DNA of 64,000 bases from Sulfurimonas sp. (GTDB taxonomy: Bacteria > Campylobacterota > Campylobacteria > Campylobacterales > Sulfurimonadaceae), in assembly GCF_028694605.1 (NCBI RefSeq), contig NZ_JAQVKP010000001.1, positions 62,001 to 126,000 on the forward strand. The letters are read 5' to 3'. Shown one piece after another: positions 1 through 64,000 of this stretch. Position 1 is the first letter of the stretch. Every line of letters begins with the position of its first letter. The position numbers and the translations under genes are program-made. The notes beneath the pieces were generated by a model that saw only the letters and a list, made by a program, of their open reading frames with translations, had not been told where the DNA came from and ran no database searches.

Positions 1-2
1 CA

Positions 3-566
3 ACAGATATAGAACATTTTAAAGACGTCCTGCATAGATATATGAGCCAAATCAGCGAAAGTAACCGTTTGAAGGGATTTTTTTCAAGACATATGTTAAA
101 ACTAAAACTCTATAGCCTAAGAGGGTTGGAGATTTTTAGTACATCAAGTGTCAATGATGTTGTATTTGACTACTGTTGCCATCCAAAAAACGGTGATGAG
201 GTTATGGCGTTTTTGGAGAAGGGAAAAGCACATGTGCATCATAAAATGTGTTCAAGCGCTGCAAAAAAACTTGATGCAAAAGAACCTATGATTTTTGTTC
301 GATGGGAAAAACTCAAGATTTACAATTATGACATGATTGTTTCGCTTCAAAGCGGGGTAGGGACTTTGGCGGAGTTTTTAAACTTTTTGGCAAAACTCAA
401 AATCGATATCAACCAGATAGAACTCGGAAAAAACAAAAGTGAATCCACACGCTACTGCGAAATAGGATTTGAGAGCAAAGAAGCAGATATTAACGCACTT
501 CGTGCTAAAATCGAACAAAAGATAAAAGTGATACATTTTATCCGCACGGATGATGCGTATAGATAA
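3..566 (+). CDS. spoT: Rel/SpoT (p)ppGpp synthetase/hydrolase, C-terminal part (5' end outside window)
   Basis: The reading frame is open from the window edge; codons before the internal ATG at 42 (reading [13 protein letters not shown]) continue the same protein, so this is a 5'-truncated gene and not a 174-residue protein. The visible part matches the end of the regulatory half of Rel/SpoT stringent-response enzymes: a helical segment, the conserved-cysteine region ([13 protein letters not shown], then HVHHKMC, matching the family's CCHPxxGD and HRxxC motifs) and a C-terminal ACT domain (from about [11 protein letters not shown]) that senses amino-acid status. The HD hydrolase and synthetase domains lie outside the window. 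tyrS follows after 29 bases and is probably co-transcribed. The assignment to Rel/SpoT is firm; which activities the enzyme has cannot be judged here. Confidence 0.87.
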
Positions 567-595
567 TTTATAATTATAACAGGAAGTTAGATAGT

Positions 596-1798
596 ATGTT
601 ACAAGAAGCCATAAGAGAGATACAAAGAGGAAGTGCTGAGATTATAGACAGCCAAAGAATAGAGAAACTTTTAAAAGCATATTTTGAAGAAGGCAAGAAC
701 TATACGGTCAAAGCGGGTTTTGACCCGACTGCTCCGGATTTGCATCTTGGACACACGGTTCTTTTGCAAAAGCTCGCAACTTTTCAGAAGTACGGCGCAA
801 AGATTCAGTTTCTTATAGGTGACTTTACCGCACAAATCGGCGATCCGACAGGCAAAAGCGCTACAAGAAAAACTTTAAGTGCCGTGGAAATCCTAGAAAA
901 TGCAAAGAGCTACGAAGAGCAGGTTTTTAAGATTTTAGACCCGCTAAAAACTGAGGTTGTATTTAACTCTGAGTGGATAAACCCTCTTGGAGCTTCTGGG
1001 ATGCTTACACTTACAACCACTTTTAATGTTGCAAGAATGTTAGAACGAGATGATTTTGACAAAAGATACAAAAGCCAAACACCCATTGCTATCAGCGAAT
1101 TTATCTACCCTTTGCTTCAAGGATATGACAGTGTTCATCTCAAAAGCGATATCGAGATAGGCGGAACAGACCAGAAGTTTAACCTTCTCATGGGAAGACA
1201 CCTTCAAAGAGCTTACGAGATAGGAAAAGAGCAGGCTGTGCTTATGATGCCTATCTTAGAGGGGCTTGACGGTGTGCAGAAAATGAGCAAATCTTTAGGC
1301 AATTATATCGGTGTGGCAGATGCGCCAAACGATATGTTTGCCAAAGTGCTCAGTGTCTCAGATGAGCTTATGTGGCGTTACTATGAGCTGCTCAGCACAA
1401 AAACATTGAGCGAGATTGAAGTACTTAAAGCGGGTGTGGCTGAGGGTTCATTGCATCCAAAGAGAGTAAAAGAGGATTTGGCTTTAGAGATTACGGCAAG
1501 GTTTCACTCTCTTGAAGTTGCAAATGCCGCAAAAGAGGAGTTTGAACGAGTTCATGCAAAAAATGAGATTCCAACCGAGATGGAAGAGTTTAGCGTGGAC
1601 GGGGAGATTTCTATCACTAAGGCGCTTGTGGATTGCGGCTTGACACCTTCAACTTCTCAAGCAAGAAGAGATATTAAACAGGGTGCCGCAAAGATAAATC
1701 AAGAAAAGATTAGCGATGAACAGCTACAATTAGGAAATGGGGAGTATATACTCCAAATCGGAAAAAGAAAATTTGCAAAGTTAAAGGTCAACGCATGA
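596..1798 (+). CDS. tyrS: Tyrosyl-tRNA synthetase
   Basis: Class Ic aminoacyl-tRNA synthetase that charges tRNA-Tyr with tyrosine in the cytoplasm. The 400-residue length is normal for the bacterial enzyme. The HIGH-type signature is HLGH at residues 50-53 and the KMSKS loop is present exactly at about 229-233. The last ~65 residues (from about [11 protein letters not shown]) form an S4-type RNA-binding domain. The start ATG is preceded by an AGGAAG Shine-Dalgarno at 581-586. The stop overlaps the ATG of the next gene by 4 bases (ATGA), implying translational coupling. Confidence 0.97.
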
Positions 1799-2886
1799 GC
1801 TATAAATCACTCAAAATCGGTAAATATATTATAGAAAAACCTATAGTTCAAGGCGGAATGGGGGTCGGCATAAGTTGGGATCAGCTAGCCGGCAATGTTT
1901 CAAAAGAGGGCGGTTTGGGTGTTATCAGTGCTGTTGGAACAGGGTATTATGAAGACAAAAAGTACGCTTCAAAACTTGTGGCGGGCAGACCGCTTGAAGC
2001 ACTTGGGTTTTACTCAAAAGAGGGTTTTGATGCGATTATCCAAAATGCAAGAAAGATTTGCGGCGACAAGCCTCTTGCGGCAAATATCCTTTATGCTATC
2101 AACGATTACGGACGTGTCGTGCGTGATGCGTGTGAGAGCGGAATAGACATCATCATCACGGGTGCGGGTCTTCCTACAAATATGCCGGAGTTTACCGAGG
2201 GGTATCCTGATGTTGCTCTTGTTCCAATCGTATCTTCTGCAAAAGCGCTTAAAATCATCTGCAAAAGATGGAAACAGCGTTACGACCGTCTTCCTGATGC
2301 AGTAGTGTTAGAGGGTCCAAAAAGCGGCGGACATCAGGGTTTTACTTATGAGCAGTGTTCTATGCCTGAAAACCAACTTGAAAATCTAGTCAAGCCGGTT
2401 GTGGAAGAGGCTGCTTTATGGGGTGATATCCCCGTAATCGCAGCAGGCGGTATCTGGGATAAAAACGATATTGAGCAGATGATGGCACTGGGTGCAAGAG
2501 GCGTGCAGATGGGAACACGTTTTATCGCAACCAATGAGTGTGATGCACATGAAAACTTCAAAAAAGTTCTTTTAGATGCTAAAAAAGAGGATATCCAACT
2601 CTTCTCTTCCCCTGTTGGCTACCCTGCACAAGGAATCAGAACAAACCTCACCAGATTAGTAGAAAAAAGAGAGGGTCCCGCTATCAAATGTATCTCTAAC
2701 TGCGTTGCACCTTGTAACCGTGGTGAAGAGGCAAAAGAGGTTGGTTACTGCATAGCAGATAGATTGAGTGATGCTTATCTTGGCAACACGGAAACAGGAC
2801 TTTTCTTCTCAGGCACAAACGGATACAGAGTTAATGAGATTATTTCCGTTAAAGAGCTTATAAATAAATTGGTTGATGGCGAATAG
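1795..2886 (+). CDS. Nitronate monooxygenase / 2-nitropropane dioxygenase family flavoprotein
   Basis: A 363-residue TIM-barrel FMN enzyme of the NMO/FabK-like superfamily. Visible features are the N-terminal [10 protein letters not shown] loop, the [10 protein letters not shown] segment, the central [12 protein letters not shown] stretch and the [10 protein letters not shown] plus [11 protein letters not shown] phosphate-binding loops typical of the family. Members oxidise nitronates or act as enoyl-ACP reductases (FabK). The long C-terminal cysteine-containing stretch ([12 protein letters not shown]) is seen in a subgroup often annotated simply as nitronate monooxygenase. The substrate cannot be read from the sequence. 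It overlaps tyrS by 4 bases. Confidence 0.85.
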
Positions 2887-2895
2887 TTTTAGTAG

Positions 2896-4305
2896 ATGAT
2901 GAGATTTTTTTTATGGTTGTTGCCGTTTTTGCTGGTTGCGGGGTTGTATGCAGATGATGTAACGTTTAAGCGTGCAGAAGCGTATATGCAAAGCGGCTCA
3001 CAGAGTGATATTTTTCGTGCCTATAACGATTATAAAAATCTCTATTTGCAGTCAATGGTTAGCGGTGATGAAAAATTGAAAATAGACTCTTTGCAAGGTA
3101 TTGTGGCGAGCGGCACAAAGCTTGACATAGATATTGATAAGTACGAAAAAGAGCTAAAAACACTCTCCTCAAAAATAACACTAAGCAGTTACAATCAGCC
3201 AGAACCAAAGCCTATGAAGAAGACTAAGCATATTGAGGATGTACAAGTCGGCGTGCTTGCAAAGTTGCAAGGTATAAAATGGAGAGACAATACTCTTGTT
3301 TTAATTTTTGAACAGCCAATCGAGGCAAAGCAGATAAACTACTTTACGCTCCACGATAAAAAGAAAAAACGCTACAGATATGTATATGACATTAAAACTT
3401 CTATGCTGACAAGCTCACATAATATTACAAAAAAGGGTATCTCACAAATAAAAATTGCTCAATTTAACCCAGAAACACTTAGACTGGCAATAGAAAATAG
3501 TGTACCCGTTGAACTGTCCCATGTGGTAAATAAGGCAACTCTTGAGATTACTTTTGGCTCAGAATCAAGTACAAGAAAAGCTCTGGAAGTTGTTGAAAAA
3601 GCAGTCCCGATGCCAAAGACAACAAGGGGTAAAAAGATAGTAGTTGACCCTGGACACGGCGGCACTGACCCCGGAGCAATCGGGTACAATGACCATAGAG
3701 AGAAAATGATTGTTTTCAACATCTCGCAAGAGCTTGTCAAGATTCTAAAAAGCCGCGGACATGCCGTTTATATGACAAGAGATGATGATACTTTTGTAAA
3801 ACTTAGCAAAAGAACAGAGTTTGCAAACGATAAAAAAGCGGATATCTTTGTAAGTGTTCATGCCAATTCCGTACCAAACGGGAGTGCAAATGATGTGCAT
3901 GGGATAGAGTGCTATTTTCTCTCGCCTTCACGCTCTGAGAGAGCGAAAAAAGCAGCAGCTCAAGAGAACTCAGCCGATATGAGCGATATGAACATGTATG
4001 GAAAAGACAGCTACCTAAATCTTTTAAACCATCACAATATCGTAGCATCCAATAAACTTGCGATAGATTTGCAAAGAGGAATGCTTAGTGCGCTCAATCC
4101 AAAATACAAAGATGTAAGGGACGGCGGTGTAAAAGAGGGACCTTTTTGGGTTTTGGTAGGAGCGCAGATGCCGTCAGTTTTGGTTGAGGTAGGGTTTCTC
4201 TCCCATCCAAAAGAAGCAATACGTCTTGCAGATAAAGAGTATGTTAAAATTATGGCAAGAGGAATGGCAGAGGGGATAGAACGCTATTTTGTCAATAACC
4301 AATAA
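2896..4305 (+). CDS. N-acetylmuramoyl-L-alanine amidase (Amidase_3), periplasmic
   Basis: Zinc amidase that cleaves the lactyl-amide bond between MurNAc and the stem peptide, normally for daughter-cell separation. An N-terminal hydrophobic signal segment (FFLWLLPFLLVAGLYA) predicts export. Residues ~25-245 form a poorly conserved AMIN-like targeting region. The Amidase_3 domain begins at about residue 248 (KIVVDPGHGG), with zinc-ligand His about 254, a Glu in HREKMIVF, His in SVHANS, and the catalytic Glu in VEVGFLSHP near the end. The 469-residue length fits the AmiC-like proteins of Campylobacterota. It ends at a perfect terminator palindrome shared with the convergent DHH gene. Confidence 0.92.
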   Translation: MMRFFLWLLPFLLVAGLYADDVTFKRAEAYMQSGSQSDIFRAYNDYKNLYLQSMVSGDEKLKIDSLQGIVASGTKLDIDIDKYEKELKTLSSKITLSSYNQPEPKPMKKTKHIEDVQVGVLAKLQGIKWRDNTLVLIFEQPIEAKQINYFTLHDKKKKRYRYVYDIKTSMLTSSHNITKKGISQIKIAQFNPETLRLAIENSVPVELSHVVNKATLEITFGSESSTRKALEVVEKAVPMPKTTRGKKIVVDPGHGGTDPGAIGYNDHREKMIVFNISQELVKILKSRGHAVYMTRDDDTFVKLSKRTEFANDKKADIFVSVHANSVPNGSANDVHGIECYFLSPSRSERAKKAAAQENSADMSDMNMYGKDSYLNLLNHHNIVASNKLAIDLQRGMLSALNPKYKDVRDGGVKEGPFWVLVGAQMPSVLVEVGFLSHPKEAIRLADKEYVKIMARGMAEGIERYFVNNQ

Positions 4306-4313
4306 ATTTCAGG

Positions 4314-4336
4314 AAGAGGCTTAAGCCTCTTTTTTG
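4314..4336. terminator. Bidirectional rho-independent terminator
   Basis: A perfect 18-bp palindrome (AAGAGGCTTAAGCCTCTT, 4314-4331) is followed by a T-run on the plus strand. It lies between the convergent amidase and DHH genes and includes the stop codon of the latter. Confidence 0.85.
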
Positions 4337-5400
4337 TACTCTAACTCCCCCGCAACAGCCTCTTTTTCATTGATGATTTTTTCTATCTGCTGTTTTACCA
4401 AGTCGTAGCGAAACTGCTCTTTAAATCCTACTATGCGACCTCCCGCAGCATTTGGGTGTCCGCCGCCGCTGCACCACTCTTTGGAGATAGTCGCAACATT
4501 GACACCATTGTTTGCACGCAAGCTCAGTGTTCCTTTAAAGCTTACGTCCACGATAAAATCATACTCCGGATAGGTAAGTAAAAAACCGTTGCCGATGATA
4601 GAAGTATTGCCGACACCGTAGCTAAGATAACCTCTGTACCCTTTGTAGTAAATCGTTTTTGTCTCTCTTGCATCACCCAAAAGTTTTACGATGTAGGTTG
4701 TTGCCAAGTTGTCAAGGGTATCATTTTTCTCTGTTTTGAAAAAATCTTTCTTAATCAGATGGATTTTTTCATCTAAAAGAATGGGTGCATCTTCAAGTTC
4801 CATATATTTTGTCGCTTCAAACAGCAGTGAGAGTTTGTAGTAGTTGTCCTCCAGCGGAAACATAATCTTGTTTAGCTCTCGCATCTCGCTTATAAGCCGC
4901 ATGCAAACTTTTCCATACTCAAAGTCTGCATGCTCCTCCATCTTCCACAAATCCACCGCATTGACAATGGCAACATAGTGCTGCATCCATTCGGGAGCAT
5001 CAAGAGAAAAGTGCTCTTTTGCATAGTCATAGGTGATTTTTGTTGCAGATCTTGAGGTGTCAAGAAAATACCATGGATACTTTTGCGCACTCTCTTCGCC
5101 GGTTCCGTGATGGTCAAGAAGCAGAAGCGTCACTCTTTTTTTATTGTTACCCAGCTTTTCAACCTCACTGTTGAGCCATTTAGACTCTTCTGCCGTCAAA
5201 TTTAAGTCGGTTATCAAAAGTGTTGTATCTTCAGTACTGCCTATGATGTTTTGCAGCATTAACTCCAGCGTCTGTTTTACCTCTGCTCCATAGTTGGCGT
5301 TGTAATTTAAGAGCTTATACGGAGTATGGCGCATAACAAGCTGACAGCTGTAACCATCCAAATCAGTATGTGAGAGATGGTGGATTGTTTGTTTGTTCAT
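4321..5400 (-). CDS. DHH/DHHA1-family phosphoesterase
   Basis: A 359-residue protein with the metal-binding motifs of the DHH superfamily: HTDLDGYS near the N terminus (Asp13, Asp15), LLITDLN at about 61-67, LLDHHGTG at about 94-101, and the DHHA1-type glycine-rich SGGGHPNAAGG motif near residue 310. These enzymes hydrolyse nanoRNA, pAp or cyclic dinucleotides, or act as 3'-5' exonucleases. The subfamily lacks the N-terminal sensory modules of GdpP and resembles the stand-alone Campylobacterota oligoribonuclease-like type. The exact substrate is not deducible. It follows flhA by 13 bases on the same strand and probably shares its transcript. Confidence 0.85.
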   Translation of the reverse strand: MNKQTIHHLSHTDLDGYSCQLVMRHTPYKLLNYNANYGAEVKQTLELMLQNIIGSTEDTTLLITDLNLTAEESKWLNSEVEKLGNNKKRVTLLLLDHHGTGEESAQKYPWYFLDTSRSATKITYDYAKEHFSLDAPEWMQHYVAIVNAVDLWKMEEHADFEYGKVCMRLISEMRELNKIMFPLEDNYYKLSLLFEATKYMELEDAPILLDEKIHLIKKDFFKTEKNDTLDNLATTYIVKLLGDARETKTIYYKGYRGYLSYGVGNTSIIGNGFLLTYPEYDFIVDVSFKGTLSLRANNGVNVATISKEWCSGGGHPNAAGGRIVGFKEQFRYDLVKQQIEKIINEKEAVAGELEYKKEA

Positions 5401-5413
5401 TTATTTCCTTGTG

Positions 5414-7582
5414 TTATTTAATGGAGATAGAGCCCATAACTTCAAACGTTGCATTTGAGTCTATCTCGGCATGTGAGAGTGTCACGATATCAAGAGAAAA
5501 TCTCTCCAGTATCTCCGCAATCCCTCGGCGTAGCTGTGGATCTACTACAACCACGACAGGAGAGATGCCTTTTTGCAGCATCTCGGCAGCTTTTGCGCTT
5601 GTGGCTTGGATAAGTGCATTTATCTCTGTGACGTTTAATAGCAGATGACGCATTCCATCACGCTCTTGTGATTTTTCAAGCATTAACTGTTCAGAAGCAG
5701 TGTCAAATGTCAGTAGTCTGACAACCCCGTCAGGATTGGAGTACATCTGTGTAATGATGCGGGAGAGTTTGGCGCGCACCTGCTCGGTAATAATCTCAAC
5801 ATTTTTTGTATATTCAGCGATATCGGCGATGGTCTCAAGGATGGTAAGCATATCTTTGAGAGGTATTTTTTCGTGCAAAAGCGCTTTGAGAACCCTTTGT
5901 ATAAGCCCGATAGAAGCAACTTTTTGCAAATCTTCGACGATAACGGGAAAGTCATTTTTGATTTTGGTGATGAGTGACTGTACCTCTTGGCGTGTGAGAA
6001 AATCTTCGGCGTTTTTCTTCACAAGTTCACTCATGTGGGTGGAGATAACGGTAGCAGGGTCAACAACAGTATAGCCGTTGATTATCGCATCCTCTTTTTG
6101 GCTAGACTGTATCCACATAGCATCAAGCCCAAATGCAGGCTCTTTGGTTGGTTCACCTTTGATGTCACCCGTTGCCATGCCGCTATCCATTGCCAAAAAT
6201 TTGTCAGGAACGATTTTGCCCTCGCCGATAGCGATACCCTTTAGCAGAATTTGATATTGCTGAGGTTGAAGATGAAGGTTGTCTCTGATGCGCACTTGCG
6301 GCATTAAAAAACCAAAATCAGAGGCTATTTTTCTTCTCATGGAGCGTATGCGTTCAAGCAAATCGCCCCCTTGAGTGTTGTCTGCAAGGCGGATAAGCTG
6401 GTATCCAAGAGTAAGTTCAAGCATCTCGACTTTTAGTATATCTTGAAGCGCACTCTCTTCCTCTTTGGCAATTTCCTCGTTTGTTTTTGCAGGACGTGCG
6501 GCAGCCCTCTCTTTTGCTTGTGCCTCTTTCTCTTTTTGTGTAAGAATTCCCTCAACATTAAGTATTTTTAATTCGCCTTTTTCATACTTGTAGATTGACC
6601 ATCCAAGAAGTGCAAACAGTATGCCCACAAGCCCCATAGAAGCTGTAGGAAGCCCCGGAACGAGTGCAAATAGAATCATGATAAAACCTACAATCATCAT
6701 GATTTTTGCATTTCCCATAATTTGGTTGATCGTGCCCTCTGCAAAGTTGTCTCCATCGCCAGAAGAGCGGGTAATCATGATACCTGTTGCAGTAGAGATG
6801 ATAAGTGCGGGAATCTGCCCGACAAGTCCATCCCCGATGGTTAAGAGTGTAAAGACGGAAGCACTTGCGCTCACCGGCATATCGTGCTGAAAAACACCTA
6901 TTAAAAAGCCGCCGATAATGTTGATGAGAGTGATGACAATCCCCGCAACGGCGTCTCCTTTGACAAACTTGCTCGAACCGTCCATTGCTCCGTAAAAGTT
7001 TGCATCTTGAAGGATTTCTGCTCTTCTTCTCTTTGCCTCTGCGTCGTCAATAAGTCCGGCATTGAGATCCGCGTCAACCGCCATCTGTTTTCCGGGCATA
7101 GAGTCTAGTGTAAAGCGTGCTGCAACCTCTGCAACTCTTGTAGAGCCTTTGGTAATAACCATAAAGTTTATGATGACCAAAATGGAAAAAACAATAATAC
7201 CTATGACATAGTTTCCGCCAACGACGAAGTTTCCAAAGCTCGTAATAATAGAGCTTACCGCATCAACACCCTCGTGACCATGACTTAAAATCATTCTTGT
7301 GGTTGCAATGTTGAGTGCAAGCCTAAAGAGTGTCAAGATAAGGATAAGTGTGGGAAAGGTGGTAAGGTCGGTCGGTTTTGGAACATAGAGCGATATAAGC
7401 AATATAAGAACTGCAAGAGCCATGGAGACGGTGAGCAGCACATCAAGCATCGCCGATGGAAGCGGTACGATGATAATCGCCAAAATCGCCATAACAAAGA
7501 TAACAACACTTAAATCTCTTTGCCCGATTAAAAAGTTAAGTGTTGTACCGATTTGTTGTCTGGTGGTAAGTTTTTTTGCCAA
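5414..7582 (-). CDS. flhA: Flagellar type III export gate protein FlhA
   Basis: A 722-residue integral membrane component of the flagellar protein-export apparatus. The N-terminal ~330 residues contain about eight transmembrane helices with the family's highly conserved loop ([19 protein letters not shown] and DADLNAG, at about 149-175). The C-terminal half is the cytosolic domain that docks chaperone-substrate complexes and forms the nonameric ring. The length is normal for the family. It lies just downstream (4-base gap) of the Rrf2 gene and upstream of the DHH gene. It implies a flagellated cell, consistent with the two chemoreceptors further along. Confidence 0.97.
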
Positions 7583-7586
7583 TTTT

Positions 7587-7988
7587 CTACTCTAAAATAT
7601 CTGCTAAAGTTAAATCCGCCAAAAAAGTATCGATTCTTCCTTGAAGCTTATTTAAAAATGGCCAAAGGCAGCAGAGTTGAGCTTTTCCTGATGGACATGA
7701 GTACATGGAGGGCGAGCAGTCAAACACCGCAGGAGCTTTCCCCTCAACAGAGGACATAACATGAAGCATGGTTATATCTTTTGGTTCATGCAAGAGTGCA
7801 AAGCCGCCGTTTACTCCTTTGTAAGATTTTAAAATATCATGTTTTGCCATAGCTTGAAGGATTTTTGCTAGAAAACTTTTAGGAATAGAGAGCTGATTTG
7901 AGAGTGTTTCGCTATCCATAGGTGCGGAAGCTTTTGATAGAACAATAAGTGAGAGTATCGCATACTCACTGGCACGTGTTATTAACAT
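7587..7988 (-). CDS. Rrf2-family transcriptional regulator
   Basis: A 133-residue winged-helix regulator starting with the family signature [12 protein letters not shown], with the recognition-helix region around [14 protein letters not shown] and the wing [12 protein letters not shown]. It carries Cys91, Cys98, Cys106 and Cys107 in the loop where IscR, NsrR and RsrR bind an Fe-S cluster; the spacing (C-x6-C-x7-CC) is not identical to those proteins, so a cluster or thiol redox switch is plausible but unproven. It is the first gene of the minus-strand run with flhA and the DHH gene. Its targets are unknown. Confidence 0.9.
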
Positions 7989-8125
7989 AATTTATGACTT
8001 TAAAGCTAGATTTTTTAAATTATATCAAAAGAAGTTGAAATAAAAGGCAAAATCAGATATTATTGCGCTTCAACTTTATACACTGATTTGTGTGACTGTT
8101 AGAAATATACCTTTTGGAGGCTATC

Positions 8126-8401
8126 ATGGCTTTAGATTTGGCTAAAAAACGAGAAATCGTTGCAAAATTCGGTCGTAGTGAGAATGACACTGGTTCAAGT
8201 GAAGTTCAAATTGCACTATTAACAGAGAGAATCAGTGACTTAACTGAACACTTGAAAGTGTTTACAAAAGATCACGCATCAAGACTTGGTCTTTTAAAAC
8301 TGGTAGGACAGCGCCGCCGTCTTATGAAGTACTTCAAAAAGACAAACAAAGACGCTTACCTTAAGCTTGTTACAGAGTTAGGTATTAGAGATAACATCTA
8401 A
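8126..8401 (+). CDS. rpsO: 30S ribosomal protein S15
   Basis: S15 binds 16S rRNA early in 30S assembly and contributes to an intersubunit bridge. The protein begins MALDLAKK and carries the family core [14 protein letters not shown] and the [16 protein letters not shown] region with the RRRLMKYF segment. An upstream ATG at 8114 in the same frame would add four residues, but the strong Shine-Dalgarno TGGAGG at 8115-8120 lies inside that extension and is correctly spaced for the ATG at 8126, so the shorter start is chosen (91 residues, close to the usual 89-90). Confidence 0.97.
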
Positions 8402-8414
8402 CTACATTAGCGGC

Positions 8415-8432
8415 AGGGACATAAATGTCCCT
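8415..8432. terminator. Hairpin terminator between rpsO and kdsB
   Basis: A perfect 8-bp stem (AGGGACAT / ATGTCCCT) with a 2-base loop lies between the convergent rpsO and kdsB stop codons. The downstream flanks are AT-rich without a clean T-run, so efficiency is uncertain. Confidence 0.65.
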
Positions 8433-8448
8433 TGCATAAAGTTAATTT

Positions 8449-9165
8449 TTATAAAAAAATCTCTATCGCTCTTTTCAAATCTTCTTCTGTATCTATCCCA
8501 AACCCCGTACTTGCTACTTTTACCATACTTATCTTTTTTTGATGATAAATAGCACGGAGCTGTTCTAGTTTTTCTATATCCTCTAGCGGTGCATCTTCTA
8601 GGGAACAAAATTCTTGAAGGCTTTTTTTGTCAAAACCATAGATGCCGATATGTCCGAAGTAGTTTGCCTCTCCGCTTCTGTTGTAAGGGATTGGTGAACG
8701 GGAGAAGTAGATAGCGTTGTGCGCGGCATCAAGCACAACTTTTACGAGATTTGGGTCAAGTGCTGCCTCGGCGTTTATGGCATTGTAACAGCTTGCCATA
8801 ACAAATGGCTCTTTTTGCTCTTTTAGGATGTTTAGCCTTTTTTGCAACGCTTCAACAACACCGCTCTCGATGAATGGCTCATCTGCCTGCACATTGATAA
8901 CTATCTCATCATCTGCCAGATTAAGGATATTTGCGCATTCGTTTATACGATCCGTACCGCTTTTATGTGTGGTAGATGTAAGCATTGCTTCTACTCCATG
9001 CTCTTTGCAGATAGAGATAATCTGCTCATCATCTGCTGCCACCACAACTTTGTCAAGGTGTGCAACTCTTTTTGCCGTCCTAACCACCATAGGCAAGCCG
9101 CCGATGTCTGCCAGTACTTTTTGAGGAAACCTTGTTGAAGCAAGTCTTGCGGGAATAATTATCAT
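8449..9165 (-). CDS. kdsB: 3-deoxy-manno-octulosonate cytidylyltransferase (CMP-Kdo synthetase)
   Basis: Activates Kdo with CTP to CMP-Kdo for lipopolysaccharide inner-core synthesis. The 238-residue protein has the N-terminal nucleotide-binding sequence IIPARLASTRFPQKVL, the VAADDEQI motif, the NVQADEPFI catalytic segment and the HIGIYGFDKKSL region, all typical of KdsB. The length is normal. It is convergent with rpsO and divergent from the methyltransferase gene at 9215. Confidence 0.96.
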   Translation of the reverse strand: MIIIPARLASTRFPQKVLADIGGLPMVVRTAKRVAHLDKVVVAADDEQIISICKEHGVEAMLTSTTHKSGTDRINECANILNLADDEIVINVQADEPFIESGVVEALQKRLNILKEQKEPFVMASCYNAINAEAALDPNLVKVVLDAAHNAIYFSRSPIPYNRSGEANYFGHIGIYGFDKKSLQEFCSLEDAPLEDIEKLEQLRAIYHQKKISMVKVASTGFGIDTEEDLKRAIEIFL

Positions 9166-9214
9166 TTAAAGCCTTTGAGATATAATTGCATAATTATATC
9201 AGATAAGGTTTTTG

Positions 9215-9913
9215 ATGCTTCTTTATCAGCCAGAATCAGGCTACTGTTACAACAGCGACTCTATTTTTTTGTATGATTTTATCAGCACATTTTGCCCAAA
9301 GGGAAGAGTTCTTGATGTCGGTGCGGGGTGCGGAGTTGTCGGACTGTTGGTGGCGAAAGAGCATCCAAAAGTGGAACTTGAGGCTATTGAGAAACAGGAT
9401 GTTTTTGTAGAGTATGCTACCATCAACGCACGGGTAAACAAGATAGCCTACAAGATATATAAAAAAGATTTTTTGGAACTTGAAGAGGGCGTGAAGTATG
9501 ATTATGTCATATCAAATCCCCCTTTTTATCATGATGGGGTCACTAAAAGCCAAAATGAGATGTTATTTAACGCAAGGTATAATATCAATTTGCCGTTAGA
9601 TAAATTTTTTAAAAAAGTCTCGAAGGTGCTTAAGCCAAACGCACACTTTATATTCTGTTATGATGCTTCACAGTTTGGGCTTATTTGTGCAGAGCTTGAA
9701 CGTGCCAAGATGAGGGCTGTGGATGTGCAGTTTATCCATCCAAAGATTGACAGGGTCGCATCTCTTGTTATGGTACATGCAAGAAACGGCTCGAAGTCGC
9801 TTATGAAAGTTTGGGAGCCATTTATCAGTTTTGACGGTGATGAGTTTTCGCAAAAGGCAAAAGAGATATATGCAAAAGCAAAGGCGCAGAGTATAAAATG
9901 TCAGATAAAATAA
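9215..9913 (+). CDS. SAM-dependent methyltransferase, TrmN6-like (tRNA m6A37 type)
   Basis: A class I methyltransferase with motif I VLDVGAGCGVVG at about residues 32-43 and the adenine-N6 motif NPPF at about 101-104. This is the architecture of TrmN6/YfiC, which methylates A37 of tRNA-Val. The ORF can begin at a TTG at 9212, but the immediately following ATG at 9215 is preferred, with a weak AAGG about 6 bases upstream. Its 3' end overlaps the next gene by 16 bases. RNA specificity is inferred from family resemblance only. Confidence 0.8.
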   Translation: MLLYQPESGYCYNSDSIFLYDFISTFCPKGRVLDVGAGCGVVGLLVAKEHPKVELEAIEKQDVFVEYATINARVNKIAYKIYKKDFLELEEGVKYDYVISNPPFYHDGVTKSQNEMLFNARYNINLPLDKFFKKVSKVLKPNAHFIFCYDASQFGLICAELERAKMRAVDVQFIHPKIDRVASLVMVHARNGSKSLMKVWEPFISFDGDEFSQKAKEIYAKAKAQSIKCQIK

Positions 9914-10278
9914 CACAAGAGGGATTTAGCTATACTTTTGACCCCTCGGCATGCGAGACATGTCAGGCAAGGTGCTGTACGGGGGAGAGCGGATATATCC
10001 ATGTCAATCATCAGGAGATAGAAGCTATTGCCTCTTTTGCGGGGCTTGATAATGATGTATTTATGCAGAGATTTCTCTTTAAAAACGGCTATAAATACTC
10101 CATTAAAGAACGCAAAGTCGCTGAGAGCTATGAGTGTGCTTTTTATGACAGAGCGTCTAACGGCTGTATGATTTATGAGGTACGCCCGATGCAGTGCAGA
10201 ACATTTCCTTTTTGGGACTATTTTAAAACAAGAGTTGATGAGTTAAAACTTGAATGCCCGGGAGTTGCGGATGCTTAG
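9898..10278 (+). CDS. YkgJ-family cysteine-cluster protein
   Basis: A 126-residue protein with the CxxCxxxCC cluster (Cys19, 22, 26, 27) and further conserved cysteines in YECAFYD, GCMIYEVRP and MQCRTFPFW. This is the zinc/iron-chelating YkgJ (CxxCxxCC) family, whose biochemical role is not established. It overlaps the methyltransferase upstream by 16 bases and the TPR lipoprotein downstream by 8 bases, so the three are probably translated from one mRNA. Confidence 0.85.
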   Translation: MSDKITQEGFSYTFDPSACETCQARCCTGESGYIHVNHQEIEAIASFAGLDNDVFMQRFLFKNGYKYSIKERKVAESYECAFYDRASNGCMIYEVRPMQCRTFPFWDYFKTRVDELKLECPGVADA

Positions 10279-11566
10279 TAAAGTAAGAGCGTGTCTGGCA
10301 CTGCTTTTTTTTGTTCTCTTTAGCGGTTGTGCCATGCATCAGCCAAGCGAGCCAAAAGGGTATGAGAAAAGCTTTGCAAATGAAGATATTTACATACTTA
10401 CCGCTCTTTATGCAGAGGAGATGGGTGATTATGAGAGCGCATCGAAGATATTTGAGTCTCTTTATAAAGAGTCGGATAAAATGGAGTACTTCTACCGCTC
10501 GCTGAAAAACGATATGGCGGCACAGCAGTATGAGAAAATTATACAAAAAGCAGATGCGCTTGAGCCAAAAATTAAAGATGCGGAACTTAAAAGATTTAAA
10601 GTTGTAGCACTTATCAGACAAAATAGACTCCAAAGAGCAAAGGAGTTTGCTCTCAAACTTATTGCAGGCTCTAAAAGTATTGATGATTATCTTTTGGTAA
10701 GTGATATTTGCGTAAAGCTCAAAGAGTATGAAGAGGCGTTTACACATCTTGAACGTGCCTATGCGATTGAACACGGCGAGAAGATTGTAAGTAAGATGGC
10801 GATTCTTTTGTATATGAATCTTGATAGAAAAAAAGATGCTATCGTACAACTTGAAACACACTCAAGGATATATGGCTGTTCTGTTGATATCTGCAATATG
10901 CTTGCAGGGTTTTATAGCAACGAAAATGATATAGATGCACTTGAGACAACTTATTTGAGAATGTACAAATTAGACGGCAATAGCGAGATAGCAAAAAAGA
11001 TAGTTCAGATTTACGGATATAAAAGAGATTATCAAAAAATGAGAGAGTTTTTACAAGAGAGCAAGAGTGACAACGTGCTTTTATTGCAGCTTTATATCCA
11101 AGAAAAAGCATATAAAAAAGCAGCTGCGATGGCACAGGAGCTTTATGAAGAGAGCGGAGATACTCTTTTTTTGGGACAAAGCGCTATATTTGAGTATGAG
11201 GGCAGCGAAGATAAAAATGATAAAGCGATGCACAAGAGCGTTATTGCAAAGCTTAAAGAGGTTATAGAGATAAAAAAAGATGCAATGTATCTCAACTATC
11301 TCGGATACCTGCTTATAGACCATGATGTTGATGTAAAAAAAGGAATCATCTATGTGCAAGAAGCACTCAAAATAGAGCCTGAGTCTGCTTACTATCTTGA
11401 TTCGCTTGCGTGGGGATACTATAAACTTCAAAAGTGCAGCGAGGCGGCAAAAATTATCAAAAAAGTTAAAACAATGGATGGCGCAGACAACGAAGAGGTT
11501 GTGAAGCATGTTCAAATGATAGAAGAGTGCGAGAAAATTCAAAAAAGGAAAAAAGAACAAAAATGA
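10271..11566 (+). CDS. TPR-repeat lipoprotein
   Basis: A secreted lipoprotein: the signal peptide ends in the lipobox LFSGC with acylated Cys at residue 20 when the ATG at 10271 is used. That start is preceded by GGGAG about 8 bases upstream and overlaps the stop of the Cys-cluster gene, so it is preferred to the longer form. The mature part is almost wholly helical, with repeated TPR-like pairs (for example [19 protein letters not shown] and [18 protein letters not shown]), resembling tetratricopeptide scaffolds at the outer membrane. No catalytic motif is visible and the partner is unknown. The stop overlaps the trpC start (ATGA). Confidence 0.8.
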
Positions 11567-12348
11567 TTTTAGATGAGATAATCAAAAAAACAAGAGAAGA
11601 TGTTGCAAAAAGAGAGAAGGAGTTTTCACTTGACTGGTTGGGACGTTCTTTGGCGTTTAACGCAAGAGCGCCAAGAGATGTTTTTCCATACCTTAGGGCT
11701 ACACCCGAAGATCCGTACAGAATTATCGCTGAGGTAAAAAAGGCATCACCCTCAAGAGGCGTAATCCGTGAAAATTTTGACCCCATTGCAATCGCACAGA
11801 GCTATGAACGCGGCGGTGCAAGTGCTATCTCAGTTTTGACGGAGCCTCACTTTTTTCAGGGAAATTTGGACTATTTAGGAGAGATTAGAAGATATGTGGG
11901 CATTCCACTCTTAAGAAAAGATTTTATCGTTACAAAGTATCAGATACTTGAAGCGATGGTGCATGGTGCAGACTTTATCCTCCTTATAGCAGCCGCACTG
12001 AGCAAAAGTGAGTTAAAAGAGCTTTTGGGCTACACAAGACATCTTGGCATGGAGGCGCTGGTTGAGGTACATGACAAGAGTGACTTGGTAAAAGCTATCT
12101 ATGCGGGAAGCGATATCATAGGCATCAACCACAGAAACCTTCAAACTTTTGAGATGCACATGAACCTCTCCTACGAACTTATCCCGATGATACCAAACGG
12201 CAAAGTTATCGTTGCGGAGAGTGGCATATATGAGCATGGACAGCTAGAAGATTTGAGCAAAGCGGGCGTTGATGCCTTTTTGGTAGGCGAATCTCTTATG
12301 CGTCAAGATGATGAAGAGGCGGCACTTAGAAAACTGAAGTTCGGATAA
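11563..12348 (+). CDS. trpC: Indole-3-glycerol-phosphate synthase
   Basis: Tryptophan-pathway enzyme that converts CdRP to indole-3-glycerol phosphate. The 261-residue (beta/alpha)8 barrel shows [11 protein letters not shown] near residue 57, PLLRKDFIV near 110, [21 protein letters not shown] and VAESGIY, all standard TrpC motifs. The ATG at 11563 overlaps the upstream stop as ATGA and is preferred over the upstream in-frame GTG at 11527. It stands apart from other trp genes, which is common in Campylobacterota. Confidence 0.95.
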
Positions 12349-12394
12349 TTTTTAGAGATACCCTTAATTAAGAGTAAAAAAATATTAGGCTAAG

Positions 12395-12432
12395 TATAAT
12401 GCAGGCAAATAGTACACCTTAAGGTAGCCTGC
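12395..12432 (+). promoter_or_regulatory. Putative promoter and hairpin ahead of the signalling gene run
   Basis: A perfect TATAAT lies at 12395-12400. GCAGGC (12401-12406) can pair with GCCTGC (12427-12432), and the intervening sequence contains the smaller palindrome ACCTTAAGGT; the likely Shine-Dalgarno AAGG (12421-12424) is inside this palindrome, just before the ATG at 12434. If transcription starts about 7 bases after the -10 box, the outer arm would be mostly excluded from the mRNA, so the hairpin may matter as DNA or not at all. Confidence 0.5.
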
Positions 12433-12433
12433 A

Positions 12434-13579
12434 ATGAAAAAAGCGAAAAAACCGACCGTTTTGGCAGTAGATGATACTCCCGAAATTCTCCATTTGGTGA
12501 TGGAACTTCTGCATTGTGATTATACGCTTAAACTTATAAATGACCCAAAAAAAGCACTTGAATTGCTTCAAAAAAATCCTGAAATCGACTTGATACTGCT
12601 TGATGTTATGATGCCTGCAATGGATGGGTATGAGTTGTGCAAAATCATAAAAAGCAACCCTCGCTATGAGAAAGTACCCGTCATCTTTTTAACTGCGCTT
12701 GAGAAAATGAGTGATGTCATAAGAGGGTTTGAGAGCGGGGCAGCAGACTATGTGACAAAGCCTTTTGTGCCGGATGTGTTAAGGGCAAGGGTTAAGACGC
12801 ACGTAGAGAGAAAATTGGCTTACGATGCGTTGGCAAGGGAGCTTGAGGCAAAAGAGGAGATGCTCTTTAAGCAAAGCAGGATGAGTGTTTTGGGAGAGAT
12901 GTTTGAAAATGTCACACATCAGTGGAAACAGCCGCTCTCCATCATAAACATAGGGTGCAGTACGTTAAAGATGAGTTATGAGTTTGATGAACTGACCATG
13001 GATGAGGTGATTGCAACCATTGATATGGTGATGGCAGAATCTGAGTATTTGAGCCAGACGATTGATGATTTTAGAGATTTTGCAAGAGAGGATAACGAGA
13101 GGGAGCTTTTTGATATGCACGCTCTTTTTGAGCATGCACTTGAGATTTTATCTTTTAGACTGAGTAAAATCGAGATAGAAGTAAGCAACGACATAGAGAG
13201 TTTCAAATACAGATCATGCAAAAACTACATCATTCAGGTTTTTATCAATATCTTAAACAATGCTATTGATGTTTTGGAAAAGGGTGCCAAAAAAGGATGG
13301 ATAAAAGCGAGTTCCAGAGTTGAAGATGGGAGTTTTATCGTTACCGTATGTGATAGCGGGGGTGGGATAATTTTGCAGGACATTGACTCTGTTTTTGAAA
13401 AGTATGTCACGACAAAAGTGGCAGAATCCGACTCGGGGCTTGGGCTTTATATGACAAAAGAGATTTTGCAAAAAAAAGTGGATGCAGAGATAGTTGCATA
13501 TAACAAGGATGAGGGCGCATGTTTTGAAATACGCTTTAAATTTGCCTATGCAGAGGGTTATGATGATGCAGCAGTGTGA
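12434..13579 (+). CDS. Response regulator-histidine kinase hybrid (REC-HisKA-HATPase)
   Basis: A soluble 381-residue protein with an N-terminal receiver domain (acidic pair in AVDDTPE, phospho-Asp57 in LLDVMMP, Thr87 in FLTALE, Lys109 in VTKPF), then a short coiled linker, a kinase dimerisation domain with candidate phospho-His162 (THQWKQPL, a variant H-box common in Campylobacterota), and a HATPase domain with N-box INILNNAIDVL and G-box CDSGGGI. There is no transmembrane segment. The REC-first layout suggests a kinase controlled by phosphorylation from another kinase. It is first of five overlapping genes; its 3' end overlaps the next gene. Confidence 0.9.
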   Translation: MKKAKKPTVLAVDDTPEILHLVMELLHCDYTLKLINDPKKALELLQKNPEIDLILLDVMMPAMDGYELCKIIKSNPRYEKVPVIFLTALEKMSDVIRGFESGAADYVTKPFVPDVLRARVKTHVERKLAYDALARELEAKEEMLFKQSRMSVLGEMFENVTHQWKQPLSIINIGCSTLKMSYEFDELTMDEVIATIDMVMAESEYLSQTIDDFRDFAREDNERELFDMHALFEHALEILSFRLSKIEIEVSNDIESFKYRSCKNYIIQVFINILNNAIDVLEKGAKKGWIKASSRVEDGSFIVTVCDSGGGIILQDIDSVFEKYVTTKVAESDSGLGLYMTKEILQKKVDAEIVAYNKDEGACFEIRFKFAYAEGYDDAAV

Positions 13580-14711
13580 AGATGAGTTTAAAAAAACGAT
13601 AGTTGCCATTGATGATACGCCTGATAATCTTCTGCTTATTATGGAGATTTTAAAGGATAGATACAAAGTTAAAACATTTAAAGAGCCAAAAAAAGCGTTA
13701 GAGTATCTTTTGTCAAACGCATGTGTTGACCTTGTCCTCTTAGATGTGATGATGCCAGAACTTAGCGGTTATGATCTCTTGAAAGTGCTTAGGCAAAATC
13801 ATAGTACAAAAGAGATACCGGTTATCTTTCTAACGGCGCTCTCTTCTCAAAGGGATGAACAAAAGGGACTGGAACTTGGGGCGTGTGACTACATAACTAA
13901 ACCTATCTCTGTTCCCATCATGCTCTCACGCATAAATGTCCATCTCGAAAACAGAGCTGCAAAAGAGTTTTTAAAGAGTAAGGCTGACTATCTTGAAGAG
14001 GAAATAAAAAAGAGAACAAAAGAGATACTCTCCATCCAAGATATTACCATTCTCACCCTTGCTTCTCTTGCTGAGACCAGAGATACCGATACGGGCAATC
14101 ACCTCAAACGTACACAGCGTTATATCAAGATACTCGCTCTTAAGCTAAGGGAACATCCAAAATTTAGAGATTACCTAAACGATGAGGAGATAGAGACGCT
14201 CTTTCGCTCCGCTCCTCTTCATGATATAGGCAAAGTTGGGATTGCGGACAAGATTCTCTTAAAACCCGCAGGTTTGAGCGATATTGAGTTTGAAATTATG
14301 AAAACACATACCACGTTAGGTAAAGAGGCGATTGAGCATGCAGAAGAAGAGGCAGGGGTTGAGGCTGCTTTTTTAAAGACGGCAAAGGAGATTGCATACT
14401 GTCACCATGAAAACTATGACGGAAGCGGCTATCCTCTTGGACTTAGCGGTGATGAGATACCAATCTCCGCCAGACTGATGGCGCTTGCGGATGTTTATGA
14501 TGCACTTACAAGCCGCAGGGTTTACAAAGAGGCAATGTCACACGAGAAGGCACGTTCCATCATAGTGGATGGGTGTGGAGTGAAGTTTGACCCTAAAGTT
14601 GTAGAAGCTTTTTTGGAGATACAAGAGGAGTTTCTTCTTGTTTCCCAAAAATATGCAGATACTGATGTGGTACTGCAACAAAAACAAAATCTTATCGAGA
14701 GGATGTTATAG
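13563..14711 (+). CDS. Response regulator with HD-GYP c-di-GMP phosphodiesterase domain
   Basis: An N-terminal receiver domain (AIDDTPDN, then phospho-Asp in LLDVMMPE) is joined through a coiled coil to a complete HD-GYP domain: HDIGKVGIADKILLK and HHENYDGSGYPLGL. Both catalytic motifs are intact, so this should hydrolyse c-di-GMP under phosphorylation control. The ORF extends upstream to 13494, but the cluster of three ATGs at 13560, 13563 and 13566 behind AGAGGG (13552-13557) is the likely start; 13563 is taken here. It overlaps the upstream kinase gene by about 17 bases and is followed 2 bases later by the large hybrid kinase gene. Confidence 0.9.
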   Translation: MMQQCEDEFKKTIVAIDDTPDNLLLIMEILKDRYKVKTFKEPKKALEYLLSNACVDLVLLDVMMPELSGYDLLKVLRQNHSTKEIPVIFLTALSSQRDEQKGLELGACDYITKPISVPIMLSRINVHLENRAAKEFLKSKADYLEEEIKKRTKEILSIQDITILTLASLAETRDTDTGNHLKRTQRYIKILALKLREHPKFRDYLNDEEIETLFRSAPLHDIGKVGIADKILLKPAGLSDIEFEIMKTHTTLGKEAIEHAEEEAGVEAAFLKTAKEIAYCHHENYDGSGYPLGLSGDEIPISARLMALADVYDALTSRRVYKEAMSHEKARSIIVDGCGVKFDPKVVEAFLEIQEEFLLVSQKYADTDVVLQQKQNLIERML

Positions 14712-14713
14712 CC

Positions 14714-17700
14714 ATGATAAGCAAATTGCTTCTTCTGCTTTTCTTATTTTTAGAGTCGGCTTTTGGGCAAAGTTTTAGGGAAAGTCTCAGTGAAAAAGAG
14801 AGGGCATGGCTTGATGCACATCCCATCATAAAACATACGGGAAATCCACAATATCTTCCTTATGAAGCTTTTGATGCAAACGCCAAGCATCGTGGAATGG
14901 TGGCTGAATATCTTGACGAAATAGAAAAAATGATAGGTATCAAGATAGAGAGGGTTCCATCATCTTCTTGGGAAGATGCGCTTTTAAAGTCAAAAGAAAA
15001 ACAAGTCGCTATGCTTACCAACTATACAAACGATGATGAATTTGCCGCTACACACAGCATAACTAAAGGATTTATCAAAAGTCCTGTCGTTGTCATCAAG
15101 AAAAAAACTCAAAAATACCAGACTTTTATCTCTGATTTTGAGGAGTTAAAAGGGGAGAAGATAGCACTTGAAAGAAAGCACGCTTTTTTAAAACCTGTCA
15201 TAAAAGAGTATCCGGAACTAGATTACAGAGAGGTCGATACTATAGAGGGTGTGCTTAAAGGGGTTGCGGAAGAGGAGTTTGATGCGGCACTTATAAGTCT
15301 TAATGTCGGCACATACAACATCTCTGAACATGGGTTGCGTAATTTGCATGTTGTGGGTACACATGATTTTGAGTTGGAGCTTGGGTTTCAGATAGCAAAA
15401 GAGGATGAAGTACTCCTTGGTATATTGAACAAAGTACTGGACGCGTTTTCACATAAGCAACACCATGAGATAACAAATAGATGGACGCTGATTGATATAA
15501 AACAGAGTTTTGATTACGGCTATGTGCCGCTGCTGCTTTTGATTATTGCGGCGATAACACTGCTTTACTTTTTTCGCTCATATGAACTCAAAAAAAAGAT
15601 TGAAAAAAGTACGTCCGAAATCTCTAAACTTCTCAAAGTTTTTGATGAGCATGTTATCGCTTCGGAGACGGATTTGCAGGGTAATATTACCTATGTCAGC
15701 AAAGCATTTTGTAGGATTAGCGGCTATAGCCAAAAAGAGCTTTTAGGTAAAAAACACAGTGTCATAAAACATCCGGATAACGATCCTAAGATATATAAAG
15801 AGCTTTGGGAGACGGTCTCTTCGGGAAAAGCTTGGCACGGGCTTGTAAAAAACCGTAAAAAAGACGGTGGATACTACTGGGTGGAGACTGTTGTAACACA
15901 AGACTTTGATGCTTTTGGAAAACCTTTTGGCTACATGGCGGTGCGTCAGGATGTAACTGCGGAGATGGAGCTAAAAGAGTTCAATGAAAACCTAGAAGAG
16001 ATTATAAAGAGCAGGACCAATGAGCTTTTGGCTCTCAACAAACAGCAAAAGGCGGTCTTTGATTCGGCGAGTATCGGGATACTGCTTTTGCAAAATAGAG
16101 TTGTCAAAGAGGTAAATGATGCCTTTTGTGAGATGACGGGATATGCCAAAGATGACATTACCGGCTTAACCACAAGAGCTCTTTGTGAGAGTGATGCAAG
16201 CTATGAGAAGATATATGACTACTACAAAATCGTTGAAGCCGGTGCGATTGCCGGATGGGAGCAGAAGATTGTCAAAAAAGACGGAACTATATTTGAAGCA
16301 AAAGTTCGCATAAAAGCAAAAGATGAGCATGATACCTTGGCGGGAGTAGTTGCCACCATAGATGATATCACGCTAGAGAAAAGAGCGCTGGAAGAGATAA
16401 AAAAAGCAAAAGAGATGGCAGAAGATACCGTCAAGGTAAAAGGACAGTTTTTGGCAAATGTAAGCCATGAGATACGTACGCCTATGAGTGCCATCATAGG
16501 TATGTCGCATCTGGCACTAGAGAGCGGTTTGAGTGAAAAACAGAGAGGTTATGTTCAAAAAATCGAAGGTGCGGCAAAAAATCTTTTGGATATCATCAAC
16601 GATATTTTGGATTTTTCAAAGATTGAGGCAAAAAAGATGACGCTTGAACATAGAGCATTTTACCTTGAAGATGTTTTTGAAAATCTTATCAACCTTTTTG
16701 TCTTTAAGATAAAAGAGAAAAATCTCCAGCTTCTCTTTAGCATAGAACATAATGTACCGTCTGCGCTTATAGGAGATGCGCTCAAGCTATCCCAAATACT
16801 TACAAATCTAGTCAGCAACGCCATAAAGTTTACTTCAAACGGAGAGATAATTATCGGGGTAAAAACAAAAGAGAGAGATGCCCAAAGTGCCAGAGTTGAG
16901 TTCTGGGTGCAAGACAGCGGTATAGGATTGTCACATGAACAGATAGAGAGACTTTTTTCTCCTTTTGAACAAGCAGACGGCTCCATTACAAGAACATACG
17001 GCGGTACGGGACTTGGACTCTCCATATCCAAACATTTGGTCGAAATGATGGACGGAACTATCGGCGTAGAGAGCGAACTGGGCAGGGGAAGCAAGTTTTA
17101 CTTTGATATAAAAGTGGATTTGGCAGAACAAAACAGAGAGCTGATGCAAGATGGCGTATCTAAAAAACTGCTTACTCCATCCAACCTTCAAGATGCTGTT
17201 TTACATGCTTTTGGCAAAAAAATGCCAAAACATAACGGTTATCATGAGGCGGCGCAACATCTTCGCGGAGCGGAAGTGCTTTTGGTGGAGGACAATAAGG
17301 AAAATCAAGAGATTGCCAAAGAGTTGCTTGCAAAGGTCGGTGTGAGCGTTACCATCGCAAACAATGGCAAAGAGGCACTTCAAAAGGTAGATGAAAAGCT
17401 CTTTGACGGAGTGCTTATGGATTGTCAGATGCCTGTGATGGATGGGTATGAGGCGACAAGTATTTTACGTCAAGAAAAACAGATGACGAGTATGCCTGTT
17501 ATCGCTATGACGGCTAATGCGATGCAAGAGGATAAAGAGAGATGTGTCAAAGCGGGAATGAATGATTTTGTGGCAAAACCTATCGATGTAAAACTTTTTT
17601 ACACGACACTTGCAAAGTGGATAAAGCCTAAAACAAACCATCAGATGACACAAGATAGCAGTGGCAAAAAAGAGGGAGCCAACCTTTATACATTGGATAT

Positions 17701-18301
17701 ATACGGTATAGATATCGACAAGGCACTGGATAGAGTTGCAGATGATGAAGAGATACTCTTTGGGATTCTTAAAAGGTTTGCGGCTTCACGAAAAGATGAG
17801 ATGCAAAAGATAGCTAAGATGTACGAAGAGGGCAATTTTGATGAGTTTAAAATGGCGGTGCATACGCTCAAAGGGCTAAGCGGCAACATAGAGGCAACTG
17901 CTGTCTATGAAGCACTCAAAAAGCTGGAAAATAGCATCAAAGAGGAGGGTGTAAACTCAAAAACCATAAAATCACTGATGCAAGAGATAGATGAGGAGCT
18001 AAAAAAAGTCGTAGCGTCCATAGAGACAAATTTTAGCAATTTAAAAGAGGAGAAAAAAGTCTCGGATGTACCGGATGTTGAGGATCTTCAAAAAGATATA
18101 GAAGTGTTGCAAGAACATTACAAAAACTTTGACTCTGACGCAATTAAAGCATCACAGGAGTTATCGCTAAAGCTTTATAAGTATCTGCCAAAACAGAGAG
18201 TTGAACCGATGCTAAAAGCTTCTCTCAACTTTGACTTTGATGTGGCTTCTGCTGCACTTGACACAATCTCAAAAGAGTTAGGAGGTAAGATATGTCGGTA
18301 G
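14714..18301 (+). CDS. Multidomain hybrid sensor kinase (SBP_bac_3-PAS-PAS-HisKA-HATPase-REC-HPt)
   Basis: A 1195-residue membrane phosphorelay protein. The order is: signal peptide; periplasmic solute-binding (SBP_bac_3) domain to about 265; one transmembrane helix around 270-290; two PAS domains (~305-420 and ~445-560); HisKA with phospho-His at about 585 (SHEIRTPMS); HATPase with SNAIKF, DSGIGL and GGTGLGLSI; a receiver domain with phospho-Asp about 903 (MDCQMPVMDG); and a C-terminal HPt domain with His about 1050 (HTLKGLSG). All phosphotransfer residues are present. The BvgS/EvgS-like layout suggests sensing of a small periplasmic ligand, probably feeding the neighbouring REC proteins. 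The last 10 bases overlap the next gene. Confidence 0.93.
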   Translation: MISKLLLLLFLFLESAFGQSFRESLSEKERAWLDAHPIIKHTGNPQYLPYEAFDANAKHRGMVAEYLDEIEKMIGIKIERVPSSSWEDALLKSKEKQVAMLTNYTNDDEFAATHSITKGFIKSPVVVIKKKTQKYQTFISDFEELKGEKIALERKHAFLKPVIKEYPELDYREVDTIEGVLKGVAEEEFDAALISLNVGTYNISEHGLRNLHVVGTHDFELELGFQIAKEDEVLLGILNKVLDAFSHKQHHEITNRWTLIDIKQSFDYGYVPLLLLIIAAITLLYFFRSYELKKKIEKSTSEISKLLKVFDEHVIASETDLQGNITYVSKAFCRISGYSQKELLGKKHSVIKHPDNDPKIYKELWETVSSGKAWHGLVKNRKKDGGYYWVETVVTQDFDAFGKPFGYMAVRQDVTAEMELKEFNENLEEIIKSRTNELLALNKQQKAVFDSASIGILLLQNRVVKEVNDAFCEMTGYAKDDITGLTTRALCESDASYEKIYDYYKIVEAGAIAGWEQKIVKKDGTIFEAKVRIKAKDEHDTLAGVVATIDDITLEKRALEEIKKAKEMAEDTVKVKGQFLANVSHEIRTPMSAIIGMSHLALESGLSEKQRGYVQKIEGAAKNLLDIINDILDFSKIEAKKMTLEHRAFYLEDVFENLINLFVFKIKEKNLQLLFSIEHNVPSALIGDALKLSQILTNLVSNAIKFTSNGEIIIGVKTKERDAQSARVEFWVQDSGIGLSHEQIERLFSPFEQADGSITRTYGGTGLGLSISKHLVEMMDGTIGVESELGRGSKFYFDIKVDLAEQNRELMQDGVSKKLLTPSNLQDAVLHAFGKKMPKHNGYHEAAQHLRGAEVLLVEDNKENQEIAKELLAKVGVSVTIANNGKEALQKVDEKLFDGVLMDCQMPVMDGYEATSILRQEKQMTSMPVIAMTANAMQEDKERCVKAGMNDFVAKPIDVKLFYTTLAKWIKPKTNHQMTQDSSGKKEGANLYTLDIYGIDIDKALDRVADDEEILFGILKRFAASRKDEMQKIAKMYEEGNFDEFKMAVHTLKGLSGNIEATAVYEALKKLENSIKEEGVNSKTIKSLMQEIDEELKKVVASIETNFSNLKEEKKVSDVPDVEDLQKDIEVLQEHYKNFDSDAIKASQELSLKLYKYLPKQRVEPMLKASLNFDFDVASAALDTISKELGGKICR

Positions 18302-19794
18302 AAAAAATAGTAGAACTGCAAAAAAAAGCACAGGGGCTGAAGTTGTTATACGCAGAGGACAACAAAAATTTGCAGCAGCAGGCTCTAAAAGTATTTACAA
18401 AGATATTTTCTGATGTTTTTGTCTGCGGCAATGCCCAAGAGGGAGTGGAACTTTTTAAAAAACATCTTCCCGAAGTGGTTATAACCGATATCAATATGCC
18501 CGGAATCAGCGGTATAGAGATGGCAAAGAGGATAAAAAAGATAGAGCCTTTTACTAAGGTAATCATTACTAGTGCATTTGATGACAAAGAGCATCTTTTT
18601 GGTGCGATTGATGCAAATGTGAGTAAGTACCTCAAAAAACCAATCTCTGTTTCGGTGCTTGTCGATGCGATAGAACATGTTGTAGATGAGGTGCTTTTTG
18701 AGAAAAACAAAGATATGTTTGAGCACTATGTCAGAGATGTTTTTCAGTATCAAGATACGATGCTTATCCTTGTAAAAGGACAAGAGGTTCTTATCGTCAA
18801 CAAAAAATGTCTTGAATTTTTCCAAAAAGGGTCACTTGAGGAGTTTAGAGAGATATTCGCAGATTTTGGCAAACTGTTTTTAAAACATAACAACTTTTTA
18901 TATAACTATGAGGGTATGGAGTGGCTTAAGAGTGCCAAAGAGAGTAACTCAAAACTCTTTAATGTCAAGATGGCGGATAGTGAAGGTGAGAGCAGGCACT
19001 TTATACTCAAAGCCTATAAAATCCCCAAAAAAGAGGATACTTTTATCCTCTCTTTTGATGATATCACAGAACTCAATCTGCTTATAGTTTACGATAAAGG
19101 CGCTGTGCAAAAAGAGAAACAGGAGAATCAAAAAAAGATTATCCACAACATTTTTGAAATTATCAAAAGAAACAACTCCAATATTCGTATCTATAACTCT
19201 TATAAGGGACTTAACATTTCCAATGTCGGAACTTTAGCGGATGTAAATCAAGACGGTTCTATAGTGTTGCAAACCCAGTATCTGCAACAAAGAGCTATCA
19301 AGATAAATAACTATCTTATCTTGGAGTCTGAACTCTTTCCGGCAGCTGTTTTTTGCGAGGTGGTAAATGTGGACTTTGAAAAAGGCGAGGTGCTTTTGAA
19401 AAACTATAAGTTTATAGATAATAAACCATCCGAACAGGAGTTTACAAGGGTAGAACCTGAGGAGAAGCATCAAATAACGCTCTTTTTTGAGGGACGAAAG
19501 ATAGTTATAGAGAGCAGACTTGTGAATGTAAGTGTAGGCGGAGCAAAAATAGTTCTCTCATATCTTCCTGCCGGTTTTAAAGAGCAAAGCGAGATAGTGG
19601 TAGATATGGTTTTTTATATTGAGACAAAACCGCTTATCGTCAACATAAAAGCAAAGGTGAAAAATATCATTGAGCAAAAAAAGGAGTTTGAAGTGATTGT
19701 GCTCTTTGATGAAGATAGAGGCGCAAAACATCTTTTGACAGATTATGTTGCAAGCAGACAGATGGCACTTATAAGAGAATTTAAAAAATTATGA
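18292..19794 (+). CDS. Response regulator with PAS-like middle and C-terminal PilZ-like domain
   Basis: A 500-residue cytoplasmic protein. The receiver domain (LLYAEDN, phospho-Asp in VITDINMPG, ITSAF, Lys in LKKPIS) occupies residues ~18-130. A middle region (about 145-265) resembles a PAS fold, with FILSFDDITE at its end. After a coiled linker, the C-terminal part contains RLVNVSVGGAKIVL, which fits the second half of the PilZ c-di-GMP-binding signature (D/NxSxxG) with a basic stretch upstream. PilZ assignment is tentative; the canonical RxxxR arginines are not obvious. It overlaps both neighbours (10 and 4 bases) in the signalling run. Confidence 0.78.
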   Translation: MSVEKIVELQKKAQGLKLLYAEDNKNLQQQALKVFTKIFSDVFVCGNAQEGVELFKKHLPEVVITDINMPGISGIEMAKRIKKIEPFTKVIITSAFDDKEHLFGAIDANVSKYLKKPISVSVLVDAIEHVVDEVLFEKNKDMFEHYVRDVFQYQDTMLILVKGQEVLIVNKKCLEFFQKGSLEEFREIFADFGKLFLKHNNFLYNYEGMEWLKSAKESNSKLFNVKMADSEGESRHFILKAYKIPKKEDTFILSFDDITELNLLIVYDKGAVQKEKQENQKKIIHNIFEIIKRNNSNIRIYNSYKGLNISNVGTLADVNQDGSIVLQTQYLQQRAIKINNYLILESELFPAAVFCEVVNVDFEKGEVLLKNYKFIDNKPSEQEFTRVEPEEKHQITLFFEGRKIVIESRLVNVSVGGAKIVLSYLPAGFKEQSEIVVDMVFYIETKPLIVNIKAKVKNIIEQKKEFEVIVLFDEDRGAKHLLTDYVASRQMALIREFKKL

Positions 19795-21434
19795 TAAAAA
19801 AAACTGTAGCGATAACAATTTTATTTTTTACTATCTTGTCTTTTGCCTCTTATCTTTTTGATAGAGAGTTTGAAAATCTAAAAGAGGAAGAACTGATACA
19901 AAAAGTTGCAAAAGTTCATAGAGTTTTTGATCAAAGAGTTGAGCAAAAACGCCAAGATTTGAACTACTATCTGCAAGAGATTTTACAGAACAAAGAGCTT
20001 TTAGATGCTCTCAAATATGAACAAAGAGAGAAGATTGATACTATCGTAAGCCCTTATTATAATGTGATCAGCAGGGTTGATGCAAGTATAAAACTGCTTA
20101 CGTTTCGAACAAAAGAGGGTATTACACTCTATAGAGCGCATGAAAAAGAGTTTTACGGGGATTCTCTCGACAAAAAACGCACAATCATTTTGGATACAGA
20201 TAAGCAACAACGCTCTTTTAGCGGTTTTGAGGTGGGTAAACTTTTTATTAGTTATCGTGTAACACGCCCGATTTTTTGTAAGAATGAGTATATAGGAAAT
20301 GTCGAAATAGGAGCCGACCCGACACTTATGCTGAAAGATTTGAGCGCTGTTTTGGATGCAGATATAGGAGTGGCGGCACAAAACAGATTTTTGGAAGTGA
20401 TGAATGGCCCAAATACACTTTACATCGGCGATAAACTATTTATGCTGCAAGGAAATAGAAATCTTGAAAACTATTTTTCAAAAAAATCTCAAAGCAAAAA
20501 CGGATACAGGGTTGATGCTTCTGTTGATTTAAAAAATCATAAATTGGAGCTTATCGGATATCTGATTTTTGGGTTTGATATACACAGGCAATTTGCCCAA
20601 TATAAAAAAGAGCAAGAGAAGATTTTTTGGTTTTTTGCTTTTGTGTTAGGTATATTTTTTGCACTTTTTACTTTTATGCTTTATGAGAGAAACGCGCAGT
20701 TGCAAAAAGATGATAAGGACTTCTTAGATTTGACAAAAGTTCTTAATGAAAAGAGTGTTACCCCGTATTTTCAGCTCATAGTAGATGCAGATGCAAATGT
20801 GGTAAAGTATGAGGCTTTGATGCGCATAGTTTATCAAGAGGGTGGAGAGACAAAAGTTTTGCTGCCTGATGTTTTTCTAAAAGAGGCAATCAAAGAGGAA
20901 GTTTATATCTCTCTTTTCCAAGAAATGATACAAAAAAGCATGTACCGTTTTAAAGACAGAGAAGAGATGATTTCTCTAAATTTTTTGCCCAGCGACCTTT
21001 TCAATATCTATATCATGCAAGAGTTTGTACAAAATATAAAGATGTTTGACACGCCGCAGAGAGTAGTCGTCGAGATATCGGAAGTAGAATGTGCAAAAAA
21101 CTTTTCAAAAGTGCTTCAAGTTGCAAAAAAGCTAAAGGGGTTGGGAGTTGGCATCTGTATAGATAATTTTGACGGAACTTCTTTAAATTACTCTACGCTT
21201 TTAGCCATAAACCCGCACTCCATAAAAATAAATGGAACTCTTCTGGCAACAAGAGGCGCTGTAGGCTATGAGCAACTATATTCCATGCTACAATTTGCAA
21301 AAGAGAACAACATAAAAGTAGCAACAGATTTTGTTGCGGACAAAGAGATGTTTGAGCTTTTAAAAACATACGGAATTGAGGAGTTTCAAGGTTACTATTT
21401 CGGGGAACCGAAGAAATTTTTAGAGGAAAAGTAA
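19791..21434 (+). CDS. Membrane sensor with degenerate EAL domain
   Basis: A 547-residue inner-membrane protein: N-terminal helix (about 5-22), a ~255-residue periplasmic sensor region resembling double Cache, a second helix (about 280-302), then an EAL-type barrel. Recognisable positions include YEALMRI (EAL motif and following Arg), the Asn of SLNFL, VEISE, the Lys of IKING and QGYYF. Two catalytic positions are changed: the DDFGTG loop is IDNFDGTS (second Asp to Asn), and the EGVE motif is TDFV, losing its glutamates. Phosphodiesterase activity is therefore doubtful; a c-di-GMP-binding or protein-protein role is more likely. It is the last gene of the five-gene run. Confidence 0.85.
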   Translation: MIKKTVAITILFFTILSFASYLFDREFENLKEEELIQKVAKVHRVFDQRVEQKRQDLNYYLQEILQNKELLDALKYEQREKIDTIVSPYYNVISRVDASIKLLTFRTKEGITLYRAHEKEFYGDSLDKKRTIILDTDKQQRSFSGFEVGKLFISYRVTRPIFCKNEYIGNVEIGADPTLMLKDLSAVLDADIGVAAQNRFLEVMNGPNTLYIGDKLFMLQGNRNLENYFSKKSQSKNGYRVDASVDLKNHKLELIGYLIFGFDIHRQFAQYKKEQEKIFWFFAFVLGIFFALFTFMLYERNAQLQKDDKDFLDLTKVLNEKSVTPYFQLIVDADANVVKYEALMRIVYQEGGETKVLLPDVFLKEAIKEEVYISLFQEMIQKSMYRFKDREEMISLNFLPSDLFNIYIMQEFVQNIKMFDTPQRVVVEISEVECAKNFSKVLQVAKKLKGLGVGICIDNFDGTSLNYSTLLAINPHSIKINGTLLATRGAVGYEQLYSMLQFAKENNIKVATDFVADKEMFELLKTYGIEEFQGYYFGEPKKFLEEK

Positions 21435-21458
21435 GTTTTTTTTGCATGGGATGGGCGG

Positions 21459-21761
21459 CTATCTTCTCCCGCCACCACCGCCACCGCCTCTTGAGCCACC
21501 GCCCCTAAAGTCGCTTTCCATTGAATTTCTGTTATTTTTTTGAAATTCTTCCGTTTTCTCTTTGCCTTGTTGGTACTTGTTTTCGTATTGGTACATCTTC
21601 TTCTCTTCTTGTTTCTCTTTGTTTCGCTCTCGCTCCACATTCATGGCACCGTTGCCGCTGTTTTCTTGCATCTGCTTCATTTTCTGCTCATGTGCAGCGA
21701 TACCTTCTTCCCCAAAACAGACTCCCGCAAGCAGGAGGGATAAAACTAAAACTTTTTTCAT
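21459..21761 (-). CDS. Small secreted glycine-rich protein, unknown function
   Basis: I do not recognise this 100-residue protein. It has a clear Sec signal peptide (MKKVLVLSLLLAGVCFG), a highly charged Glu/Lys/Gln/Asn helical middle (about 20-85) likely to be extended or coiled-coil, and a Gly/Arg tail containing seven consecutive glycines and ending RR. The ATG is preceded by AAGGATG, a good Shine-Dalgarno, which supports it as a real gene. It converges on the EAL gene and is divergent from the toxin-antitoxin pair; a perfect 23-bp inverted repeat lies in its upstream region. The cysteine at residue 15 lies inside the signal and is not a clear lipobox. Confidence 0.62.
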   Translation of the reverse strand: MKKVLVLSLLLAGVCFGEEGIAAHEQKMKQMQENSGNGAMNVERERNKEKQEEKKMYQYENKYQQGKEKTEEFQKNNRNSMESDFRGGGSRGGGGGGGRR

Positions 21762-21783
21762 TTTGCATCCTTTTGTTGTGATA

Positions 21784-21843
21784 TTAAGTAATAGACGACA
21801 AATAATCTTATAGCTATGAAATTATTTGTCGTCTATTACTTAA
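21784..21843. repeat. Perfect 23-bp inverted repeat with 14-base loop
   Basis: The arms 21784-21806 and 21821-21843 are exact reverse complements (left arm begins TTAAGTAATAGACGACAAAT), separated by CTTATAGCTATGAA. It lies in the divergent region between the glycine-rich secreted gene and the antitoxin gene, so it is not placed as a terminator for either. It could be an operator, a cruciform, a structured leader or a short mobile-element relic. Confidence 0.9.
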
Positions 21844-21982
21844 AAGTATGACACAAAAATGAGTAACGTGTTACTACCCCTTGACACCAGAGCGATGCAA
21901 ACGAGAGTGAAGCACATTTGCCAGTCGTTTATTTGTGTGGGTTTGGTATAATATGAGAAAATAATTCCTTAAGAGGTTAAAA

Positions 21983-22192
21983 ATGCAAACACTACATTTG
22001 AGGGCAGAAAGTAAGACTATTGAAACAATTATGGGTATGTTAAATCAAATATCACAAAAAGGTGAAGAGATTGAGATTATTGACAATCTTATTTACAATA
22101 AAGAATTACAGATGATTTCAAAATCTCTTAGTCAGATAGAAAAAGGTCAGACAAAAGAGCATAATGAAGTTTGGAGTGAATTGTTAAAATAA
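21983..22192 (+). CDS. Antitoxin of a ParE/RelE-type toxin-antitoxin pair
   Basis: A 69-residue acidic helical protein ending in EVWSELLK, directly before a ParE/RelE-type toxin with a 1-base stop/start overlap (TAATG). Size, order and coupling are those of type II antitoxins; the N-terminal part should carry the DNA-binding and dimerisation function, but I cannot place it in a named antitoxin family with confidence. An AAGAGG Shine-Dalgarno lies at 21971-21976. The pair is preceded by a long perfect inverted repeat that may belong to its regulation. Confidence 0.75.
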   Translation: MQTLHLRAESKTIETIMGMLNQISQKGEEIEIIDNLIYNKELQMISKSLSQIEKGQTKEHNEVWSELLK

Positions 22193-22491
22193 TGAGAATT
22201 ATTTACACTGAACTATCCATCCAACAACTTCAAAATATTAGAGAATATATTTCATTGGATAGTAAAAAAACCGCAATCGCTCATTTATCTAACATAAAAA
22301 ACAAGATAGAAATTTTATCTACTTATCCATATATTGGTAAAATAAATGCATCAGTCAACTCAGAAAACATAAGAGAGTATGTCGTGCTTGGTTATAAGGT
22401 GATTTATCAAATCAGTAATGATAAATTGTACATTTTAGCAATTTATAAAAATATTGATTTTAATGAGGAAGATTTATCTTTTCTGGATTAA
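22192..22491 (+). CDS. ParE/RelE-superfamily toxin
   Basis: A 99-residue protein with the ParE/RelE layout: an initial strand (RIIYTELSIQQL), two helices with YISLDSKKTAIAHLSNIKNKIEIL, the family's YPYIGK turn, and strands REYVVLGYKVIYQI and KLYILAIYKN. ParE members poison DNA gyrase and RelE members cleave mRNA at the ribosome; this sequence resembles the ParE-like branch (LSTYPYIG). The antitoxin gene lies immediately upstream and overlaps it. The downstream 270 bases have no intact gene but contain a RelE-like remnant on the other strand. Confidence 0.82.
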   Translation: MRIIYTELSIQQLQNIREYISLDSKKTAIAHLSNIKNKIEILSTYPYIGKINASVNSENIREYVVLGYKVIYQISNDKLYILAIYKNIDFNEEDLSFLD

Positions 22492-22635
22492 CTTCAACCT
22501 GAGATTGAAAGTTTTTTTTCAACATTGGCAAAAAAACAAAATACAAATTTGACATAAATTATAAACAAACTCCTCAGCAAAGACAAAGTTTACGCACACA
22601 CTACAACTGCTTTTAAAAAGTAACCCTTGCTAGCT

Positions 22636-22743
22636 TCAAGTATGGTCTCCTACTCTAAGTCTATAAGCAGGTTCAAAATTATCTTTTGCTATTATCTCTA
22701 GTACACTATTTTTAAAATGCTCTAACAGCCAAATAACTTTAGA
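22636..22743 (-). pseudogene. Remnant of a RelE-type toxin gene
   Basis: Minus-strand translation of this stretch reads about 35 residues that include LEHFKNSVLEIIA and then FEPAYRLRVGD before a stop. The YRLRVGD segment is the hallmark centre of RelE/HigB-type toxins, where YRI normally follows. No start codon or full toxin length remains, so it is a fragment. It lies in the otherwise gene-free gap 22492-22761 between the intact toxin-antitoxin pair and the NnrS gene. Confidence 0.5.
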
Positions 22744-22761
22744 GGTGCCCTTTATAGAGCC

Positions 22762-24012
22762 TCACCCCTTGACACCATCTGCTCTTGGAGCTTTTAAAAA
22801 GCCAAAAAATACTTTGATGTAGAGTATAAACGGCACAGTCCACACGACGGCGGAGAGCATATATAGCGTTTGCGTGTGCTCTGCATAAAAAGGGATAGCC
22901 CCTCGCATAAGAGTAGCCGTAACTAGCAAACCAACCATTAAGTGTGTGTAGATGTTGCTTGTCAGATGTCGTCCCGTATGAATCCAGCCAATGATTATCA
23001 TGACCATCAAGTAGGCAAGTCCATATCCGCCGCTTGTTATGAAGTGTCTGAAGCTGCTTGTATTTGCCGCACCGTTTGCCAAAATATCCCACCCTATAAG
23101 TGCGTATCCGCACGAGAGCATAAAAAAGATAAGCCCAAGATAGATAACAAAAGGTTGGTTGATAATCACTTTGTCTTTTAGGATGTAGTCGCTTGTAATG
23201 GCAAGTATCGCCGCACCTGCTGCAAGCCCTATCCACCCAAGAGCGGAGTTGGCAGGATAGAAAAACTCTACGAGCGTAAAAAGCATCACGGTAAAAACCG
23301 CTAGGTTAGTTAGAGGAGGGCGTGCGATATAGACGTCGTCTATGCCTTTGTCTTCCATGAGTTCATTGACAGCTTCCATATTTACCCGTCTGAGAGCTAA
23401 GAGTATAAGCACTACATGACCGCCAAGAGCGATTTTGAGGATGTTCATCGGGTCACTCTGTGAATGTCCAGCCATAGCGGCAAAAAACCATGCTTCAATG
23501 AGAAAAAGCCCTAAGAGCGTGTAGCCCAAAGAGGAGTGTCTTTGGAGTTTGTCAAGTACGGCTATGCGTGCAAACCACAAAATCCATCCAAGCATGGCAA
23601 GATTTAGAAGTGCAGCCACATAAACACCAGTGATATCGATAAACCAAAAGCTTAAGCGTCCCGCAACCCACAAAAGCATCACATTTTTGAGTTTTTGCCC
23701 GATGAGTGGTACAAATCCGGGGAAGAGTTCCGGAAGTCCCGTGGTCAAAAATGCCAAAACTCCAGCCGTCAGGATTCCAAAGAGCATCTCATAAACATGC
23801 CAGAGGAGTACATTTTGCATAAACGGGATATTTAAAACACCGCTGTAAACAAGCCCCCAAAGAAGCATGGAGAGTATCATATAAGGCGCAAGAAGCAGGA
23901 AAACAGGGCGAAATCCATAGGCAAGATAGGCAGGTACGCCCGTGTCGTCAGGGTAGTAAAGGTAGTGGTTGGTAGCGTGGAGTATCGGCTCTTTTTCTTC
24001 TTTTTTGCTCAT
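22762..24012 (-). CDS. NnrS-family haem-copper membrane protein
   Basis: A 416-residue polytopic membrane protein with about twelve predicted helices. The N-terminal AYGFRPVFLLLAPYM is the characteristic NnrS opening, and histidines in helices (for example LLWHVYEMLFG and MAGHSQSDP) are the likely haem/copper ligands. NnrS proteins are linked to nitric-oxide stress relief during denitrification. Here it is not in the nos cluster: it overlaps the upstream ABC ATPase stop by 1 base and so is the last gene of a four-gene minus-strand operon whose promoter region contains a Fur-like box. Confidence 0.88.
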   Translation of the reverse strand: MSKKEEKEPILHATNHYLYYPDDTGVPAYLAYGFRPVFLLLAPYMILSMLLWGLVYSGVLNIPFMQNVLLWHVYEMLFGILTAGVLAFLTTGLPELFPGFVPLIGQKLKNVMLLWVAGRLSFWFIDITGVYVAALLNLAMLGWILWFARIAVLDKLQRHSSLGYTLLGLFLIEAWFFAAMAGHSQSDPMNILKIALGGHVVLILLALRRVNMEAVNELMEDKGIDDVYIARPPLTNLAVFTVMLFTLVEFFYPANSALGWIGLAAGAAILAITSDYILKDKVIINQPFVIYLGLIFFMLSCGYALIGWDILANGAANTSSFRHFITSGGYGLAYLMVMIIIGWIHTGRHLTSNIYTHLMVGLLVTATLMRGAIPFYAEHTQTLYMLSAVVWTVPFILYIKVFFGFLKAPRADGVKG

Positions 24013-24749
24013 TATTTTAGTTCCAGTTCAAATGTTCTTATAATCTCTTCATCCTGAAGTATCTCGGCACTTTTGCCATAAACATATCTGTCGTCTCTCT
24101 CGTTTTGGATAAGGTCAAACTTGAATTTTTTTACGATATGTCCGGGGTCGGCTTTGAGAAGCAGCATCTCATCACTCAGGCGGATAGCCTCCATAAGGTC
24201 GTGCGTGATAAAAAGAATACTTATCTCTTTTTTGCTTATCATCTCAATAAGCACGCTTTGAAGCTCTTTTTTTAGCCCGATATCCAGAGCGGAGAATGGT
24301 TCATCCAAAAAGAGCAGGGCAGGTTTGACGACTAAGGCTCTTGCAAAACTAACTCTTTGCTTCATACCGCCGCTGAGGTCTTTTGGAAATTTGTCAAAAT
24401 CATCTTCTTCAAGCCCAAAACGAAGCGCAATATCTTGAGATTTTTTGATAGCCTCGCTTTTTTTCTCCCCTTTTGCCAGAAGTGCCAGAGCGATGTTGTC
24501 TATGACGCTCTTCCATGGAAGCAGGCGTGCCTCTTGAAACGCAAAAGCACTGCTTGAAAAAGTGTTGGTTACACTCCCCTCTTGAACATCTAAAAGCCCT
24601 GCGCAGAGGTGTAGAAGCGTTGTTTTTCCGCCACCGCTTGGTCCGACGATAGAGAGAACTTCCCCTTTTTGGAGAGTAAAGTTGATATTTTTCAAAATCT
24701 CCGTAAAACCAAAACGATGGTTGAGTTTTGCGACCTCTAATCTCTCCAT
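24012..24749 (-). CDS. ABC transporter ATP-binding protein (nitrate/sulfonate/taurine-type)
   Basis: A 245-residue ATPase with Walker A GPSGGGKTT (about 37-45), Q-loop FAFQEARLLPW, signature LSGGMKQR, Walker B LLFLDEP and switch His in FITHD. The family (SsuB/TauB/NrtD-like) energises import of small organic anions or heterocycles. It overlaps the permease by 13 bases and the NnrS gene by 1 base, so importer and NnrS are translationally coupled. Confidence 0.92.
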   Translation of the reverse strand: MERLEVAKLNHRFGFTEILKNINFTLQKGEVLSIVGPSGGGKTTLLHLCAGLLDVQEGSVTNTFSSSAFAFQEARLLPWKSVIDNIALALLAKGEKKSEAIKKSQDIALRFGLEEDDFDKFPKDLSGGMKQRVSFARALVVKPALLFLDEPFSALDIGLKKELQSVLIEMISKKEISILFITHDLMEAIRLSDEMLLLKADPGHIVKKFKFDLIQNERDDRYVYGKSAEILQDEEIIRTFELELK

Positions 24750-25519
24750 AGTTCCACCTCCCGCTTAAGTGGCTCTAAAATGATGTACTCGATGAACATA
24801 AGCGAGCCTATCATGATGACCACGATGGAGAGAGCTGTGGGTGTATCAAGCTGGCTTCTCGCCGTTGCAAGCGATGCGCCGATACCGTTGCTTGTCGCCA
24901 AGAGCTCCGCCATGATAACTATCTTCCACGCCATTCCAAGCGCACTGACCCATGCAGGAAAAACATAGGAGAAGATATGCGGAAAGTAAACATCAAAAAA
25001 GCGCATGTGCCACGGAAAATGAAAGCTCTGTGCCATCTCTTTGAGGTCACCATCCAGTGTTCGTGTCCCTTGAAGCGCACCAACAAAGATAATGGGAAAT
25101 GAAGCCACGGTAACGGTAAATATAACCGTCTCATCCCCCATCCCAAACCAAATCATCGCAAGAACTATCCAAGCAATCGGCGGCATACCCACAAGGATAG
25201 TAACTATGGGGCGGCTCATCATAGAAGCGGTAGCGAAAAATCCCGCCAAAAGTCCAAGTGTCGTTCCAAGCACCAAAGCCGCACCAAAACCGATGGAAGA
25301 GCGGTAAAGCGTCGTTTCTATCTCTGCTAAAACCGCATCATCATGAAGCATGGTATGTAATGTTTTGAAAGTTTCAAGAGGAGAAGGGAGGACTAAATCG
25401 CCGTAAACCTGATTGCCGACATCCCAAAGAGCGACAAAGAGAAAGATGGAAGCCACCGCTCCCCACCCGCTCCAAAGAAAGGCGGGAAAATCTTTTAAAA
25501 TCTTAAATGCAAATTTCAT
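24737..25519 (-). CDS. ABC transporter permease (nitrate/sulfonate/taurine-type)
   Basis: A 260-residue inner-membrane permease of the BPD_transp_1 fold with about six helices. The cytoplasmic coupling loop lies in the stretch AWKIVIMAELLATSNGIGAS, matching SsuC/TauC-type permeases. It starts 3 bases after the binding-protein gene stop and overlaps the ATPase gene. Substrate specificity cannot be read from the permease. Confidence 0.92.
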   Translation of the reverse strand: MKFAFKILKDFPAFLWSGWGAVASIFLFVALWDVGNQVYGDLVLPSPLETFKTLHTMLHDDAVLAEIETTLYRSSIGFGAALVLGTTLGLLAGFFATASMMSRPIVTILVGMPPIAWIVLAMIWFGMGDETVIFTVTVASFPIIFVGALQGTRTLDGDLKEMAQSFHFPWHMRFFDVYFPHIFSYVFPAWVSALGMAWKIVIMAELLATSNGIGASLATARSQLDTPTALSIVVIMIGSLMFIEYIILEPLKREVELWRD

Positions 25520-25522
25520 ACT

Positions 25523-26503
25523 CTACTTTCCATAGTAAAAACTCTCCTGCGGAAGCTTCTCGCCAATACTTTTTGGCTCTTCTGCTTTTAGGACTTCAAA
25601 GAAAAACTCTAACTCTTTTTTAGCCTCTTTTGCAGGTACATTTTTGAGGCGCACATGGGAGATGGAGTCGTTTATCGCATCTTCGTTTAGCATGGTAAGC
25701 GTTTTTGCGGCAAGTTTTCCCGCCTCTTTTGGGTTTGCTTTGTACCACTCAAGCGACTTTGCGTACTCCTCTTGAAATCTTTTGATAAGATGCTCATCCT
25801 TGACATGCCCCATAACCGCAATACCCGCTTCGGGGATATCGCCTTTTGTTCCAAAAACTTTGCCCCACTCCTCTTGCAAATCAACGCTTCTGTAAAGTTC
25901 AGGCGCAACGATGCTCACAGGAAAAGATTTTGTTTTGCGAAGTGCCATAGAGATGGCAGGTTCAGCCAAAAGCGCATGGTCAACTCTTCTCATGATTAGC
26001 ATCTGCATCGCATCAACGGGAGTAGCCACATAGACGAGTTCAAAATCTTTTTGCGGGTCTAAACCCTCTTTTTTTGCAAGTTGTTTAAAGACGACATCGG
26101 GCATATCTGCACGAAACGGAACGGCTATCTTTTTGCCTTTGAAATCTTTAAGAGTTTTGAGTGTGTTATCACGGCTTATCATCCCCAAAATCCCCCAGAC
26201 AGAGACGCTCAGGAGTTTTATGTCCACTCCTTTGTTGTTGAGCGTTGCCGCCGTGTTGGTCGGAACTGCCACAAAATCGACATCCCCCTTAATCGCCATA
26301 GCACGAAGTTCATCAGGGTTTTTCCAGACACGAAACTCTACCTTCTCCGCCACATCTTTAAGAGCGTTCGTCTCGATCATATGTAAAATCGGATGCGAAA
26401 CAGAGGCAAAAGGTCCGGAAACCACAAGTTTTTCAACCTTTGCATCAGCAAAAGAAGCGCCAAAAAGCATCATTGCACTAAACGTATAGAGTAATTTTTT
26501 CAT
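25523..26503 (-). CDS. ABC transporter periplasmic binding protein (NMT1/SsuA-like)
   Basis: A 326-residue exported protein: signal peptide MKKLLYTFSAMMLFGASFADA, then a two-lobed type II binding fold of the NMT1/SsuA/NrtA group (VDFVAVPTNTAATL and DHALLAEPAISMAL are hinge-region signatures). Family members bind sulfonates, nitrate, thiamine precursors or similar compounds. The Fur-box-like palindrome at 26539-26557 just upstream suggests iron-regulated expression, so the ligand may be an iron-, haem- or metal-related small molecule; this is inference. Confidence 0.88.
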   Translation of the reverse strand: MKKLLYTFSAMMLFGASFADAKVEKLVVSGPFASVSHPILHMIETNALKDVAEKVEFRVWKNPDELRAMAIKGDVDFVAVPTNTAATLNNKGVDIKLLSVSVWGILGMISRDNTLKTLKDFKGKKIAVPFRADMPDVVFKQLAKKEGLDPQKDFELVYVATPVDAMQMLIMRRVDHALLAEPAISMALRKTKSFPVSIVAPELYRSVDLQEEWGKVFGTKGDIPEAGIAVMGHVKDEHLIKRFQEEYAKSLEWYKANPKEAGKLAAKTLTMLNEDAINDSISHVRLKNVPAKEAKKELEFFFEVLKAEEPKSIGEKLPQESFYYGK

Positions 26504-26538
26504 AGTCTCTTCTCCTAAAATATATTTGGTATATTACT

Positions 26539-26557
26539 AATAATGATAGTAGTTATC
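26539..26557 (-). promoter_or_regulatory. Fur-box-like palindrome ahead of the ABC/NnrS operon
   Basis: The 19-mer agrees with the classical Fur consensus (GATAATGATAATCATTATC) at 15 of 19 positions by my count and contains AATGATA-N5-TATCATT as a perfect inverted repeat. It lies 36 to 54 bases upstream of the binding-protein start codon. Confidence 0.65.
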
Positions 26558-26574
26558 ATTGATTTTAATCAATT

Positions 26575-27522
26575 TTAAAAAATATATCCAACTCTTGCGA
26601 TAAATCGCTCTTTTTCAAGCGGCTGATACTCTTTTAAGTCATAATGCGCCAAGAACGAAATACCCACGCCAAAGTGGATTTTGGGTTTGCCAAAAGGCAA
26701 AAACTCTATCTGCGGCGTGACATAACCCGCACTTCCGCTAAAAGCCTTAAACGGAAGCATCGCGCGAAGCTGTGTGTTGGTGTCCTCGCCCATGTCGGTT
26801 GTGGTATTGTACGCAAAATTATACTCAATTCCCACATTTATCTGTTTTGTAATGGCTTTTGTCGTAGAGAGATCAAAGCTTAACTCGTTTCCAAAATCAT
26901 AATCATGCTCTGCTTTTGGTCTGTAAGTAAACATAGTGTGAGCGTCCATTTCCCAGTTATCATCCAACATATATGAAACTCCCATCCCGATTTTATACTC
27001 AAACTCTCCCGTTCCCATCTGTGTGGGCATCGGGGTATTTATGCCTGTAGCAAAAGCAGGAGCTTTTTTAAAGCCGTTGTCGTTTGAACCTGTCGGGAGC
27101 TTTACGCCGCCATCAAGAGAGAGTTGAAACCCATACTTGCTCATTGGCAAAAGCACATGCCTTGCAACCATGATAACATCGCCCACCCCGCTGTTGTCTA
27201 TGGCGACATCATTTATGCCAAGCTTTGCAGTAGCTTCTATGTTTTTATATGGAACTATAACTCCCAAAGTCGTTGTTTTTGTTACCCCGTAGTTTAGTTT
27301 AAACAGAGTTATATTTGCCGTTGCATCCAAATTTTCTTTATTTTGTGCCTCATGAGAGCCATCAAACATATTTTTTCTATCAAACTGTATATGTTTGATT
27401 GTCATCTTTGCCACTCCCTCAGGCAAAACCTGCGCCCCGCCTTTGGAGTTTATGGCAGGGACAACATCCGCAAATATCATAAGCGGCGCAACCATGCCCA
27501 ACGCTAAAGCTATTTTTTTCAT
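26575..27522 (-). CDS. Outer-membrane beta-barrel protein, phenol-degradation MetA-like 'transporter' family
   Basis: A 315-residue protein after choosing the ATG at 27522, which begins a normal signal peptide (MKKIALALGMVAPLMIFA); the longer ORF start at 27558 would place 12 residues before it. The mature part alternates strands ending in aromatic residues (FQLSLDGGVKLPTGS, YKIGMGVSYML, FARVGYIF-like ending), typical of an outer-membrane barrel and of the MetA/'transporter' family. It could be the outer-membrane partner of the adjacent importer. A strong Fur-box-like site at 27596-27614 lies upstream. Confidence 0.72.
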   Translation of the reverse strand: MKKIALALGMVAPLMIFADVVPAINSKGGAQVLPEGVAKMTIKHIQFDRKNMFDGSHEAQNKENLDATANITLFKLNYGVTKTTTLGVIVPYKNIEATAKLGINDVAIDNSGVGDVIMVARHVLLPMSKYGFQLSLDGGVKLPTGSNDNGFKKAPAFATGINTPMPTQMGTGEFEYKIGMGVSYMLDDNWEMDAHTMFTYRPKAEHDYDFGNELSFDLSTTKAITKQINVGIEYNFAYNTTTDMGEDTNTQLRAMLPFKAFSGSAGYVTPQIEFLPFGKPKIHFGVGISFLAHYDLKEYQPLEKERFIARVGYIF

Positions 27523-27595
27523 TTTTCCAACCTTTTTTAAAGTGATATTCATCCTCAATAAAGAAGTGTAGTGGAAAAGTTCTTAATTTAAGATA

Positions 27596-27614
27596 AATAG
27601 TGATAGTCATTATC
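27596..27614 (-). promoter_or_regulatory. Strong Fur-box-like palindrome
   Basis: This 19-mer matches the classical Fur consensus at 16 of 19 positions by my count, centred on TGATA-N5-TATCA. It lies between the outer-membrane protein gene (start 27522, minus) and ligA (start 27654, plus). The outer-membrane gene is the likelier target because the neighbouring importer operon has a similar site. Confidence 0.72.
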
Positions 27615-27632
27615 ATAAAAAAAGTTTAATAA

Positions 27633-30309
<2,677 letters not shown>

Positions 30310-30391
30310 AATATGACAAATTGCAATACTTTTTAGGCCAATACATTCAAAATAGTTATAATGCCCAAAACGATTGTTAAAGGGGAGACCG

Positions 30392-31162
30392 ATGAAACCA
30401 AACGAATCAATCAAGCTCTTTGAAGAGAAAAAGGTACGCACTCTTTGGGATGAAAAGCAAGAGAAGTGGTATATATCTATTGTAGATGTTGTTGAGATAT
30501 TGACGGAAAGTGCTGACTTAGGTGCTTATTGGAGGAAATTAAAACAAAGGTTAAAAGCTGAGGGAAATGAAACCGTGACAAATTGTCACACTTTGAAAAT
30601 GAAAGCAGAAGATGGGAAGATGAGGCTAACGGATGTAGCCGATACGCAGCAACTTTTTAGACTTATCCATCCCATCCCATCGCCAAAAGCAGAGCCTTTT
30701 AAGCTATGGTTGGCAAGAGTGGCAAGTGAACGACTTGATGAGATGAGCGACCCTGAACTTAGCATTGATAGAGCGTTGAAGCAGTATTTGGAACTCGGAT
30801 ACAGCCAAAATTGGATAAATCAAAGACTAAAAAGCATAGAGATACGAAAAGAGTTAACAGATGAGTGGCAAAGAGTAGGAGTGCAAAAGGGAGCAGAGTT
30901 TGCAACACTTACAGACATCATCACAAAAACTTGGGCAGATAAAGCAACAAAAGAGTACAAAATCCTAAAAGGACTCAAAAAAGAAAATCTGCGAGACAAC
31001 ATGACAAATACGGAGCTTATTTTAAGTATGTTGGCGGAAGCCTCAACAAAAGATATTTCAGAAGCGATAAATCCACAAAGCTTTGAGGAGAGTAAAAATG
31101 TTGCACGCCAAGGCGGTAATGTAGCAAAAGTAGCAAGAGCCGAACTTGAAGCTACACTATAA
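30392..31162 (+). CDS. BRO/antirepressor-like DNA-damage protein (DinD-related)
   Basis: A protein of about 256 residues beginning at the ATG preceded by AAAGGGGAG (30379-30387). The N-terminal part (IKLFEEKKVRTLWDEKQEKW YISIVDVVEIL region, two segments) is a BRO-N-like domain found in phage antirepressors. The rest (from about GYSQNWINQRLKSIEIRKEL, including ITKTWADKATKEYKILKGL and NLRDNMTNTELIL) matches stand-alone bacterial relatives described as DinD/BRO family. The function in chromosomes is unclear; many lie with mobile elements. Here it starts the accessory patch between tlyA and a toxin-antitoxin module. Confidence 0.78.
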   Translation: MKPNESIKLFEEKKVRTLWDEKQEKWYISIVDVVEILTESADLGAYWRKLKQRLKAEGNETVTNCHTLKMKAEDGKMRLTDVADTQQLFRLIHPIPSPKAEPFKLWLARVASERLDEMSDPELSIDRALKQYLELGYSQNWINQRLKSIEIRKELTDEWQRVGVQKGAEFATLTDIITKTWADKATKEYKILKGLKKENLRDNMTNTELILSMLAEASTKDISEAINPQSFEESKNVARQGGNVAKVARAELEATL

Positions 31163-31170
31163 AAATAACT

Positions 31171-31368
31171 GTGTTGCACTTGATTGTTGAATGGGCGTTT
31201 AAAAAAGGGTTGTATATAGATGGAGAAAAATTTTATACACTAGAAACAACATTGAAAAATTCAGAAATAGGATTTCAAAATATAACAAATATATCTGAAA
31301 TCAAGGCAATTGTAAAACCATTTGAAAATGAAAAGATAGATATTTCTAAATTAGAATATAAAATATAA
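31171..31368 (+). pseudogene. Short ORF, probable gene remnant
   Basis: A 65-codon reading frame beginning GTG with no visible Shine-Dalgarno, 8 bases after the antirepressor gene. Composition is like a real protein (EWAFKKGLYIDGEKFYTLET, ending KLEYKI) but I do not recognise it. It may be the 3' end of a gene whose front was lost when the neighbouring accessory genes moved in, or a small gene. Confidence 0.3.
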
Positions 31369-31475
31369 AAGTTTATTTTTCCTCATTCAACCTCTACAGA
31401 GGTAGAACGCATACTGAACACTTGTACCATCAAGCCAAAAACTTTAACATAACCTTAAAACATCATTATATATAA

Positions 31476-31580
31476 TGCACATATAAGTACACATATATTA
31501 AGCAAAGATGGCGCAGTTTACTATATATATGGATAACAATCTTGAAGAGAAAGTAAAAACAGGTTGGGATAACTTCGTGT
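31476..31580 (+). pseudogene. Promoter/operator and truncated start of a ribbon-helix-helix antitoxin gene
   Basis: 31476-31516 carries the repeat unit TGCACATATAAGTACACATATATT (as two pieces: two CACATATA copies 13 bases apart) followed by AGCAAAG and ATGGCGCAG. From the ATG at 31508 the frame reads MAQFTIYMDNNLEEKV, the typical opening of a ribbon-helix-helix antitoxin, then KTGWDNFVCG before a stop at 31577-31579. After a frame change the following bases read AWSDDVAFDEYEEIE. The middle of the gene is missing, so it is a deletion derivative. Confidence 0.6.
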
Positions 31581-31633
31581 GCGGGAGCGTGGAGCGATGA
31601 TGTTGCATTTGATGAATATGAGGAGATAGAATA

Positions 31634-31930
31634 ATGCACAAACAAGATATTTTAAACTATTTAAAATCAAGTCAAGAATACTATCATAATCAATTTGGGA
31701 TACAATTTATCGGTTTGTTTGGTTCTTTTGCCAGAGATGAAGCTACTGAAAATAGTGATATAGATATTTTATATAAAATCGAAAAAGACAAAAAACTATC
31801 CATGTTTACATATCTTAAACTCATAAAACAACTTGAAGATTTTTTTCATAAAAAAATTGATTTAGTAAGAGACGAAACATTAAAACCACAAATAAAAAGC
31901 TATATTCAAAAGGACATTAGCTATGTTTAA
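31634..31930 (+). CDS. mntA: MntA-like nucleotidyltransferase antitoxin
   Basis: A 98-residue minimal nucleotidyltransferase with the catalytic signature GSFARDEATENSDIDIL (Gly30-Ser31, metal ligands Asp42 and Asp44). MntA proteins neutralise their partner HepT by adding AMP residues near its active site. The gene overlaps hepT by 8 bases. Motifs are intact, so an active enzyme is expected. Confidence 0.9.
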   Translation: MHKQDILNYLKSSQEYYHNQFGIQFIGLFGSFARDEATENSDIDILYKIEKDKKLSMFTYLKLIKQLEDFFHKKIDLVRDETLKPQIKSYIQKDISYV

Positions 31931-32282
31931 AAGCAATAGAGACTATAAACTTTACATAGAAGATATAGCTAATGAATGTAAAAATATTAAAAAATTTGTT
32001 GAAAATATAACTTATGATGAATTTACGGAAAATCTTGAAAAAGTTTATGCCGTTGCAAAAGCTTTTGAAAACATTGGAGAAGCAGTAAAGAATATTCCAA
32101 GAGAGCTTACAGAAGAATATCCCCAAATCCCATGGAGTGAAATAGCAAAAATGAGAGATGTTTTAACGCATCATTATTTTGGAGTAGATGATAAAGTTTT
32201 ATGGGATACCTTGGGAGAGGATTTTGATGAATTTGAAAAAGCCATTAAGGATATGCTAAGTAAATTGGATAACAAGTCCTAG
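31923..32282 (+). CDS. hepT: HepT-like HEPN-domain toxin
   Basis: A 119-residue all-helical HEPN (DUF86) protein with the RNase motif R-x4-H at Arg78-His83, followed by HY (MRDVLTHHYF). HepT toxins are ribonucleases controlled by MntA-catalysed AMPylation of the tyrosine after the motif, and Tyr85 is present here. It overlaps mntA by 8 bases and ends two bases before a hairpin (32284-32307). Confidence 0.9.
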   Translation: MFKSNRDYKLYIEDIANECKNIKKFVENITYDEFTENLEKVYAVAKAFENIGEAVKNIPRELTEEYPQIPWSEIAKMRDVLTHHYFGVDDKVLWDTLGEDFDEFEKAIKDMLSKLDNKS

Positions 32283-32283
32283 T

Positions 32284-32307
32284 ACCCGATAGGTAAACCT
32301 ATTCGGT
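32284..32307 (+). terminator. Hairpin after hepT
   Basis: An 11-bp stem with one mismatch (ACCCGATAGGT / ACCTATTCGGT) and a 2-base loop follows the hepT stop. There is no T-run, so it may be a weak terminator or a repeat. Confidence 0.45.
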
Positions 32308-32340
32308 AAAGTTAAACATTAAGTGAGCAAAGGTGCACAA

Positions 32341-32386
32341 TGCACATATAGGTACACATATATTTGAAGAGCAAAAAATGGCGCAG
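32341..32386 (+). repeat. Second copy of the antitoxin promoter/operator and start
   Basis: This stretch repeats the unit seen at 31476-31516: TGCACATATA, then GGTACACATATATT (one base different), then GAAGAGCAAAAA and ATGGCGCAG. After the shared ATGGCGCAG it diverges and the frame closes after about 20 codons. The two copies are direct repeats lying either side of mntA-hepT. Confidence 0.8.
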
Positions 32387-32494
32387 GTGCATTATAGTGA
32401 ATGGATATCCACTTTTCTGATGAGTATTGTATTCACTTAAAAGGCATTTCTTTTTGGGCATATTTCATTATATGAGTGTGAGTAAAGTTAAAAT

Positions 32495-33775
32495 CTACTC
32501 AACACGGTTTCTGCCTCTCTCTTTAGCAAGGTAGAGTTTTTCATCTACTTTTATGACAAATTTATCGACTGCCTCTTGAGTAGCCATTATGCTATTATCA
32601 GCAAGAACGGTAAGAGTTCCTATGCTTACGGTATAGCGGATAGTTATATTCTCAACAACGACCTCTTTGGAAGCTGTTATATCACAAATTTTCTGCGCAA
32701 GTATCAGGGTCTCTTCTTTGCTCGTCATAGGAAGCAAAATCATAAACTCTTCGCCGCCAAAACGAAAAATATAGTCTGATTTTCGAAGAGTTTGTTCTAA
32801 TATTTTTGAAAAGTGCTGAAGTACTATATCACCTACTGCGTGTCCGTAAGTATCATTCACCAACTTAAAATGATCCAAATCACACATCATCAGAGCAAAT
32901 TCTCTGCCTGTTACCTTTGCAATATCTATCTTGCTAAGCATGATTTTATTGAACAAACGTCTTGTGAGCAGATGAGTAAGAGGGTCTTTAGCACTCTCTT
33001 CAATCTCGTTTAAAAAAGCAATCTCATTACCGATTTCAAGCGAGTAGTAGTCTATTCGATTCATTAGATGAATAAGCGTTGCCGGATGGGATTTATTACT
33101 CTTACAATAGTTAACTACATTTGCAGCCAAATCATGCAGATTCATATGGAGCTTTTCTATTACTTTAAAGTGAGATGTGGAGAGCAAATAAGAGGTTGAT
33201 GAACCTTTCATCCATTTGCCAAAATCGCATAGATTAGGATTGAGTTCAGGATAATTTTTATCACTCTCATTTTTTTGAATATAAACAATAAGATTAATTA
33301 TCCACTTTATATGATTTTCGTAATGTATCATAAATTTTTTATCTGGCATTGATTGTATATGAGAGAGACGAAGCTCATTTTTAAGTTTTAGCTGATCTAA
33401 AAATTTTGCTAAGTACAAATCTGTAATTTTATCTTCATGCTCCGTAAAAAATATATTTATTTCATCAATATGCTCAAAATCATGTTTATCTATAATGTTA
33501 CCAAGAAGTCTGCGAACAACAGTTACAAGTTCACTATATAGAAATAGATAAGATATATCCTGTTCAATCGTAAAATTTACTAATATTTTAGTATTTTGCT
33601 CAATTTCCTCTTTGGACTTAGATAAAAGAAGCTCTAAAAATAGTTTTTTATACTCTGTAATGGCATGTGTGTATAAAAAGTCACTTGAGTATTTAGACTG
33701 CAAACTCTCAACATTAATATTAAAATTACGAACACACTCTTGAATTTCTGAAAAATATTTTTTAATAACTAGCAT
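32495..33775 (-). CDS. Diguanylate cyclase with CZB zinc-sensing domain
   Basis: A soluble 426-residue protein. Residues ~1-135 are helical with no firm match. Residues ~145-220 form a CZB domain with the 3His/1Cys zinc site: a His near 151-155, Cys183 (in NLCDFGKWM), His210 and His214; the C-to-H spacing of 27 and H-to-H of 4 equals that of E. coli DgcZ. The C-terminal GGDEF domain has GGEEF at about 340-344, an intact inhibitory RxxD (RKSD, 331-334) and DxxHFKxxND. It should make c-di-GMP and be inhibited by zinc or product. A 304-base gene-free stretch separates it from the nos genes. Confidence 0.88.
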   Translation of the reverse strand: MLVIKKYFSEIQECVRNFNINVESLQSKYSSDFLYTHAITEYKKLFLELLLSKSKEEIEQNTKILVNFTIEQDISYLFLYSELVTVVRRLLGNIIDKHDFEHIDEINIFFTEHEDKITDLYLAKFLDQLKLKNELRLSHIQSMPDKKFMIHYENHIKWIINLIVYIQKNESDKNYPELNPNLCDFGKWMKGSSTSYLLSTSHFKVIEKLHMNLHDLAANVVNYCKSNKSHPATLIHLMNRIDYYSLEIGNEIAFLNEIEESAKDPLTHLLTRRLFNKIMLSKIDIAKVTGREFALMMCDLDHFKLVNDTYGHAVGDIVLQHFSKILEQTLRKSDYIFRFGGEEFMILLPMTSKEETLILAQKICDITASKEVVVENITIRYTVSIGTLTVLADNSIMATQEAVDKFVIKVDEKLYLAKERGRNRVE

Positions 33776-34079
33776 CTCAACTCCCTACTCTTAATAATTT
33801 AACTATAAAAAAATAGCTAGTGAATATATTATAGCCATTAAAATTTTATTTGTAGCTGTATATTTTTTTAACGCCAACAGGAATGACCTCACTTATATAG
33901 ACAGAAACTTATTTAGTTAACACCTTAAGCGACGTTGGTGACATCTATAAATATTAATAAGGGTAAATTTAGGAAGTTGAATTTTTTTCCAAATATAGTG
34001 AGTGAGATTGTCAAAATTATCTATGATTGACTGTTTTTAGTTGAGGGATTGTCTCTTCAAAATTGGTTCTAATTTAGAA
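33776..34079. other. Gene-free stretch between the diguanylate cyclase and the nos cluster
   Basis: About 300 AT-rich bases without a convincing ORF. The end next to 33775 should hold the cyclase promoter (AGGGAG Shine-Dalgarno and TATAGT-like -10 on the minus strand). Near 34067-34079 the small palindrome TTCTAATTTAGAA follows the last nos gene and might contribute to termination. I see nothing else in it. Confidence 0.5.
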
Positions 34080-34547
34080 TTATATACGATTGTTGAGGAG
34101 TCTGATGAGCGACTCCTTTATCTCTTTGAAACTTAGCACTCTTTTGCCGTTGTTCTTTTGTGCAAATGTTTTTGCATCTTCATAGCTTGCAAAAGGGACA
34201 AGGTCGTCGCCCGCAGGAGAGGTTATGCTGCTTCCGTAAACATAAAAAGCACCTTTGGCATCGATGGGTTTGAGTGTGTTGTAGTCTGTAACCAAAAGCT
34301 CTTTAAAGTCATCTTCGCTTTTGACACCTATGTCGTACCATCTTCCCGGTTGGTGGTAGAATTCTATCATTGACTTTGGACTGGAGAAAAAGAGCTTTTT
34401 GCCGTTGGTAAGCTCGATTTTAGAGACCCATTGCGGGTCTTTATGGACTTTGAGTTTGCGTACGACACACTCACTCTCTTTGTCATAATCCATAGCATAA
34501 CCCCAAAGAGAACCAAAAAATAGAGCAACGATAAGTAATATTTTCAT
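34080..34547 (-). CDS. Second NosL-like accessory protein
   Basis: A 155-residue exported protein (signal MKILLIVALFFGSLWGYAM) with the NosL-type fold pattern: KKLFFSSPKSMIEFY, TDYNTLKPIDAKGAFYVYGSS and PFASYEDAKTFAQKNNGKRVLSF. It lacks the CxxCxM copper-binding motif of classical NosL, retaining a single Cys near the mature N terminus (ESECVV). It is the last gene of the nos run, 12 bases after nosY. A role in copper delivery to NosZ is likely from context. Confidence 0.78.
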   Translation of the reverse strand: MKILLIVALFFGSLWGYAMDYDKESECVVRKLKVHKDPQWVSKIELTNGKKLFFSSPKSMIEFYHQPGRWYDIGVKSEDDFKELLVTDYNTLKPIDAKGAFYVYGSSITSPAGDDLVPFASYEDAKTFAQKNNGKRVLSFKEIKESLIRLLNNRI

Positions 34548-34559
34548 AAATCTTCCTTT

Positions 34560-35387
34560 TTAAACTAAATCTTTTTTCTTAAAGATAAGAAATCCAAATG
34601 TAGCAAATGCGATACCAAGCATAAGCGGATATCCAATAGCAACAACTACAAAAACACTCTGGCTCATCAAATCAAGTATATAAAACGCAACAGGACCCAT
34701 AACGGTAAGTTCAGGGTCAAAAAGCGAGATAGCGGCGACACGGAAGAGTTCCATCGGGTTGATAAGGGCAATAAAGATGATGACACCATCATTCATTCTC
34801 TGCTGCAACATAAGTGAGATAAGTGCTATATCGATAAATGACAGCAAAAATATCCAGATAAAAAATGCGATACCAAGAGCAACCTCAGAGGATTTTACAA
34901 AAGAGGAGATAAAAAAAGCAATCCCTAAAAATGTACTTGAGAGCGAAAAGAGAAGCCCCGTGTATAAAAAGAAGATGCTCCAGGGAATCGCTGCCCCCTT
35001 GATAGCTCCATAGATGATAGCGATAACCATTGCAAAGAGTACAGGGATATAAACCGTGATAAATCTCCCTATCACTTTGCCCCAGTAGTAATGTTTGAGT
35101 GAAATGGGAAATGAGAGCATATATTCTAAGATATGGTTGTCTCTATCGCCCGAGATGGAGCGAACAGTGGTTATAAGGATAAAAATTGGAAGAATGACGA
35201 TAGTGATTTGGATATACATCAAAAGAAGTCTGCTTAGTCCGCTAAAGCCCATCACTTGCGACTCTGTTACCCCCGCGATGAAAAAGAGGGCGATAAGTCC
35301 GCCAAAAACAAGTGAATAGACCAAAAACCACTTTGCTCTTATGGACTCTTTGAGGTCTAGGTATGCGATGAGATATAGATTTTTCAT
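34560..35387 (-). CDS. nosY: ABC-type permease of the nos maturation transporter
   Basis: A 275-residue membrane protein with about six helices of the ABC-2 permease type (DRDNHILEYMLSFPISLKHYYWGK is the characteristic loop region, shown here in part). NosY works with the ATPase NosF and periplasmic NosD to supply a sulfur or metal component for the CuZ centre of NosZ. Its start touches the nosL stop (35387/35388). Confidence 0.9.
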   Translation of the reverse strand: MKNLYLIAYLDLKESIRAKWFLVYSLVFGGLIALFFIAGVTESQVMGFSGLSRLLLMYIQITIVILPIFILITTVRSISGDRDNHILEYMLSFPISLKHYYWGKVIGRFITVYIPVLFAMVIAIIYGAIKGAAIPWSIFFLYTGLLFSLSSTFLGIAFFISSFVKSSEVALGIAFFIWIFLLSFIDIALISLMLQQRMNDGVIIFIALINPMELFRVAAISLFDPELTVMGPVAFYILDLMSQSVFVVVAIGYPLMLGIAFATFGFLIFKKKDLV

Positions 35388-35834
35388 CTAGTTTCCTAAT
35401 ATCTGTTTTCTGATTTTCGGGTTTGCCATATGCTCGCCGCGGAGCATCTTTAGCGTTACTTCGTTGATTGGAATTGTATCAGTTTTTTGTGCTTCATAAG
35501 CTGCAAATCCATAGTTCATAGGTGTTTTTTCATTGATGGTAAAAAAAGCTTTTTGCGCATCTATGTATTTGTGTGTATCGTTTGAAAAGACTTCTATTTT
35601 TGCACTATCAAGTGCCACATCATGCTCTTTTGCCCATAAAACAAGACACCCTATGTCATCAAAAGAGAGTTTTTTTGTATTTGCCTCAAGCGTTGCCGTG
35701 TGAATACTGGAATCCGGCAGAGGCATATTGCATTTTGGACACATACGCTTTTGCACTGTTTGTGCATCAGAAGAGCTACATCCAAGTGCAAATACCAACG
35801 AAATGAAAAGGAAAAAAAACTTAAAAAATCTCAT
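35388..35834 (-). CDS. nosL: NosL copper-binding lipoprotein
   Basis: A 148-residue lipoprotein: lipobox around Cys19 (FALGCSS) and the copper-binding motif MCPKCNM (Cys32, Cys35, Met37), followed by LSFDDIGCLVLWA. NosL is a Cu(I) chaperone for assembly of the NosZ copper centres. It overlaps nosF by 14 bases. Confidence 0.9.
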   Translation of the reverse strand: MRFFKFFFLFISLVFALGCSSSDAQTVQKRMCPKCNMPLPDSSIHTATLEANTKKLSFDDIGCLVLWAKEHDVALDSAKIEVFSNDTHKYIDAQKAFFTINEKTPMNYGFAAYEAQKTDTIPINEVTLKMLRGEHMANPKIRKQILGN

Positions 35835-36459
35835 CAGAAACTATTTTTCCCATATCCATATAAATTTGTCTGTTGACAAGCTCTTTTACCTCTTCTAGTC
35901 TGTGGGTTACAAAAAGAAGTGTCTTTTGCTCTTTGTTTTGCTTTAAAAGTCTGTAAAAATCATCCCTTGCTTTTGGGTCAAGGTTGGCTGTGGGTTCGTC
36001 ATATATGATGATACTGCTCTTTTTTGCAAGACTGATAGCTATGAGGAGTTTTTGCTTCATACCGCCGCTTAGTTTGAAAAATGATTTGTTCATGTTTTCG
36101 TTGATGTCGAGCTTCATCTCGTTTGCATAGTATTTTATGCGCTCTTTATCTACATCCGCACTCACGCTGATATAGTGCATAAGCTCTTCGATGCTGAGTT
36201 TGATGGGTGGGGGGAGTTGTGGAACGAAACTGATGTCTTTAAGCACGTTTGTGCGCTCTTTGATGGGGTTTTGCCCATTGATAAGCACTTCACCGCCATC
36301 AGGATGGTAGTACCCGAGGATAGATCGTATAAGCGTTGTTTTTCCTGCCCCGTTCGCTCCCATGAGTGCGATAGAGTCGCCATCTTTAAGTGTGCAGCTG
36401 ACACAATCCAAAGAGAGGTGAGAGCCAAATTTTTTGGTAAGATTTGTTACTTCTATCAT
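35821..36459 (-). CDS. nosF: ABC ATPase of the nos maturation transporter
   Basis: A 212-residue ATPase with Walker A GANGAGKTT, signature LSGGMKQK, Walker B SSIIIYDEP and the switch His in FVTHR. It is short relative to NosF of Pseudomonas (about 300 residues) but normal for Campylobacterota. It lies 3 bases after nosH and overlaps nosL. Confidence 0.92.
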   Translation of the reverse strand: MIEVTNLTKKFGSHLSLDCVSCTLKDGDSIALMGANGAGKTTLIRSILGYYHPDGGEVLINGQNPIKERTNVLKDISFVPQLPPPIKLSIEELMHYISVSADVDKERIKYYANEMKLDINENMNKSFFKLSGGMKQKLLIAISLAKKSSIIIYDEPTANLDPKARDDFYRLLKQNKEQKTLLFVTHRLEEVKELVNRQIYMDMGKIVSDEIF

Positions 36460-36462
36460 TTG

Positions 36463-37368
36463 CTAAACCAAGCTTTTTAGTCTAAAGTCAAAGTTAAGAG
36501 CATCAGCGTGGCAAACATCGACACATCTTCCGCAAAGCGTGCAGTCAGCACCGGTGATATACTCTTTTGTTATCCCTTTTTCTTCTCTCTGCTTATCGTA
36601 TTTTGCTTTTGTAATCTCTAAAACCTGATTTTCAAAACAGACATCATGGCAAACCATACAGTGGTCACAGTTGTCATTCCATTCGATGCGAAGTGCTGAA
36701 ATCTTGCCGATATAGCCATAAGTTGTACCGATTGGGCAGACATAAGTACACCATGCTCTGCGTGAGTAAAAAACCTCTATCACAAAAACTGCTACAACCC
36801 ACAGAAGAGCCAAGCTCCATCCATAGGCAATCATACGGCTCAAAATCCCAACAACATTGAATGTTTCAAAAACAAGATAACCGCTAAATAGTGCAAGCAC
36901 CAAAAAGATAATCCAAAAAACATGTCTTACACGGTGGTCGAACTTTCGCTCTTTAATGATTTTTTTGCTCACAAGCGTATTGTGCCACTTCTCGCCGATT
37001 TCACTTAGAAGCCCATAAGGACAAACCCACGCACAGTAGGTACGCCCGCCTATAAGCATATAGACTATGACGATGGTAACCGTACCGATAATCATGTTTA
37101 CAGGTATCTCATGTGTTGCCAAAAAAAGCTGCATCGTTGTAAAAACATCTATGAGGTGAAAACCTAAAAAGCGTGAACCGTTAAGCGTTCCCTCAAGTGC
37201 TTGGATATCGACATGAAACGAGAGAAAAAAGAGAAGATGGATGGCAATGACAAGTACCCACCTTTTTGCTCTGTAGCTTAGAACGCTTTTGCCCTCTCTT
37301 GTTTTGTTGAAAAAGGTGGACCAAAATGTGGAGTTTTTTATGGTCTCTCGGTTGTTGTACTTATCCAT
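36463..37368 (-). CDS. nosH: NapH/NosH-type membrane iron-sulfur protein
   Basis: A 301-residue inner-membrane protein with about four helices, two polytopic Cys motifs typical of NapH (CAWVCPYG, CTYVCPIG) and two C-terminal [4Fe-4S] motifs (CDHCMVCHDVC and CTLCGRCVDVC). In clade II nos clusters NosH with NosG is proposed to pass electrons from menaquinol to the NosC cytochromes and NosZ. It lies between nosC2 and nosF. Confidence 0.9.
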   Translation of the reverse strand: MDKYNNRETIKNSTFWSTFFNKTREGKSVLSYRAKRWVLVIAIHLLFFLSFHVDIQALEGTLNGSRFLGFHLIDVFTTMQLFLATHEIPVNMIIGTVTIVIVYMLIGGRTYCAWVCPYGLLSEIGEKWHNTLVSKKIIKERKFDHRVRHVFWIIFLVLALFSGYLVFETFNVVGILSRMIAYGWSLALLWVVAVFVIEVFYSRRAWCTYVCPIGTTYGYIGKISALRIEWNDNCDHCMVCHDVCFENQVLEITKAKYDKQREEKGITKEYITGADCTLCGRCVDVCHADALNFDFRLKSLV

Positions 37369-37380
37369 TTTTTCCCCTTT

Positions 37381-37902
37381 TTACTGTTTTTGTTGAAGAT
37401 GAAAAGCACCAATCTCGTCTGCATAGCGTTTTAACTCCTCTTCACTTGTGTTGATGAGAAGCCCTTTCATAATGATGTTCTCTTTTCTTCCGGCTTTAAA
37501 GTCAACCAAATCTTTGTAAAGTTTTTCTGCACTCTGTCCATAGAGCTTTGGTCCCATAAGTTTTCTTCCATCTTGTTCTCCAGAACCGTTTGCACCATGA
37601 CAAGCAGCACACTTGCTCTTGTACTCCGTACTTACTTTGATTTCGCCCACATTTCCGGCTTTGTCTTTGATGGCTTTTAGTTGCTCATCTTCTTTCTCTC
37701 TGTCGCTTTTCTCTTGAGGCTGTGACATTTGCTGCGTTGTTGCTTGTGATATGCTTGCTTGAGCCGGTATATTTTTATCCGCACCGATATCTTCAATTAC
37801 TCTTGAGTGTTCTCCGCCGTGGTATGCTCTTCCCTGCGAAGCGGTATAAGCCATTAACGCAGCGATAACCAGTGTCAAAATTCCTACAATAATATTTTTC
37901 AT
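37381..37902 (-). CDS. nosC2: Membrane-anchored monohaem cytochrome c of the nos cluster
   Basis: A 173-residue protein with an N-terminal anchor helix (IIVGILTLVIAALMAYT), a charged linker and a C-terminal class I cytochrome c with CAACH (Cys98, Cys101, His102) and a Met-containing loop (KLMGPKLYG, IIMKGLL). It probably relays electrons to NosZ. It is separated by 2 bases from the related gene upstream. The C1/C2 naming follows gene order only. Confidence 0.85.
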   Translation of the reverse strand: MKNIIVGILTLVIAALMAYTASQGRAYHGGEHSRVIEDIGADKNIPAQASISQATTQQMSQPQEKSDREKEDEQLKAIKDKAGNVGEIKVSTEYKSKCAACHGANGSGEQDGRKLMGPKLYGQSAEKLYKDLVDFKAGRKENIIMKGLLINTSEEELKRYADEIGAFHLQQKQ

Positions 37903-37904
37903 CT

Positions 37905-38516
37905 CTATTTTCTCATCTCTTTTATTTTTTTGTTAAATTCATAAATCTCATCTGCCATAGCTCTTATCTCTTTTGTATCCATTTGGCTTACAAGATCCTT
38001 CATCAGAACATTTGTAGCCGAGCCATCTTTAAATTTTGAAATTTTTTCAAAGATAAAATCAGCATCTCTGCCAAGAAGTGACGGTCCGATAACACCGTTT
38101 GCATAATCATTGTGGCAAGCAGAACACTTTACGATAAACTCTTTGCTTAGTTTTTTAACCAGCATGGAAATTTCTACATTTTCATAAGGACTTCTAACAT
38201 GCAAGTTTGCATCAATTGCACTTCTTGCCTTTTCTCGCACGGAAGCATCATCATTTGCGGGTTGCATGTTTGGATTGTAGGCACTTTTAACGTTGTAGTC
38301 ATAGTAGTATGATTTGCTTTGGTTCTCATCGCCCTCTTTTAGTGCTACCTTTATTTCCTGAGCATTTTCGTTTTTTACAACCTCTATCTTTTGTGCAGAG
38401 GTAACTTCACTTGCTGCCTTTTTCTCTTTGCCCTCTTGTTTGCTGCTATCGCTACAACCGCTTAATAGCCCAAGTGATGTAACTATACAAAGAAGTGCTA
38501 AATTTTTTATTTTCAT
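37905..38516 (-). CDS. nosC1: Cytochrome c lipoprotein of the nos cluster
   Basis: A 203-residue protein with a lipobox (LLSGC, Cys21), a Glu/Lys-rich linker and a C-terminal monohaem domain with CSACH and a probable Met ligand in NVLMKDLV. Sequence similarity to the next gene over the haem domain suggests duplication. It is placed between nosG and nosC2, where an electron-relay role is expected. Confidence 0.85.
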   Translation of the reverse strand: MKIKNLALLCIVTSLGLLSGCSDSSKQEGKEKKAASEVTSAQKIEVVKNENAQEIKVALKEGDENQSKSYYYDYNVKSAYNPNMQPANDDASVREKARSAIDANLHVRSPYENVEISMLVKKLSKEFIVKCSACHNDYANGVIGPSLLGRDADFIFEKISKFKDGSATNVLMKDLVSQMDTKEIRAMADEIYEFNKKIKEMRK

Positions 38517-38521
38517 GTTAA

Positions 38522-39262
38522 TTATCCTCTGTTTCCATAAAATTGTGTATATGTTACTCTTGGTTTAACAACGATAGAAGGAGTGTTTGTCGGACAAACT
38601 TCTTGGCATACACCGCAACCTATACATCCGTCATAGATTTCAGGTCGCATGCCGCCGCCGCTATCTCTTACCATAGCGATGGCGCTTAGTGGATTTGGTA
38701 TAGGGCACATATCGGCACAAAGTGTACACTCTTTGCCCTCAAAAGAGTCAAATTTTTCTAAAAGTTTCTCTTCAAGCGGGTTTATGTTAACAACTGAGTC
38801 GGTAAATTTGTGCATTCTCTCATTGTAACCCTTTGGAATAGGTGTACCTTTTATCGCTATACAAGTATCAGGAAACTCCAGCACCGCTATACCCATTTTG
38901 ATATCTTCTGGTTTTTCACAGTGGTGATCAAGCGCACCGCTAGGACATGCAAGAACACAGGGAACGGCACTGCACGCATAGCAGCCCCTCTCGTTTGCGT
39001 CGATGTATGGTGTTCCAACGCCATGCCCGTTAACAAAGTCGGCAAGTTTGATGGAGTGGTAAGGGCAGACCTGAAGACACTGACCGCATTTAATGCAGAG
39101 TGCTAAAAACTTCTTCTCATCCACTGCTCCGGGTGGTCGCAGTCTGTTTTCGGCTCTGAGTACATAAGGAGAAAAAACCATTCCGCTGCCCAGTACCAGA
39201 CCCAAAACACCGAGTGTAGAGTATTTGATAAACTCTCTTTTGTCTGTTTTCACTTTTTCCAA
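38522..39262 (-). CDS. nosG: NapG/NosG-type periplasmic ferredoxin
   Basis: A 246-residue protein with a twin-arginine-like start region followed by a hydrophobic stretch (KREFIKYSTLGVLGLVLGSG; only one Arg is clear) and four [4Fe-4S] motifs, including CIKCGQCLQVC, CYACSAVPCVLAC, CTLCADMC and CIGCGVCQEVC. With NosH it should form a menaquinol dehydrogenase branch for N2O reduction. It is 3 bases from nosD and 5 from nosC1. Confidence 0.9.
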   Translation of the reverse strand: MEKVKTDKREFIKYSTLGVLGLVLGSGMVFSPYVLRAENRLRPPGAVDEKKFLALCIKCGQCLQVCPYHSIKLADFVNGHGVGTPYIDANERGCYACSAVPCVLACPSGALDHHCEKPEDIKMGIAVLEFPDTCIAIKGTPIPKGYNERMHKFTDSVVNINPLEEKLLEKFDSFEGKECTLCADMCPIPNPLSAIAMVRDSGGGMRPEIYDGCIGCGVCQEVCPTNTPSIVVKPRVTYTQFYGNRG

Positions 39263-39265
39263 AAT

Positions 39266-40483
39266 CTATCCTTCTATTTTAATTATAGGTTCTTTATCTT
39301 CAAACAAAAAAAGCGGTTTTGAAAACGGCGCCAATTTTGCTAAAAAATTGAGTAGAGAAATAACAGGTGAGCCGTAAAAAAATTTTACATTCGGATTGTA
39401 AACCCAAAGCTGATCTGCATACTGATACACTTTATGCGGCGTGTCTCCTATGTTGTCTCCATTTTTGTCAAATCCCTCATAGTTATCCCAATAGTTTTGA
39501 GATATATCATTGTTGTATGTTTTGCTAGATTTTCCGTCATTTACAACATCTTCTATATTTCCCATTACTTTGTTATTTTTGATAACATTGCTTTCACTGA
39601 GTGAGTGGAAGCGAAAACCCTCTGAATTATAGAGAATTTTGTTGTTCTCTATAAAGTTTTGTGTATCAGGCTCAAAAGAAGATCTGTCGATATACATCCC
39701 TTGTGCACAGTATAAAATAGTGTTATCCTTGATGGTAAAGCTTGATGCCTCTTTCATGCCTATACCCATACCGGTAGCTCCAAGCGAACTTTTTACAAAG
39801 TTGCCCGTTGCTATGGTGTCTTTGGAGTACATAAAAAATATCCCTACCGAGTTGTACTGATATCGGTTGTTACGTACTATATTTTTACCTGCATACATAA
39901 AGTGTAAAGAGTATCTGCAATACTCGCCGATGTTCTCTTCGATGATATTTCCATGACTATACCAAACAACCATATCTCTTGAATGGATAAGTTTGTTTTT
40001 TTTAACGATATTGTCGTTGCTATACCAAAGTCTTAACCCGTCCCCCTTGAGTCCCAGTTCAAAATCTTTAGAAGTTATGGTGTTGTTTGCAATAATAGAG
40101 TTGCGTACCATCTGCATATCGATACCAAAAAGACAATTATCTATGACACACTCGCTTATCTCACACTGGCTTGCATCGGAGATAGTAATTGCTGCATCGA
40201 TTTTTTCATGTCTATCGCCACTGTTAATAATTTTAAGATTTTTAAGTGTCACATAAGAGCTTTTTATCTGAACGACAGTTCCTTTGTTTTCTCCATCAAT
40301 AACGACACCGGCTTCTTTTCCTATAATCGTTAATGGCTTATTTATAACCAGATTTCCTTTGTAAACACCGGCAGGAAGTTTCAAAATAGAGCCACTCGGC
40401 GCAGCATCAATGGCTTCTTGCAATATATTTGCCCCAAACAAAGGCAAAACGAGAGCCAATAGTGCAAAAAGCGGCTTGAACAT
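39266..40483 (-). CDS. nosD: NosD periplasmic copper-centre assembly protein
   Basis: A 405-residue exported protein: signal peptide MFKPLFALLALVLPLFG, then a right-handed parallel beta-helix with many NosD/CASH repeats (for example NTITSKDFELGLKGDGLRL and NNKILYNSEGFRF). NosD works with NosFY in building the tetranuclear CuZ centre. It lies between nosB and nosG with gaps of 5 and 3 bases. Confidence 0.93.
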   Translation of the reverse strand: MFKPLFALLALVLPLFGANILQEAIDAAPSGSILKLPAGVYKGNLVINKPLTIIGKEAGVVIDGENKGTVVQIKSSYVTLKNLKIINSGDRHEKIDAAITISDASQCEISECVIDNCLFGIDMQMVRNSIIANNTITSKDFELGLKGDGLRLWYSNDNIVKKNKLIHSRDMVVWYSHGNIIEENIGEYCRYSLHFMYAGKNIVRNNRYQYNSVGIFFMYSKDTIATGNFVKSSLGATGMGIGMKEASSFTIKDNTILYCAQGMYIDRSSFEPDTQNFIENNKILYNSEGFRFHSLSESNVIKNNKVMGNIEDVVNDGKSSKTYNNDISQNYWDNYEGFDKNGDNIGDTPHKVYQYADQLWVYNPNVKFFYGSPVISLLNFLAKLAPFSKPLFLFEDKEPIIKIEG

Positions 40484-40488
40484 GTTAA

Positions 40489-41271
40489 TTACTTTTGCAT
40501 CTCACGAAGAGCTTTTTGCTTTGCGAAGAACGCCAAAAGGCTCAACAGACCGATTGCTACAATAAGATAAAAACCGATAGTCGGGTAAGAGTGTGTTGTA
40601 AACTGAGCAATCTTTCCATCACCAAAAACAGTCGGCATAAAAGGTTTAATTTTAAATGCACCCCAGTCATGCAGATTGTGTCCAAACCAGTAGAGCCAGT
40701 ATGAGTAGTCGGCAATAAAAAGAAGCGGAAGCGATGCAGGAACAAGCATGATAAAGTTGAGTATTTTTGTGTTGTAAGCTATAAAATAAATCATCCCCAA
40801 AGAGAGTGCCAAAAGCGCATAGATACCAATTTCACGCTCTATTATTCCGCCAACCCACATCGGATCCATTCCGACATAGTGGTTGATAGTGTTCATCTCA
40901 TGTACTTCACCGCTATATCCGTCAAAGTGAAAAAAGACAGGAATGCCGAGCGGAAACGCCTCTTTTGGGTAGTTTGGAGCTTCAAGCGAAACAGCCCAGA
41001 TAGGCATAGAAGCAACACCTATCTCTGAGGCAGAGGCTATCATCTCGTCAAGGTTGTTATGCGCCTCTTTGGGTGTTGTAACACTTTTATATCTGCCTTG
41101 ATTGTAGAGATTCCAGACACTTTTACTGAGTGAAGATATCTCTTCAGGCTTACCGGCATGAATCTTGTTTAATGTGCCATGAAAAGCAATCATGGGAAAA
41201 GTAAAAGAAAAAGTCAATATGAGGAGGGCTAGTGTTGCAAATACTCTCGCTTTTATGATACTTGGATGCAT
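40489..41271 (-). CDS. nosB: NosB-type membrane protein of clade II nos clusters
   Basis: A 260-residue polytopic membrane protein placed directly after nosZ, the diagnostic position of NosB in Campylobacterota and other clade II clusters. About five hydrophobic helices; a histidine-rich region (GHNLHDWGAF, NTINHYVGMD) is notable. The start at 41271 (MHPSIIKA) is chosen because AAAGGAA lies just upstream; the longer ORF to 41307 lacks one. The molecular role of NosB is not established. Confidence 0.82.
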   Translation of the reverse strand: MHPSIIKARVFATLALLILTFSFTFPMIAFHGTLNKIHAGKPEEISSLSKSVWNLYNQGRYKSVTTPKEAHNNLDEMIASASEIGVASMPIWAVSLEAPNYPKEAFPLGIPVFFHFDGYSGEVHEMNTINHYVGMDPMWVGGIIEREIGIYALLALSLGMIYFIAYNTKILNFIMLVPASLPLLFIADYSYWLYWFGHNLHDWGAFKIKPFMPTVFGDGKIAQFTTHSYPTIGFYLIVAIGLLSLLAFFAKQKALREMQK

Positions 41272-41402
41272 GAAAGAGTTCCTTTGTTGAATAAAATAAA
41301 ATTTCAAAATTTGAGATAAATATTCAAATTCTATTTTAGATGTATTATATAATAAAATTTCTTTTATAAGATTGATTTATGAAATTTTTTTAATTTTTTG
41401 GC

Positions 41403-41440
41403 ATAAAAAAAGGGGGAAAGAATAAATTCCCTCCCCCTTT
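41403..41440 (-). terminator. Rho-independent terminator after nosZ
   Basis: On the minus strand AAAGGGGGA (from 41440) and TCCCCCTTT (to 41409) form a 9-bp GC-rich stem followed by seven Ts. It lies 19 bases after the nosZ stop and before nosB, so it should end most nosZ transcripts and allow only partial read-through into the maturation genes. Confidence 0.85.
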
Positions 41441-41458
41441 GCAACTCTTTAAAAAAAT

Positions 41459-44059
41459 TTAGAAGAGATTTGCGTTTTGATCTACCCATTTTAGGTATTC
41501 AATGATGTTCTTAGTCTCTTTTTCATCCATATGCTGGTTTGGCATTCTTAGGTTGAAGTAGTCAATCATACCTTTAACATACGGATCGGTGTACATTTTT
41601 TCAGGGTTCATGATAAAGTCTTTTACCCACTTCTCACCGTTTTCTCCATGTCTTTGAAGAACACCGGTTAAGTCAGGACCAGAAGATACTTTACCGATAA
41701 CGTGACATCCGCCACATCCGCCTTCGCCAAATGCTTTTTCACCCGCAGCCGCAGCAGCTGACTGTTTTGTAGCGATAAGTCTCACAAGCGCATCTTTTGC
41801 TCTGATACCGACATCCGCAGTTTTAACCATGTACTGCCAAATCATGTTTTCAAATAGAATTGCTTTTTCCATATCACCGGCTTTTACCGCTGCATCAGCT
41901 TGTTTCTTTTGTTCAGGAATCTTTCCATACTGATCCATAGCGTCAGTTACAAGGTCTGCAACAACTTTATGTTTCTCATATTTGTTCTCTTTTAAGAACT
42001 TTACAACAGACTGGATAACGGCATCAGTAGCAGCGTTTGTCGCAACAGTTTTGTCATATTCAGCTTTTAACTGCTCAGGAGACATAGTCTGCATCTTTTT
42101 CTTTTGAGTGCTATCATACTTTTTATTTGGGTCTTTAACCATCAAATAACCCATCATCTCTAAGTGAAGTGCAGAACAAAACTCTGTACAGTAGTAAGGG
42201 AATACACCCTCAATATCAGCAGTAAATTTGATACTTGAAGTTTTACCCGGCTCTAACGATGCGTGAATATTGTAGTGGTCAACTGTAAATCCATGCGCCT
42301 CATCTTGTGCACGCTCAAGGTTTGTAATGTAGAATGTTACTTCATCACCCTTGTTTACTGTGATTCTCTCAGGATTTATGTGAGAACGAACCATAGTTGC
42401 ATAAACAAAAACTTTATTGCCTTTTCTCTCAATTCTCTCTTGACCTGCAAGTGTTTTACCTTCATGGATAGAGTCTGTTCTTGAGTTTGTACCCATTGTA
42501 TATCTTACGTGTCCGTGAAGCTTTTCAGCACGAATCGCAACTGCTTGGTGTGGCTCTCCAAGTGGAAGAGGCATGTCAACAAGCAAGTCCATCTTTTTAC
42601 CGCTAACATCAATCAACTGGTGATTTTGCGGATGCAGAGGTCCAACATTTTGGAATCTGTCAATTGCAAGTTTGTTGAGCGAAATGATATATTTTCCTTG
42701 AGGATCGGCAGATTTCCCTTCCATTCCGCAAAGGTGACCAACGTTATAGTGAACGTTTACTTTATCTAAAACCTTTAGAGTTTTGTAGTTCCACTTTACG
42801 ATTTGGCTATCAACATAAAGTGAAGTATAAACCTCACCGTCAACATTTGAGTATTGGTTATGCAATGGCCCAAGTCCAAGCTCTGCTTGTCCGTGAAGTG
42901 ACTTTTTCATATCTAAGATAGGAATCCCGTAAGGGTCTTTGCCTGCATAATCTTTATTTTTGATAAGCTCTTTAATTTTGCTCCATTTATAAACAGAAGC
43001 GTGTGTGTCAAGCTTTCCACAAACTGTGATGTATTCACCATCCGGAGATACGTCAACTCCGTGTGGAGATTTTGGCTCCGGAATCAAGAAAAGCGCATCA
43101 TTTTTAACTGCAACTTCCATAGGAACTATTTTATGGTTATTGACAACTTTTACATTTTTAGAATCTTTTGCAAGTTCTGCAAGTTTTTTCCAGTTGTAAA
43201 CGTGAAGGTAGTCAGTATCATTTCTACTCATACCGGCTTCGTTTGGCGGCATACCGACTTCAATTCCGCCTGTGTACATTTCAGAGTTAAATGAGTTTGT
43301 AAAACCCCATCCGTCAGAAACACCTTTACCGGAGTCACTTAAGTCTTGCATATAAGGAGGCATCTCAATAGTGAAAGATTCTTTTTCGTTGATTCTTCCC
43401 TTTTTGCTATCAAATCTCCACATTGTTGCACCACCGCGGTAAACCTCTTTGTAGTCTTCAATCGGGTGGTAGTTGTCATCAAAAGGAGCTGCATACTGAC
43501 ACGCTTCGATGATATAATCACTGTTTTGTGTAAAGAACGCTCCACCGTGAGCAGATTTGAAAACAGGGTTTACAACAATCTGTTTTGTTTCAAAGTCTGC
43601 CAAATCGATGATGGCGATACGCGGATTTGCTTTGTCATTTATAGCAAGCCACTTACCGTCATACTTTCCGTCTTTTTCTGAGAGAGCAGGGTGGTGGGTA
43701 TCTCCCCAATTGATTTCTCTTCCTCTGATATTTCCTTGTCTGAGAACTTTTTTAGACTCTTCATCAAAGCCATATCCCTGCCAAGGTTCCGGAGTAAATA
43801 CACCGATGTACTTTAAAATTCTCATTGATGGAACACCATAAACGATTACCTGTCCGGCTTGTCCTGCCGAACTAAAGACAACAAACTCATCTCTAGCACC
43901 TGAAGGGTTGTACGTTTTTGCAGCACGAACAACATCAGTTTCAGTAAGTCCTCTTGCTTTCATTACTTTTTGTAGTTCACCGTCTGCTGCATGCACAAAC
44001 GACGCAGCTACAGAAGCACCGACAAGAAGCGAAACAAGTTTTTTAGAATGCTTAGCCAT
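41459..44059 (-). CDS. nosZ: Nitrous oxide reductase, clade II, with C-terminal cytochrome c domain
   Basis: Reduces N2O to N2 in the periplasm, the last step of denitrification. The 866-residue precursor has a Sec-type signal (KKLVSLLVGASVAASFVHA, no twin arginine), which marks clade II. A seven-bladed propeller holds the CuZ histidines (for example THHP, GGAFF, SPHGVDV, LGPLHN). The cupredoxin CuA site is CTEFCSALHLEMM at about residue 630. The C-terminal ~90 residues are a cytochrome c with GCGGCH and an Met ligand in LRMPN, a fusion typical of Campylobacterota. A perfect Fnr-like palindrome upstream at 44139-44162 is placed as a class II activator site. Confidence 0.98.
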   Translation of the reverse strand: MAKHSKKLVSLLVGASVAASFVHAADGELQKVMKARGLTETDVVRAAKTYNPSGARDEFVVFSSAGQAGQVIVYGVPSMRILKYIGVFTPEPWQGYGFDEESKKVLRQGNIRGREINWGDTHHPALSEKDGKYDGKWLAINDKANPRIAIIDLADFETKQIVVNPVFKSAHGGAFFTQNSDYIIEACQYAAPFDDNYHPIEDYKEVYRGGATMWRFDSKKGRINEKESFTIEMPPYMQDLSDSGKGVSDGWGFTNSFNSEMYTGGIEVGMPPNEAGMSRNDTDYLHVYNWKKLAELAKDSKNVKVVNNHKIVPMEVAVKNDALFLIPEPKSPHGVDVSPDGEYITVCGKLDTHASVYKWSKIKELIKNKDYAGKDPYGIPILDMKKSLHGQAELGLGPLHNQYSNVDGEVYTSLYVDSQIVKWNYKTLKVLDKVNVHYNVGHLCGMEGKSADPQGKYIISLNKLAIDRFQNVGPLHPQNHQLIDVSGKKMDLLVDMPLPLGEPHQAVAIRAEKLHGHVRYTMGTNSRTDSIHEGKTLAGQERIERKGNKVFVYATMVRSHINPERITVNKGDEVTFYITNLERAQDEAHGFTVDHYNIHASLEPGKTSSIKFTADIEGVFPYYCTEFCSALHLEMMGYLMVKDPNKKYDSTQKKKMQTMSPEQLKAEYDKTVATNAATDAVIQSVVKFLKENKYEKHKVVADLVTDAMDQYGKIPEQKKQADAAVKAGDMEKAILFENMIWQYMVKTADVGIRAKDALVRLIATKQSAAAAAGEKAFGEGGCGGCHVIGKVSSGPDLTGVLQRHGENGEKWVKDFIMNPEKMYTDPYVKGMIDYFNLRMPNQHMDEKETKNIIEYLKWVDQNANLF

Positions 44060-44138
44060 TTTTCTCTCCTTAAATTAGTTTGAGGTTTTTATAATAATAC
44101 TCAAATCACAAATGTATATTAGAAAAAAGGGAAGGGTT

Positions 44139-44162
44139 AAAATTTGACACCGGTCAAATTTT
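44139..44162 (-). promoter_or_regulatory. Fnr/Crp-type palindrome upstream of nosZ
   Basis: A perfect inverted repeat with 10-bp arms (AAAATTTGAC / GTCAAATTTT) and ACCG spacer; the core TTGAC-N4-GTCAA is one base per half-site from the Fnr consensus TTGAT-N4-ATCAA. On the minus strand, TAATAT at 44121-44116 could be the -10 element, giving a start near 44109 and placing the palindrome centre at about -41.5. It also lies just after the 44180 gene stop and could act in its termination. Confidence 0.68.
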
Positions 44163-44179
44163 ACAATTAATTTTAAAAT

Positions 44180-45115
44180 TTAAGGTTTAGTGTGTGTAAT
44201 TAAATCGTCCAAATCACTTTTAAGATTTTTCAGTTTCTTGGCCGAAATGCTTAGTTCTTCAAAAGATTGGATAATGGCGTCTTCTTTCTTTTTAAGCTCT
44301 TTATCCCTAGAGTCTTCACTCATTGCATAGATAAGTTCTACCAAATTTTCTATATTTTGTTCTACTATCTCAAGGGATTTGTATGTATGCTCCATCGATT
44401 GTGTGGAGGATGCGATGGAATCGTTTATTTTTTGTACAAGTTTATTGAAATTCTCTTTTGCTTCGAGTATATCGTTATTGTTATCTTCTATCTCTATGGG
44501 TTTGAGTGTTTTTATGGAAGTTTGAGAAAGTATCTCTTTGGAAGCTAAGAGAAATTTTTGAATAAAAGTGATGACATTTTTGAGTTGCGTAAAGAGATAG
44601 AGCAAAAGAGAGACTAAAATAAAAAAAAGCAGATATTGAACTGCGGTGTAGATATTTTGCTCTTGGTTAAAACGTGTGATAGTGCCGTTAATAAAGTTGT
44701 CACTTGCAGCCATAAGAGCACGATTGATATCGTAAATAATTTTTACCTCTTTTTCAAGAAGAATAGTCGAATAGATAGTTTTGTTCTTTATCTGGTCTCT
44801 AAAACGCTGCACGTGAAGATAAAAATCGTTCCATAGTTTTCTTATCTTTTCATCTTTATGCAGCCCTTTTTCTTGGTTGTCCATATTTTCTAAAAAGAGT
44901 TTTATGGAATCGTCCAAAGCTTTTGACGGACTATCTGGATACTTGTAAAAGTAAAAGATATTCTTAGAGATATCTTGCGTAAAGTTTTTTTGTGCATTCA
45001 TAACGGCAATTTCGTTATTGTGGCGTGTTACGTTTTTTGAGGTATGGCTAAAAATAAATGCAAGCAACAGTGAAAAAAGAAAGATAAGTGCACCGATAAT
45101 TTTAATTTTTGTCAT
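44180..45115 (-). CDS. Membrane-anchored helical-bundle sensor-like protein without output domain
   Basis: A 311-residue protein of unknown function. Two hydrophobic helices (about 5-24 and 157-178) flank a ~130-residue periplasmic region rich in helices, resembling the four-helix-bundle sensors of chemoreceptors and PilJ/NarX-type proteins. The cytoplasmic part (180-311) is a long coiled coil without kinase, GGDEF or chemoreceptor signalling motifs. It lies 3 bases after a Crp/Fnr regulator gene and 120 bases before nosZ, so a part in control of denitrification is plausible. Confidence 0.65.
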   Translation of the reverse strand: MTKIKIIGALIFLFSLLLAFIFSHTSKNVTRHNNEIAVMNAQKNFTQDISKNIFYFYKYPDSPSKALDDSIKLFLENMDNQEKGLHKDEKIRKLWNDFYLHVQRFRDQIKNKTIYSTILLEKEVKIIYDINRALMAASDNFINGTITRFNQEQNIYTAVQYLLFFILVSLLLYLFTQLKNVITFIQKFLLASKEILSQTSIKTLKPIEIEDNNNDILEAKENFNKLVQKINDSIASSTQSMEHTYKSLEIVEQNIENLVELIYAMSEDSRDKELKKKEDAIIQSFEELSISAKKLKNLKSDLDDLITHTKP

Positions 45116-45118
45116 AAT

Positions 45119-45775
45119 CTACTCCTCGTAAACAGATAGCAGCGCTTCTTTGTTTAAAACGATAATTTTTGCATTCTTTGAGTCAATAATATCATCCCGT
45201 TTGAGCCTGTTAAGAACCCTTGAGAGTGTTTCTGGCTGAATGTTTAAAATCAATGAGATCTCACTTCTTTTAAGTGAGTTGAACATATCCAAATCATCAT
45301 GAAGCATCATAGCTACTTTTGCAACGGAACTAAAGATAAACTCTCTGTTGATTAGAGACTGTAGCTGACTTGATTTTCCTACCATTTCGTTGACAAGTTC
45401 GAGACACAGATGCCCTTTTGCCAAAAAAAACTCTTTAAATTTTTTATAATCAATCGCAAGAACCTTAGAATCCTCAACGAGTGAGATGTTTGAAAATGAG
45501 AGGAGCCTCTCTTTTTTTAAGTTTGATATATCAGAGATTAGAGACGGTGCATAGATATAGTGAAGAAATATTTCATTGTTATGCTTGTCAATTTTGTAGG
45601 CTTTGGCGACCCCTTGCAGTAAAAAAAGAAGTGTAGTACTCTCTTGTTTTTCATAGTAAAGAACATATCCGCTGGTATAGGAGGTTACAGACGAGAAAGA
45701 GGCAAGCAGTTCCAACTCTGCATCTGCCAAAGATGAAAAAAAATCTAAAGAGGAAAGAGTATCTTTAAGGAACAC
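45119..45775 (-). CDS. Crp/Fnr-family transcriptional regulator
   Basis: A 218-residue regulator with an N-terminal cyclic-nucleotide-binding-like beta barrel (TSYTSGYVLYYEKQES, LLFLLQGVAKAY) and a C-terminal HTH (SLILNIQPETLSRVLNRLKRDDII), the normal Crp/Fnr layout. It lacks the N-terminal Cys cluster of Fnr, so it is not an Fe-S Fnr; members of this branch (Dnr, NnrR, NssR-like) often sense nitric oxide through haem. Its position next to nosZ and a matching palindrome make it the best candidate nos regulator. Confidence 0.88.
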   Translation of the reverse strand: MFLKDTLSSLDFFSSLADAELELLASFSSVTSYTSGYVLYYEKQESTTLLFLLQGVAKAYKIDKHNNEIFLHYIYAPSLISDISNLKKERLLSFSNISLVEDSKVLAIDYKKFKEFFLAKGHLCLELVNEMVGKSSQLQSLINREFIFSSVAKVAMMLHDDLDMFNSLKRSEISLILNIQPETLSRVLNRLKRDDIIDSKNAKIIVLNKEALLSVYEE

Positions 45776-45788
45776 GCTTAGAGCTTAT

Positions 45789-46214
45789 TTATTTAAGATT
45801 TTCGCAACTTTTGGCATCTATATCAAAGCGAAAAAGTTCATTTTTACTGTGCGCACTGTTATAGATGTAGCGAATAGCTATATTTGCTTTTAAAAAACGT
45901 TGTGAGCCGGAGCAGACACCATGCGTGATGGCTTTTTTCATTCTGCCGTGGTCTTCTTGTTTGATTTGCGCATCGCTTTTTGGTGCAGCATCAATTTCAT
46001 AGATATAAACTAAAGTACTATCCTGTGCTTCAACTTTTGTTAGTTTTGTATGTTTGTCTATGGTTTGTGGCAATGATTTTGAGAGTTCGGCAGCGGCAAG
46101 TCTTGCAATTTCTCTATTTTGCTCTTGCATTTTATCAAGAGGCAGTTCCTGTGTAGTAATATTTGATGCAAAAGATAATATAGGAAATAAAATAGCGGTA
46201 AGTAGGAATTTCAT
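45789..46214 (-). CDS. Secreted hypothetical protein
   Basis: A 141-residue protein with a clear signal peptide (MKFLLTAILFPILSFAS), a helical N-terminal part and a strand-rich C terminus with two cysteines (GVCSGSQRF and AKSCENL) that could form a disulfide. I do not recognise the family. It stands between ftsZ and the Crp/Fnr gene on the same strand, 13 bases before the latter. Confidence 0.65.
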   Translation of the reverse strand: MKFLLTAILFPILSFASNITTQELPLDKMQEQNREIARLAAAELSKSLPQTIDKHTKLTKVEAQDSTLVYIYEIDAAPKSDAQIKQEDHGRMKKAITHGVCSGSQRFLKANIAIRYIYNSAHSKNELFRFDIDAKSCENLK

Positions 46215-46274
46215 CTGATTCTCTTTATGTAAATAATTTTAACTCTCCGCACAGCGCAGAGAGAATGTATGGAG

Positions 46275-47393
46275 TTAATCTTGTTGTATTCTCATGTAAG
46301 AAGGAATATCTAAATGGCTACCGTCTAAATCACCGCCAACAACAAGACGAGGGCGTATTTTTTGAATTTGAATAGAAGACTCACTTATAAAATGTTCATT
46401 ATTTGTCACTGCTTTTGCCTCTTTTTCAAAACCGGTAGCAACAATCGTTATTTTTACATAATCTTCAGGAAGTGATTCATCCGTTGAAGTACCAAAAATA
46501 ACATCTGCATCTTCATGTGCACTCTCCTGAACTACTATCATCGCATCATTTATTTCCATCATAGGGAAGTTCGGATGCATATAAAAGTGTACTAAAACGC
46601 CCATAGCTCCATTGATAGAAACATTGTCAAGGAGCGGTGATTCGATTGCCGACTTTATCGCTTCGTATGCTGCGTTTTCGCCTTCATGTTCGCCTACACC
46701 CATAAGCGCCATACCCTTGTGACTCATTACCGTTTTCAAGTCGGCAAAGTCAAGATTGATGTCGTTGTCGCCATTAGCCAAGATAACACCGGCAGTTCCG
46801 CTAACAGCCTGCGCTAAAACGCCATCAACGATTTTAAAACTATCTTTGATGCCAAGTTTTCTGTCAATAATGGAAAGAAGCTTGTCATTAGGGATAACGA
46901 CTATAGAATCACTCTCTTTTTTAAGCTCCTCAAGTCCCATTTTTGCAAGTTTTAATCTTTTTGGCGCCTCAAACATAAAAGGTTTTGTGACGATTGATAT
47001 AGTAAGTGCATCAATCTCTTTTGCAATTTTTGCAACAATAGGAGCAGCACCGGTACCCGTACCACCGCCAAGACCGGCAGAGATAAAGACGATGTCGGCA
47101 CCCTCAAGCGCACTTTTAATCTCTTCATAACTCTCAAGAGCAGACTCTCTGCCGATTTCAGGCTTCATGCCGGCACCAAGACCTTTTGTAAGCTTTGTTC
47201 CGATTTGGATTGTTCTTGCACTTGTTGCATCTTTTAATGCTTGGGCGTCAGTGTTTACCATAATCATTTCTATGCCGCTAACACCATTTTTAATCATGTG
47301 ACCAATCATATTTCCGCCGCCGCCGCCGACTCCAACAGCAACTATCCTCGCCCCGCTAACTTTTTGTGCTTCTTCAATCAAAAACGGTTCCAT
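46275..47393 (-). CDS. ftsZ: Cell-division GTPase FtsZ
   Basis: Tubulin-like GTPase forming the division ring. The 372-residue protein has VGVGGGGGNMI near the N terminus, the tubulin signature GGGTGTGAAP at about 107-116, and a C-terminal partner-binding tail (LDIPSYMR) for FtsA. The start is preceded by AGGAGA. It follows ftsA by 9 bases, the conserved ftsA-ftsZ order. Confidence 0.98.
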   Translation of the reverse strand: MEPFLIEEAQKVSGARIVAVGVGGGGGNMIGHMIKNGVSGIEMIMVNTDAQALKDATSARTIQIGTKLTKGLGAGMKPEIGRESALESYEEIKSALEGADIVFISAGLGGGTGTGAAPIVAKIAKEIDALTISIVTKPFMFEAPKRLKLAKMGLEELKKESDSIVVIPNDKLLSIIDRKLGIKDSFKIVDGVLAQAVSGTAGVILANGDNDINLDFADLKTVMSHKGMALMGVGEHEGENAAYEAIKSAIESPLLDNVSINGAMGVLVHFYMHPNFPMMEINDAMIVVQESAHEDADVIFGTSTDESLPEDYVKITIVATGFEKEAKAVTNNEHFISESSIQIQKIRPRLVVGGDLDGSHLDIPSYMRIQQD

Positions 47394-47402
47394 ATCTTCT
47401 CC

Positions 47403-48758
47403 TTAAAATAACTGGGTTGCCCAGTTCCAAAATTTGCTAAACGCCCCAGCCTCATCTTTTTTCTTCTCTTTTTTTATCCCTATATCAACCATTATACCTT
47501 TGTTCTCTTGCTGAAAAGGAGGGACAGGAATTTCAGGTTCATTTACAAGGTTAATAGGAAGTTGTTCTTCAAAAACTTCATTTGAGTGTCTTACTCGTTT
47601 GTTGACATCTATTTCATAGAGCGTATATGCAGAAGCCGCATAAATAACCAAACCGATTGCACTTGAGTATTCAGGTGAACGGAGATTGTCAAAGACTCCA
47701 TGCATCTCTTTTGGTTTTGCAAGACGCACAGGGATAGAGCCAAAGGTCGCAATTGCGAGTTCTCGCATCCCTTCCATCTGCGAAAAACCGCCGGTGAGAA
47801 CAATACCGGCACCAATCTTGTCTTTAAGCCCGCTTTTTTCGATTAACTGAGCCAAAATCATAAGCGTCTCTTCTACCCTTGCATAGATAACATTGTGGAC
47901 AACTTCCAGTGAAACCTCATGTGTTGAGTTTTCATTTCCAATTATAGGAATTTCAATCAAATCATTGCTTGGTGTTAAAAGAGAGCCATAGTTGAGTTTT
48001 ACATTTTCTGCGATGTTTAGAGGCGTATGAAGAGCCATTGATAAATCGCTTGTAACATGGTTGGAACCGACACCCAAAAAGTCGTTGTATCGTATGGAGT
48101 TTCCGGAGTGAATAACAATGTTGCTTGTATGACCCCCCATATCTATGAGTGCTACACCATGCTCTTTTTCATCTGCATTTAGCGTTGCGATAGAAGATGC
48201 GTATCCGGCTAGTACGATATTTTCAACTTCAACACCTGCACCGCGAACGGCTTTGCGCAGGTTGTTGAGAATTGATTTTTGCGTTGTGATAATATGCGTG
48301 TCAACCTCAAGTCTCGAAGCAGTCATTCCAAGCGGATCTTCAATATAGTCTTGGTCGTCTGCTTTAAAATTGTACGGCAGAGCGTGCAGCACTTCATATT
48401 CGCTTGGTATATTGGCGTTATAAAGAGAAGCCTGCATAACTCTCTCTATCTCTTTAAAACTGACCTCTTTGTTTTGAATATTTACAATGCCGCTTGAGTT
48501 CAAGCTCTTTGTATATGCTCCGGAGATAGAAACTATAGCACTCTTCGCTTCTGATCCGGAGACTCTTTTTGCATCATTGAGTGCTGTTCTTATAGATTTT
48601 GAAGCAAGCTCGATGTTTGTTATACTACCCTTTTTAAGTCCCTGTGCTTTGCAGACACCTGCTCCTGTAATAGATATAGATTTATCATCACTCACCTCGG
48701 CGATGATTGCACATATTTTCGTAGAACCTATATCTATGGCTAAAATAGTTCTGCTCAA
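47403..48758 (-). CDS. ftsA: Cell-division protein FtsA
   Basis: Actin-like ATPase that anchors FtsZ to the membrane. The 451-residue protein opens with LAIDIGSTKICAII (phosphate 1), contains ALIDMGGHTSNIVI (phosphate 2) and VLTGGFSQMEG (adenosine motif), and ends in an amphipathic helix (FSKFWNWATQLF) for membrane attachment. It directly precedes ftsZ and follows the PpiD-like gene with a 1-base gap. Confidence 0.97.
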   Translation of the reverse strand: MSRTILAIDIGSTKICAIIAEVSDDKSISITGAGVCKAQGLKKGSITNIELASKSIRTALNDAKRVSGSEAKSAIVSISGAYTKSLNSSGIVNIQNKEVSFKEIERVMQASLYNANIPSEYEVLHALPYNFKADDQDYIEDPLGMTASRLEVDTHIITTQKSILNNLRKAVRGAGVEVENIVLAGYASSIATLNADEKEHGVALIDMGGHTSNIVIHSGNSIRYNDFLGVGSNHVTSDLSMALHTPLNIAENVKLNYGSLLTPSNDLIEIPIIGNENSTHEVSLEVVHNVIYARVEETLMILAQLIEKSGLKDKIGAGIVLTGGFSQMEGMRELAIATFGSIPVRLAKPKEMHGVFDNLRSPEYSSAIGLVIYAASAYTLYEIDVNKRVRHSNEVFEEQLPINLVNEPEIPVPPFQQENKGIMVDIGIKKEKKKDEAGAFSKFWNWATQLF

Positions 48759-48759
48759 C

Positions 48760-50223
48760 TTAGAGTCCTTGGATAAAAATCTCAGTTTTGTACCTGTTTT
48801 GAAGGTTTTTAATTAAGCCCTCATTAAACATGCCGCTTTTCAATCTAACAATTGAATTGTTTGGGTCAGTGTTAGTATTGTTAAGCAATCTTTGTTCCAT
48901 AACGTTATACATAACAACATTTCCGCTTTCCAAAGTTATATATCCTCTTTTTTCTTGTGAAGTGAAAAGAGTACTTAAAAACTCATCTGCTTCCTCTTTT
49001 GTTAAATCTGTAAATTTATCTGAGTCGTTTGCTGTTATAAAATCGGTCGTTATGCCATTAAATGTAGCAAATGAGCTTTTTGCAAGTTCCAAGAGACTGT
49101 TTCTTTTTTGTTCATGTGCATAAATAGGAAGAACTTCACTTTTTGCCTCTTCAAATGTTTTTGGTTTTGCCGCATTGGTGCTAACCAACTCAAAGATGAT
49201 GTACTCTTCGCCAACCACAACAGGTTTAGAAAAAGGTGATGCAGGCGTTAGTTTTGAGATACTCTCCAAAGCTTCTGCTCCAAAAGGGTTATTGGAAGCC
49301 AAAATGGTTGCTTTTTGAAGTTGCGCGGCATCTACCTCTCCTTTTTTATAAGCAACATATTTTTTCAATGCCTCTTTTTTTGTCTCTTTCGCATCTAATT
49401 CGCTTTTTATTTTTTCTTTTGCTGCATCAAGGGCTAAAATCTTCCCTTCATTGTCTTTGAAGTTTGCTTTATTTTCGTTATAGTGTTCGCTCAAGAGTGC
49501 TTCATCATACTCTTTAGATATTTTTGGCTGTTTGACATACTTGACATCATAACTAACCTCGCTCATAAATTTGTTTTGCATCTTTTCCCAAAACGGTTTT
49601 AAAAGCTCATCCGTAGTCTCAACGGTTACTATGTTTTCTTTAAGTATTTTATAGTTGATTTTGTCAGCGATACTAATTGCAGTATCGATGATTTTTGCTT
49701 CACTCTCTTTTTCTTTTATAGGTAAAAGCTGTAACGTTTTTTTGATAAGCAACTCTTTTTTGACAGTTGCTTCGTAATCTTTGAGATTAACATTGTTTTT
49801 TGAGAGAACGCTTTTATAGACTTCTTTGTTGAAAACACCGTCTTTTTGAAAATACTCTAAAGACTTAAGGTGTTCCAGCAACTCTGCATCAGTAACATTA
49901 AGGCTGTATGATTTTGCGAGATTTAAAACAAGAGCTTGTTGTGTTAGGAAATTAAGAGCTTGTGATTGTAAACCAAAACTTTTGGCTTTTTCTTCGTCAA
50001 AATCTCCTTTAAATATCTGTGCGTACTGGTTGTAAAGGTCAGAGTAGCTCTTTTGCAACTCGCCCATCGTAATCTCAACACTGCCTACTTTTGCGACCGC
50101 TCCGGCTTTATCGCCATAGTCGTACTGTCCCCATCCGACAAATCCGGCACCCACAAAAGCGATAGTAGAAATCCAGATAGTGACAATCAGATATTTTTTA
50201 TGTCTTTGCATCCATGTTATCAT
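48760..50223 (-). CDS. PpiD/SurA-like membrane-anchored periplasmic chaperone
   Basis: With the start at 50223 the protein has 487 residues: a short cytoplasmic stretch, an anchor helix (YLIVTIWISTIAFVGAGFVGW), then a periplasmic SurA_N-like chaperone domain (VGSVEITMGELQKSYSDLY ... LNFLTQQALVLNLAKS pattern). This is the layout of PpiD. I see no convincing parvulin active-site sequence, so isomerase activity is doubtful. The ORF extends to 50367, but the extra 48 residues (polar, rich in Asn/Lys) would put the anchor far from the N terminus; AAGG lies about 11 bases before 50223. It is upstream of ftsA. Confidence 0.8.
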   Translation of the reverse strand: MITWMQRHKKYLIVTIWISTIAFVGAGFVGWGQYDYGDKAGAVAKVGSVEITMGELQKSYSDLYNQYAQIFKGDFDEEKAKSFGLQSQALNFLTQQALVLNLAKSYSLNVTDAELLEHLKSLEYFQKDGVFNKEVYKSVLSKNNVNLKDYEATVKKELLIKKTLQLLPIKEKESEAKIIDTAISIADKINYKILKENIVTVETTDELLKPFWEKMQNKFMSEVSYDVKYVKQPKISKEYDEALLSEHYNENKANFKDNEGKILALDAAKEKIKSELDAKETKKEALKKYVAYKKGEVDAAQLQKATILASNNPFGAEALESISKLTPASPFSKPVVVGEEYIIFELVSTNAAKPKTFEEAKSEVLPIYAHEQKRNSLLELAKSSFATFNGITTDFITANDSDKFTDLTKEEADEFLSTLFTSQEKRGYITLESGNVVMYNVMEQRLLNNTNTDPNNSIVRLKSGMFNEGLIKNLQNRYKTEIFIQGL

Positions 50224-50397
50224 TGAGTTATAAGCCTTGTAAATTGGTATTTTTGTAATTTTAGGTAAATTCGTATTAAACCTTGATAAAGCTGAATTTT
50301 GAGCTGCCTTTAAAGGACTTTTATTGATATAAGAGAAATGTAAATCAAAAGGTTGTAAAATCAACACCTATTTTGTCAAAGTGAGAAGGATTTTTTT

Positions 50398-50745
50398 ATG
50401 AGAGAGACGAAAAAATATGCCAACATTGAAGATGAGTTGCCAAAACTGCCGGTGGTACTTTTAAATACAATCCAATCTGATGTTTTAGAGATTAAAAAAA
50501 TAGATAAAACATGTGAAAAATTTCTCAAAGCATCCTCTAAAATCACAGAACTTCAAGATGCTCATTATGTTGTTTACTCCAAATACATTGACAAAGAGAA
50601 CCATAAATATGAGAAATTTATTTTCTTGGGTAAAGACGGTGAAGAACTTTTTAATCTAAGTGGACTGGAGCTGGAACTGTACGGACTTTTGGCATGTACC
50701 AATCTATGCTATACGGATGAGTATAAAGCACAAATGTCTCAATGA
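50398..50745 (+). CDS. Conserved hypothetical protein
   Basis: A 115-residue protein of unknown function, probably cytoplasmic, with mixed alpha/beta character and no signal peptide. The ATG follows AGAAGGA (Shine-Dalgarno). It overlaps the bioA start by 4 bases (ATGA), so it is probably co-translated with bioA. It is divergent from the PpiD-like gene. I cannot assign a family. Confidence 0.7.
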   Translation: MRETKKYANIEDELPKLPVVLLNTIQSDVLEIKKIDKTCEKFLKASSKITELQDAHYVVYSKYIDKENHKYEKFIFLGKDGEELFNLSGLELELYGLLACTNLCYTDEYKAQMSQ

Positions 50746-52040
50746 ATAACACTGAACTGACACAGAGGGATTTGGCTGTACTGTGGCATCCTTGTACGCA
50801 GATGAAAGACCATGAGCGGTTACCTCTTATCCCTATAAAAAAAGCGCATGGTGTCTATCTTGAAGATTTTGACGGAAATCGTTATATTGATGCTATAAGC
50901 AGTTGGTGGGTCAATCTTTTTGGACACACAAACAGTTATATCAATGCAAAAATAAAAGAGCAGTTGGAGACGCTGGAGCATGTAATCCTTGCGGGCTTTA
51001 CGCATGAACAGGTTATAAGGCTCTCGGAGAGGCTAGTAAAACTAACACCAAAAGGGTTAGAGAAGTGCTTTTATGCAGACAACGGTTCAAGCGGTGTTGA
51101 AGTAGCACTTAAAATGAGTTTTCATGCACACAAAAACAACTCAAAAATCAAAAATATTTTTGTCTCACTAACCAACTCATATCATGGCGAAACGATTGGT
51201 GCACTCAGTGTCGGCGATGTAAAACTTTACAAAGAGACTTATGAACCGCTTCTTATACAAAGTCTCCAGACTGCCGTACCAAGAGATATGAGTTTGTGGG
51301 CAGCAAGAGAGGCTGCGTCCGAATTTGAAGCATTATGCGCTTCAAGAGCCGATGAAATTAGTGCGATTATCTTGGAGCCTTTAGTACAGGGTGCGGGGTA
51401 TATGCACATGTATCACAAAGAGTTTCTTGTGTTGGTACGCGAAATCTGTACCAAATATGATATTCATTTTATTGCCGATGAAGTTATGGTCGGTTTTGGA
51501 AGAACGGGAGAGATGTTTGCGTGTCAGAGTGCTAACATAACACCAGATTTTCTTGTTTTGTCTAAAGGGCTTACCGGTGGCTATCTGCCGCTCTCCGTCG
51601 TACTAACAACAAATGATATTTACGCAAAATTTTATTGTGACTATAACGAGCATAAGGCATTTTTGCATTCTCACAGTTATACTGGAAATGCTCTTGCGTG
51701 TGCCGCTGCAAATGCCACTCTTGATATTTTTGAGAGAGACAACATAATCCAAAATAATAGAGAAACAGCAGAATACATGGGTAAAAAACTCTTAAAATTT
51801 AAAGAGCTTGAAAATGTTGCATCTATAAGACAGACAGGAATGATTTGCGCCGTAGAGCTTAAAGGATATGACCCAAAGGATAGAATAGGGCTCAGGGTCT
51901 ATCGATATGGGCTCAAAAAAGGTGTTTTGCTTCGCCCTTTGGGGCACATTATCTATTTTATGCCGCCTTATATCATCACAAAAGAGGAGTGTGATGTGAT
52001 GATGAATGTTGCGTATGAGGCGATAGATAGTTTGATTTAG
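50742..52040 (+). CDS. bioA: Adenosylmethionine-8-amino-7-oxononanoate aminotransferase
   Basis: PLP-dependent class III aminotransferase that forms 7,8-diaminopelargonate in biotin synthesis with SAM as amino donor. The 432-residue protein has WHPCTQMKDHE (substrate binding), SSWWVNLFGH, FYADNGSSGVEVALKMSF, VMVGFGRTGEMFAC and the Schiff-base lysine in LSKGLTGGYLPLS, all distinctive of BioA. It ends in a 4-base overlap with the convergent aldolase-like gene. Confidence 0.96.
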   Translation: MNNTELTQRDLAVLWHPCTQMKDHERLPLIPIKKAHGVYLEDFDGNRYIDAISSWWVNLFGHTNSYINAKIKEQLETLEHVILAGFTHEQVIRLSERLVKLTPKGLEKCFYADNGSSGVEVALKMSFHAHKNNSKIKNIFVSLTNSYHGETIGALSVGDVKLYKETYEPLLIQSLQTAVPRDMSLWAAREAASEFEALCASRADEISAIILEPLVQGAGYMHMYHKEFLVLVREICTKYDIHFIADEVMVGFGRTGEMFACQSANITPDFLVLSKGLTGGYLPLSVVLTTNDIYAKFYCDYNEHKAFLHSHSYTGNALACAAANATLDIFERDNIIQNNRETAEYMGKKLLKFKELENVASIRQTGMICAVELKGYDPKDRIGLRVYRYGLKKGVLLRPLGHIIYFMPPYIITKEECDVMMNVAYEAIDSLI

Positions 52041-52627
52041 TCGAAAGAGGAGTCTTTTTGCGCTGCGTCAAGCAGAAGCAGTCTGCAGCTTTTTTCAAGA
52101 ATCGCTATTTTTTTTGCCATCTCGTGAATATCTCTGTTGTAGGCATAGACCCCGTAGCCGCGTATAACCATAATATCGCTCTTTCTGCTCTGAAAATAGT
52201 GGGCTATTTCGCTGCTTGCTCTCTCGTACCAATCATCAAAACTTCTGGGGTCTATAATATCAACGGAACCTAATTCACTGTAACCAAAATAGTCTCTTGG
52301 TGTGATGAGGTTATGGTCAAGTGAGTAAGCAGTGGTAAAAGGCGGCATAGTGAAGCAGATAAATTTTGCGTCTGATATTTGAGAGTAGATGCTGTGATGA
52401 ATGTTGGAATCAATACTCGCTTGGTTCCATCTATAATCTTTTTTGTAGTAAAGCTCTATGAGGGTTGTATCGTCAAGCGCATCAAATATTGCCTCTTTTG
52501 TGTTGATTATAAAGCGGTTTGATTCTGTTTTTGCCGAAATAGAACCATGAAAAATGCCAAAAAAATCTTTCCTAAACATTGCTAAAGCAAGGGTCGAGAG
52601 TTTGTTTTTGAGGTGTTCTTTATTCAT
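52037..52627 (-). CDS. Class II aldolase/adducin-fold protein lacking metal ligands
   Basis: A 196-residue protein aligned to class II aldolases: FGIFHGSISAK corresponds to the GNxS loop, and ASIDSNIHHSIY to the catalytic region ASSExxxH, with Asp in place of the catalytic Glu. The two zinc histidines (HxH followed by Pro) are FTMP here, and the third (HG) is GYG. With all metal positions changed, aldolase activity is unlikely; a non-enzymatic or altered function is expected. It is convergent with bioA, and a single gene with no close operon partner. Confidence 0.75.
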   Translation of the reverse strand: MNKEHLKNKLSTLALAMFRKDFFGIFHGSISAKTESNRFIINTKEAIFDALDDTTLIELYYKKDYRWNQASIDSNIHHSIYSQISDAKFICFTMPPFTTAYSLDHNLITPRDYFGYSELGSVDIIDPRSFDDWYERASSEIAHYFQSRKSDIMVIRGYGVYAYNRDIHEMAKKIAILEKSCRLLLLDAAQKDSSFD

Positions 52628-52673
52628 ACTGTCTGCTCATATATTTTGAAATATCAAAAGTGTATCATACATA

Positions 52674-53048
52674 TTAATTTAAAACGACTTCATCAAAGAA
52701 AAGTTCTCTGTTTGTTTCAAAATTTTCCACTAATTTTGTAAAACATCCTCCAAGCTCTTTTATCGTCTGGATATTTGGTTCTATATATATTTTATTTGCC
52801 TTTTTTTGCATTTTTATAATATCTGCCTCACGGAGCAGTTGCAGATGCTTCGAGATTGTGGGCAGAGAGAAATTAAAATGTTTAGCTATAGTTGTGACGC
52901 ATGTGGCATGTGGGTTTGCCTCTGTTTTAGGGCTTTTGTCATCTATGGAACATACATAACCGCCCGTAAAAATATTTTTAAAAATCATAAAACGTGTTTC
53001 ATTGCCGAGCGCTTTGAAAATTTTTATTTTCTGTTGCATATCTAACAT
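52674..53048 (-). CDS. ArsR-family transcriptional regulator
   Basis: A winged-helix repressor of about 124 residues with the ArsR HTH (FNFSLPTISKHLQLLREADII) after an initial ALGNETRFMI. Three cysteines (YVCSID, ATCVTT, GGCFT) could sense metal or sulfur compounds. The start at 53048 (MLDMQQK) is chosen because AAGGA lies about 7 bases before it; the longer ORF start at 53090 lacks one. It is divergent from the rhodanese/DsrE genes, with overlapping palindromes in between. Confidence 0.88.
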   Translation of the reverse strand: MLDMQQKIKIFKALGNETRFMIFKNIFTGGYVCSIDDKSPKTEANPHATCVTTIAKHFNFSLPTISKHLQLLREADIIKMQKKANKIYIEPNIQTIKELGGCFTKLVENFETNRELFFDEVVLN

Positions 53049-53093
53049 TTTTTTCCTTGACAAATGGTTGAAATAATTATAACATAGCAATAT

Positions 53094-53120
53094 CTATTTA
53101 GTTAAATGCCTAAATAGGCA
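53094..53120. promoter_or_regulatory. Probable ArsR operator in the divergent region
   Basis: Two overlapping palindromes: CTATTTAG-N8-CTAAATAG (53094-53101 with 53110-53117) and TGCCTA-AA-TAGGCA (53107-53120). They lie between the ArsR gene and the rhodanese gene, 24-50 bases upstream of the latter, the usual place for an autoregulatory ArsR site. Confidence 0.65.
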
Positions 53121-53143
53121 AATAACGTTAGAAGGGATTTTAA

Positions 53144-53626
53144 ATGAAAAAAAGAGCGGTGGATATTTTTTGTTGTATAGGGTTGCTCTTGGCGTTTTCT
53201 CCTGTTTTTGCACAAGCAGATGCAAAAATGGAGCTTATAAATGAGGCGAAAAAAGAGGTCACGGAGATTGCTCCAAAAGAGTTAAAAGGCATGTTTGAAG
53301 ATGAGAAAAGCGCTGTAATTCTTGATGTCAGAGAAACGGAACAAAGGGCAGAGGGCTATATATATGATGATTTTGTTTCTGTCAATACAATCTCAATTAC
53401 ACGTGGAAATTTGGAGTGGGAAGTGCTTGATAAGATAACTGATAAAAATATGCTAGTAGTTACATACTGTAGAAATGGAGGACGGGGTGCTTTGGCGGCA
53501 CAAACCCTCAAAAAGATGGGCTACAAAAATGTAAAAAATCTTAAAGGCGGACTTGCCGACTGGGCAAAAGCCGGTTATAGCGTAAAGACCGGCTTGGGTG
53601 TCACAAAACTAACAACAGGAGAATAA
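53144..53626 (+). CDS. Exported rhodanese-domain protein
   Basis: A 160-residue protein: signal peptide (FCCIGLLLAFSPVFAQA), then a single rhodanese domain with AVILDVRETEQ (CDC25-like first motif), and the active-site loop CRNGGRG around Cys109, which carries a persulfide sulfur. It ends with VTKLTTGE. Probably periplasmic sulfur transfer. The DsrE-like gene follows by 2 bases, and the ArsR gene is divergent, so the group may respond to sulfane sulfur or metalloid. Confidence 0.88.
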   Translation: MKKRAVDIFCCIGLLLAFSPVFAQADAKMELINEAKKEVTEIAPKELKGMFEDEKSAVILDVRETEQRAEGYIYDDFVSVNTISITRGNLEWEVLDKITDKNMLVVTYCRNGGRGALAAQTLKKMGYKNVKNLKGGLADWAKAGYSVKTGLGVTKLTTGE

Positions 53627-53628
53627 AA

Positions 53629-53982
53629 ATGGTAACAATTATACTGAACCATGAGCCATATGATGGTTCCGACATAACATGGAATGCTTTGCGTCTCGCT
53701 TCAACGCTACATAAAAATGGAGAAAAAGTAAATATATTTTTGATGAATGATGCGGTTGATTTGGCAAGGGACAAAACACAAAAGCCTCAGAGTTACGACC
53801 ATGACTTGGTTTTGATGCTTAAAAAACTATATGAAAGCGGAGTTGCACTCCAAGCTTGCGGCACATGCAATGCACGATGCGGAATTTTTAAAAATGAGCC
53901 TTACTTTGATGAAAAAGTCTCCTCAACTATGCAAATTCTCGCAGACTGGGTTGTGCAAAGTAAACAAGTGCTTACGTTTTAA
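53629..53982 (+). CDS. DsrE/TusD-like sulfur-carrier protein
   Basis: A 117-residue cytoplasmic protein with the DsrE fold (ILNHEPYDGSDITWNALRLA, NIFLMNDAVDLA, VALQACGTCNARCGI). The CGTC and CG cysteines near residue 79-88 are candidates for persulfide transfer. It is 2 bases after the rhodanese gene, which would match a sulfur hand-over between the two. Confidence 0.85.
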   Translation: MVTIILNHEPYDGSDITWNALRLASTLHKNGEKVNIFLMNDAVDLARDKTQKPQSYDHDLVLMLKKLYESGVALQACGTCNARCGIFKNEPYFDEKVSSTMQILADWVVQSKQVLTF

Positions 53983-53998
53983 GAGAGTAATGAGCTTT

Positions 53999-55957
53999 TT
54001 ATGTCCTAAAAAGCTCCAGTTTTGCGTGCAGTTCATCCGTCATGGAGTTTAGGTGGTCTGCGGCTGCTGCTATCTCTTCAACACTTCTTGCATTTGTAGC
54101 CGAAATAGCGTTAATTTTGGTTACTTGTTCTACGATTGTTTCAACATTTTTGCCTGTTTTTTCAAAATCGCTTACTGTTTTGTCTGTGGCTAGAACCGCC
54201 TCTTTTACAATTGCTACACTTTGGTTTATCTTGTCCTCAACATCACTCGCACTGTTGGAGAGTTCTTGGACATCTTGGGCATTGGAACTCATTTGAGTGC
54301 TGACATCACTTATGGACTGTACGATAACATTGATGGTAGCGTTTATCTCTGTAAGGCTTCTTTGGGTTCGTTCTGCAAGTTTACGCACTTCATCGGCGAC
54401 TACTGCAAACCCACGTCCATGTTCTCCCGCACGTGCCGCTTCGATGGCAGCGTTAAGTGCGAGAAGGTTTGTCTGATCTGCGATGTCGGCAATGATATTC
54501 AAAATATTTTTTACGTCACTTGCCTCTTTTGAGAGTGTTTCCATACGCTGGGCAAGCTCTATTTCAAGCTGTGCAGAATTTTGCACTTTGTGTGTAAGGT
54601 TGATAATCTCATCTCTTGCATGAGCGAGATTTTCATTAGCTTGGAGTATCTCTTTTTTGCTCTTTTGTGCTTCACTTATTGCAAGTTCAATTTCGCCTTT
54701 TATCTGCGTAGCTTTTTTGGTTGCTTCATTAACGGCTACTACGCTTTTTTCAACATTTTCTCCTACGCCTACTGCCGTTGTTGAGAGTTCATGGGAAATG
54801 GAAGCGTTTTCGCTTGAACTGCTTTTAGATGTCTCTATAAGTTCTCTGAGTGTTGCTAAGAGTTTATTGAAGCTTTGCGCCATTTGGCTTAGTTCAAGCG
54901 GAGCATTTTCATCCATTTTTATGGTGAGGTTATGGCTCTCGCCGATACCGATAAGAGTGGCTTTAAAATGTTCTATCGGGGTGCTTACAGATGTTTTGAT
55001 AAGTAAAAGTATGAGTGAAGCAAAAAGAAGAATGCCTACAAATAAACCTATGGTTAAAGAGAGAATGTTAAAAGATATCTCATCAATTTTTTCATTTATG
55101 ACTTTATCGGTATATCTGTAGAGTTCAAGTTCTACATCTCTAAGGATGTCTATGGAAGCGGTTACATTTGTAAACCATACATCCGGATCTACTTTAAAGT
55201 CTCCATCAAGCCCCTTGTTTTTAGCTATTTCTATCATAGCAAATGTTTTTTCAACCGCCTCGCCTTTGAAGTTGTTTTTGTAAAAATCTTGTAGCTCTTT
55301 TGGAGCGAGTGTTATAAATTTGCGGCTGTTAATATGGTATGCTCCAAAAGAACCGCCAAATGTAAAGTATGTATTTCCGGCAAAACTATCTTTTGTAAAA
55401 GCGCCATTAAGATTTGCTCTTATCTGCCCTAACTGCTCTTTTGCAGAAGCTAGATGCGTATAGGCTTGGATAGCATTTCTACCGTTTTTATCATCCATAA
55501 GCGATGGAATAATTGTCCCGCTATCAATGAGAGCGACAATAGTTTTGGAAAAGTAAGCTCCTGTATCCGGAGCGTTAAGCGAGAATGCATCCACTGCTGC
55601 TCTTTTTTGGTTTAGTTCGTTTAGGTTGTTTAAAACTGAACTATCACCTTTTGTTTGAGTGTAAACATTTTTTATCTCGGCAATTGCACCATCTACTTTG
55701 CCTCTTATATCGGAGAGTTTGTCGCCATTTTTTGCTCCATGAGAAGCTGCAAATCCTACACTAAGCCCTCTTTCTATTTGCATGAAGTGGATTGCTTTTG
55801 CCAAGGACTCTACCTCTTGGACACGATATTTTGTTGTGATTAAATTTTCTTTAATGCCCATGTCAAAGAGAATTTTGCCAATAGAGAGCGCTAAAATAAC
55901 CAAAATTGGTACAAGTGCCAATACCATTAACCTTGCTTTTATGCTTGAGTTTTTCAT
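53999..55957 (-). CDS. Methyl-accepting chemotaxis protein with NIT sensor domain
   Basis: A 652-residue chemoreceptor. The start at 55957 ([10 protein letters not shown], behind AAGGAAAAAG) gives a normal N-terminal helix; the longer ORF to 56044 adds 29 polar residues without a Shine-Dalgarno. The periplasmic region (~35-285) matches the NIT (nitrate/nitrite) helical sensor ([13 protein letters not shown] is its characteristic opening). A second helix at about 300-322, a HAMP region, and a long signalling hairpin with [18 protein letters not shown] follow. It is paralogous in its C-terminal half to the chemoreceptor at 56457. Nitrate/nitrite taxis is a reasonable inference. Confidence 0.9.
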
Positions 55958-56141
55958 AACTTTTTCCTTTTTTATAAGTTTTCCTGTGGGATTGAAAAAT
56001 AGTGCCATATTATGACCAGTTGTTGATTTATTCAGAGGGTTCAATTGTTTTGTTTTTCACAATTTATTCCATAGGATAATGACTAAGGCATTGTATATCT
56101 ATATAGTTTAATTTAAGATTAACCTATAGGATAAATTTGAT

Positions 56142-56387
56142 ATGAATTTTGCCAATATTTCACAGAAAGAGATAGACGATATATATAAAAATATATCTGC
56201 AAGAGTGAAATGTCTCAGAGAAGAGAAAAAAATGTCGCAACTTGAACTTTCGCTTGAGATAGGTATAAAATCTGTTGCTTTTTACTCAAACTGCGAAAAT
56301 AACAGATACGGAAAACATTTTAATCTTGAGCATCTTTATAAAATAGCAAAGGCGCTTGAGATAGACGTGAGAGACTTGATTATTTGA
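56142..56387 (+). CDS. Small XRE-type HTH regulator
   Basis: An 81-residue helix-turn-helix protein of the Cro/C1 type (RVKCLREEKKMSQLELSLE, KIAKALEIDVRDLI). It has no effector domain. It lies between two paralogous chemoreceptor genes on the opposite strand and may regulate one of them or be a remnant of a mobile element; neither can be shown here. A hairpin of REP-like sequence follows at 56411-56444. Confidence 0.85.
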   Translation: MNFANISQKEIDDIYKNISARVKCLREEKKMSQLELSLEIGIKSVAFYSNCENNRYGKHFNLEHLYKIAKALEIDVRDLII

Positions 56388-56410
56388 GGATGTTGGAGGT
56401 CCCTTCAACA

Positions 56411-56444
56411 CCATTCTGCTCTTCGACAAGCTCGGAGCGAATGG
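56411..56444. repeat. REP-like imperfect palindrome
   Basis: CCATTCTGCTC and GGAGCGAATGG form the outer stem around CTTCGACAAG, a core like those in intergenic REP-type repeats of many bacteria. It lies between the convergent XRE and chemoreceptor genes, 12 bases past the chemoreceptor stop, and may act as a terminator. Confidence 0.6.
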
Positions 56445-56456
56445 AGAAAAAGCTCT

Positions 56457-58505
56457 TTATGTCCTAAAAAGCTCCAGTTTCGCATGCAGTTCATCTGTCA
56501 TAGAGTTTAGGTGGTCTGCGGCTGCTGCTATCTCTTCTACGTTTCTTGCATTTTTAGATGAAATCTCGTTGATTTGAGAGACTTGAGAAACTATGGATTC
56601 TACATCTTTTCCTGTCTTTTCAAAGTCGCTTACGGTTCTGTCGGTTGCACGGACTGCTTTGTTGACGATGAGTACACTTTCGTTTATCTTGTTCTCAGCA
56701 TCTGAAGCGTTTTGGGCTAGATTTTGGATATCTTCTGAGTTGGAGTTCATCTGTCCGCTTGCATCTATGATGGACTGTACGATAACATTGATAGTCGCAT
56801 TTATCTCTGTAAGGCTTCTTTGGGTTCGTTCTGCAAGTTTACGCACTTCATCGGCGACCACGGCAAATCCTCGCCCATGTTCACCAGCACGTGCCGCTTC
56901 GATAGCGGCATTGAGTGCGAGAAGGTTGGTCTGATCTGCGATGTCTGCGATGATATCCAAGATATTTTTTACTTCACTTGCCTCTTTTGAGAGGGCTTCC
57001 ATTCTGGTAGCCAATTCTACTTCAAGCTGGGCGGCGTTTTGTACCTTTTCTGTAAGACGGATAATCTCATCTCTTGCGGCACTCAAGTTCTCATTTGCTT
57101 TGATAATCTCTTTTTTGCTCTGGGCAGCTTCATAAACGGCTCTTTGAATCTCATCTTTTATCTCTGCTGCTTTTTTAGTTGCATCATCTATAACAACAAC
57201 ACTCTTTTCTACATTTTCCCCGACACCCATCGCTGTAGTGGATAGCTCATGAGATATGGAAGCATTTTCGCTTGAGGATTGTTTGGAAGTATCGATAAGG
57301 TCTCTGAGAGTGCCTAGCAAATCATTGAAGCCATGCGCCATTTCTGAGAGTTCCTGTGGAGTGCTCTCGTCTGCTTTTAGCGTAAGATTCTTGCTTTGCG
57401 CAATCTCTAAAAGTTTGGATTTAAAACTCTCTATAGGTTTAATAACACTTCTGCTGATGAAAAACATCACCACGGCAACAATAATAAGAAGAACTATAAC
57501 CGACGAGATAATAATCAAATCTCGCATCTCATTTGCATTTGCTATTACTTCGTTCTCGGTTATTCTGGATATAAATGCCCAAGTCAAATCCTGTCCGATT
57601 TTAAGAGGTGCATATGCAAAGGTAACCATTTCGCCGGTAAAGCCAATAACCGTCATATTTCCTGTTTTACCGCTTAATGCCGCTTTGACTGACTCGGTAT
57701 CTACTTTTCCGGTAGCCGGATTTGCAAAAGATGCCTTTATGGTGTGTGTCTCTTTATGTAAAAAGCTATCGCTTCTCATAAGTTTGTCATGCCCAACCAA
57801 GAAATCCTCTTGTGTTTTTCCGTATCCAATTCTTTGGTTCATCACTTTTGAGACGGCGCTGTCAGATATTTGAAGTGCGACAACCGCTTTGATGGTTCCG
57901 TCAACTTTGACGGGAGTTGCTAAAAACATTGCAGGTTCGTTGTTGCTTGGAGCGTAAGAGGTCATATCTACAAATGTCGGGCGATTGTTTTGAAGTGCCA
58001 TTTTGTATGCTTTTGCAAGTCCGCTATCTTTTAACGAGCCGCTTGTCAGGTTTTCACCGTAGTCACTCTCTTTTGCTGCACTATAAAGAACATGCCCATG
58101 TTTTGCGCAGATGATAAAGAAGTCGTGATAGCCATATGCTTTTATGTAGTTTTGAAAATACTCTTCATGTTTCTTGGTTTTTTCTTTTACCTCTTCATTT
58201 TTTACGGGGTACGGGTCGGTCGCACCTACTTCCAGCTTCTCATGCAGATGCAGCATATCTTCTACTAACTCTTTTACATCTGTTGAGCGAGAAATAGAGT
58301 CAATATTGTTGATGTTTTGAGTAAAAAAACCCTCAATTTGACTTTTTTTGATATCTCTTGATACAGACATCATCTTTTCATTGGCTGCTCTTAGAGCTGC
58401 TTTGCTCTCAACTACCGCTTCATATGTGGAAATGGTTGCCAGTACAACAAGTGATGTAATGGTCAGACCGACAATCTGTTTTTTTAACGATAACTTTTTC
58501 AACAC
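56457..58505 (-). CDS. Methyl-accepting chemotaxis protein with Cache-type sensor
   Basis: A 682-residue chemoreceptor with a GTG start behind AAGGGGG. One helix near 12-30, a periplasmic region (~35-315) with Cache-like segments ([36 protein letters not shown]), a second helix (about 331-352), HAMP and the standard signalling hairpin ([20 protein letters not shown]). From roughly residue 390 onward it closely resembles the neighbouring NIT receptor at protein and DNA level, ending identically in HAKLELFRT. Confidence 0.92.
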
Positions 58506-58836
58506 AAACCCCCTTGTTTCAATCTATCTTTTAAGTTTTTGCATTTTTAAAAACTTACAGAGAGCTTCTGAGAAGGTCTGTGTCAATCTTTGGTTTAACG
58601 GGGCATGAATTTTTTTATGAAAATTTGAAACGAAAAAGAAGTTGTTGAATGGGCGGTTTTGAGTTTGAATTAAAAAAGTTGAGGGGGGGGGATTTAAATG
58701 ATAAAAATTAGCCCTTTTTAAATTCATAAAATCAACCTTAATTTTGTTCAATTTTTGAAAAACGGGAAATTTTAATACAAATAAACTTAAATTAAACTGT
58801 TAGTAAAAATAATTAAGATTGTTTAAAACTGTGTAT
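58506..58836. other. Gene-free region upstream of the Cache chemoreceptor with a poly-G tract
   Basis: About 330 AT-rich bases without a credible gene. It must hold the promoter of the minus-strand chemoreceptor. A run of nine Gs at 58683-58691 stands out in this AT-rich context. The 75-codon minus-strand ORF (58524-58751) has no Shine-Dalgarno and is not regarded as a gene. Confidence 0.55.
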
Positions 58837-58861
58837 AACATCCCGAAAATTAAGGGATGTT
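58837..58861 (-). terminator. Hairpin after dnaJ
   Basis: Perfect 8-bp stem AACATCCC / GGGATGTT with a 9-base AT loop, beginning 1 base past the dnaJ stop (minus strand). There is no long T-run, so termination efficiency is uncertain. Confidence 0.6.
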
Positions 58862-58862
58862 G

Positions 58863-59984
58863 TTACTTAAACCAACTCTTCATCTTCTCAATAGCAGAGT
58901 ACAAAACACTTTCATGCGGTTTTGATTCTATGCCAAAAGACTCTTGGAGTTTTGAGAGGAGTTCTCGCTGTTCGTCGGTGAGTTTGTTTGGGTATGTTAT
59001 ATTGACCTGTGCTATAAGATTTCCTTTGCCGTGCCCGTGAACATCGTCTATCCCTTCTCCTCTAAACACAAAGTGCTGTTTATCTTTTGTTCCGATGTCA
59101 AGTTTGAGTTCTAGCTCACCCGTGAGTGATGGGATGGTAAGAGTCTCTCCTGCGACTGCCTGTGTGAAAAAGACGGGAATAGCGATATAAACATCATTGC
59201 CGTCTCGCTGAAAATGTTTGTCCGGCTTGACGCTAAAAGTGACGTAAAGGTCGCCCCTTGTGCCACGTTTTCCGATGTTTCCTTTTCCTGAAACTCTGAG
59301 GCGGTTGCCGTTGTCAATGCCTTTTGGGACTTTGATAGTGACATTGCCACGCTCTTCATGGTAGCCTTTGCCATCACAGCTGTTACACGGTGCTGTAGGA
59401 GCGGCGCCTGTTCCATGGCATGCAGGACATGTTTGGGAGAAGGTCATAAAGCCCTGCTTCATAAAAACTTGCCCTTGACCTCTGCACTGGCTGCATGTGG
59501 AGAGTTTACCGTCTTTTGCTCCCGTACCGCTACAACTGTTACATGAGTTTTTGTACTTGAACTCTACCTCTTTTTCGCATCCAAAAACTGCTTCGTTGAA
59601 AGTGATGTTCATATCAACGTTCATGTCGAGGTTGTACTTTTCCATATCGGACGGGTTTTGGCGGCGGCGTGATGAACCGCCAAATCCGTTAAACATCTCT
59701 TCAAAGATAGAGCCTAAATCGTCAAATCCGCCAGACGAGTGTCCACGTCCGCCCATGCCGGCAAGTCCCTCTTTGCCGTATCTGTCGTAAATGCTTTTTT
59801 GTTTTTCATCGCTTAAGCATTGGTATGCTTCATTACATAGTTTAAATTTGTGTTCTGCTTCGCTATCACCCGGGTTTTTGTCAGGGTGGTAAATTTTAGC
59901 CATCTTTCTATAGGCTTTTTTGATGGTTGTCTGATCTGCATCTCGTGAGACCTCTAAAATCTCATAATAGCTTAAATCTTGCAT
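58863..59984 (-). CDS. dnaJ: Chaperone DnaJ
   Basis: Hsp40 co-chaperone of DnaK. The 373-residue protein has a J domain with HPD at 33-35, a Gly/Phe-rich region (about 75-105), four CxxCxGxG zinc-binding repeats ([32 protein letters not shown]) and the C-terminal substrate-binding region. Length and order are those of type I DnaJ. Confidence 0.98.
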
Positions 59985-60029
59985 CTTTTTCCTTGAAATT
60001 TTTTCGCAATTATAGCGTTTAAAATTTAA

Positions 60030-60187
60030 GGGAACCTCTAAAAATTCTAACCACCTTCAGCGATAGAGCCAAGTCCACACTCTGCGTTGCCTCTTTTTGC
60101 CTTAGCCTTAGCTAGGGCTGCAAAGAGCCGCCTTGATTGTGAACTTGGCTCTATCGCTGAAGGTGGTTAGAATTTTTAGAGGTGCCC
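60030..60187. mobile_element. 158-bp MITE-like inverted-repeat element flanked by TTAA
   Basis: The ends GGGAACCTCT and AGAGGTGCCC are inverted and continue inward as about 50-bp arms (60030-60079 against 60138-60187) that differ at two positions. Both sides are flanked by TTAA (60026-60029 and 60188-60191), as expected for a target-site duplication. The centre has a smaller imperfect hairpin and no coding capacity. It lies between dnaJ and mltA, upstream of both. Confidence 0.75.
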
Positions 60188-60246
60188 TTAATACTATAGT
60201 TGGTAATTCACTATTCTTTGGTATGAAATTTGCTATAATCGCATTT

Positions 60247-61434
60247 ATGAAAAGAAATATACTTTATGTAACCGCGATTTTACTTTTAGTCGGATGTTCC
60301 AAAGAGCCCATTGTCGTCATAGATGAAACACCTGTAAAAAAGCCTTTTGAAGTGCAAGAAAAAGTCGGAGACGGTGTTCAAGGGAGCATGCAAAAAAGTG
60401 TGCAGAAGGTGAAACTTTCTAACGTGCCTAATGTAGAGCTTATACCAAGCAGTTTTGAAGAGCTTCCGAATTGGGAAAATGAGGATTATGCGGCGGCTTT
60501 AAACTCTTTTGTTACAAGTTGCAAAACAACTAAGACAAAAGCACTTTATGAGAGTTTGTGCCATGCTGCAAAAGAGACGTCAAATCCTAAAGATTTTTTT
60601 ATGCAAAATTTTGCACCTTATCAGGTTGATACATCTGATAAAAAGGATGACGGACTTTTGACCGGTTACTATGAGCCGCTTTTAAGGGGTTCTTTGAAAA
60701 AAAAAGAACCTTATATTTATCCTGTTTACGGAACCCCAAAAGATTTGGTTACCGTAAAACTAGCTGAACAGTATCCGGAGCTTAAAAACTATAGACTGCG
60801 CGGAAGAGTGGAAGGAAATAACGTAGTTCCATACTACTCACGCAAAGAGTTAAGCAAACGAAAGCTGGATGCTGAGATTGTTTGCTATGTGGATTCTAGG
60901 ATTGACCTTTTCTTTCTTGAAGTGCAAGGTTCAGGAAGAGTTTTGCTTGAAAACGGAGAGATGATGTACGTTGGATTTGACAATCTCAATGGACATAAAT
61001 ACAAATCTATCGGAAAGTACCTTATAGAGTTGGGTGAAATGAACTACGCAGAGGCTTCTATGCAAGGTATCAAAAAGTGGTGTGACCAAAACCCGTCACG
61101 TGTAGATGAGTTATTAAATCATAACGATTCTATGGTTTTTTTTAAAAAGAAAAATCAGCCTGCTACAGGTGCGCTTGGCGTTGTGCTGACGCCTGAACGT
61201 TCTGTTGCAATTGACCAGAGCTATCTCCCTCTTGGAAGCATGCTCTATATGAGCGCAGACGCAAAAGAGAAAAACTTAAACCGAATAGTACTTGCGCAAG
61301 ATACGGGCGGAGCCATCAAAGGAAGTGTGCGTGCCGACTTCTTTTGCGGATACGGAGATGAAGCAGGGCAAATTGCCGGCAAACTTAAAGCACCTTTGAA
61401 GCTGTGGATATTGTTGCCAAAAAAAGAGTCATAA
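60247..61434 (+). CDS. mltA: Membrane-bound lytic murein transglycosylase A
   Basis: Outer-membrane lipoprotein that cleaves glycan strands to 1,6-anhydro products. The start at 60247 gives a signal peptide with lipobox (LLLVGCSK, Cys16); the longer ORF from 60133 runs through the MITE-like element and is rejected. The MltA domain and C-terminal 3D domain are visible: GLLTGYYEPLL, YYSRKEL, VDSRIDLFFLEVQGSGR, and QDTGGAIKGSVRADFFCGYGDEA region containing the catalytic Asp. The length (395) is typical. Confidence 0.93.
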   Translation: MKRNILYVTAILLLVGCSKEPIVVIDETPVKKPFEVQEKVGDGVQGSMQKSVQKVKLSNVPNVELIPSSFEELPNWENEDYAAALNSFVTSCKTTKTKALYESLCHAAKETSNPKDFFMQNFAPYQVDTSDKKDDGLLTGYYEPLLRGSLKKKEPYIYPVYGTPKDLVTVKLAEQYPELKNYRLRGRVEGNNVVPYYSRKELSKRKLDAEIVCYVDSRIDLFFLEVQGSGRVLLENGEMMYVGFDNLNGHKYKSIGKYLIELGEMNYAEASMQGIKKWCDQNPSRVDELLNHNDSMVFFKKKNQPATGALGVVLTPERSVAIDQSYLPLGSMLYMSADAKEKNLNRIVLAQDTGGAIKGSVRADFFCGYGDEAGQIAGKLKAPLKLWILLPKKES

Positions 61435-61450
61435 TGATAAAGGGTGTTGT

Positions 61451-62020
61451 GTGGAGAGTTCTTTAAGCAAATTTAACAAGCTCGTTGATGCACTTCAAGA
61501 GCTTCCGACCATCGGTAAAAAATCGGCTATACGTTTGGCGTACTACATTGTAATGAAAGATAGTTTTGTGGGTATGAAGATATCCCATGCTATAGAGGAT
61601 GCGCTTGGCAGTATTCGGGAGTGCAGCTCTTGCGGTGGGATGAGCGAGGATGCATTGTGTGCTATTTGTTGTGATGAGAGCAGAGATGCAACACTTCTTT
61701 GTATTGTTGAAAACGCCAAAGATATTCTTCTTTTAGAGGAAAACAGACTTTTTGAGGGAAGATACTTTGTTTTGGAATCTTTAGAAAATTTCAATCTTTC
61801 AAAACTTGAAAAGATGGTTGCTTCGGGCGTTAAAGAGATAGTTTTTGCCCTAACGCCATCTATCGCAAATGATGCGGTTATGTTATATATTGAAGATAAA
61901 TTAAGTAGTTTTGATATAAACTTCTCAAAAATTGCTCAGGGTGTTCCTACTGGGGTAAGTTTGGAAAATATAGATTTGTTGTCTCTTAGCAGGGCTTTAA
62001 GTGACAGAGTAAAGGTGTAA
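61451..62020 (+). CDS. recR: Recombination mediator RecR
   Basis: Component of the RecFOR pathway. The 189-residue protein starts with a GTG and has the helix-hairpin-helix LPTIGKKSAIRLA, a zinc-finger-like CSSCGGMSEDALCAIC, a Toprim domain with CIVENAKDI and the C-terminal Walker-like GVPTGVSLENID. It lies 16 bases after mltA. Confidence 0.95.
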   Translation: MESSLSKFNKLVDALQELPTIGKKSAIRLAYYIVMKDSFVGMKISHAIEDALGSIRECSSCGGMSEDALCAICCDESRDATLLCIVENAKDILLLEENRLFEGRYFVLESLENFNLSKLEKMVASGVKEIVFALTPSIANDAVMLYIEDKLSSFDINFSKIAQGVPTGVSLENIDLLSLSRALSDRVKV

Positions 62021-62021
62021 A

Positions 62022-62810
62022 ATGAGGACGATTTATCTAAGTATGGTGAGTTGCGTACTTGTTTTTGGACTTAGTGGCTGTGGTTCAAAGAGTATAGAAA
62101 AACCGCAAGAAGTGGCGCAGGCACAAAAGAGTAACGGTGCGGATGATGAGTTGGCATCATTTACGGATGAGATGAAAGTCCAAGAGATTTATGATCCTCT
62201 TAGCGGTTATAATCGTATGATGACAAGCTTCAATGACGCTGCGTATGAGTATGTTCTTAAGCCAGTTGCAACCGGATATAAAAATATGCTCCATTTTGAG
62301 ATTCGTAACTCAATAGAGAATTTTTTTGAAAATCTCTACTTTCCGGTGCGATTTGCAAACACTCTTTTGCAGGGAAAATTCTCTTATGCCGCAGAGGAGA
62401 CCGGGAGATTTGTTATAAATAGTACGGTTGGTGTTTTAGGACTTTTTGATTCTGCCAAGAGTTGTTTTGAGCTTGAAGCGCATGAAGAAGATTTTGGTCA
62501 AACGCTTGGATATTATGGTGTCGGCGGTGGTCCTCATATCGTATTGCCGCTACTTGGACCATCAAATTTGCGTGACACGTTGAGCCTTTACCCAGACTCG
62601 GTTTTAAGTGTGATAGATTGGGAAGAGAGGGATTATTGGACGCTTACGGATACCCCTGCGGAGTATATCGGTGTAAAATCGCTTGAGAAGATAAACACTA
62701 TCTCTATACATATGGATAAATATGAGAAGATGAAAGAGGATGCGGTGGATTTGTATCCGTTTTTGCGAGATATGTATGAACAGCGTAGAAAAAAACAGAT
62801 AGAGGAGTAG
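62022..62810 (+). CDS. mlaA: MlaA/VacJ outer-membrane lipoprotein
   Basis: Part of the Mla pathway for retrograde transport of mislocalised phospholipids from the outer membrane. The 262-residue lipoprotein has a lipobox (GLSGC, Cys20) and the VacJ core: YDPLSGYNRMM, FFENLYFPVRFANTLLQGKF, GRFVINSTVGVLGLFD, EDFGQTLGYYGV and GGPHIVLPLLGPSNLRD. It lies 1 base after recR and 3 bases before mlaC. Confidence 0.95.
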   Translation: MRTIYLSMVSCVLVFGLSGCGSKSIEKPQEVAQAQKSNGADDELASFTDEMKVQEIYDPLSGYNRMMTSFNDAAYEYVLKPVATGYKNMLHFEIRNSIENFFENLYFPVRFANTLLQGKFSYAAEETGRFVINSTVGVLGLFDSAKSCFELEAHEEDFGQTLGYYGVGGGPHIVLPLLGPSNLRDTLSLYPDSVLSVIDWEERDYWTLTDTPAEYIGVKSLEKINTISIHMDKYEKMKEDAVDLYPFLRDMYEQRRKKQIEE

Positions 62811-62813
62811 GTT

Positions 62814-63416
62814 GTGAAGTATATTTATAAAATAGTTTTGGCGATTACCGCGGTGCTTTGTTTTGGGCAAAACTTGGCTGCAAATGAACAAGTAGAGCTA
62901 AAAGAGCATTTTTTAAAAAAAATTGATGAGATTATTCTTATTGTTGCAAAAAAAGAGTTTACAAAAGATGAGAGAAACGGCAAAATAGTCAAATCACTTA
63001 CTCCAATGTTTGATTTTGAGCTTATGGCAAAACTAAGCCTTGGAAACAGATGGAAAGATCTCTCTGATACAGAAAAAGAGAAGTTCGTTGCACTTTATGT
63101 TGAGCGTATGAAGCAGTCTTACTCATCAAAAATTGATGCCTATAAAGATGAAAAAGTAGAGATAAAAAAAGTAGAGCAGGCAAAAGAGGATAGAATAACT
63201 TTAGTGACTGACCTTGTTAGCAAAACAGAAAAGCTTGAAATTGCCTATAAGTTTCACAAGCCAAAAAAGCCTATAGCTTCGAAAGACAGCTGGCTTATCT
63301 ATGATGTTGAAATTTTGGGAGTAAGTATTTTAAAAACTGATATAGCTCAGTTTAAAGAGTTTTTACATACGAAAAGTATGAGTGAACTTATGGATGCTTT
63401 GGCAAAACAATCGTAG
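62814..63416 (+). CDS. mlaC: MlaC-type periplasmic phospholipid carrier
   Basis: A 200-residue protein with a GTG start and a signal segment (IVLAITAVLCFGQNLAA), then the Ttg2/MlaC domain (FDFELMAKLSLGNRWKDLS, KFVALYVERMKQSYSSKI, DSWLIYDVEILGVSILKT). It should shuttle phospholipid between MlaA and an inner-membrane Mla transporter, whose genes are not in the window. Confidence 0.92.
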   Translation: MKYIYKIVLAITAVLCFGQNLAANEQVELKEHFLKKIDEIILIVAKKEFTKDERNGKIVKSLTPMFDFELMAKLSLGNRWKDLSDTEKEKFVALYVERMKQSYSSKIDAYKDEKVEIKKVEQAKEDRITLVTDLVSKTEKLEIAYKFHKPKKPIASKDSWLIYDVEILGVSILKTDIAQFKEFLHTKSMSELMDALAKQS

Positions 63417-63421
63417 ATTTT

Positions 63422-64000
63422 ATGCTTAAAAATTTTTATCAAAACTATCTTCTAGGGTATCCAAAGATTATATTCTCCTTTATGGTTGTTTTGATAATAG
63501 CCGTGTCACTTTTTGCGTTTAAGCTAGAGATTGATGCGAGTGCCCAGACGCTTCTTTTGGAAAATGATAAAGATTTGGAGTTTTCAAGAGATGTGGCAAA
63601 GCGTTTTGAAGCACCGGATTTTTTAGTGGTTACATATACTGTCGATGGTGACTTGCTAAGCCAAGACAACATTGACAATATAACACTCTTAAGCAACAAA
63701 ATCAAAAAGCTCTCTATTGTAGAGAGCGTTACTTCAATCGTTAATGTTCCTTTGTTGCAATCTCCGCCGATGCCTCTTAAAGAGCTATTAAAAGGAATCC
63801 CAACCCTCACATCTCCGGATATCAATAAAACACTCGTCAAAGAAGAGTTTCTAACAAGCGCCATCTATAGACAAAATCTTGTGAGTGACGACTTTGCAAC
63901 AACAGCGCTTATGGTAAACCTTAAAAGAGACGAGCACTATTTTTCTCTTATAAACAACAAGGACAAATACTTAAAGCTTAAAAAAGAGCGAGCGCTTACT
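63422..64000 (+). CDS. RND/MMPL-superfamily transporter, N-terminal part (3' end outside window)
   Basis: The frame opened by the ATG at 63422, 5 bases after mlaC, stays open for 193 codons to the window edge. It begins with one membrane helix (PKIIFSFMVVLIIAVSLFAF) followed by the start of a periplasmic porter domain (LLLENDKDLEFSRDVAKRF, FLVVTYTVDG). This is the opening of MMPL/RND-type exporters such as the HpnN-like proteins that often follow mlaAC in this phylum, proposed to move lipids. The rest lies outside. Confidence 0.8.
   Translation, partial: MLKNFYQNYLLGYPKIIFSFMVVLIIAVSLFAFKLEIDASAQTLLLENDKDLEFSRDVAKRFEAPDFLVVTYTVDGDLLSQDNIDNITLLSNKIKKLSIVESVTSIVNVPLLQSPPMPLKELLKGIPTLTSPDINKTLVKEEFLTSAIYRQNLVSDDFATTALMVNLKRDEHYFSLINNKDKYLKLKKERALT

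Follow-up and report, generated by a model that had tools for sequence, protein, structure and literature searches.

Organization of the five genes

The question raised by this locus is whether its five closely packed genes form a complete circuit, running from periplasmic ligand sensing through a multistep phosphorelay to the hydrolysis and possible read-out of c-di-GMP, as claimed in a first-pass annotation of the window (the whole 64,000-nucleotide stretch of Sulfurimonas sp. DNA that was analysed). That wording proved too strong: anatomy, co-conservation and close architectural precedents support a c-di-GMP-linked phosphorelay operon, but it has no GGDEF gene, its HD-GYP and EAL genes are missing from some related loci, the EAL domain is without catalytic motifs and the PilZ-like read-out without the first Arg of RxxxR.

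All five genes are real open reading frames on the plus strand: gene 1 at 12434-13579 (a soluble receiver-histidine kinase, REC-HisKA-HATPase), gene 2 at 13494-14711, or better 13560-14711 (a response regulator and probable c-di-GMP phosphodiesterase, REC-HD-GYP), gene 3 at 14714-18301 (a BvgS/RocS1-like unorthodox kinase, SBP_bac_3-TM-PAS-PAS-HisKA-HATPase-REC-HPt), gene 4 at 18292-19794 (a response regulator, REC-PAS-[YcgR-N-like]-PilZ) and gene 5 at 19791-21434 (TM-dCache_3-TM-degenerate EAL, the TM segments being read from the sequence). Genes 1 and 2 overlap by 20 bases, genes 2 and 3 are separated by 2 bases, and genes 3 and 4 and genes 4 and 5 overlap by 10 and 4 bases, in agreement with the overlaps and 2-base gaps originally described. 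The most likely start of gene 2 is the ATG at 13560, which has AGAGGG just upstream; the listed alternative, a TTG at 13494, would give an 86-base overlap with gene 1. From the spacing we infer that the five genes are co-transcribed. The gap upstream of gene 1, which is preceded by a gene that we take from the look of its sequence to be trpC, is 85 bases long and holds a TATAAT at 12395-12400; a possible operon promoter region lies there on the plus strand (12385-12433), with a weak site that is absent from the consensus matches. Promoter-like sites were at chance level in the promoter scan (22 found, 22.6 expected); some on the plus strand lie within genes, e.g. at 12585, 13535, 13726 and 20035, and internal promoters are possible. 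Terminator-like sites numbered 12, against 7.3 (sd 3.1) expected, including one on the plus strand within gene 4 (19032) and one close to the end of gene 5 (21398).

Kinases, receivers and the HD-GYP protein

Pfam bore out the kinase, HD-GYP and hybrid-kinase domains that had been claimed, whereas gene 4 holds more than REC-PilZ and the EAL domain of gene 5 is degenerate. Gene 1 matches Response_reg (1.8e-25), HATPase_c (2.9e-14) and HisKA (3.8e-6), with the motifs THQWKQPL and LLDVMMP. Gene 2 matches Response_reg (6.3e-23) and HD_5 (3.2e-27); it has the RpfG-type combination of a receiver and an HD-GYP domain with HD, HH and GYP motifs (HDIGK, HHE, GSGYP). In gene 3, SBP_bac_3 (7.6e-11) is followed by two PAS stretches, HisKA (8.1e-22), HATPase_c (4.4e-27) and, C-terminally, Response_reg (1.5e-27) and Hpt (4.1e-6), the last being a modest match of 27.4 bits against a cut-off of 24.6. 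Its phosphoacceptor motifs SHEIRTP, DCQMPVMDG and VHTLKG are all there, and by Pfam it shows the BvgS/RocS1-type order of periplasmic SBP_bac_3, PAS and H1-D1-H2; the periplasmic part matches EvgS (9ilw, 2.4e-16) and BvgS (4q0c, 7.1e-16). With the motifs of genes 1 and 3 and residues E22, D23, D66, S94 and K116 of the gene 4 receiver all present, the earlier statement that the checked phosphotransfer residues are intact holds. Among the matches listed, at most the best 25 per protein, no NCBIfam family exceeded its cut-off.

According to the excerpts of the literature drawn on here, the RocS1-RocR-RocA1 system of Pseudomonas aeruginosa, BvgS/EvgS-type kinases and ArrS-ArrR of Aeromonas likewise combine an SBP_bac_3 periplasmic sensor, PAS, HisKA, REC and HPt in one protein, and in the Roc/Arr type the HPt domain meets several response regulators, one of them a c-di-GMP phosphodiesterase, an arrangement to which the present operon may be likened (PMC3083521, PMC12051241, PMC11841396). 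The same excerpts report that the HPt domains of RocS1 and RocS2 interact with the receivers of RocA1, RocA2 and RocR (PMC3083521). In contrast to the Roc/Arr type, gene 3 has one flytrap domain and two PAS domains by Pfam; compared with Roc, the phosphodiesterase arm here is REC-HD-GYP instead of REC-EAL, and where Roc has a DNA-binding regulator the remaining arms consist of a REC-kinase and a YcgR-type response regulator. Within the operon, the REC-EAL and REC-HTH partners of a Roc system were not found, their place being taken by the REC-HD-GYP and REC-PAS-YcgR-like proteins. A relay to an HD-GYP protein is described for RpfC-RpfG, again in excerpt (PMC3749722). Like the operon, this Xanthomonas campestris system has an HPt hybrid kinase and a REC-HD-GYP protein; its PilZ partner XC_2249, unlike gene 4, is not described as a response regulator in the excerpts available. 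The input domain of RpfC is probably of another kind than the SBP_bac_3 and PAS of gene 3.

The general wiring is known and resembles that of RocS1/RocR and RpfC/RpfG. As to the assertion that no described system has this exact composition, none was found among the matches listed in a limited keyword search of the open-access literature, although RocS1/RocR, ArrS/ArrR and RpfC/RpfG are close relatives in wiring. Judged from the titles listed, the keyword searches yielded no paper on such a system in this lineage.

Gene 4 as a predicted YcgR-type effector

In Pfam, gene 4 matches Response_reg at 4.1e-20 and PilZ at just 0.002, under the PilZ cut-off. When the whole model was placed in the VIA alignment its matches were filled by receivers, and the C-terminal part was therefore modelled by itself (pLDDT 94.7). 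The best match of this model was YcgR:c-di-GMP (5y6f, 2.5e-8), followed by MrkH and MotI, and VIA gave Z 13.5 to 5kec and 5vx6. The PilZ half is clear (Z 13.1 to 5y6g); the YcgR-N half alone ties between YcgR-N (Z 8.8) and FMN maturase (Z 9.0), so that its assignment rests on the two-domain match. The C-terminal half is confidently modelled as a two-domain YcgR-type effector fold (YcgR-N plus PilZ), the shape of a known flagellar brake. A profile search of this part against solved sequences returned MotI (YpfA) as the sole match (E 0.049), and in PHROGs the gene 4 matches came almost entirely from the receiver, to six families without a named function. The predicted two-domain fold is common to YcgR, MotI (DgrA) and MrkH, from which gene 4 differs by an added N-terminal REC and PAS-like domain and by lacking the first Arg of RxxxR. 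PixA of Myxococcus xanthus also joins a receiver and a PilZ domain and controls motility, but in the excerpt drawn on its single PilZ domain is N-terminal and its receiver C-terminal; c-di-GMP binding is reported there as unimportant for its motility role under the conditions tested (PMC8316039). A limited keyword search of the open-access literature found no description of a gene 4-like protein.

Does gene 4 read c-di-GMP, as first suggested? It may be a canonical receptor for the messenger level lowered by gene 2, a tentative reading which is favoured by the modelled fold, by NVSVGG, which fits [DN]xSxxG, and by an orthologue (G064) with both PilZ motifs. Against it, the RxxxR position reads QEFTR, and Gln takes the place of the first Arg in eight of nine orthologues. 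Of 61 full-length relatives passing the filter, 60 were aligned with the window protein (L134, on the same contig as L081, was dropped); in this alignment the REC site is intact in 56/61 and both PilZ motifs occur together in just 5/61, counts that hold for relatives in loci with retrieved surroundings, many further matches lying outside the sample. We give much the same tentative standing to another reading: gene 4 would belong to a widespread Campylobacterota REC-PAS-YcgR family of YcgR/MotI-type effectors switched mainly by His-Asp phosphorylation, with c-di-GMP binding weakened or lost, the kinase acting directly on motor or surface machinery while the HD-GYP sibling tunes c-di-GMP for other receptors. 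If gene 4 is kinase-gated, it would show phosphorelays and c-di-GMP converging on one effector and offer a test case for PilZ effectors trading ligand control for phosphorylation. The genome yielded 38 GGDEF, 20 EAL and 4 HD_5 matches and one weak PilZ match, gene 4 itself, although the PilZ model at E 0.01 recovers just 38 of the 61 gene 4 relatives and divergent PilZ domains may escape the count. FliG is encoded in the genome, which is only permissive for a motor action of gene 4, and an FHIPEP-family protein is encoded in the window.

Gene 5 and its degenerate EAL domain

Gene 5 matches dCache_3 (3.1e-8) and EAL (8.6e-34) in Pfam, with no GGDEF match. The individual residues were read with general background on their essentiality in EAL motifs. 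DDFG has become DNFD, KID has become KIN and AEGVE has become TDFVA, and on these changes an ordinary phosphodiesterase was rejected. The ExLxR motif is kept as EALMR, as in degenerate-EAL receptors, along with the Asn of SLNF, both Glu of VEISE, the Lys of KIN, and QGYY. These retained residues, the DDF still present in the G113 orthologue and the Glu of AE kept in those of G133, G059 and G113 speak for a phosphodiesterase that is active despite its divergent motifs. We consider this very unlikely, since DDFG, KID and AEYVE are present in L163, its closest paralogue within the genome, but not in the window protein, and the nearest solved relative by sequence is YkuI. Among the 19 EAL loci elsewhere in the genome, DDFG and KID occur in 13 and are lacking in L167, L169, L170 and L171, L160 and L172 having no usable reading. 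Gene 5 appears to be a paralogue of a dCache-GGDEF-EAL protein in which GGDEF has been lost, and is probably a receptor and not a phosphodiesterase.

LapD, FimX and YkuI resemble gene 5 in their EAL fold, kept ExLxR and lost catalytic motifs, and the ExLxR rule for degenerate-EAL receptors is taken from the same excerpt (PMC10333796); YkuI is counted as a receptor in an excerpt of a further paper (PMC10519070). Gene 5, for its part, has dCache_3 and no GGDEF match. LapD itself carries a degenerate GGDEF domain and has a LapG protease as partner. The G+C content of genes 4 and 5 is lower.

Conservation and proposed wiring of the locus

A search with gene 4 found a close copy in 9 of 135 Sulfurimonas genomes. 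At these nine loci genes 1 and 3 are always present (gene 3 whole or in part), gene 2 is found at six and gene 5, counted where it adjoins gene 4, at four; a search of 228 family genomes with gene 1 gave a close copy in every one of the nine. The conserved core is genes 1-3-4, and their joint presence at 9/9 loci makes the association more than chance. The full set occurs at only 4/9 loci. Five genes as a fixed unit were rejected, the HD-GYP gene being absent at three loci and the EAL gene at five, and the claim of a complete circuit is weakened accordingly. Several genomes are fragmented, the locus lying on two contigs in G111, G113, G162 and G216.

The best explanation, which we regard as moderately probable, is a branched phosphorelay like those of RocS1 and RpfC. 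Through its Venus-flytrap sensor, the gene 3 kinase would bind a periplasmic ligand and would then move phosphate H-D-H to its own HPt domain. This HPt would charge the gene 2 receiver, whose HD-GYP phosphodiesterase would lower c-di-GMP; it would probably also charge the soluble REC-kinase of gene 1, as a tuning or relay node, and would charge the YcgR-type effector of gene 4, leading to a motility or surface output. As an optional element, gene 5 could supply a membrane receptor or adaptor for a second periplasmic signal; it may bind c-di-GMP, but hydrolysis is improbable. Each transfer of phosphate is inferred, as are the ligand and the effect on motility.

The functional unit might instead be genes 1-3-4, with the YcgR-type regulator as single output and genes 2 and 5 as passengers adding c-di-GMP control in some lineages. 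The spacing between genes 1 and 3 speaks for this, being 77 bases in G064, 11 in G111 and 45 in G162, too little for gene 2; in addition, gene 5 does not adjoin gene 4 at five of the nine loci. We consider it unlikely, because gene 2 is kept at six of the nine loci and, in G158 and G083, whose loci have diverged, still adjoins genes 1 and 3, which marks it as an old partner; in G158 the order is 4-HK-1-2-3 (HK, an extra kinase), with gaps of 1-85 bases and identities of 33% (gene 4), 41% (gene 1), 58% (gene 2) and 41% (gene 3). Equally unlikely, in our estimate, are two parallel pathways in one operon, one in which the HPt of gene 3 serves gene 2 and one in which the kinase of gene 1 serves gene 4. 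In favour of the branched relay, identity between the gene 1 and gene 2 receivers is 48%, as would fit a common donor, the remaining five receiver pairs of the operon lying at 22-30%. The gene 4 receiver is just 22-25% identical to the others (22% for the gene 1 and gene 2 receivers alike), so its donor may differ and could be the gene 1 kinase; five further HPt matches elsewhere in the genome make another phosphate donor possible. Gene 4-like genes adjoin or lie near ordinary kinases at, e.g., L043, L046, L143 and L195, whereas at L044, L045, L047, L145, L147 and L150, among others, no kinase neighbour appears among the blast matches, these being example loci both ways and not a tally across all loci. 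Against the parallel scheme, the gene 1 kinase lacks its own sensor and is therefore most likely fed by another kinase by way of its receiver.

A horizontally mobile cassette was also considered: the flanks differ among some genomes, yet others are shared, and local rearrangement accounts for the differences equally well. Flanking genes are common to G111, G162, G133, G059 and G064, and G087 and G216 have the downstream flank in common. With G133 the window has an NnrS gene in common (75%), and with G111 a gene at 27654-29612 (88%), presumably ligA-like from the look of its sequence.

Gene organisation and conservation of the gene set

The interval 12434-21434 is filled by five open reading frames (ORFs), all on the plus strand (12434-13579, 13560-14711, 14714-18301, 18292-19794 and 19791-21434; genes 1 to 5). 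With the start of gene 2 taken as the ATG at 13560, which is preceded by AGAGGG, genes 1 and 2 overlap by 20 bases, genes 3 and 4 by 10 and genes 4 and 5 by 4, and 2 bases separate genes 2 and 3; the 85-base gap before gene 1 holds a TATAAT at 12395-12400. The five-gene observation of the first-pass annotation is right: its overlapping or closely spaced plus-strand genes agree with the ORF coordinates, the same five domain architectures were obtained from Pfam, and the phosphotransfer motifs it had called intact were found to be so. The G+C content of genes 4 and 5 (18292-21434) is 0.363 and 0.351, below that of genes 1-3 (0.40-0.41).

The five-gene order was sought in other genomes. Gene 4 was matched in 9 of 135 genus genomes (E <= 1e-130), the window's own included, and gene 1 in 14 of 228 family genomes (E <= 1e-75), among them all nine with gene 4. 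All five genes were found in the window's own genome and in genomes G133, G059 and G113 (in the last across two contigs), genes 1-2-3-4 in G087 and G216 (gene 1 of G216 being split over two contigs), and genes 1-3-4 in G064, G111 and G162 (the latter two each across two contigs, with gene 3 of G162 present as separate ORFs). Genes 1, 3 and 4 therefore stood at all nine loci, gene 3 in some being seen only in part, but the complete order did not: gene 2 is present at six of the nine loci with a close gene 4, and gene 5 adjoins gene 4 at four. The HD-GYP and degenerate EAL genes seem to be lineage-dependent additions to a pairing of effector, RocS1-like kinase and REC-kinase.

Genes 1-2-3 were also found in G158 and G083 (40-59% identity), gene 1-, 2- and 3-like genes in G005, and gene 1- and gene 3-like genes in G017; in G227 the gene 1 match is fragmentary, lying where a contig ends. 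In G158, where gene 3 carries a second receiver, the order is gene 4-kinase-gene 1-gene 2-gene 3 on a single strand, and neighbouring genes lie 1 to 85 bases apart. As the set is kept despite reordering, this is good evidence for functional linkage of the operon genes. A 68-aa ORF in G085 (L056:9964-10170), which shares 65% identity with the final 52 residues of gene 4, had no further match to operon proteins within 20 kb around it, and is likely the remnant of a deleted operon.

The kinases and the HD-GYP protein

The periplasmic part of gene 3 is closest to the domain of an EAL protein (7ejg, 5e-19), EvgS and BvgS; having SBP_bac_3, PAS and the H1-D1-H2 arrangement, gene 3 is a RocS1/BvgS-type unorthodox kinase. 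In Pseudomonas, the receivers of RocA1, RocA2 and RocR, the last a REC-EAL phosphodiesterase, are reported as interaction partners of the RocS1 and RocS2 HPt domains (PMC3083521; architecture of this system in PMC12051241), and ArrS-ArrR is another such case (PMC11841396). The circuit earlier proposed, from periplasmic sensing through a multistep relay to c-di-GMP hydrolysis and read-out, is reasonable, and the general wiring of such a relay is already known. What seems new, within a limited literature search, is the REC-PAS-YcgR effector itself, along with its stable association with two kinases, one RocS1-like and the other a REC-kinase.

The receivers of genes 1 and 2 are 48% identical, compared to 22-30% for the remaining five pairs among the four receivers, which is in line with an origin by duplication and with a common donor. 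The HD, HH and GYP motifs are retained in gene 2, which, like RpfG, reported to be active in the RpfC relay (PMC3749722), is best read as an active phosphodiesterase. REC-HD-GYP genes with a C-terminal partial GGDEF match were also seen near gene 4-like genes (L043:8139-9611 and L062:5145-6638).

Gene 4 as a probable YcgR-like effector

Pfam assigned gene 4 a REC domain and a PilZ domain under cut-off; among 20 relatives, PilZ was matched in 15 and PAS_8 in 4, with E values up to 1. Searches with the region that follows the receiver gave matches in 41 of 398 order genomes (E <= 1e-40) and in 110 of 151 family genomes at E <= 1e-5, many of the weaker matches being partial. An AlphaFold2 model from 61 sequences reached a pLDDT of 89.9, and the C-terminal 229 residues modelled alone 94.7. 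This C-terminal model matches E. coli YcgR with c-di-GMP across both domains (E 2.5e-8), with further two-domain matches to MrkH, MotI/DgrA, PP4397 and VCA0042. The rmsd to MrkH and MotI is 12-13 A (VIA Z 13.5), probably owing to a different angle between the two domains; the YcgR PilZ domain alone gave a VIA Z of 13.1 at 2.5 A. Compared by itself, the N part reaches 8.8 against YcgR-N, a tie with the FMN maturase PhdC (9.0), so the YcgR-N reading rests on the joint two-domain match and on position. Overall, gene 4 is best read as a REC-PAS-YcgR-N-PilZ protein.

In gene 4 of the window QEFTR stands in place of RxxxR, and NVSVGG is kept. Across the 61 aligned sequences, RxxxR was found in 39 and [DN]xSxxG in 19; 5 carry the two motifs together, the G064 orthologue among them, and 8 carry neither, whereas 56 have an intact receiver site. 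This suggests that phosphorylation may matter more generally in the family than c-di-GMP binding, loss of binding being unproven. A protein with receiver and PilZ, PixA, has been described (PMC8316039), and a PilZ protein is reported to control motility without needing its ligand (PMC3749722).

Gene 5 and the genomic surroundings

Gene 5 carries dCache_3 between two hydrophobic segments, followed by an EAL domain that retains EALMR, N397, E428, K479 and Q533, but in which DDFG is replaced by DNFD, KID by KIN and AEGVE by TDFVA. Its closest paralogue in the same genome, L163 (G000:C6; sensor 39% and EAL 40% identical), has GGDEF and EAL matches within one 750-codon open frame; a paralogue in G133 (L039:753-2918), less than 5 kb from gene 5, is dCache_3-GGDEF-EAL by Pfam. 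DDFG, KID and AEYVE are present in both. Orthologues of gene 5 have DDF in G113 and DNF in G133 and G059, with the Glu of AE retained in each. The simplest history would be loss of GGDEF and then decay of the EAL motifs. EAL domains that are degenerate but retain ExLxR can reportedly continue to bind c-di-GMP, and activity is lower when loop six is degenerate (PMC10333796).

Matches in the window's own genome number 38 for GGDEF, 20 for EAL, of which one falls below the family cut-off, 4 for HD_5 and 6 for HPt. The genome also encodes FliG; its only PilZ match is gene 4, below cut-off, with a model that misses divergent members. After the operon, the minus strand (22762-27558) carries NnrS, transporter-like genes alongside one for an NMT1-like binding protein, and a gene of the Phenol_MetA_deg family. 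A CZB (chemoreceptor zinc-binding)-GGDEF protein is encoded at 32495-33775, and a protein resembling nitrous oxide reductase, with cytochrome c as its C-terminal domain, at 41459-44059.
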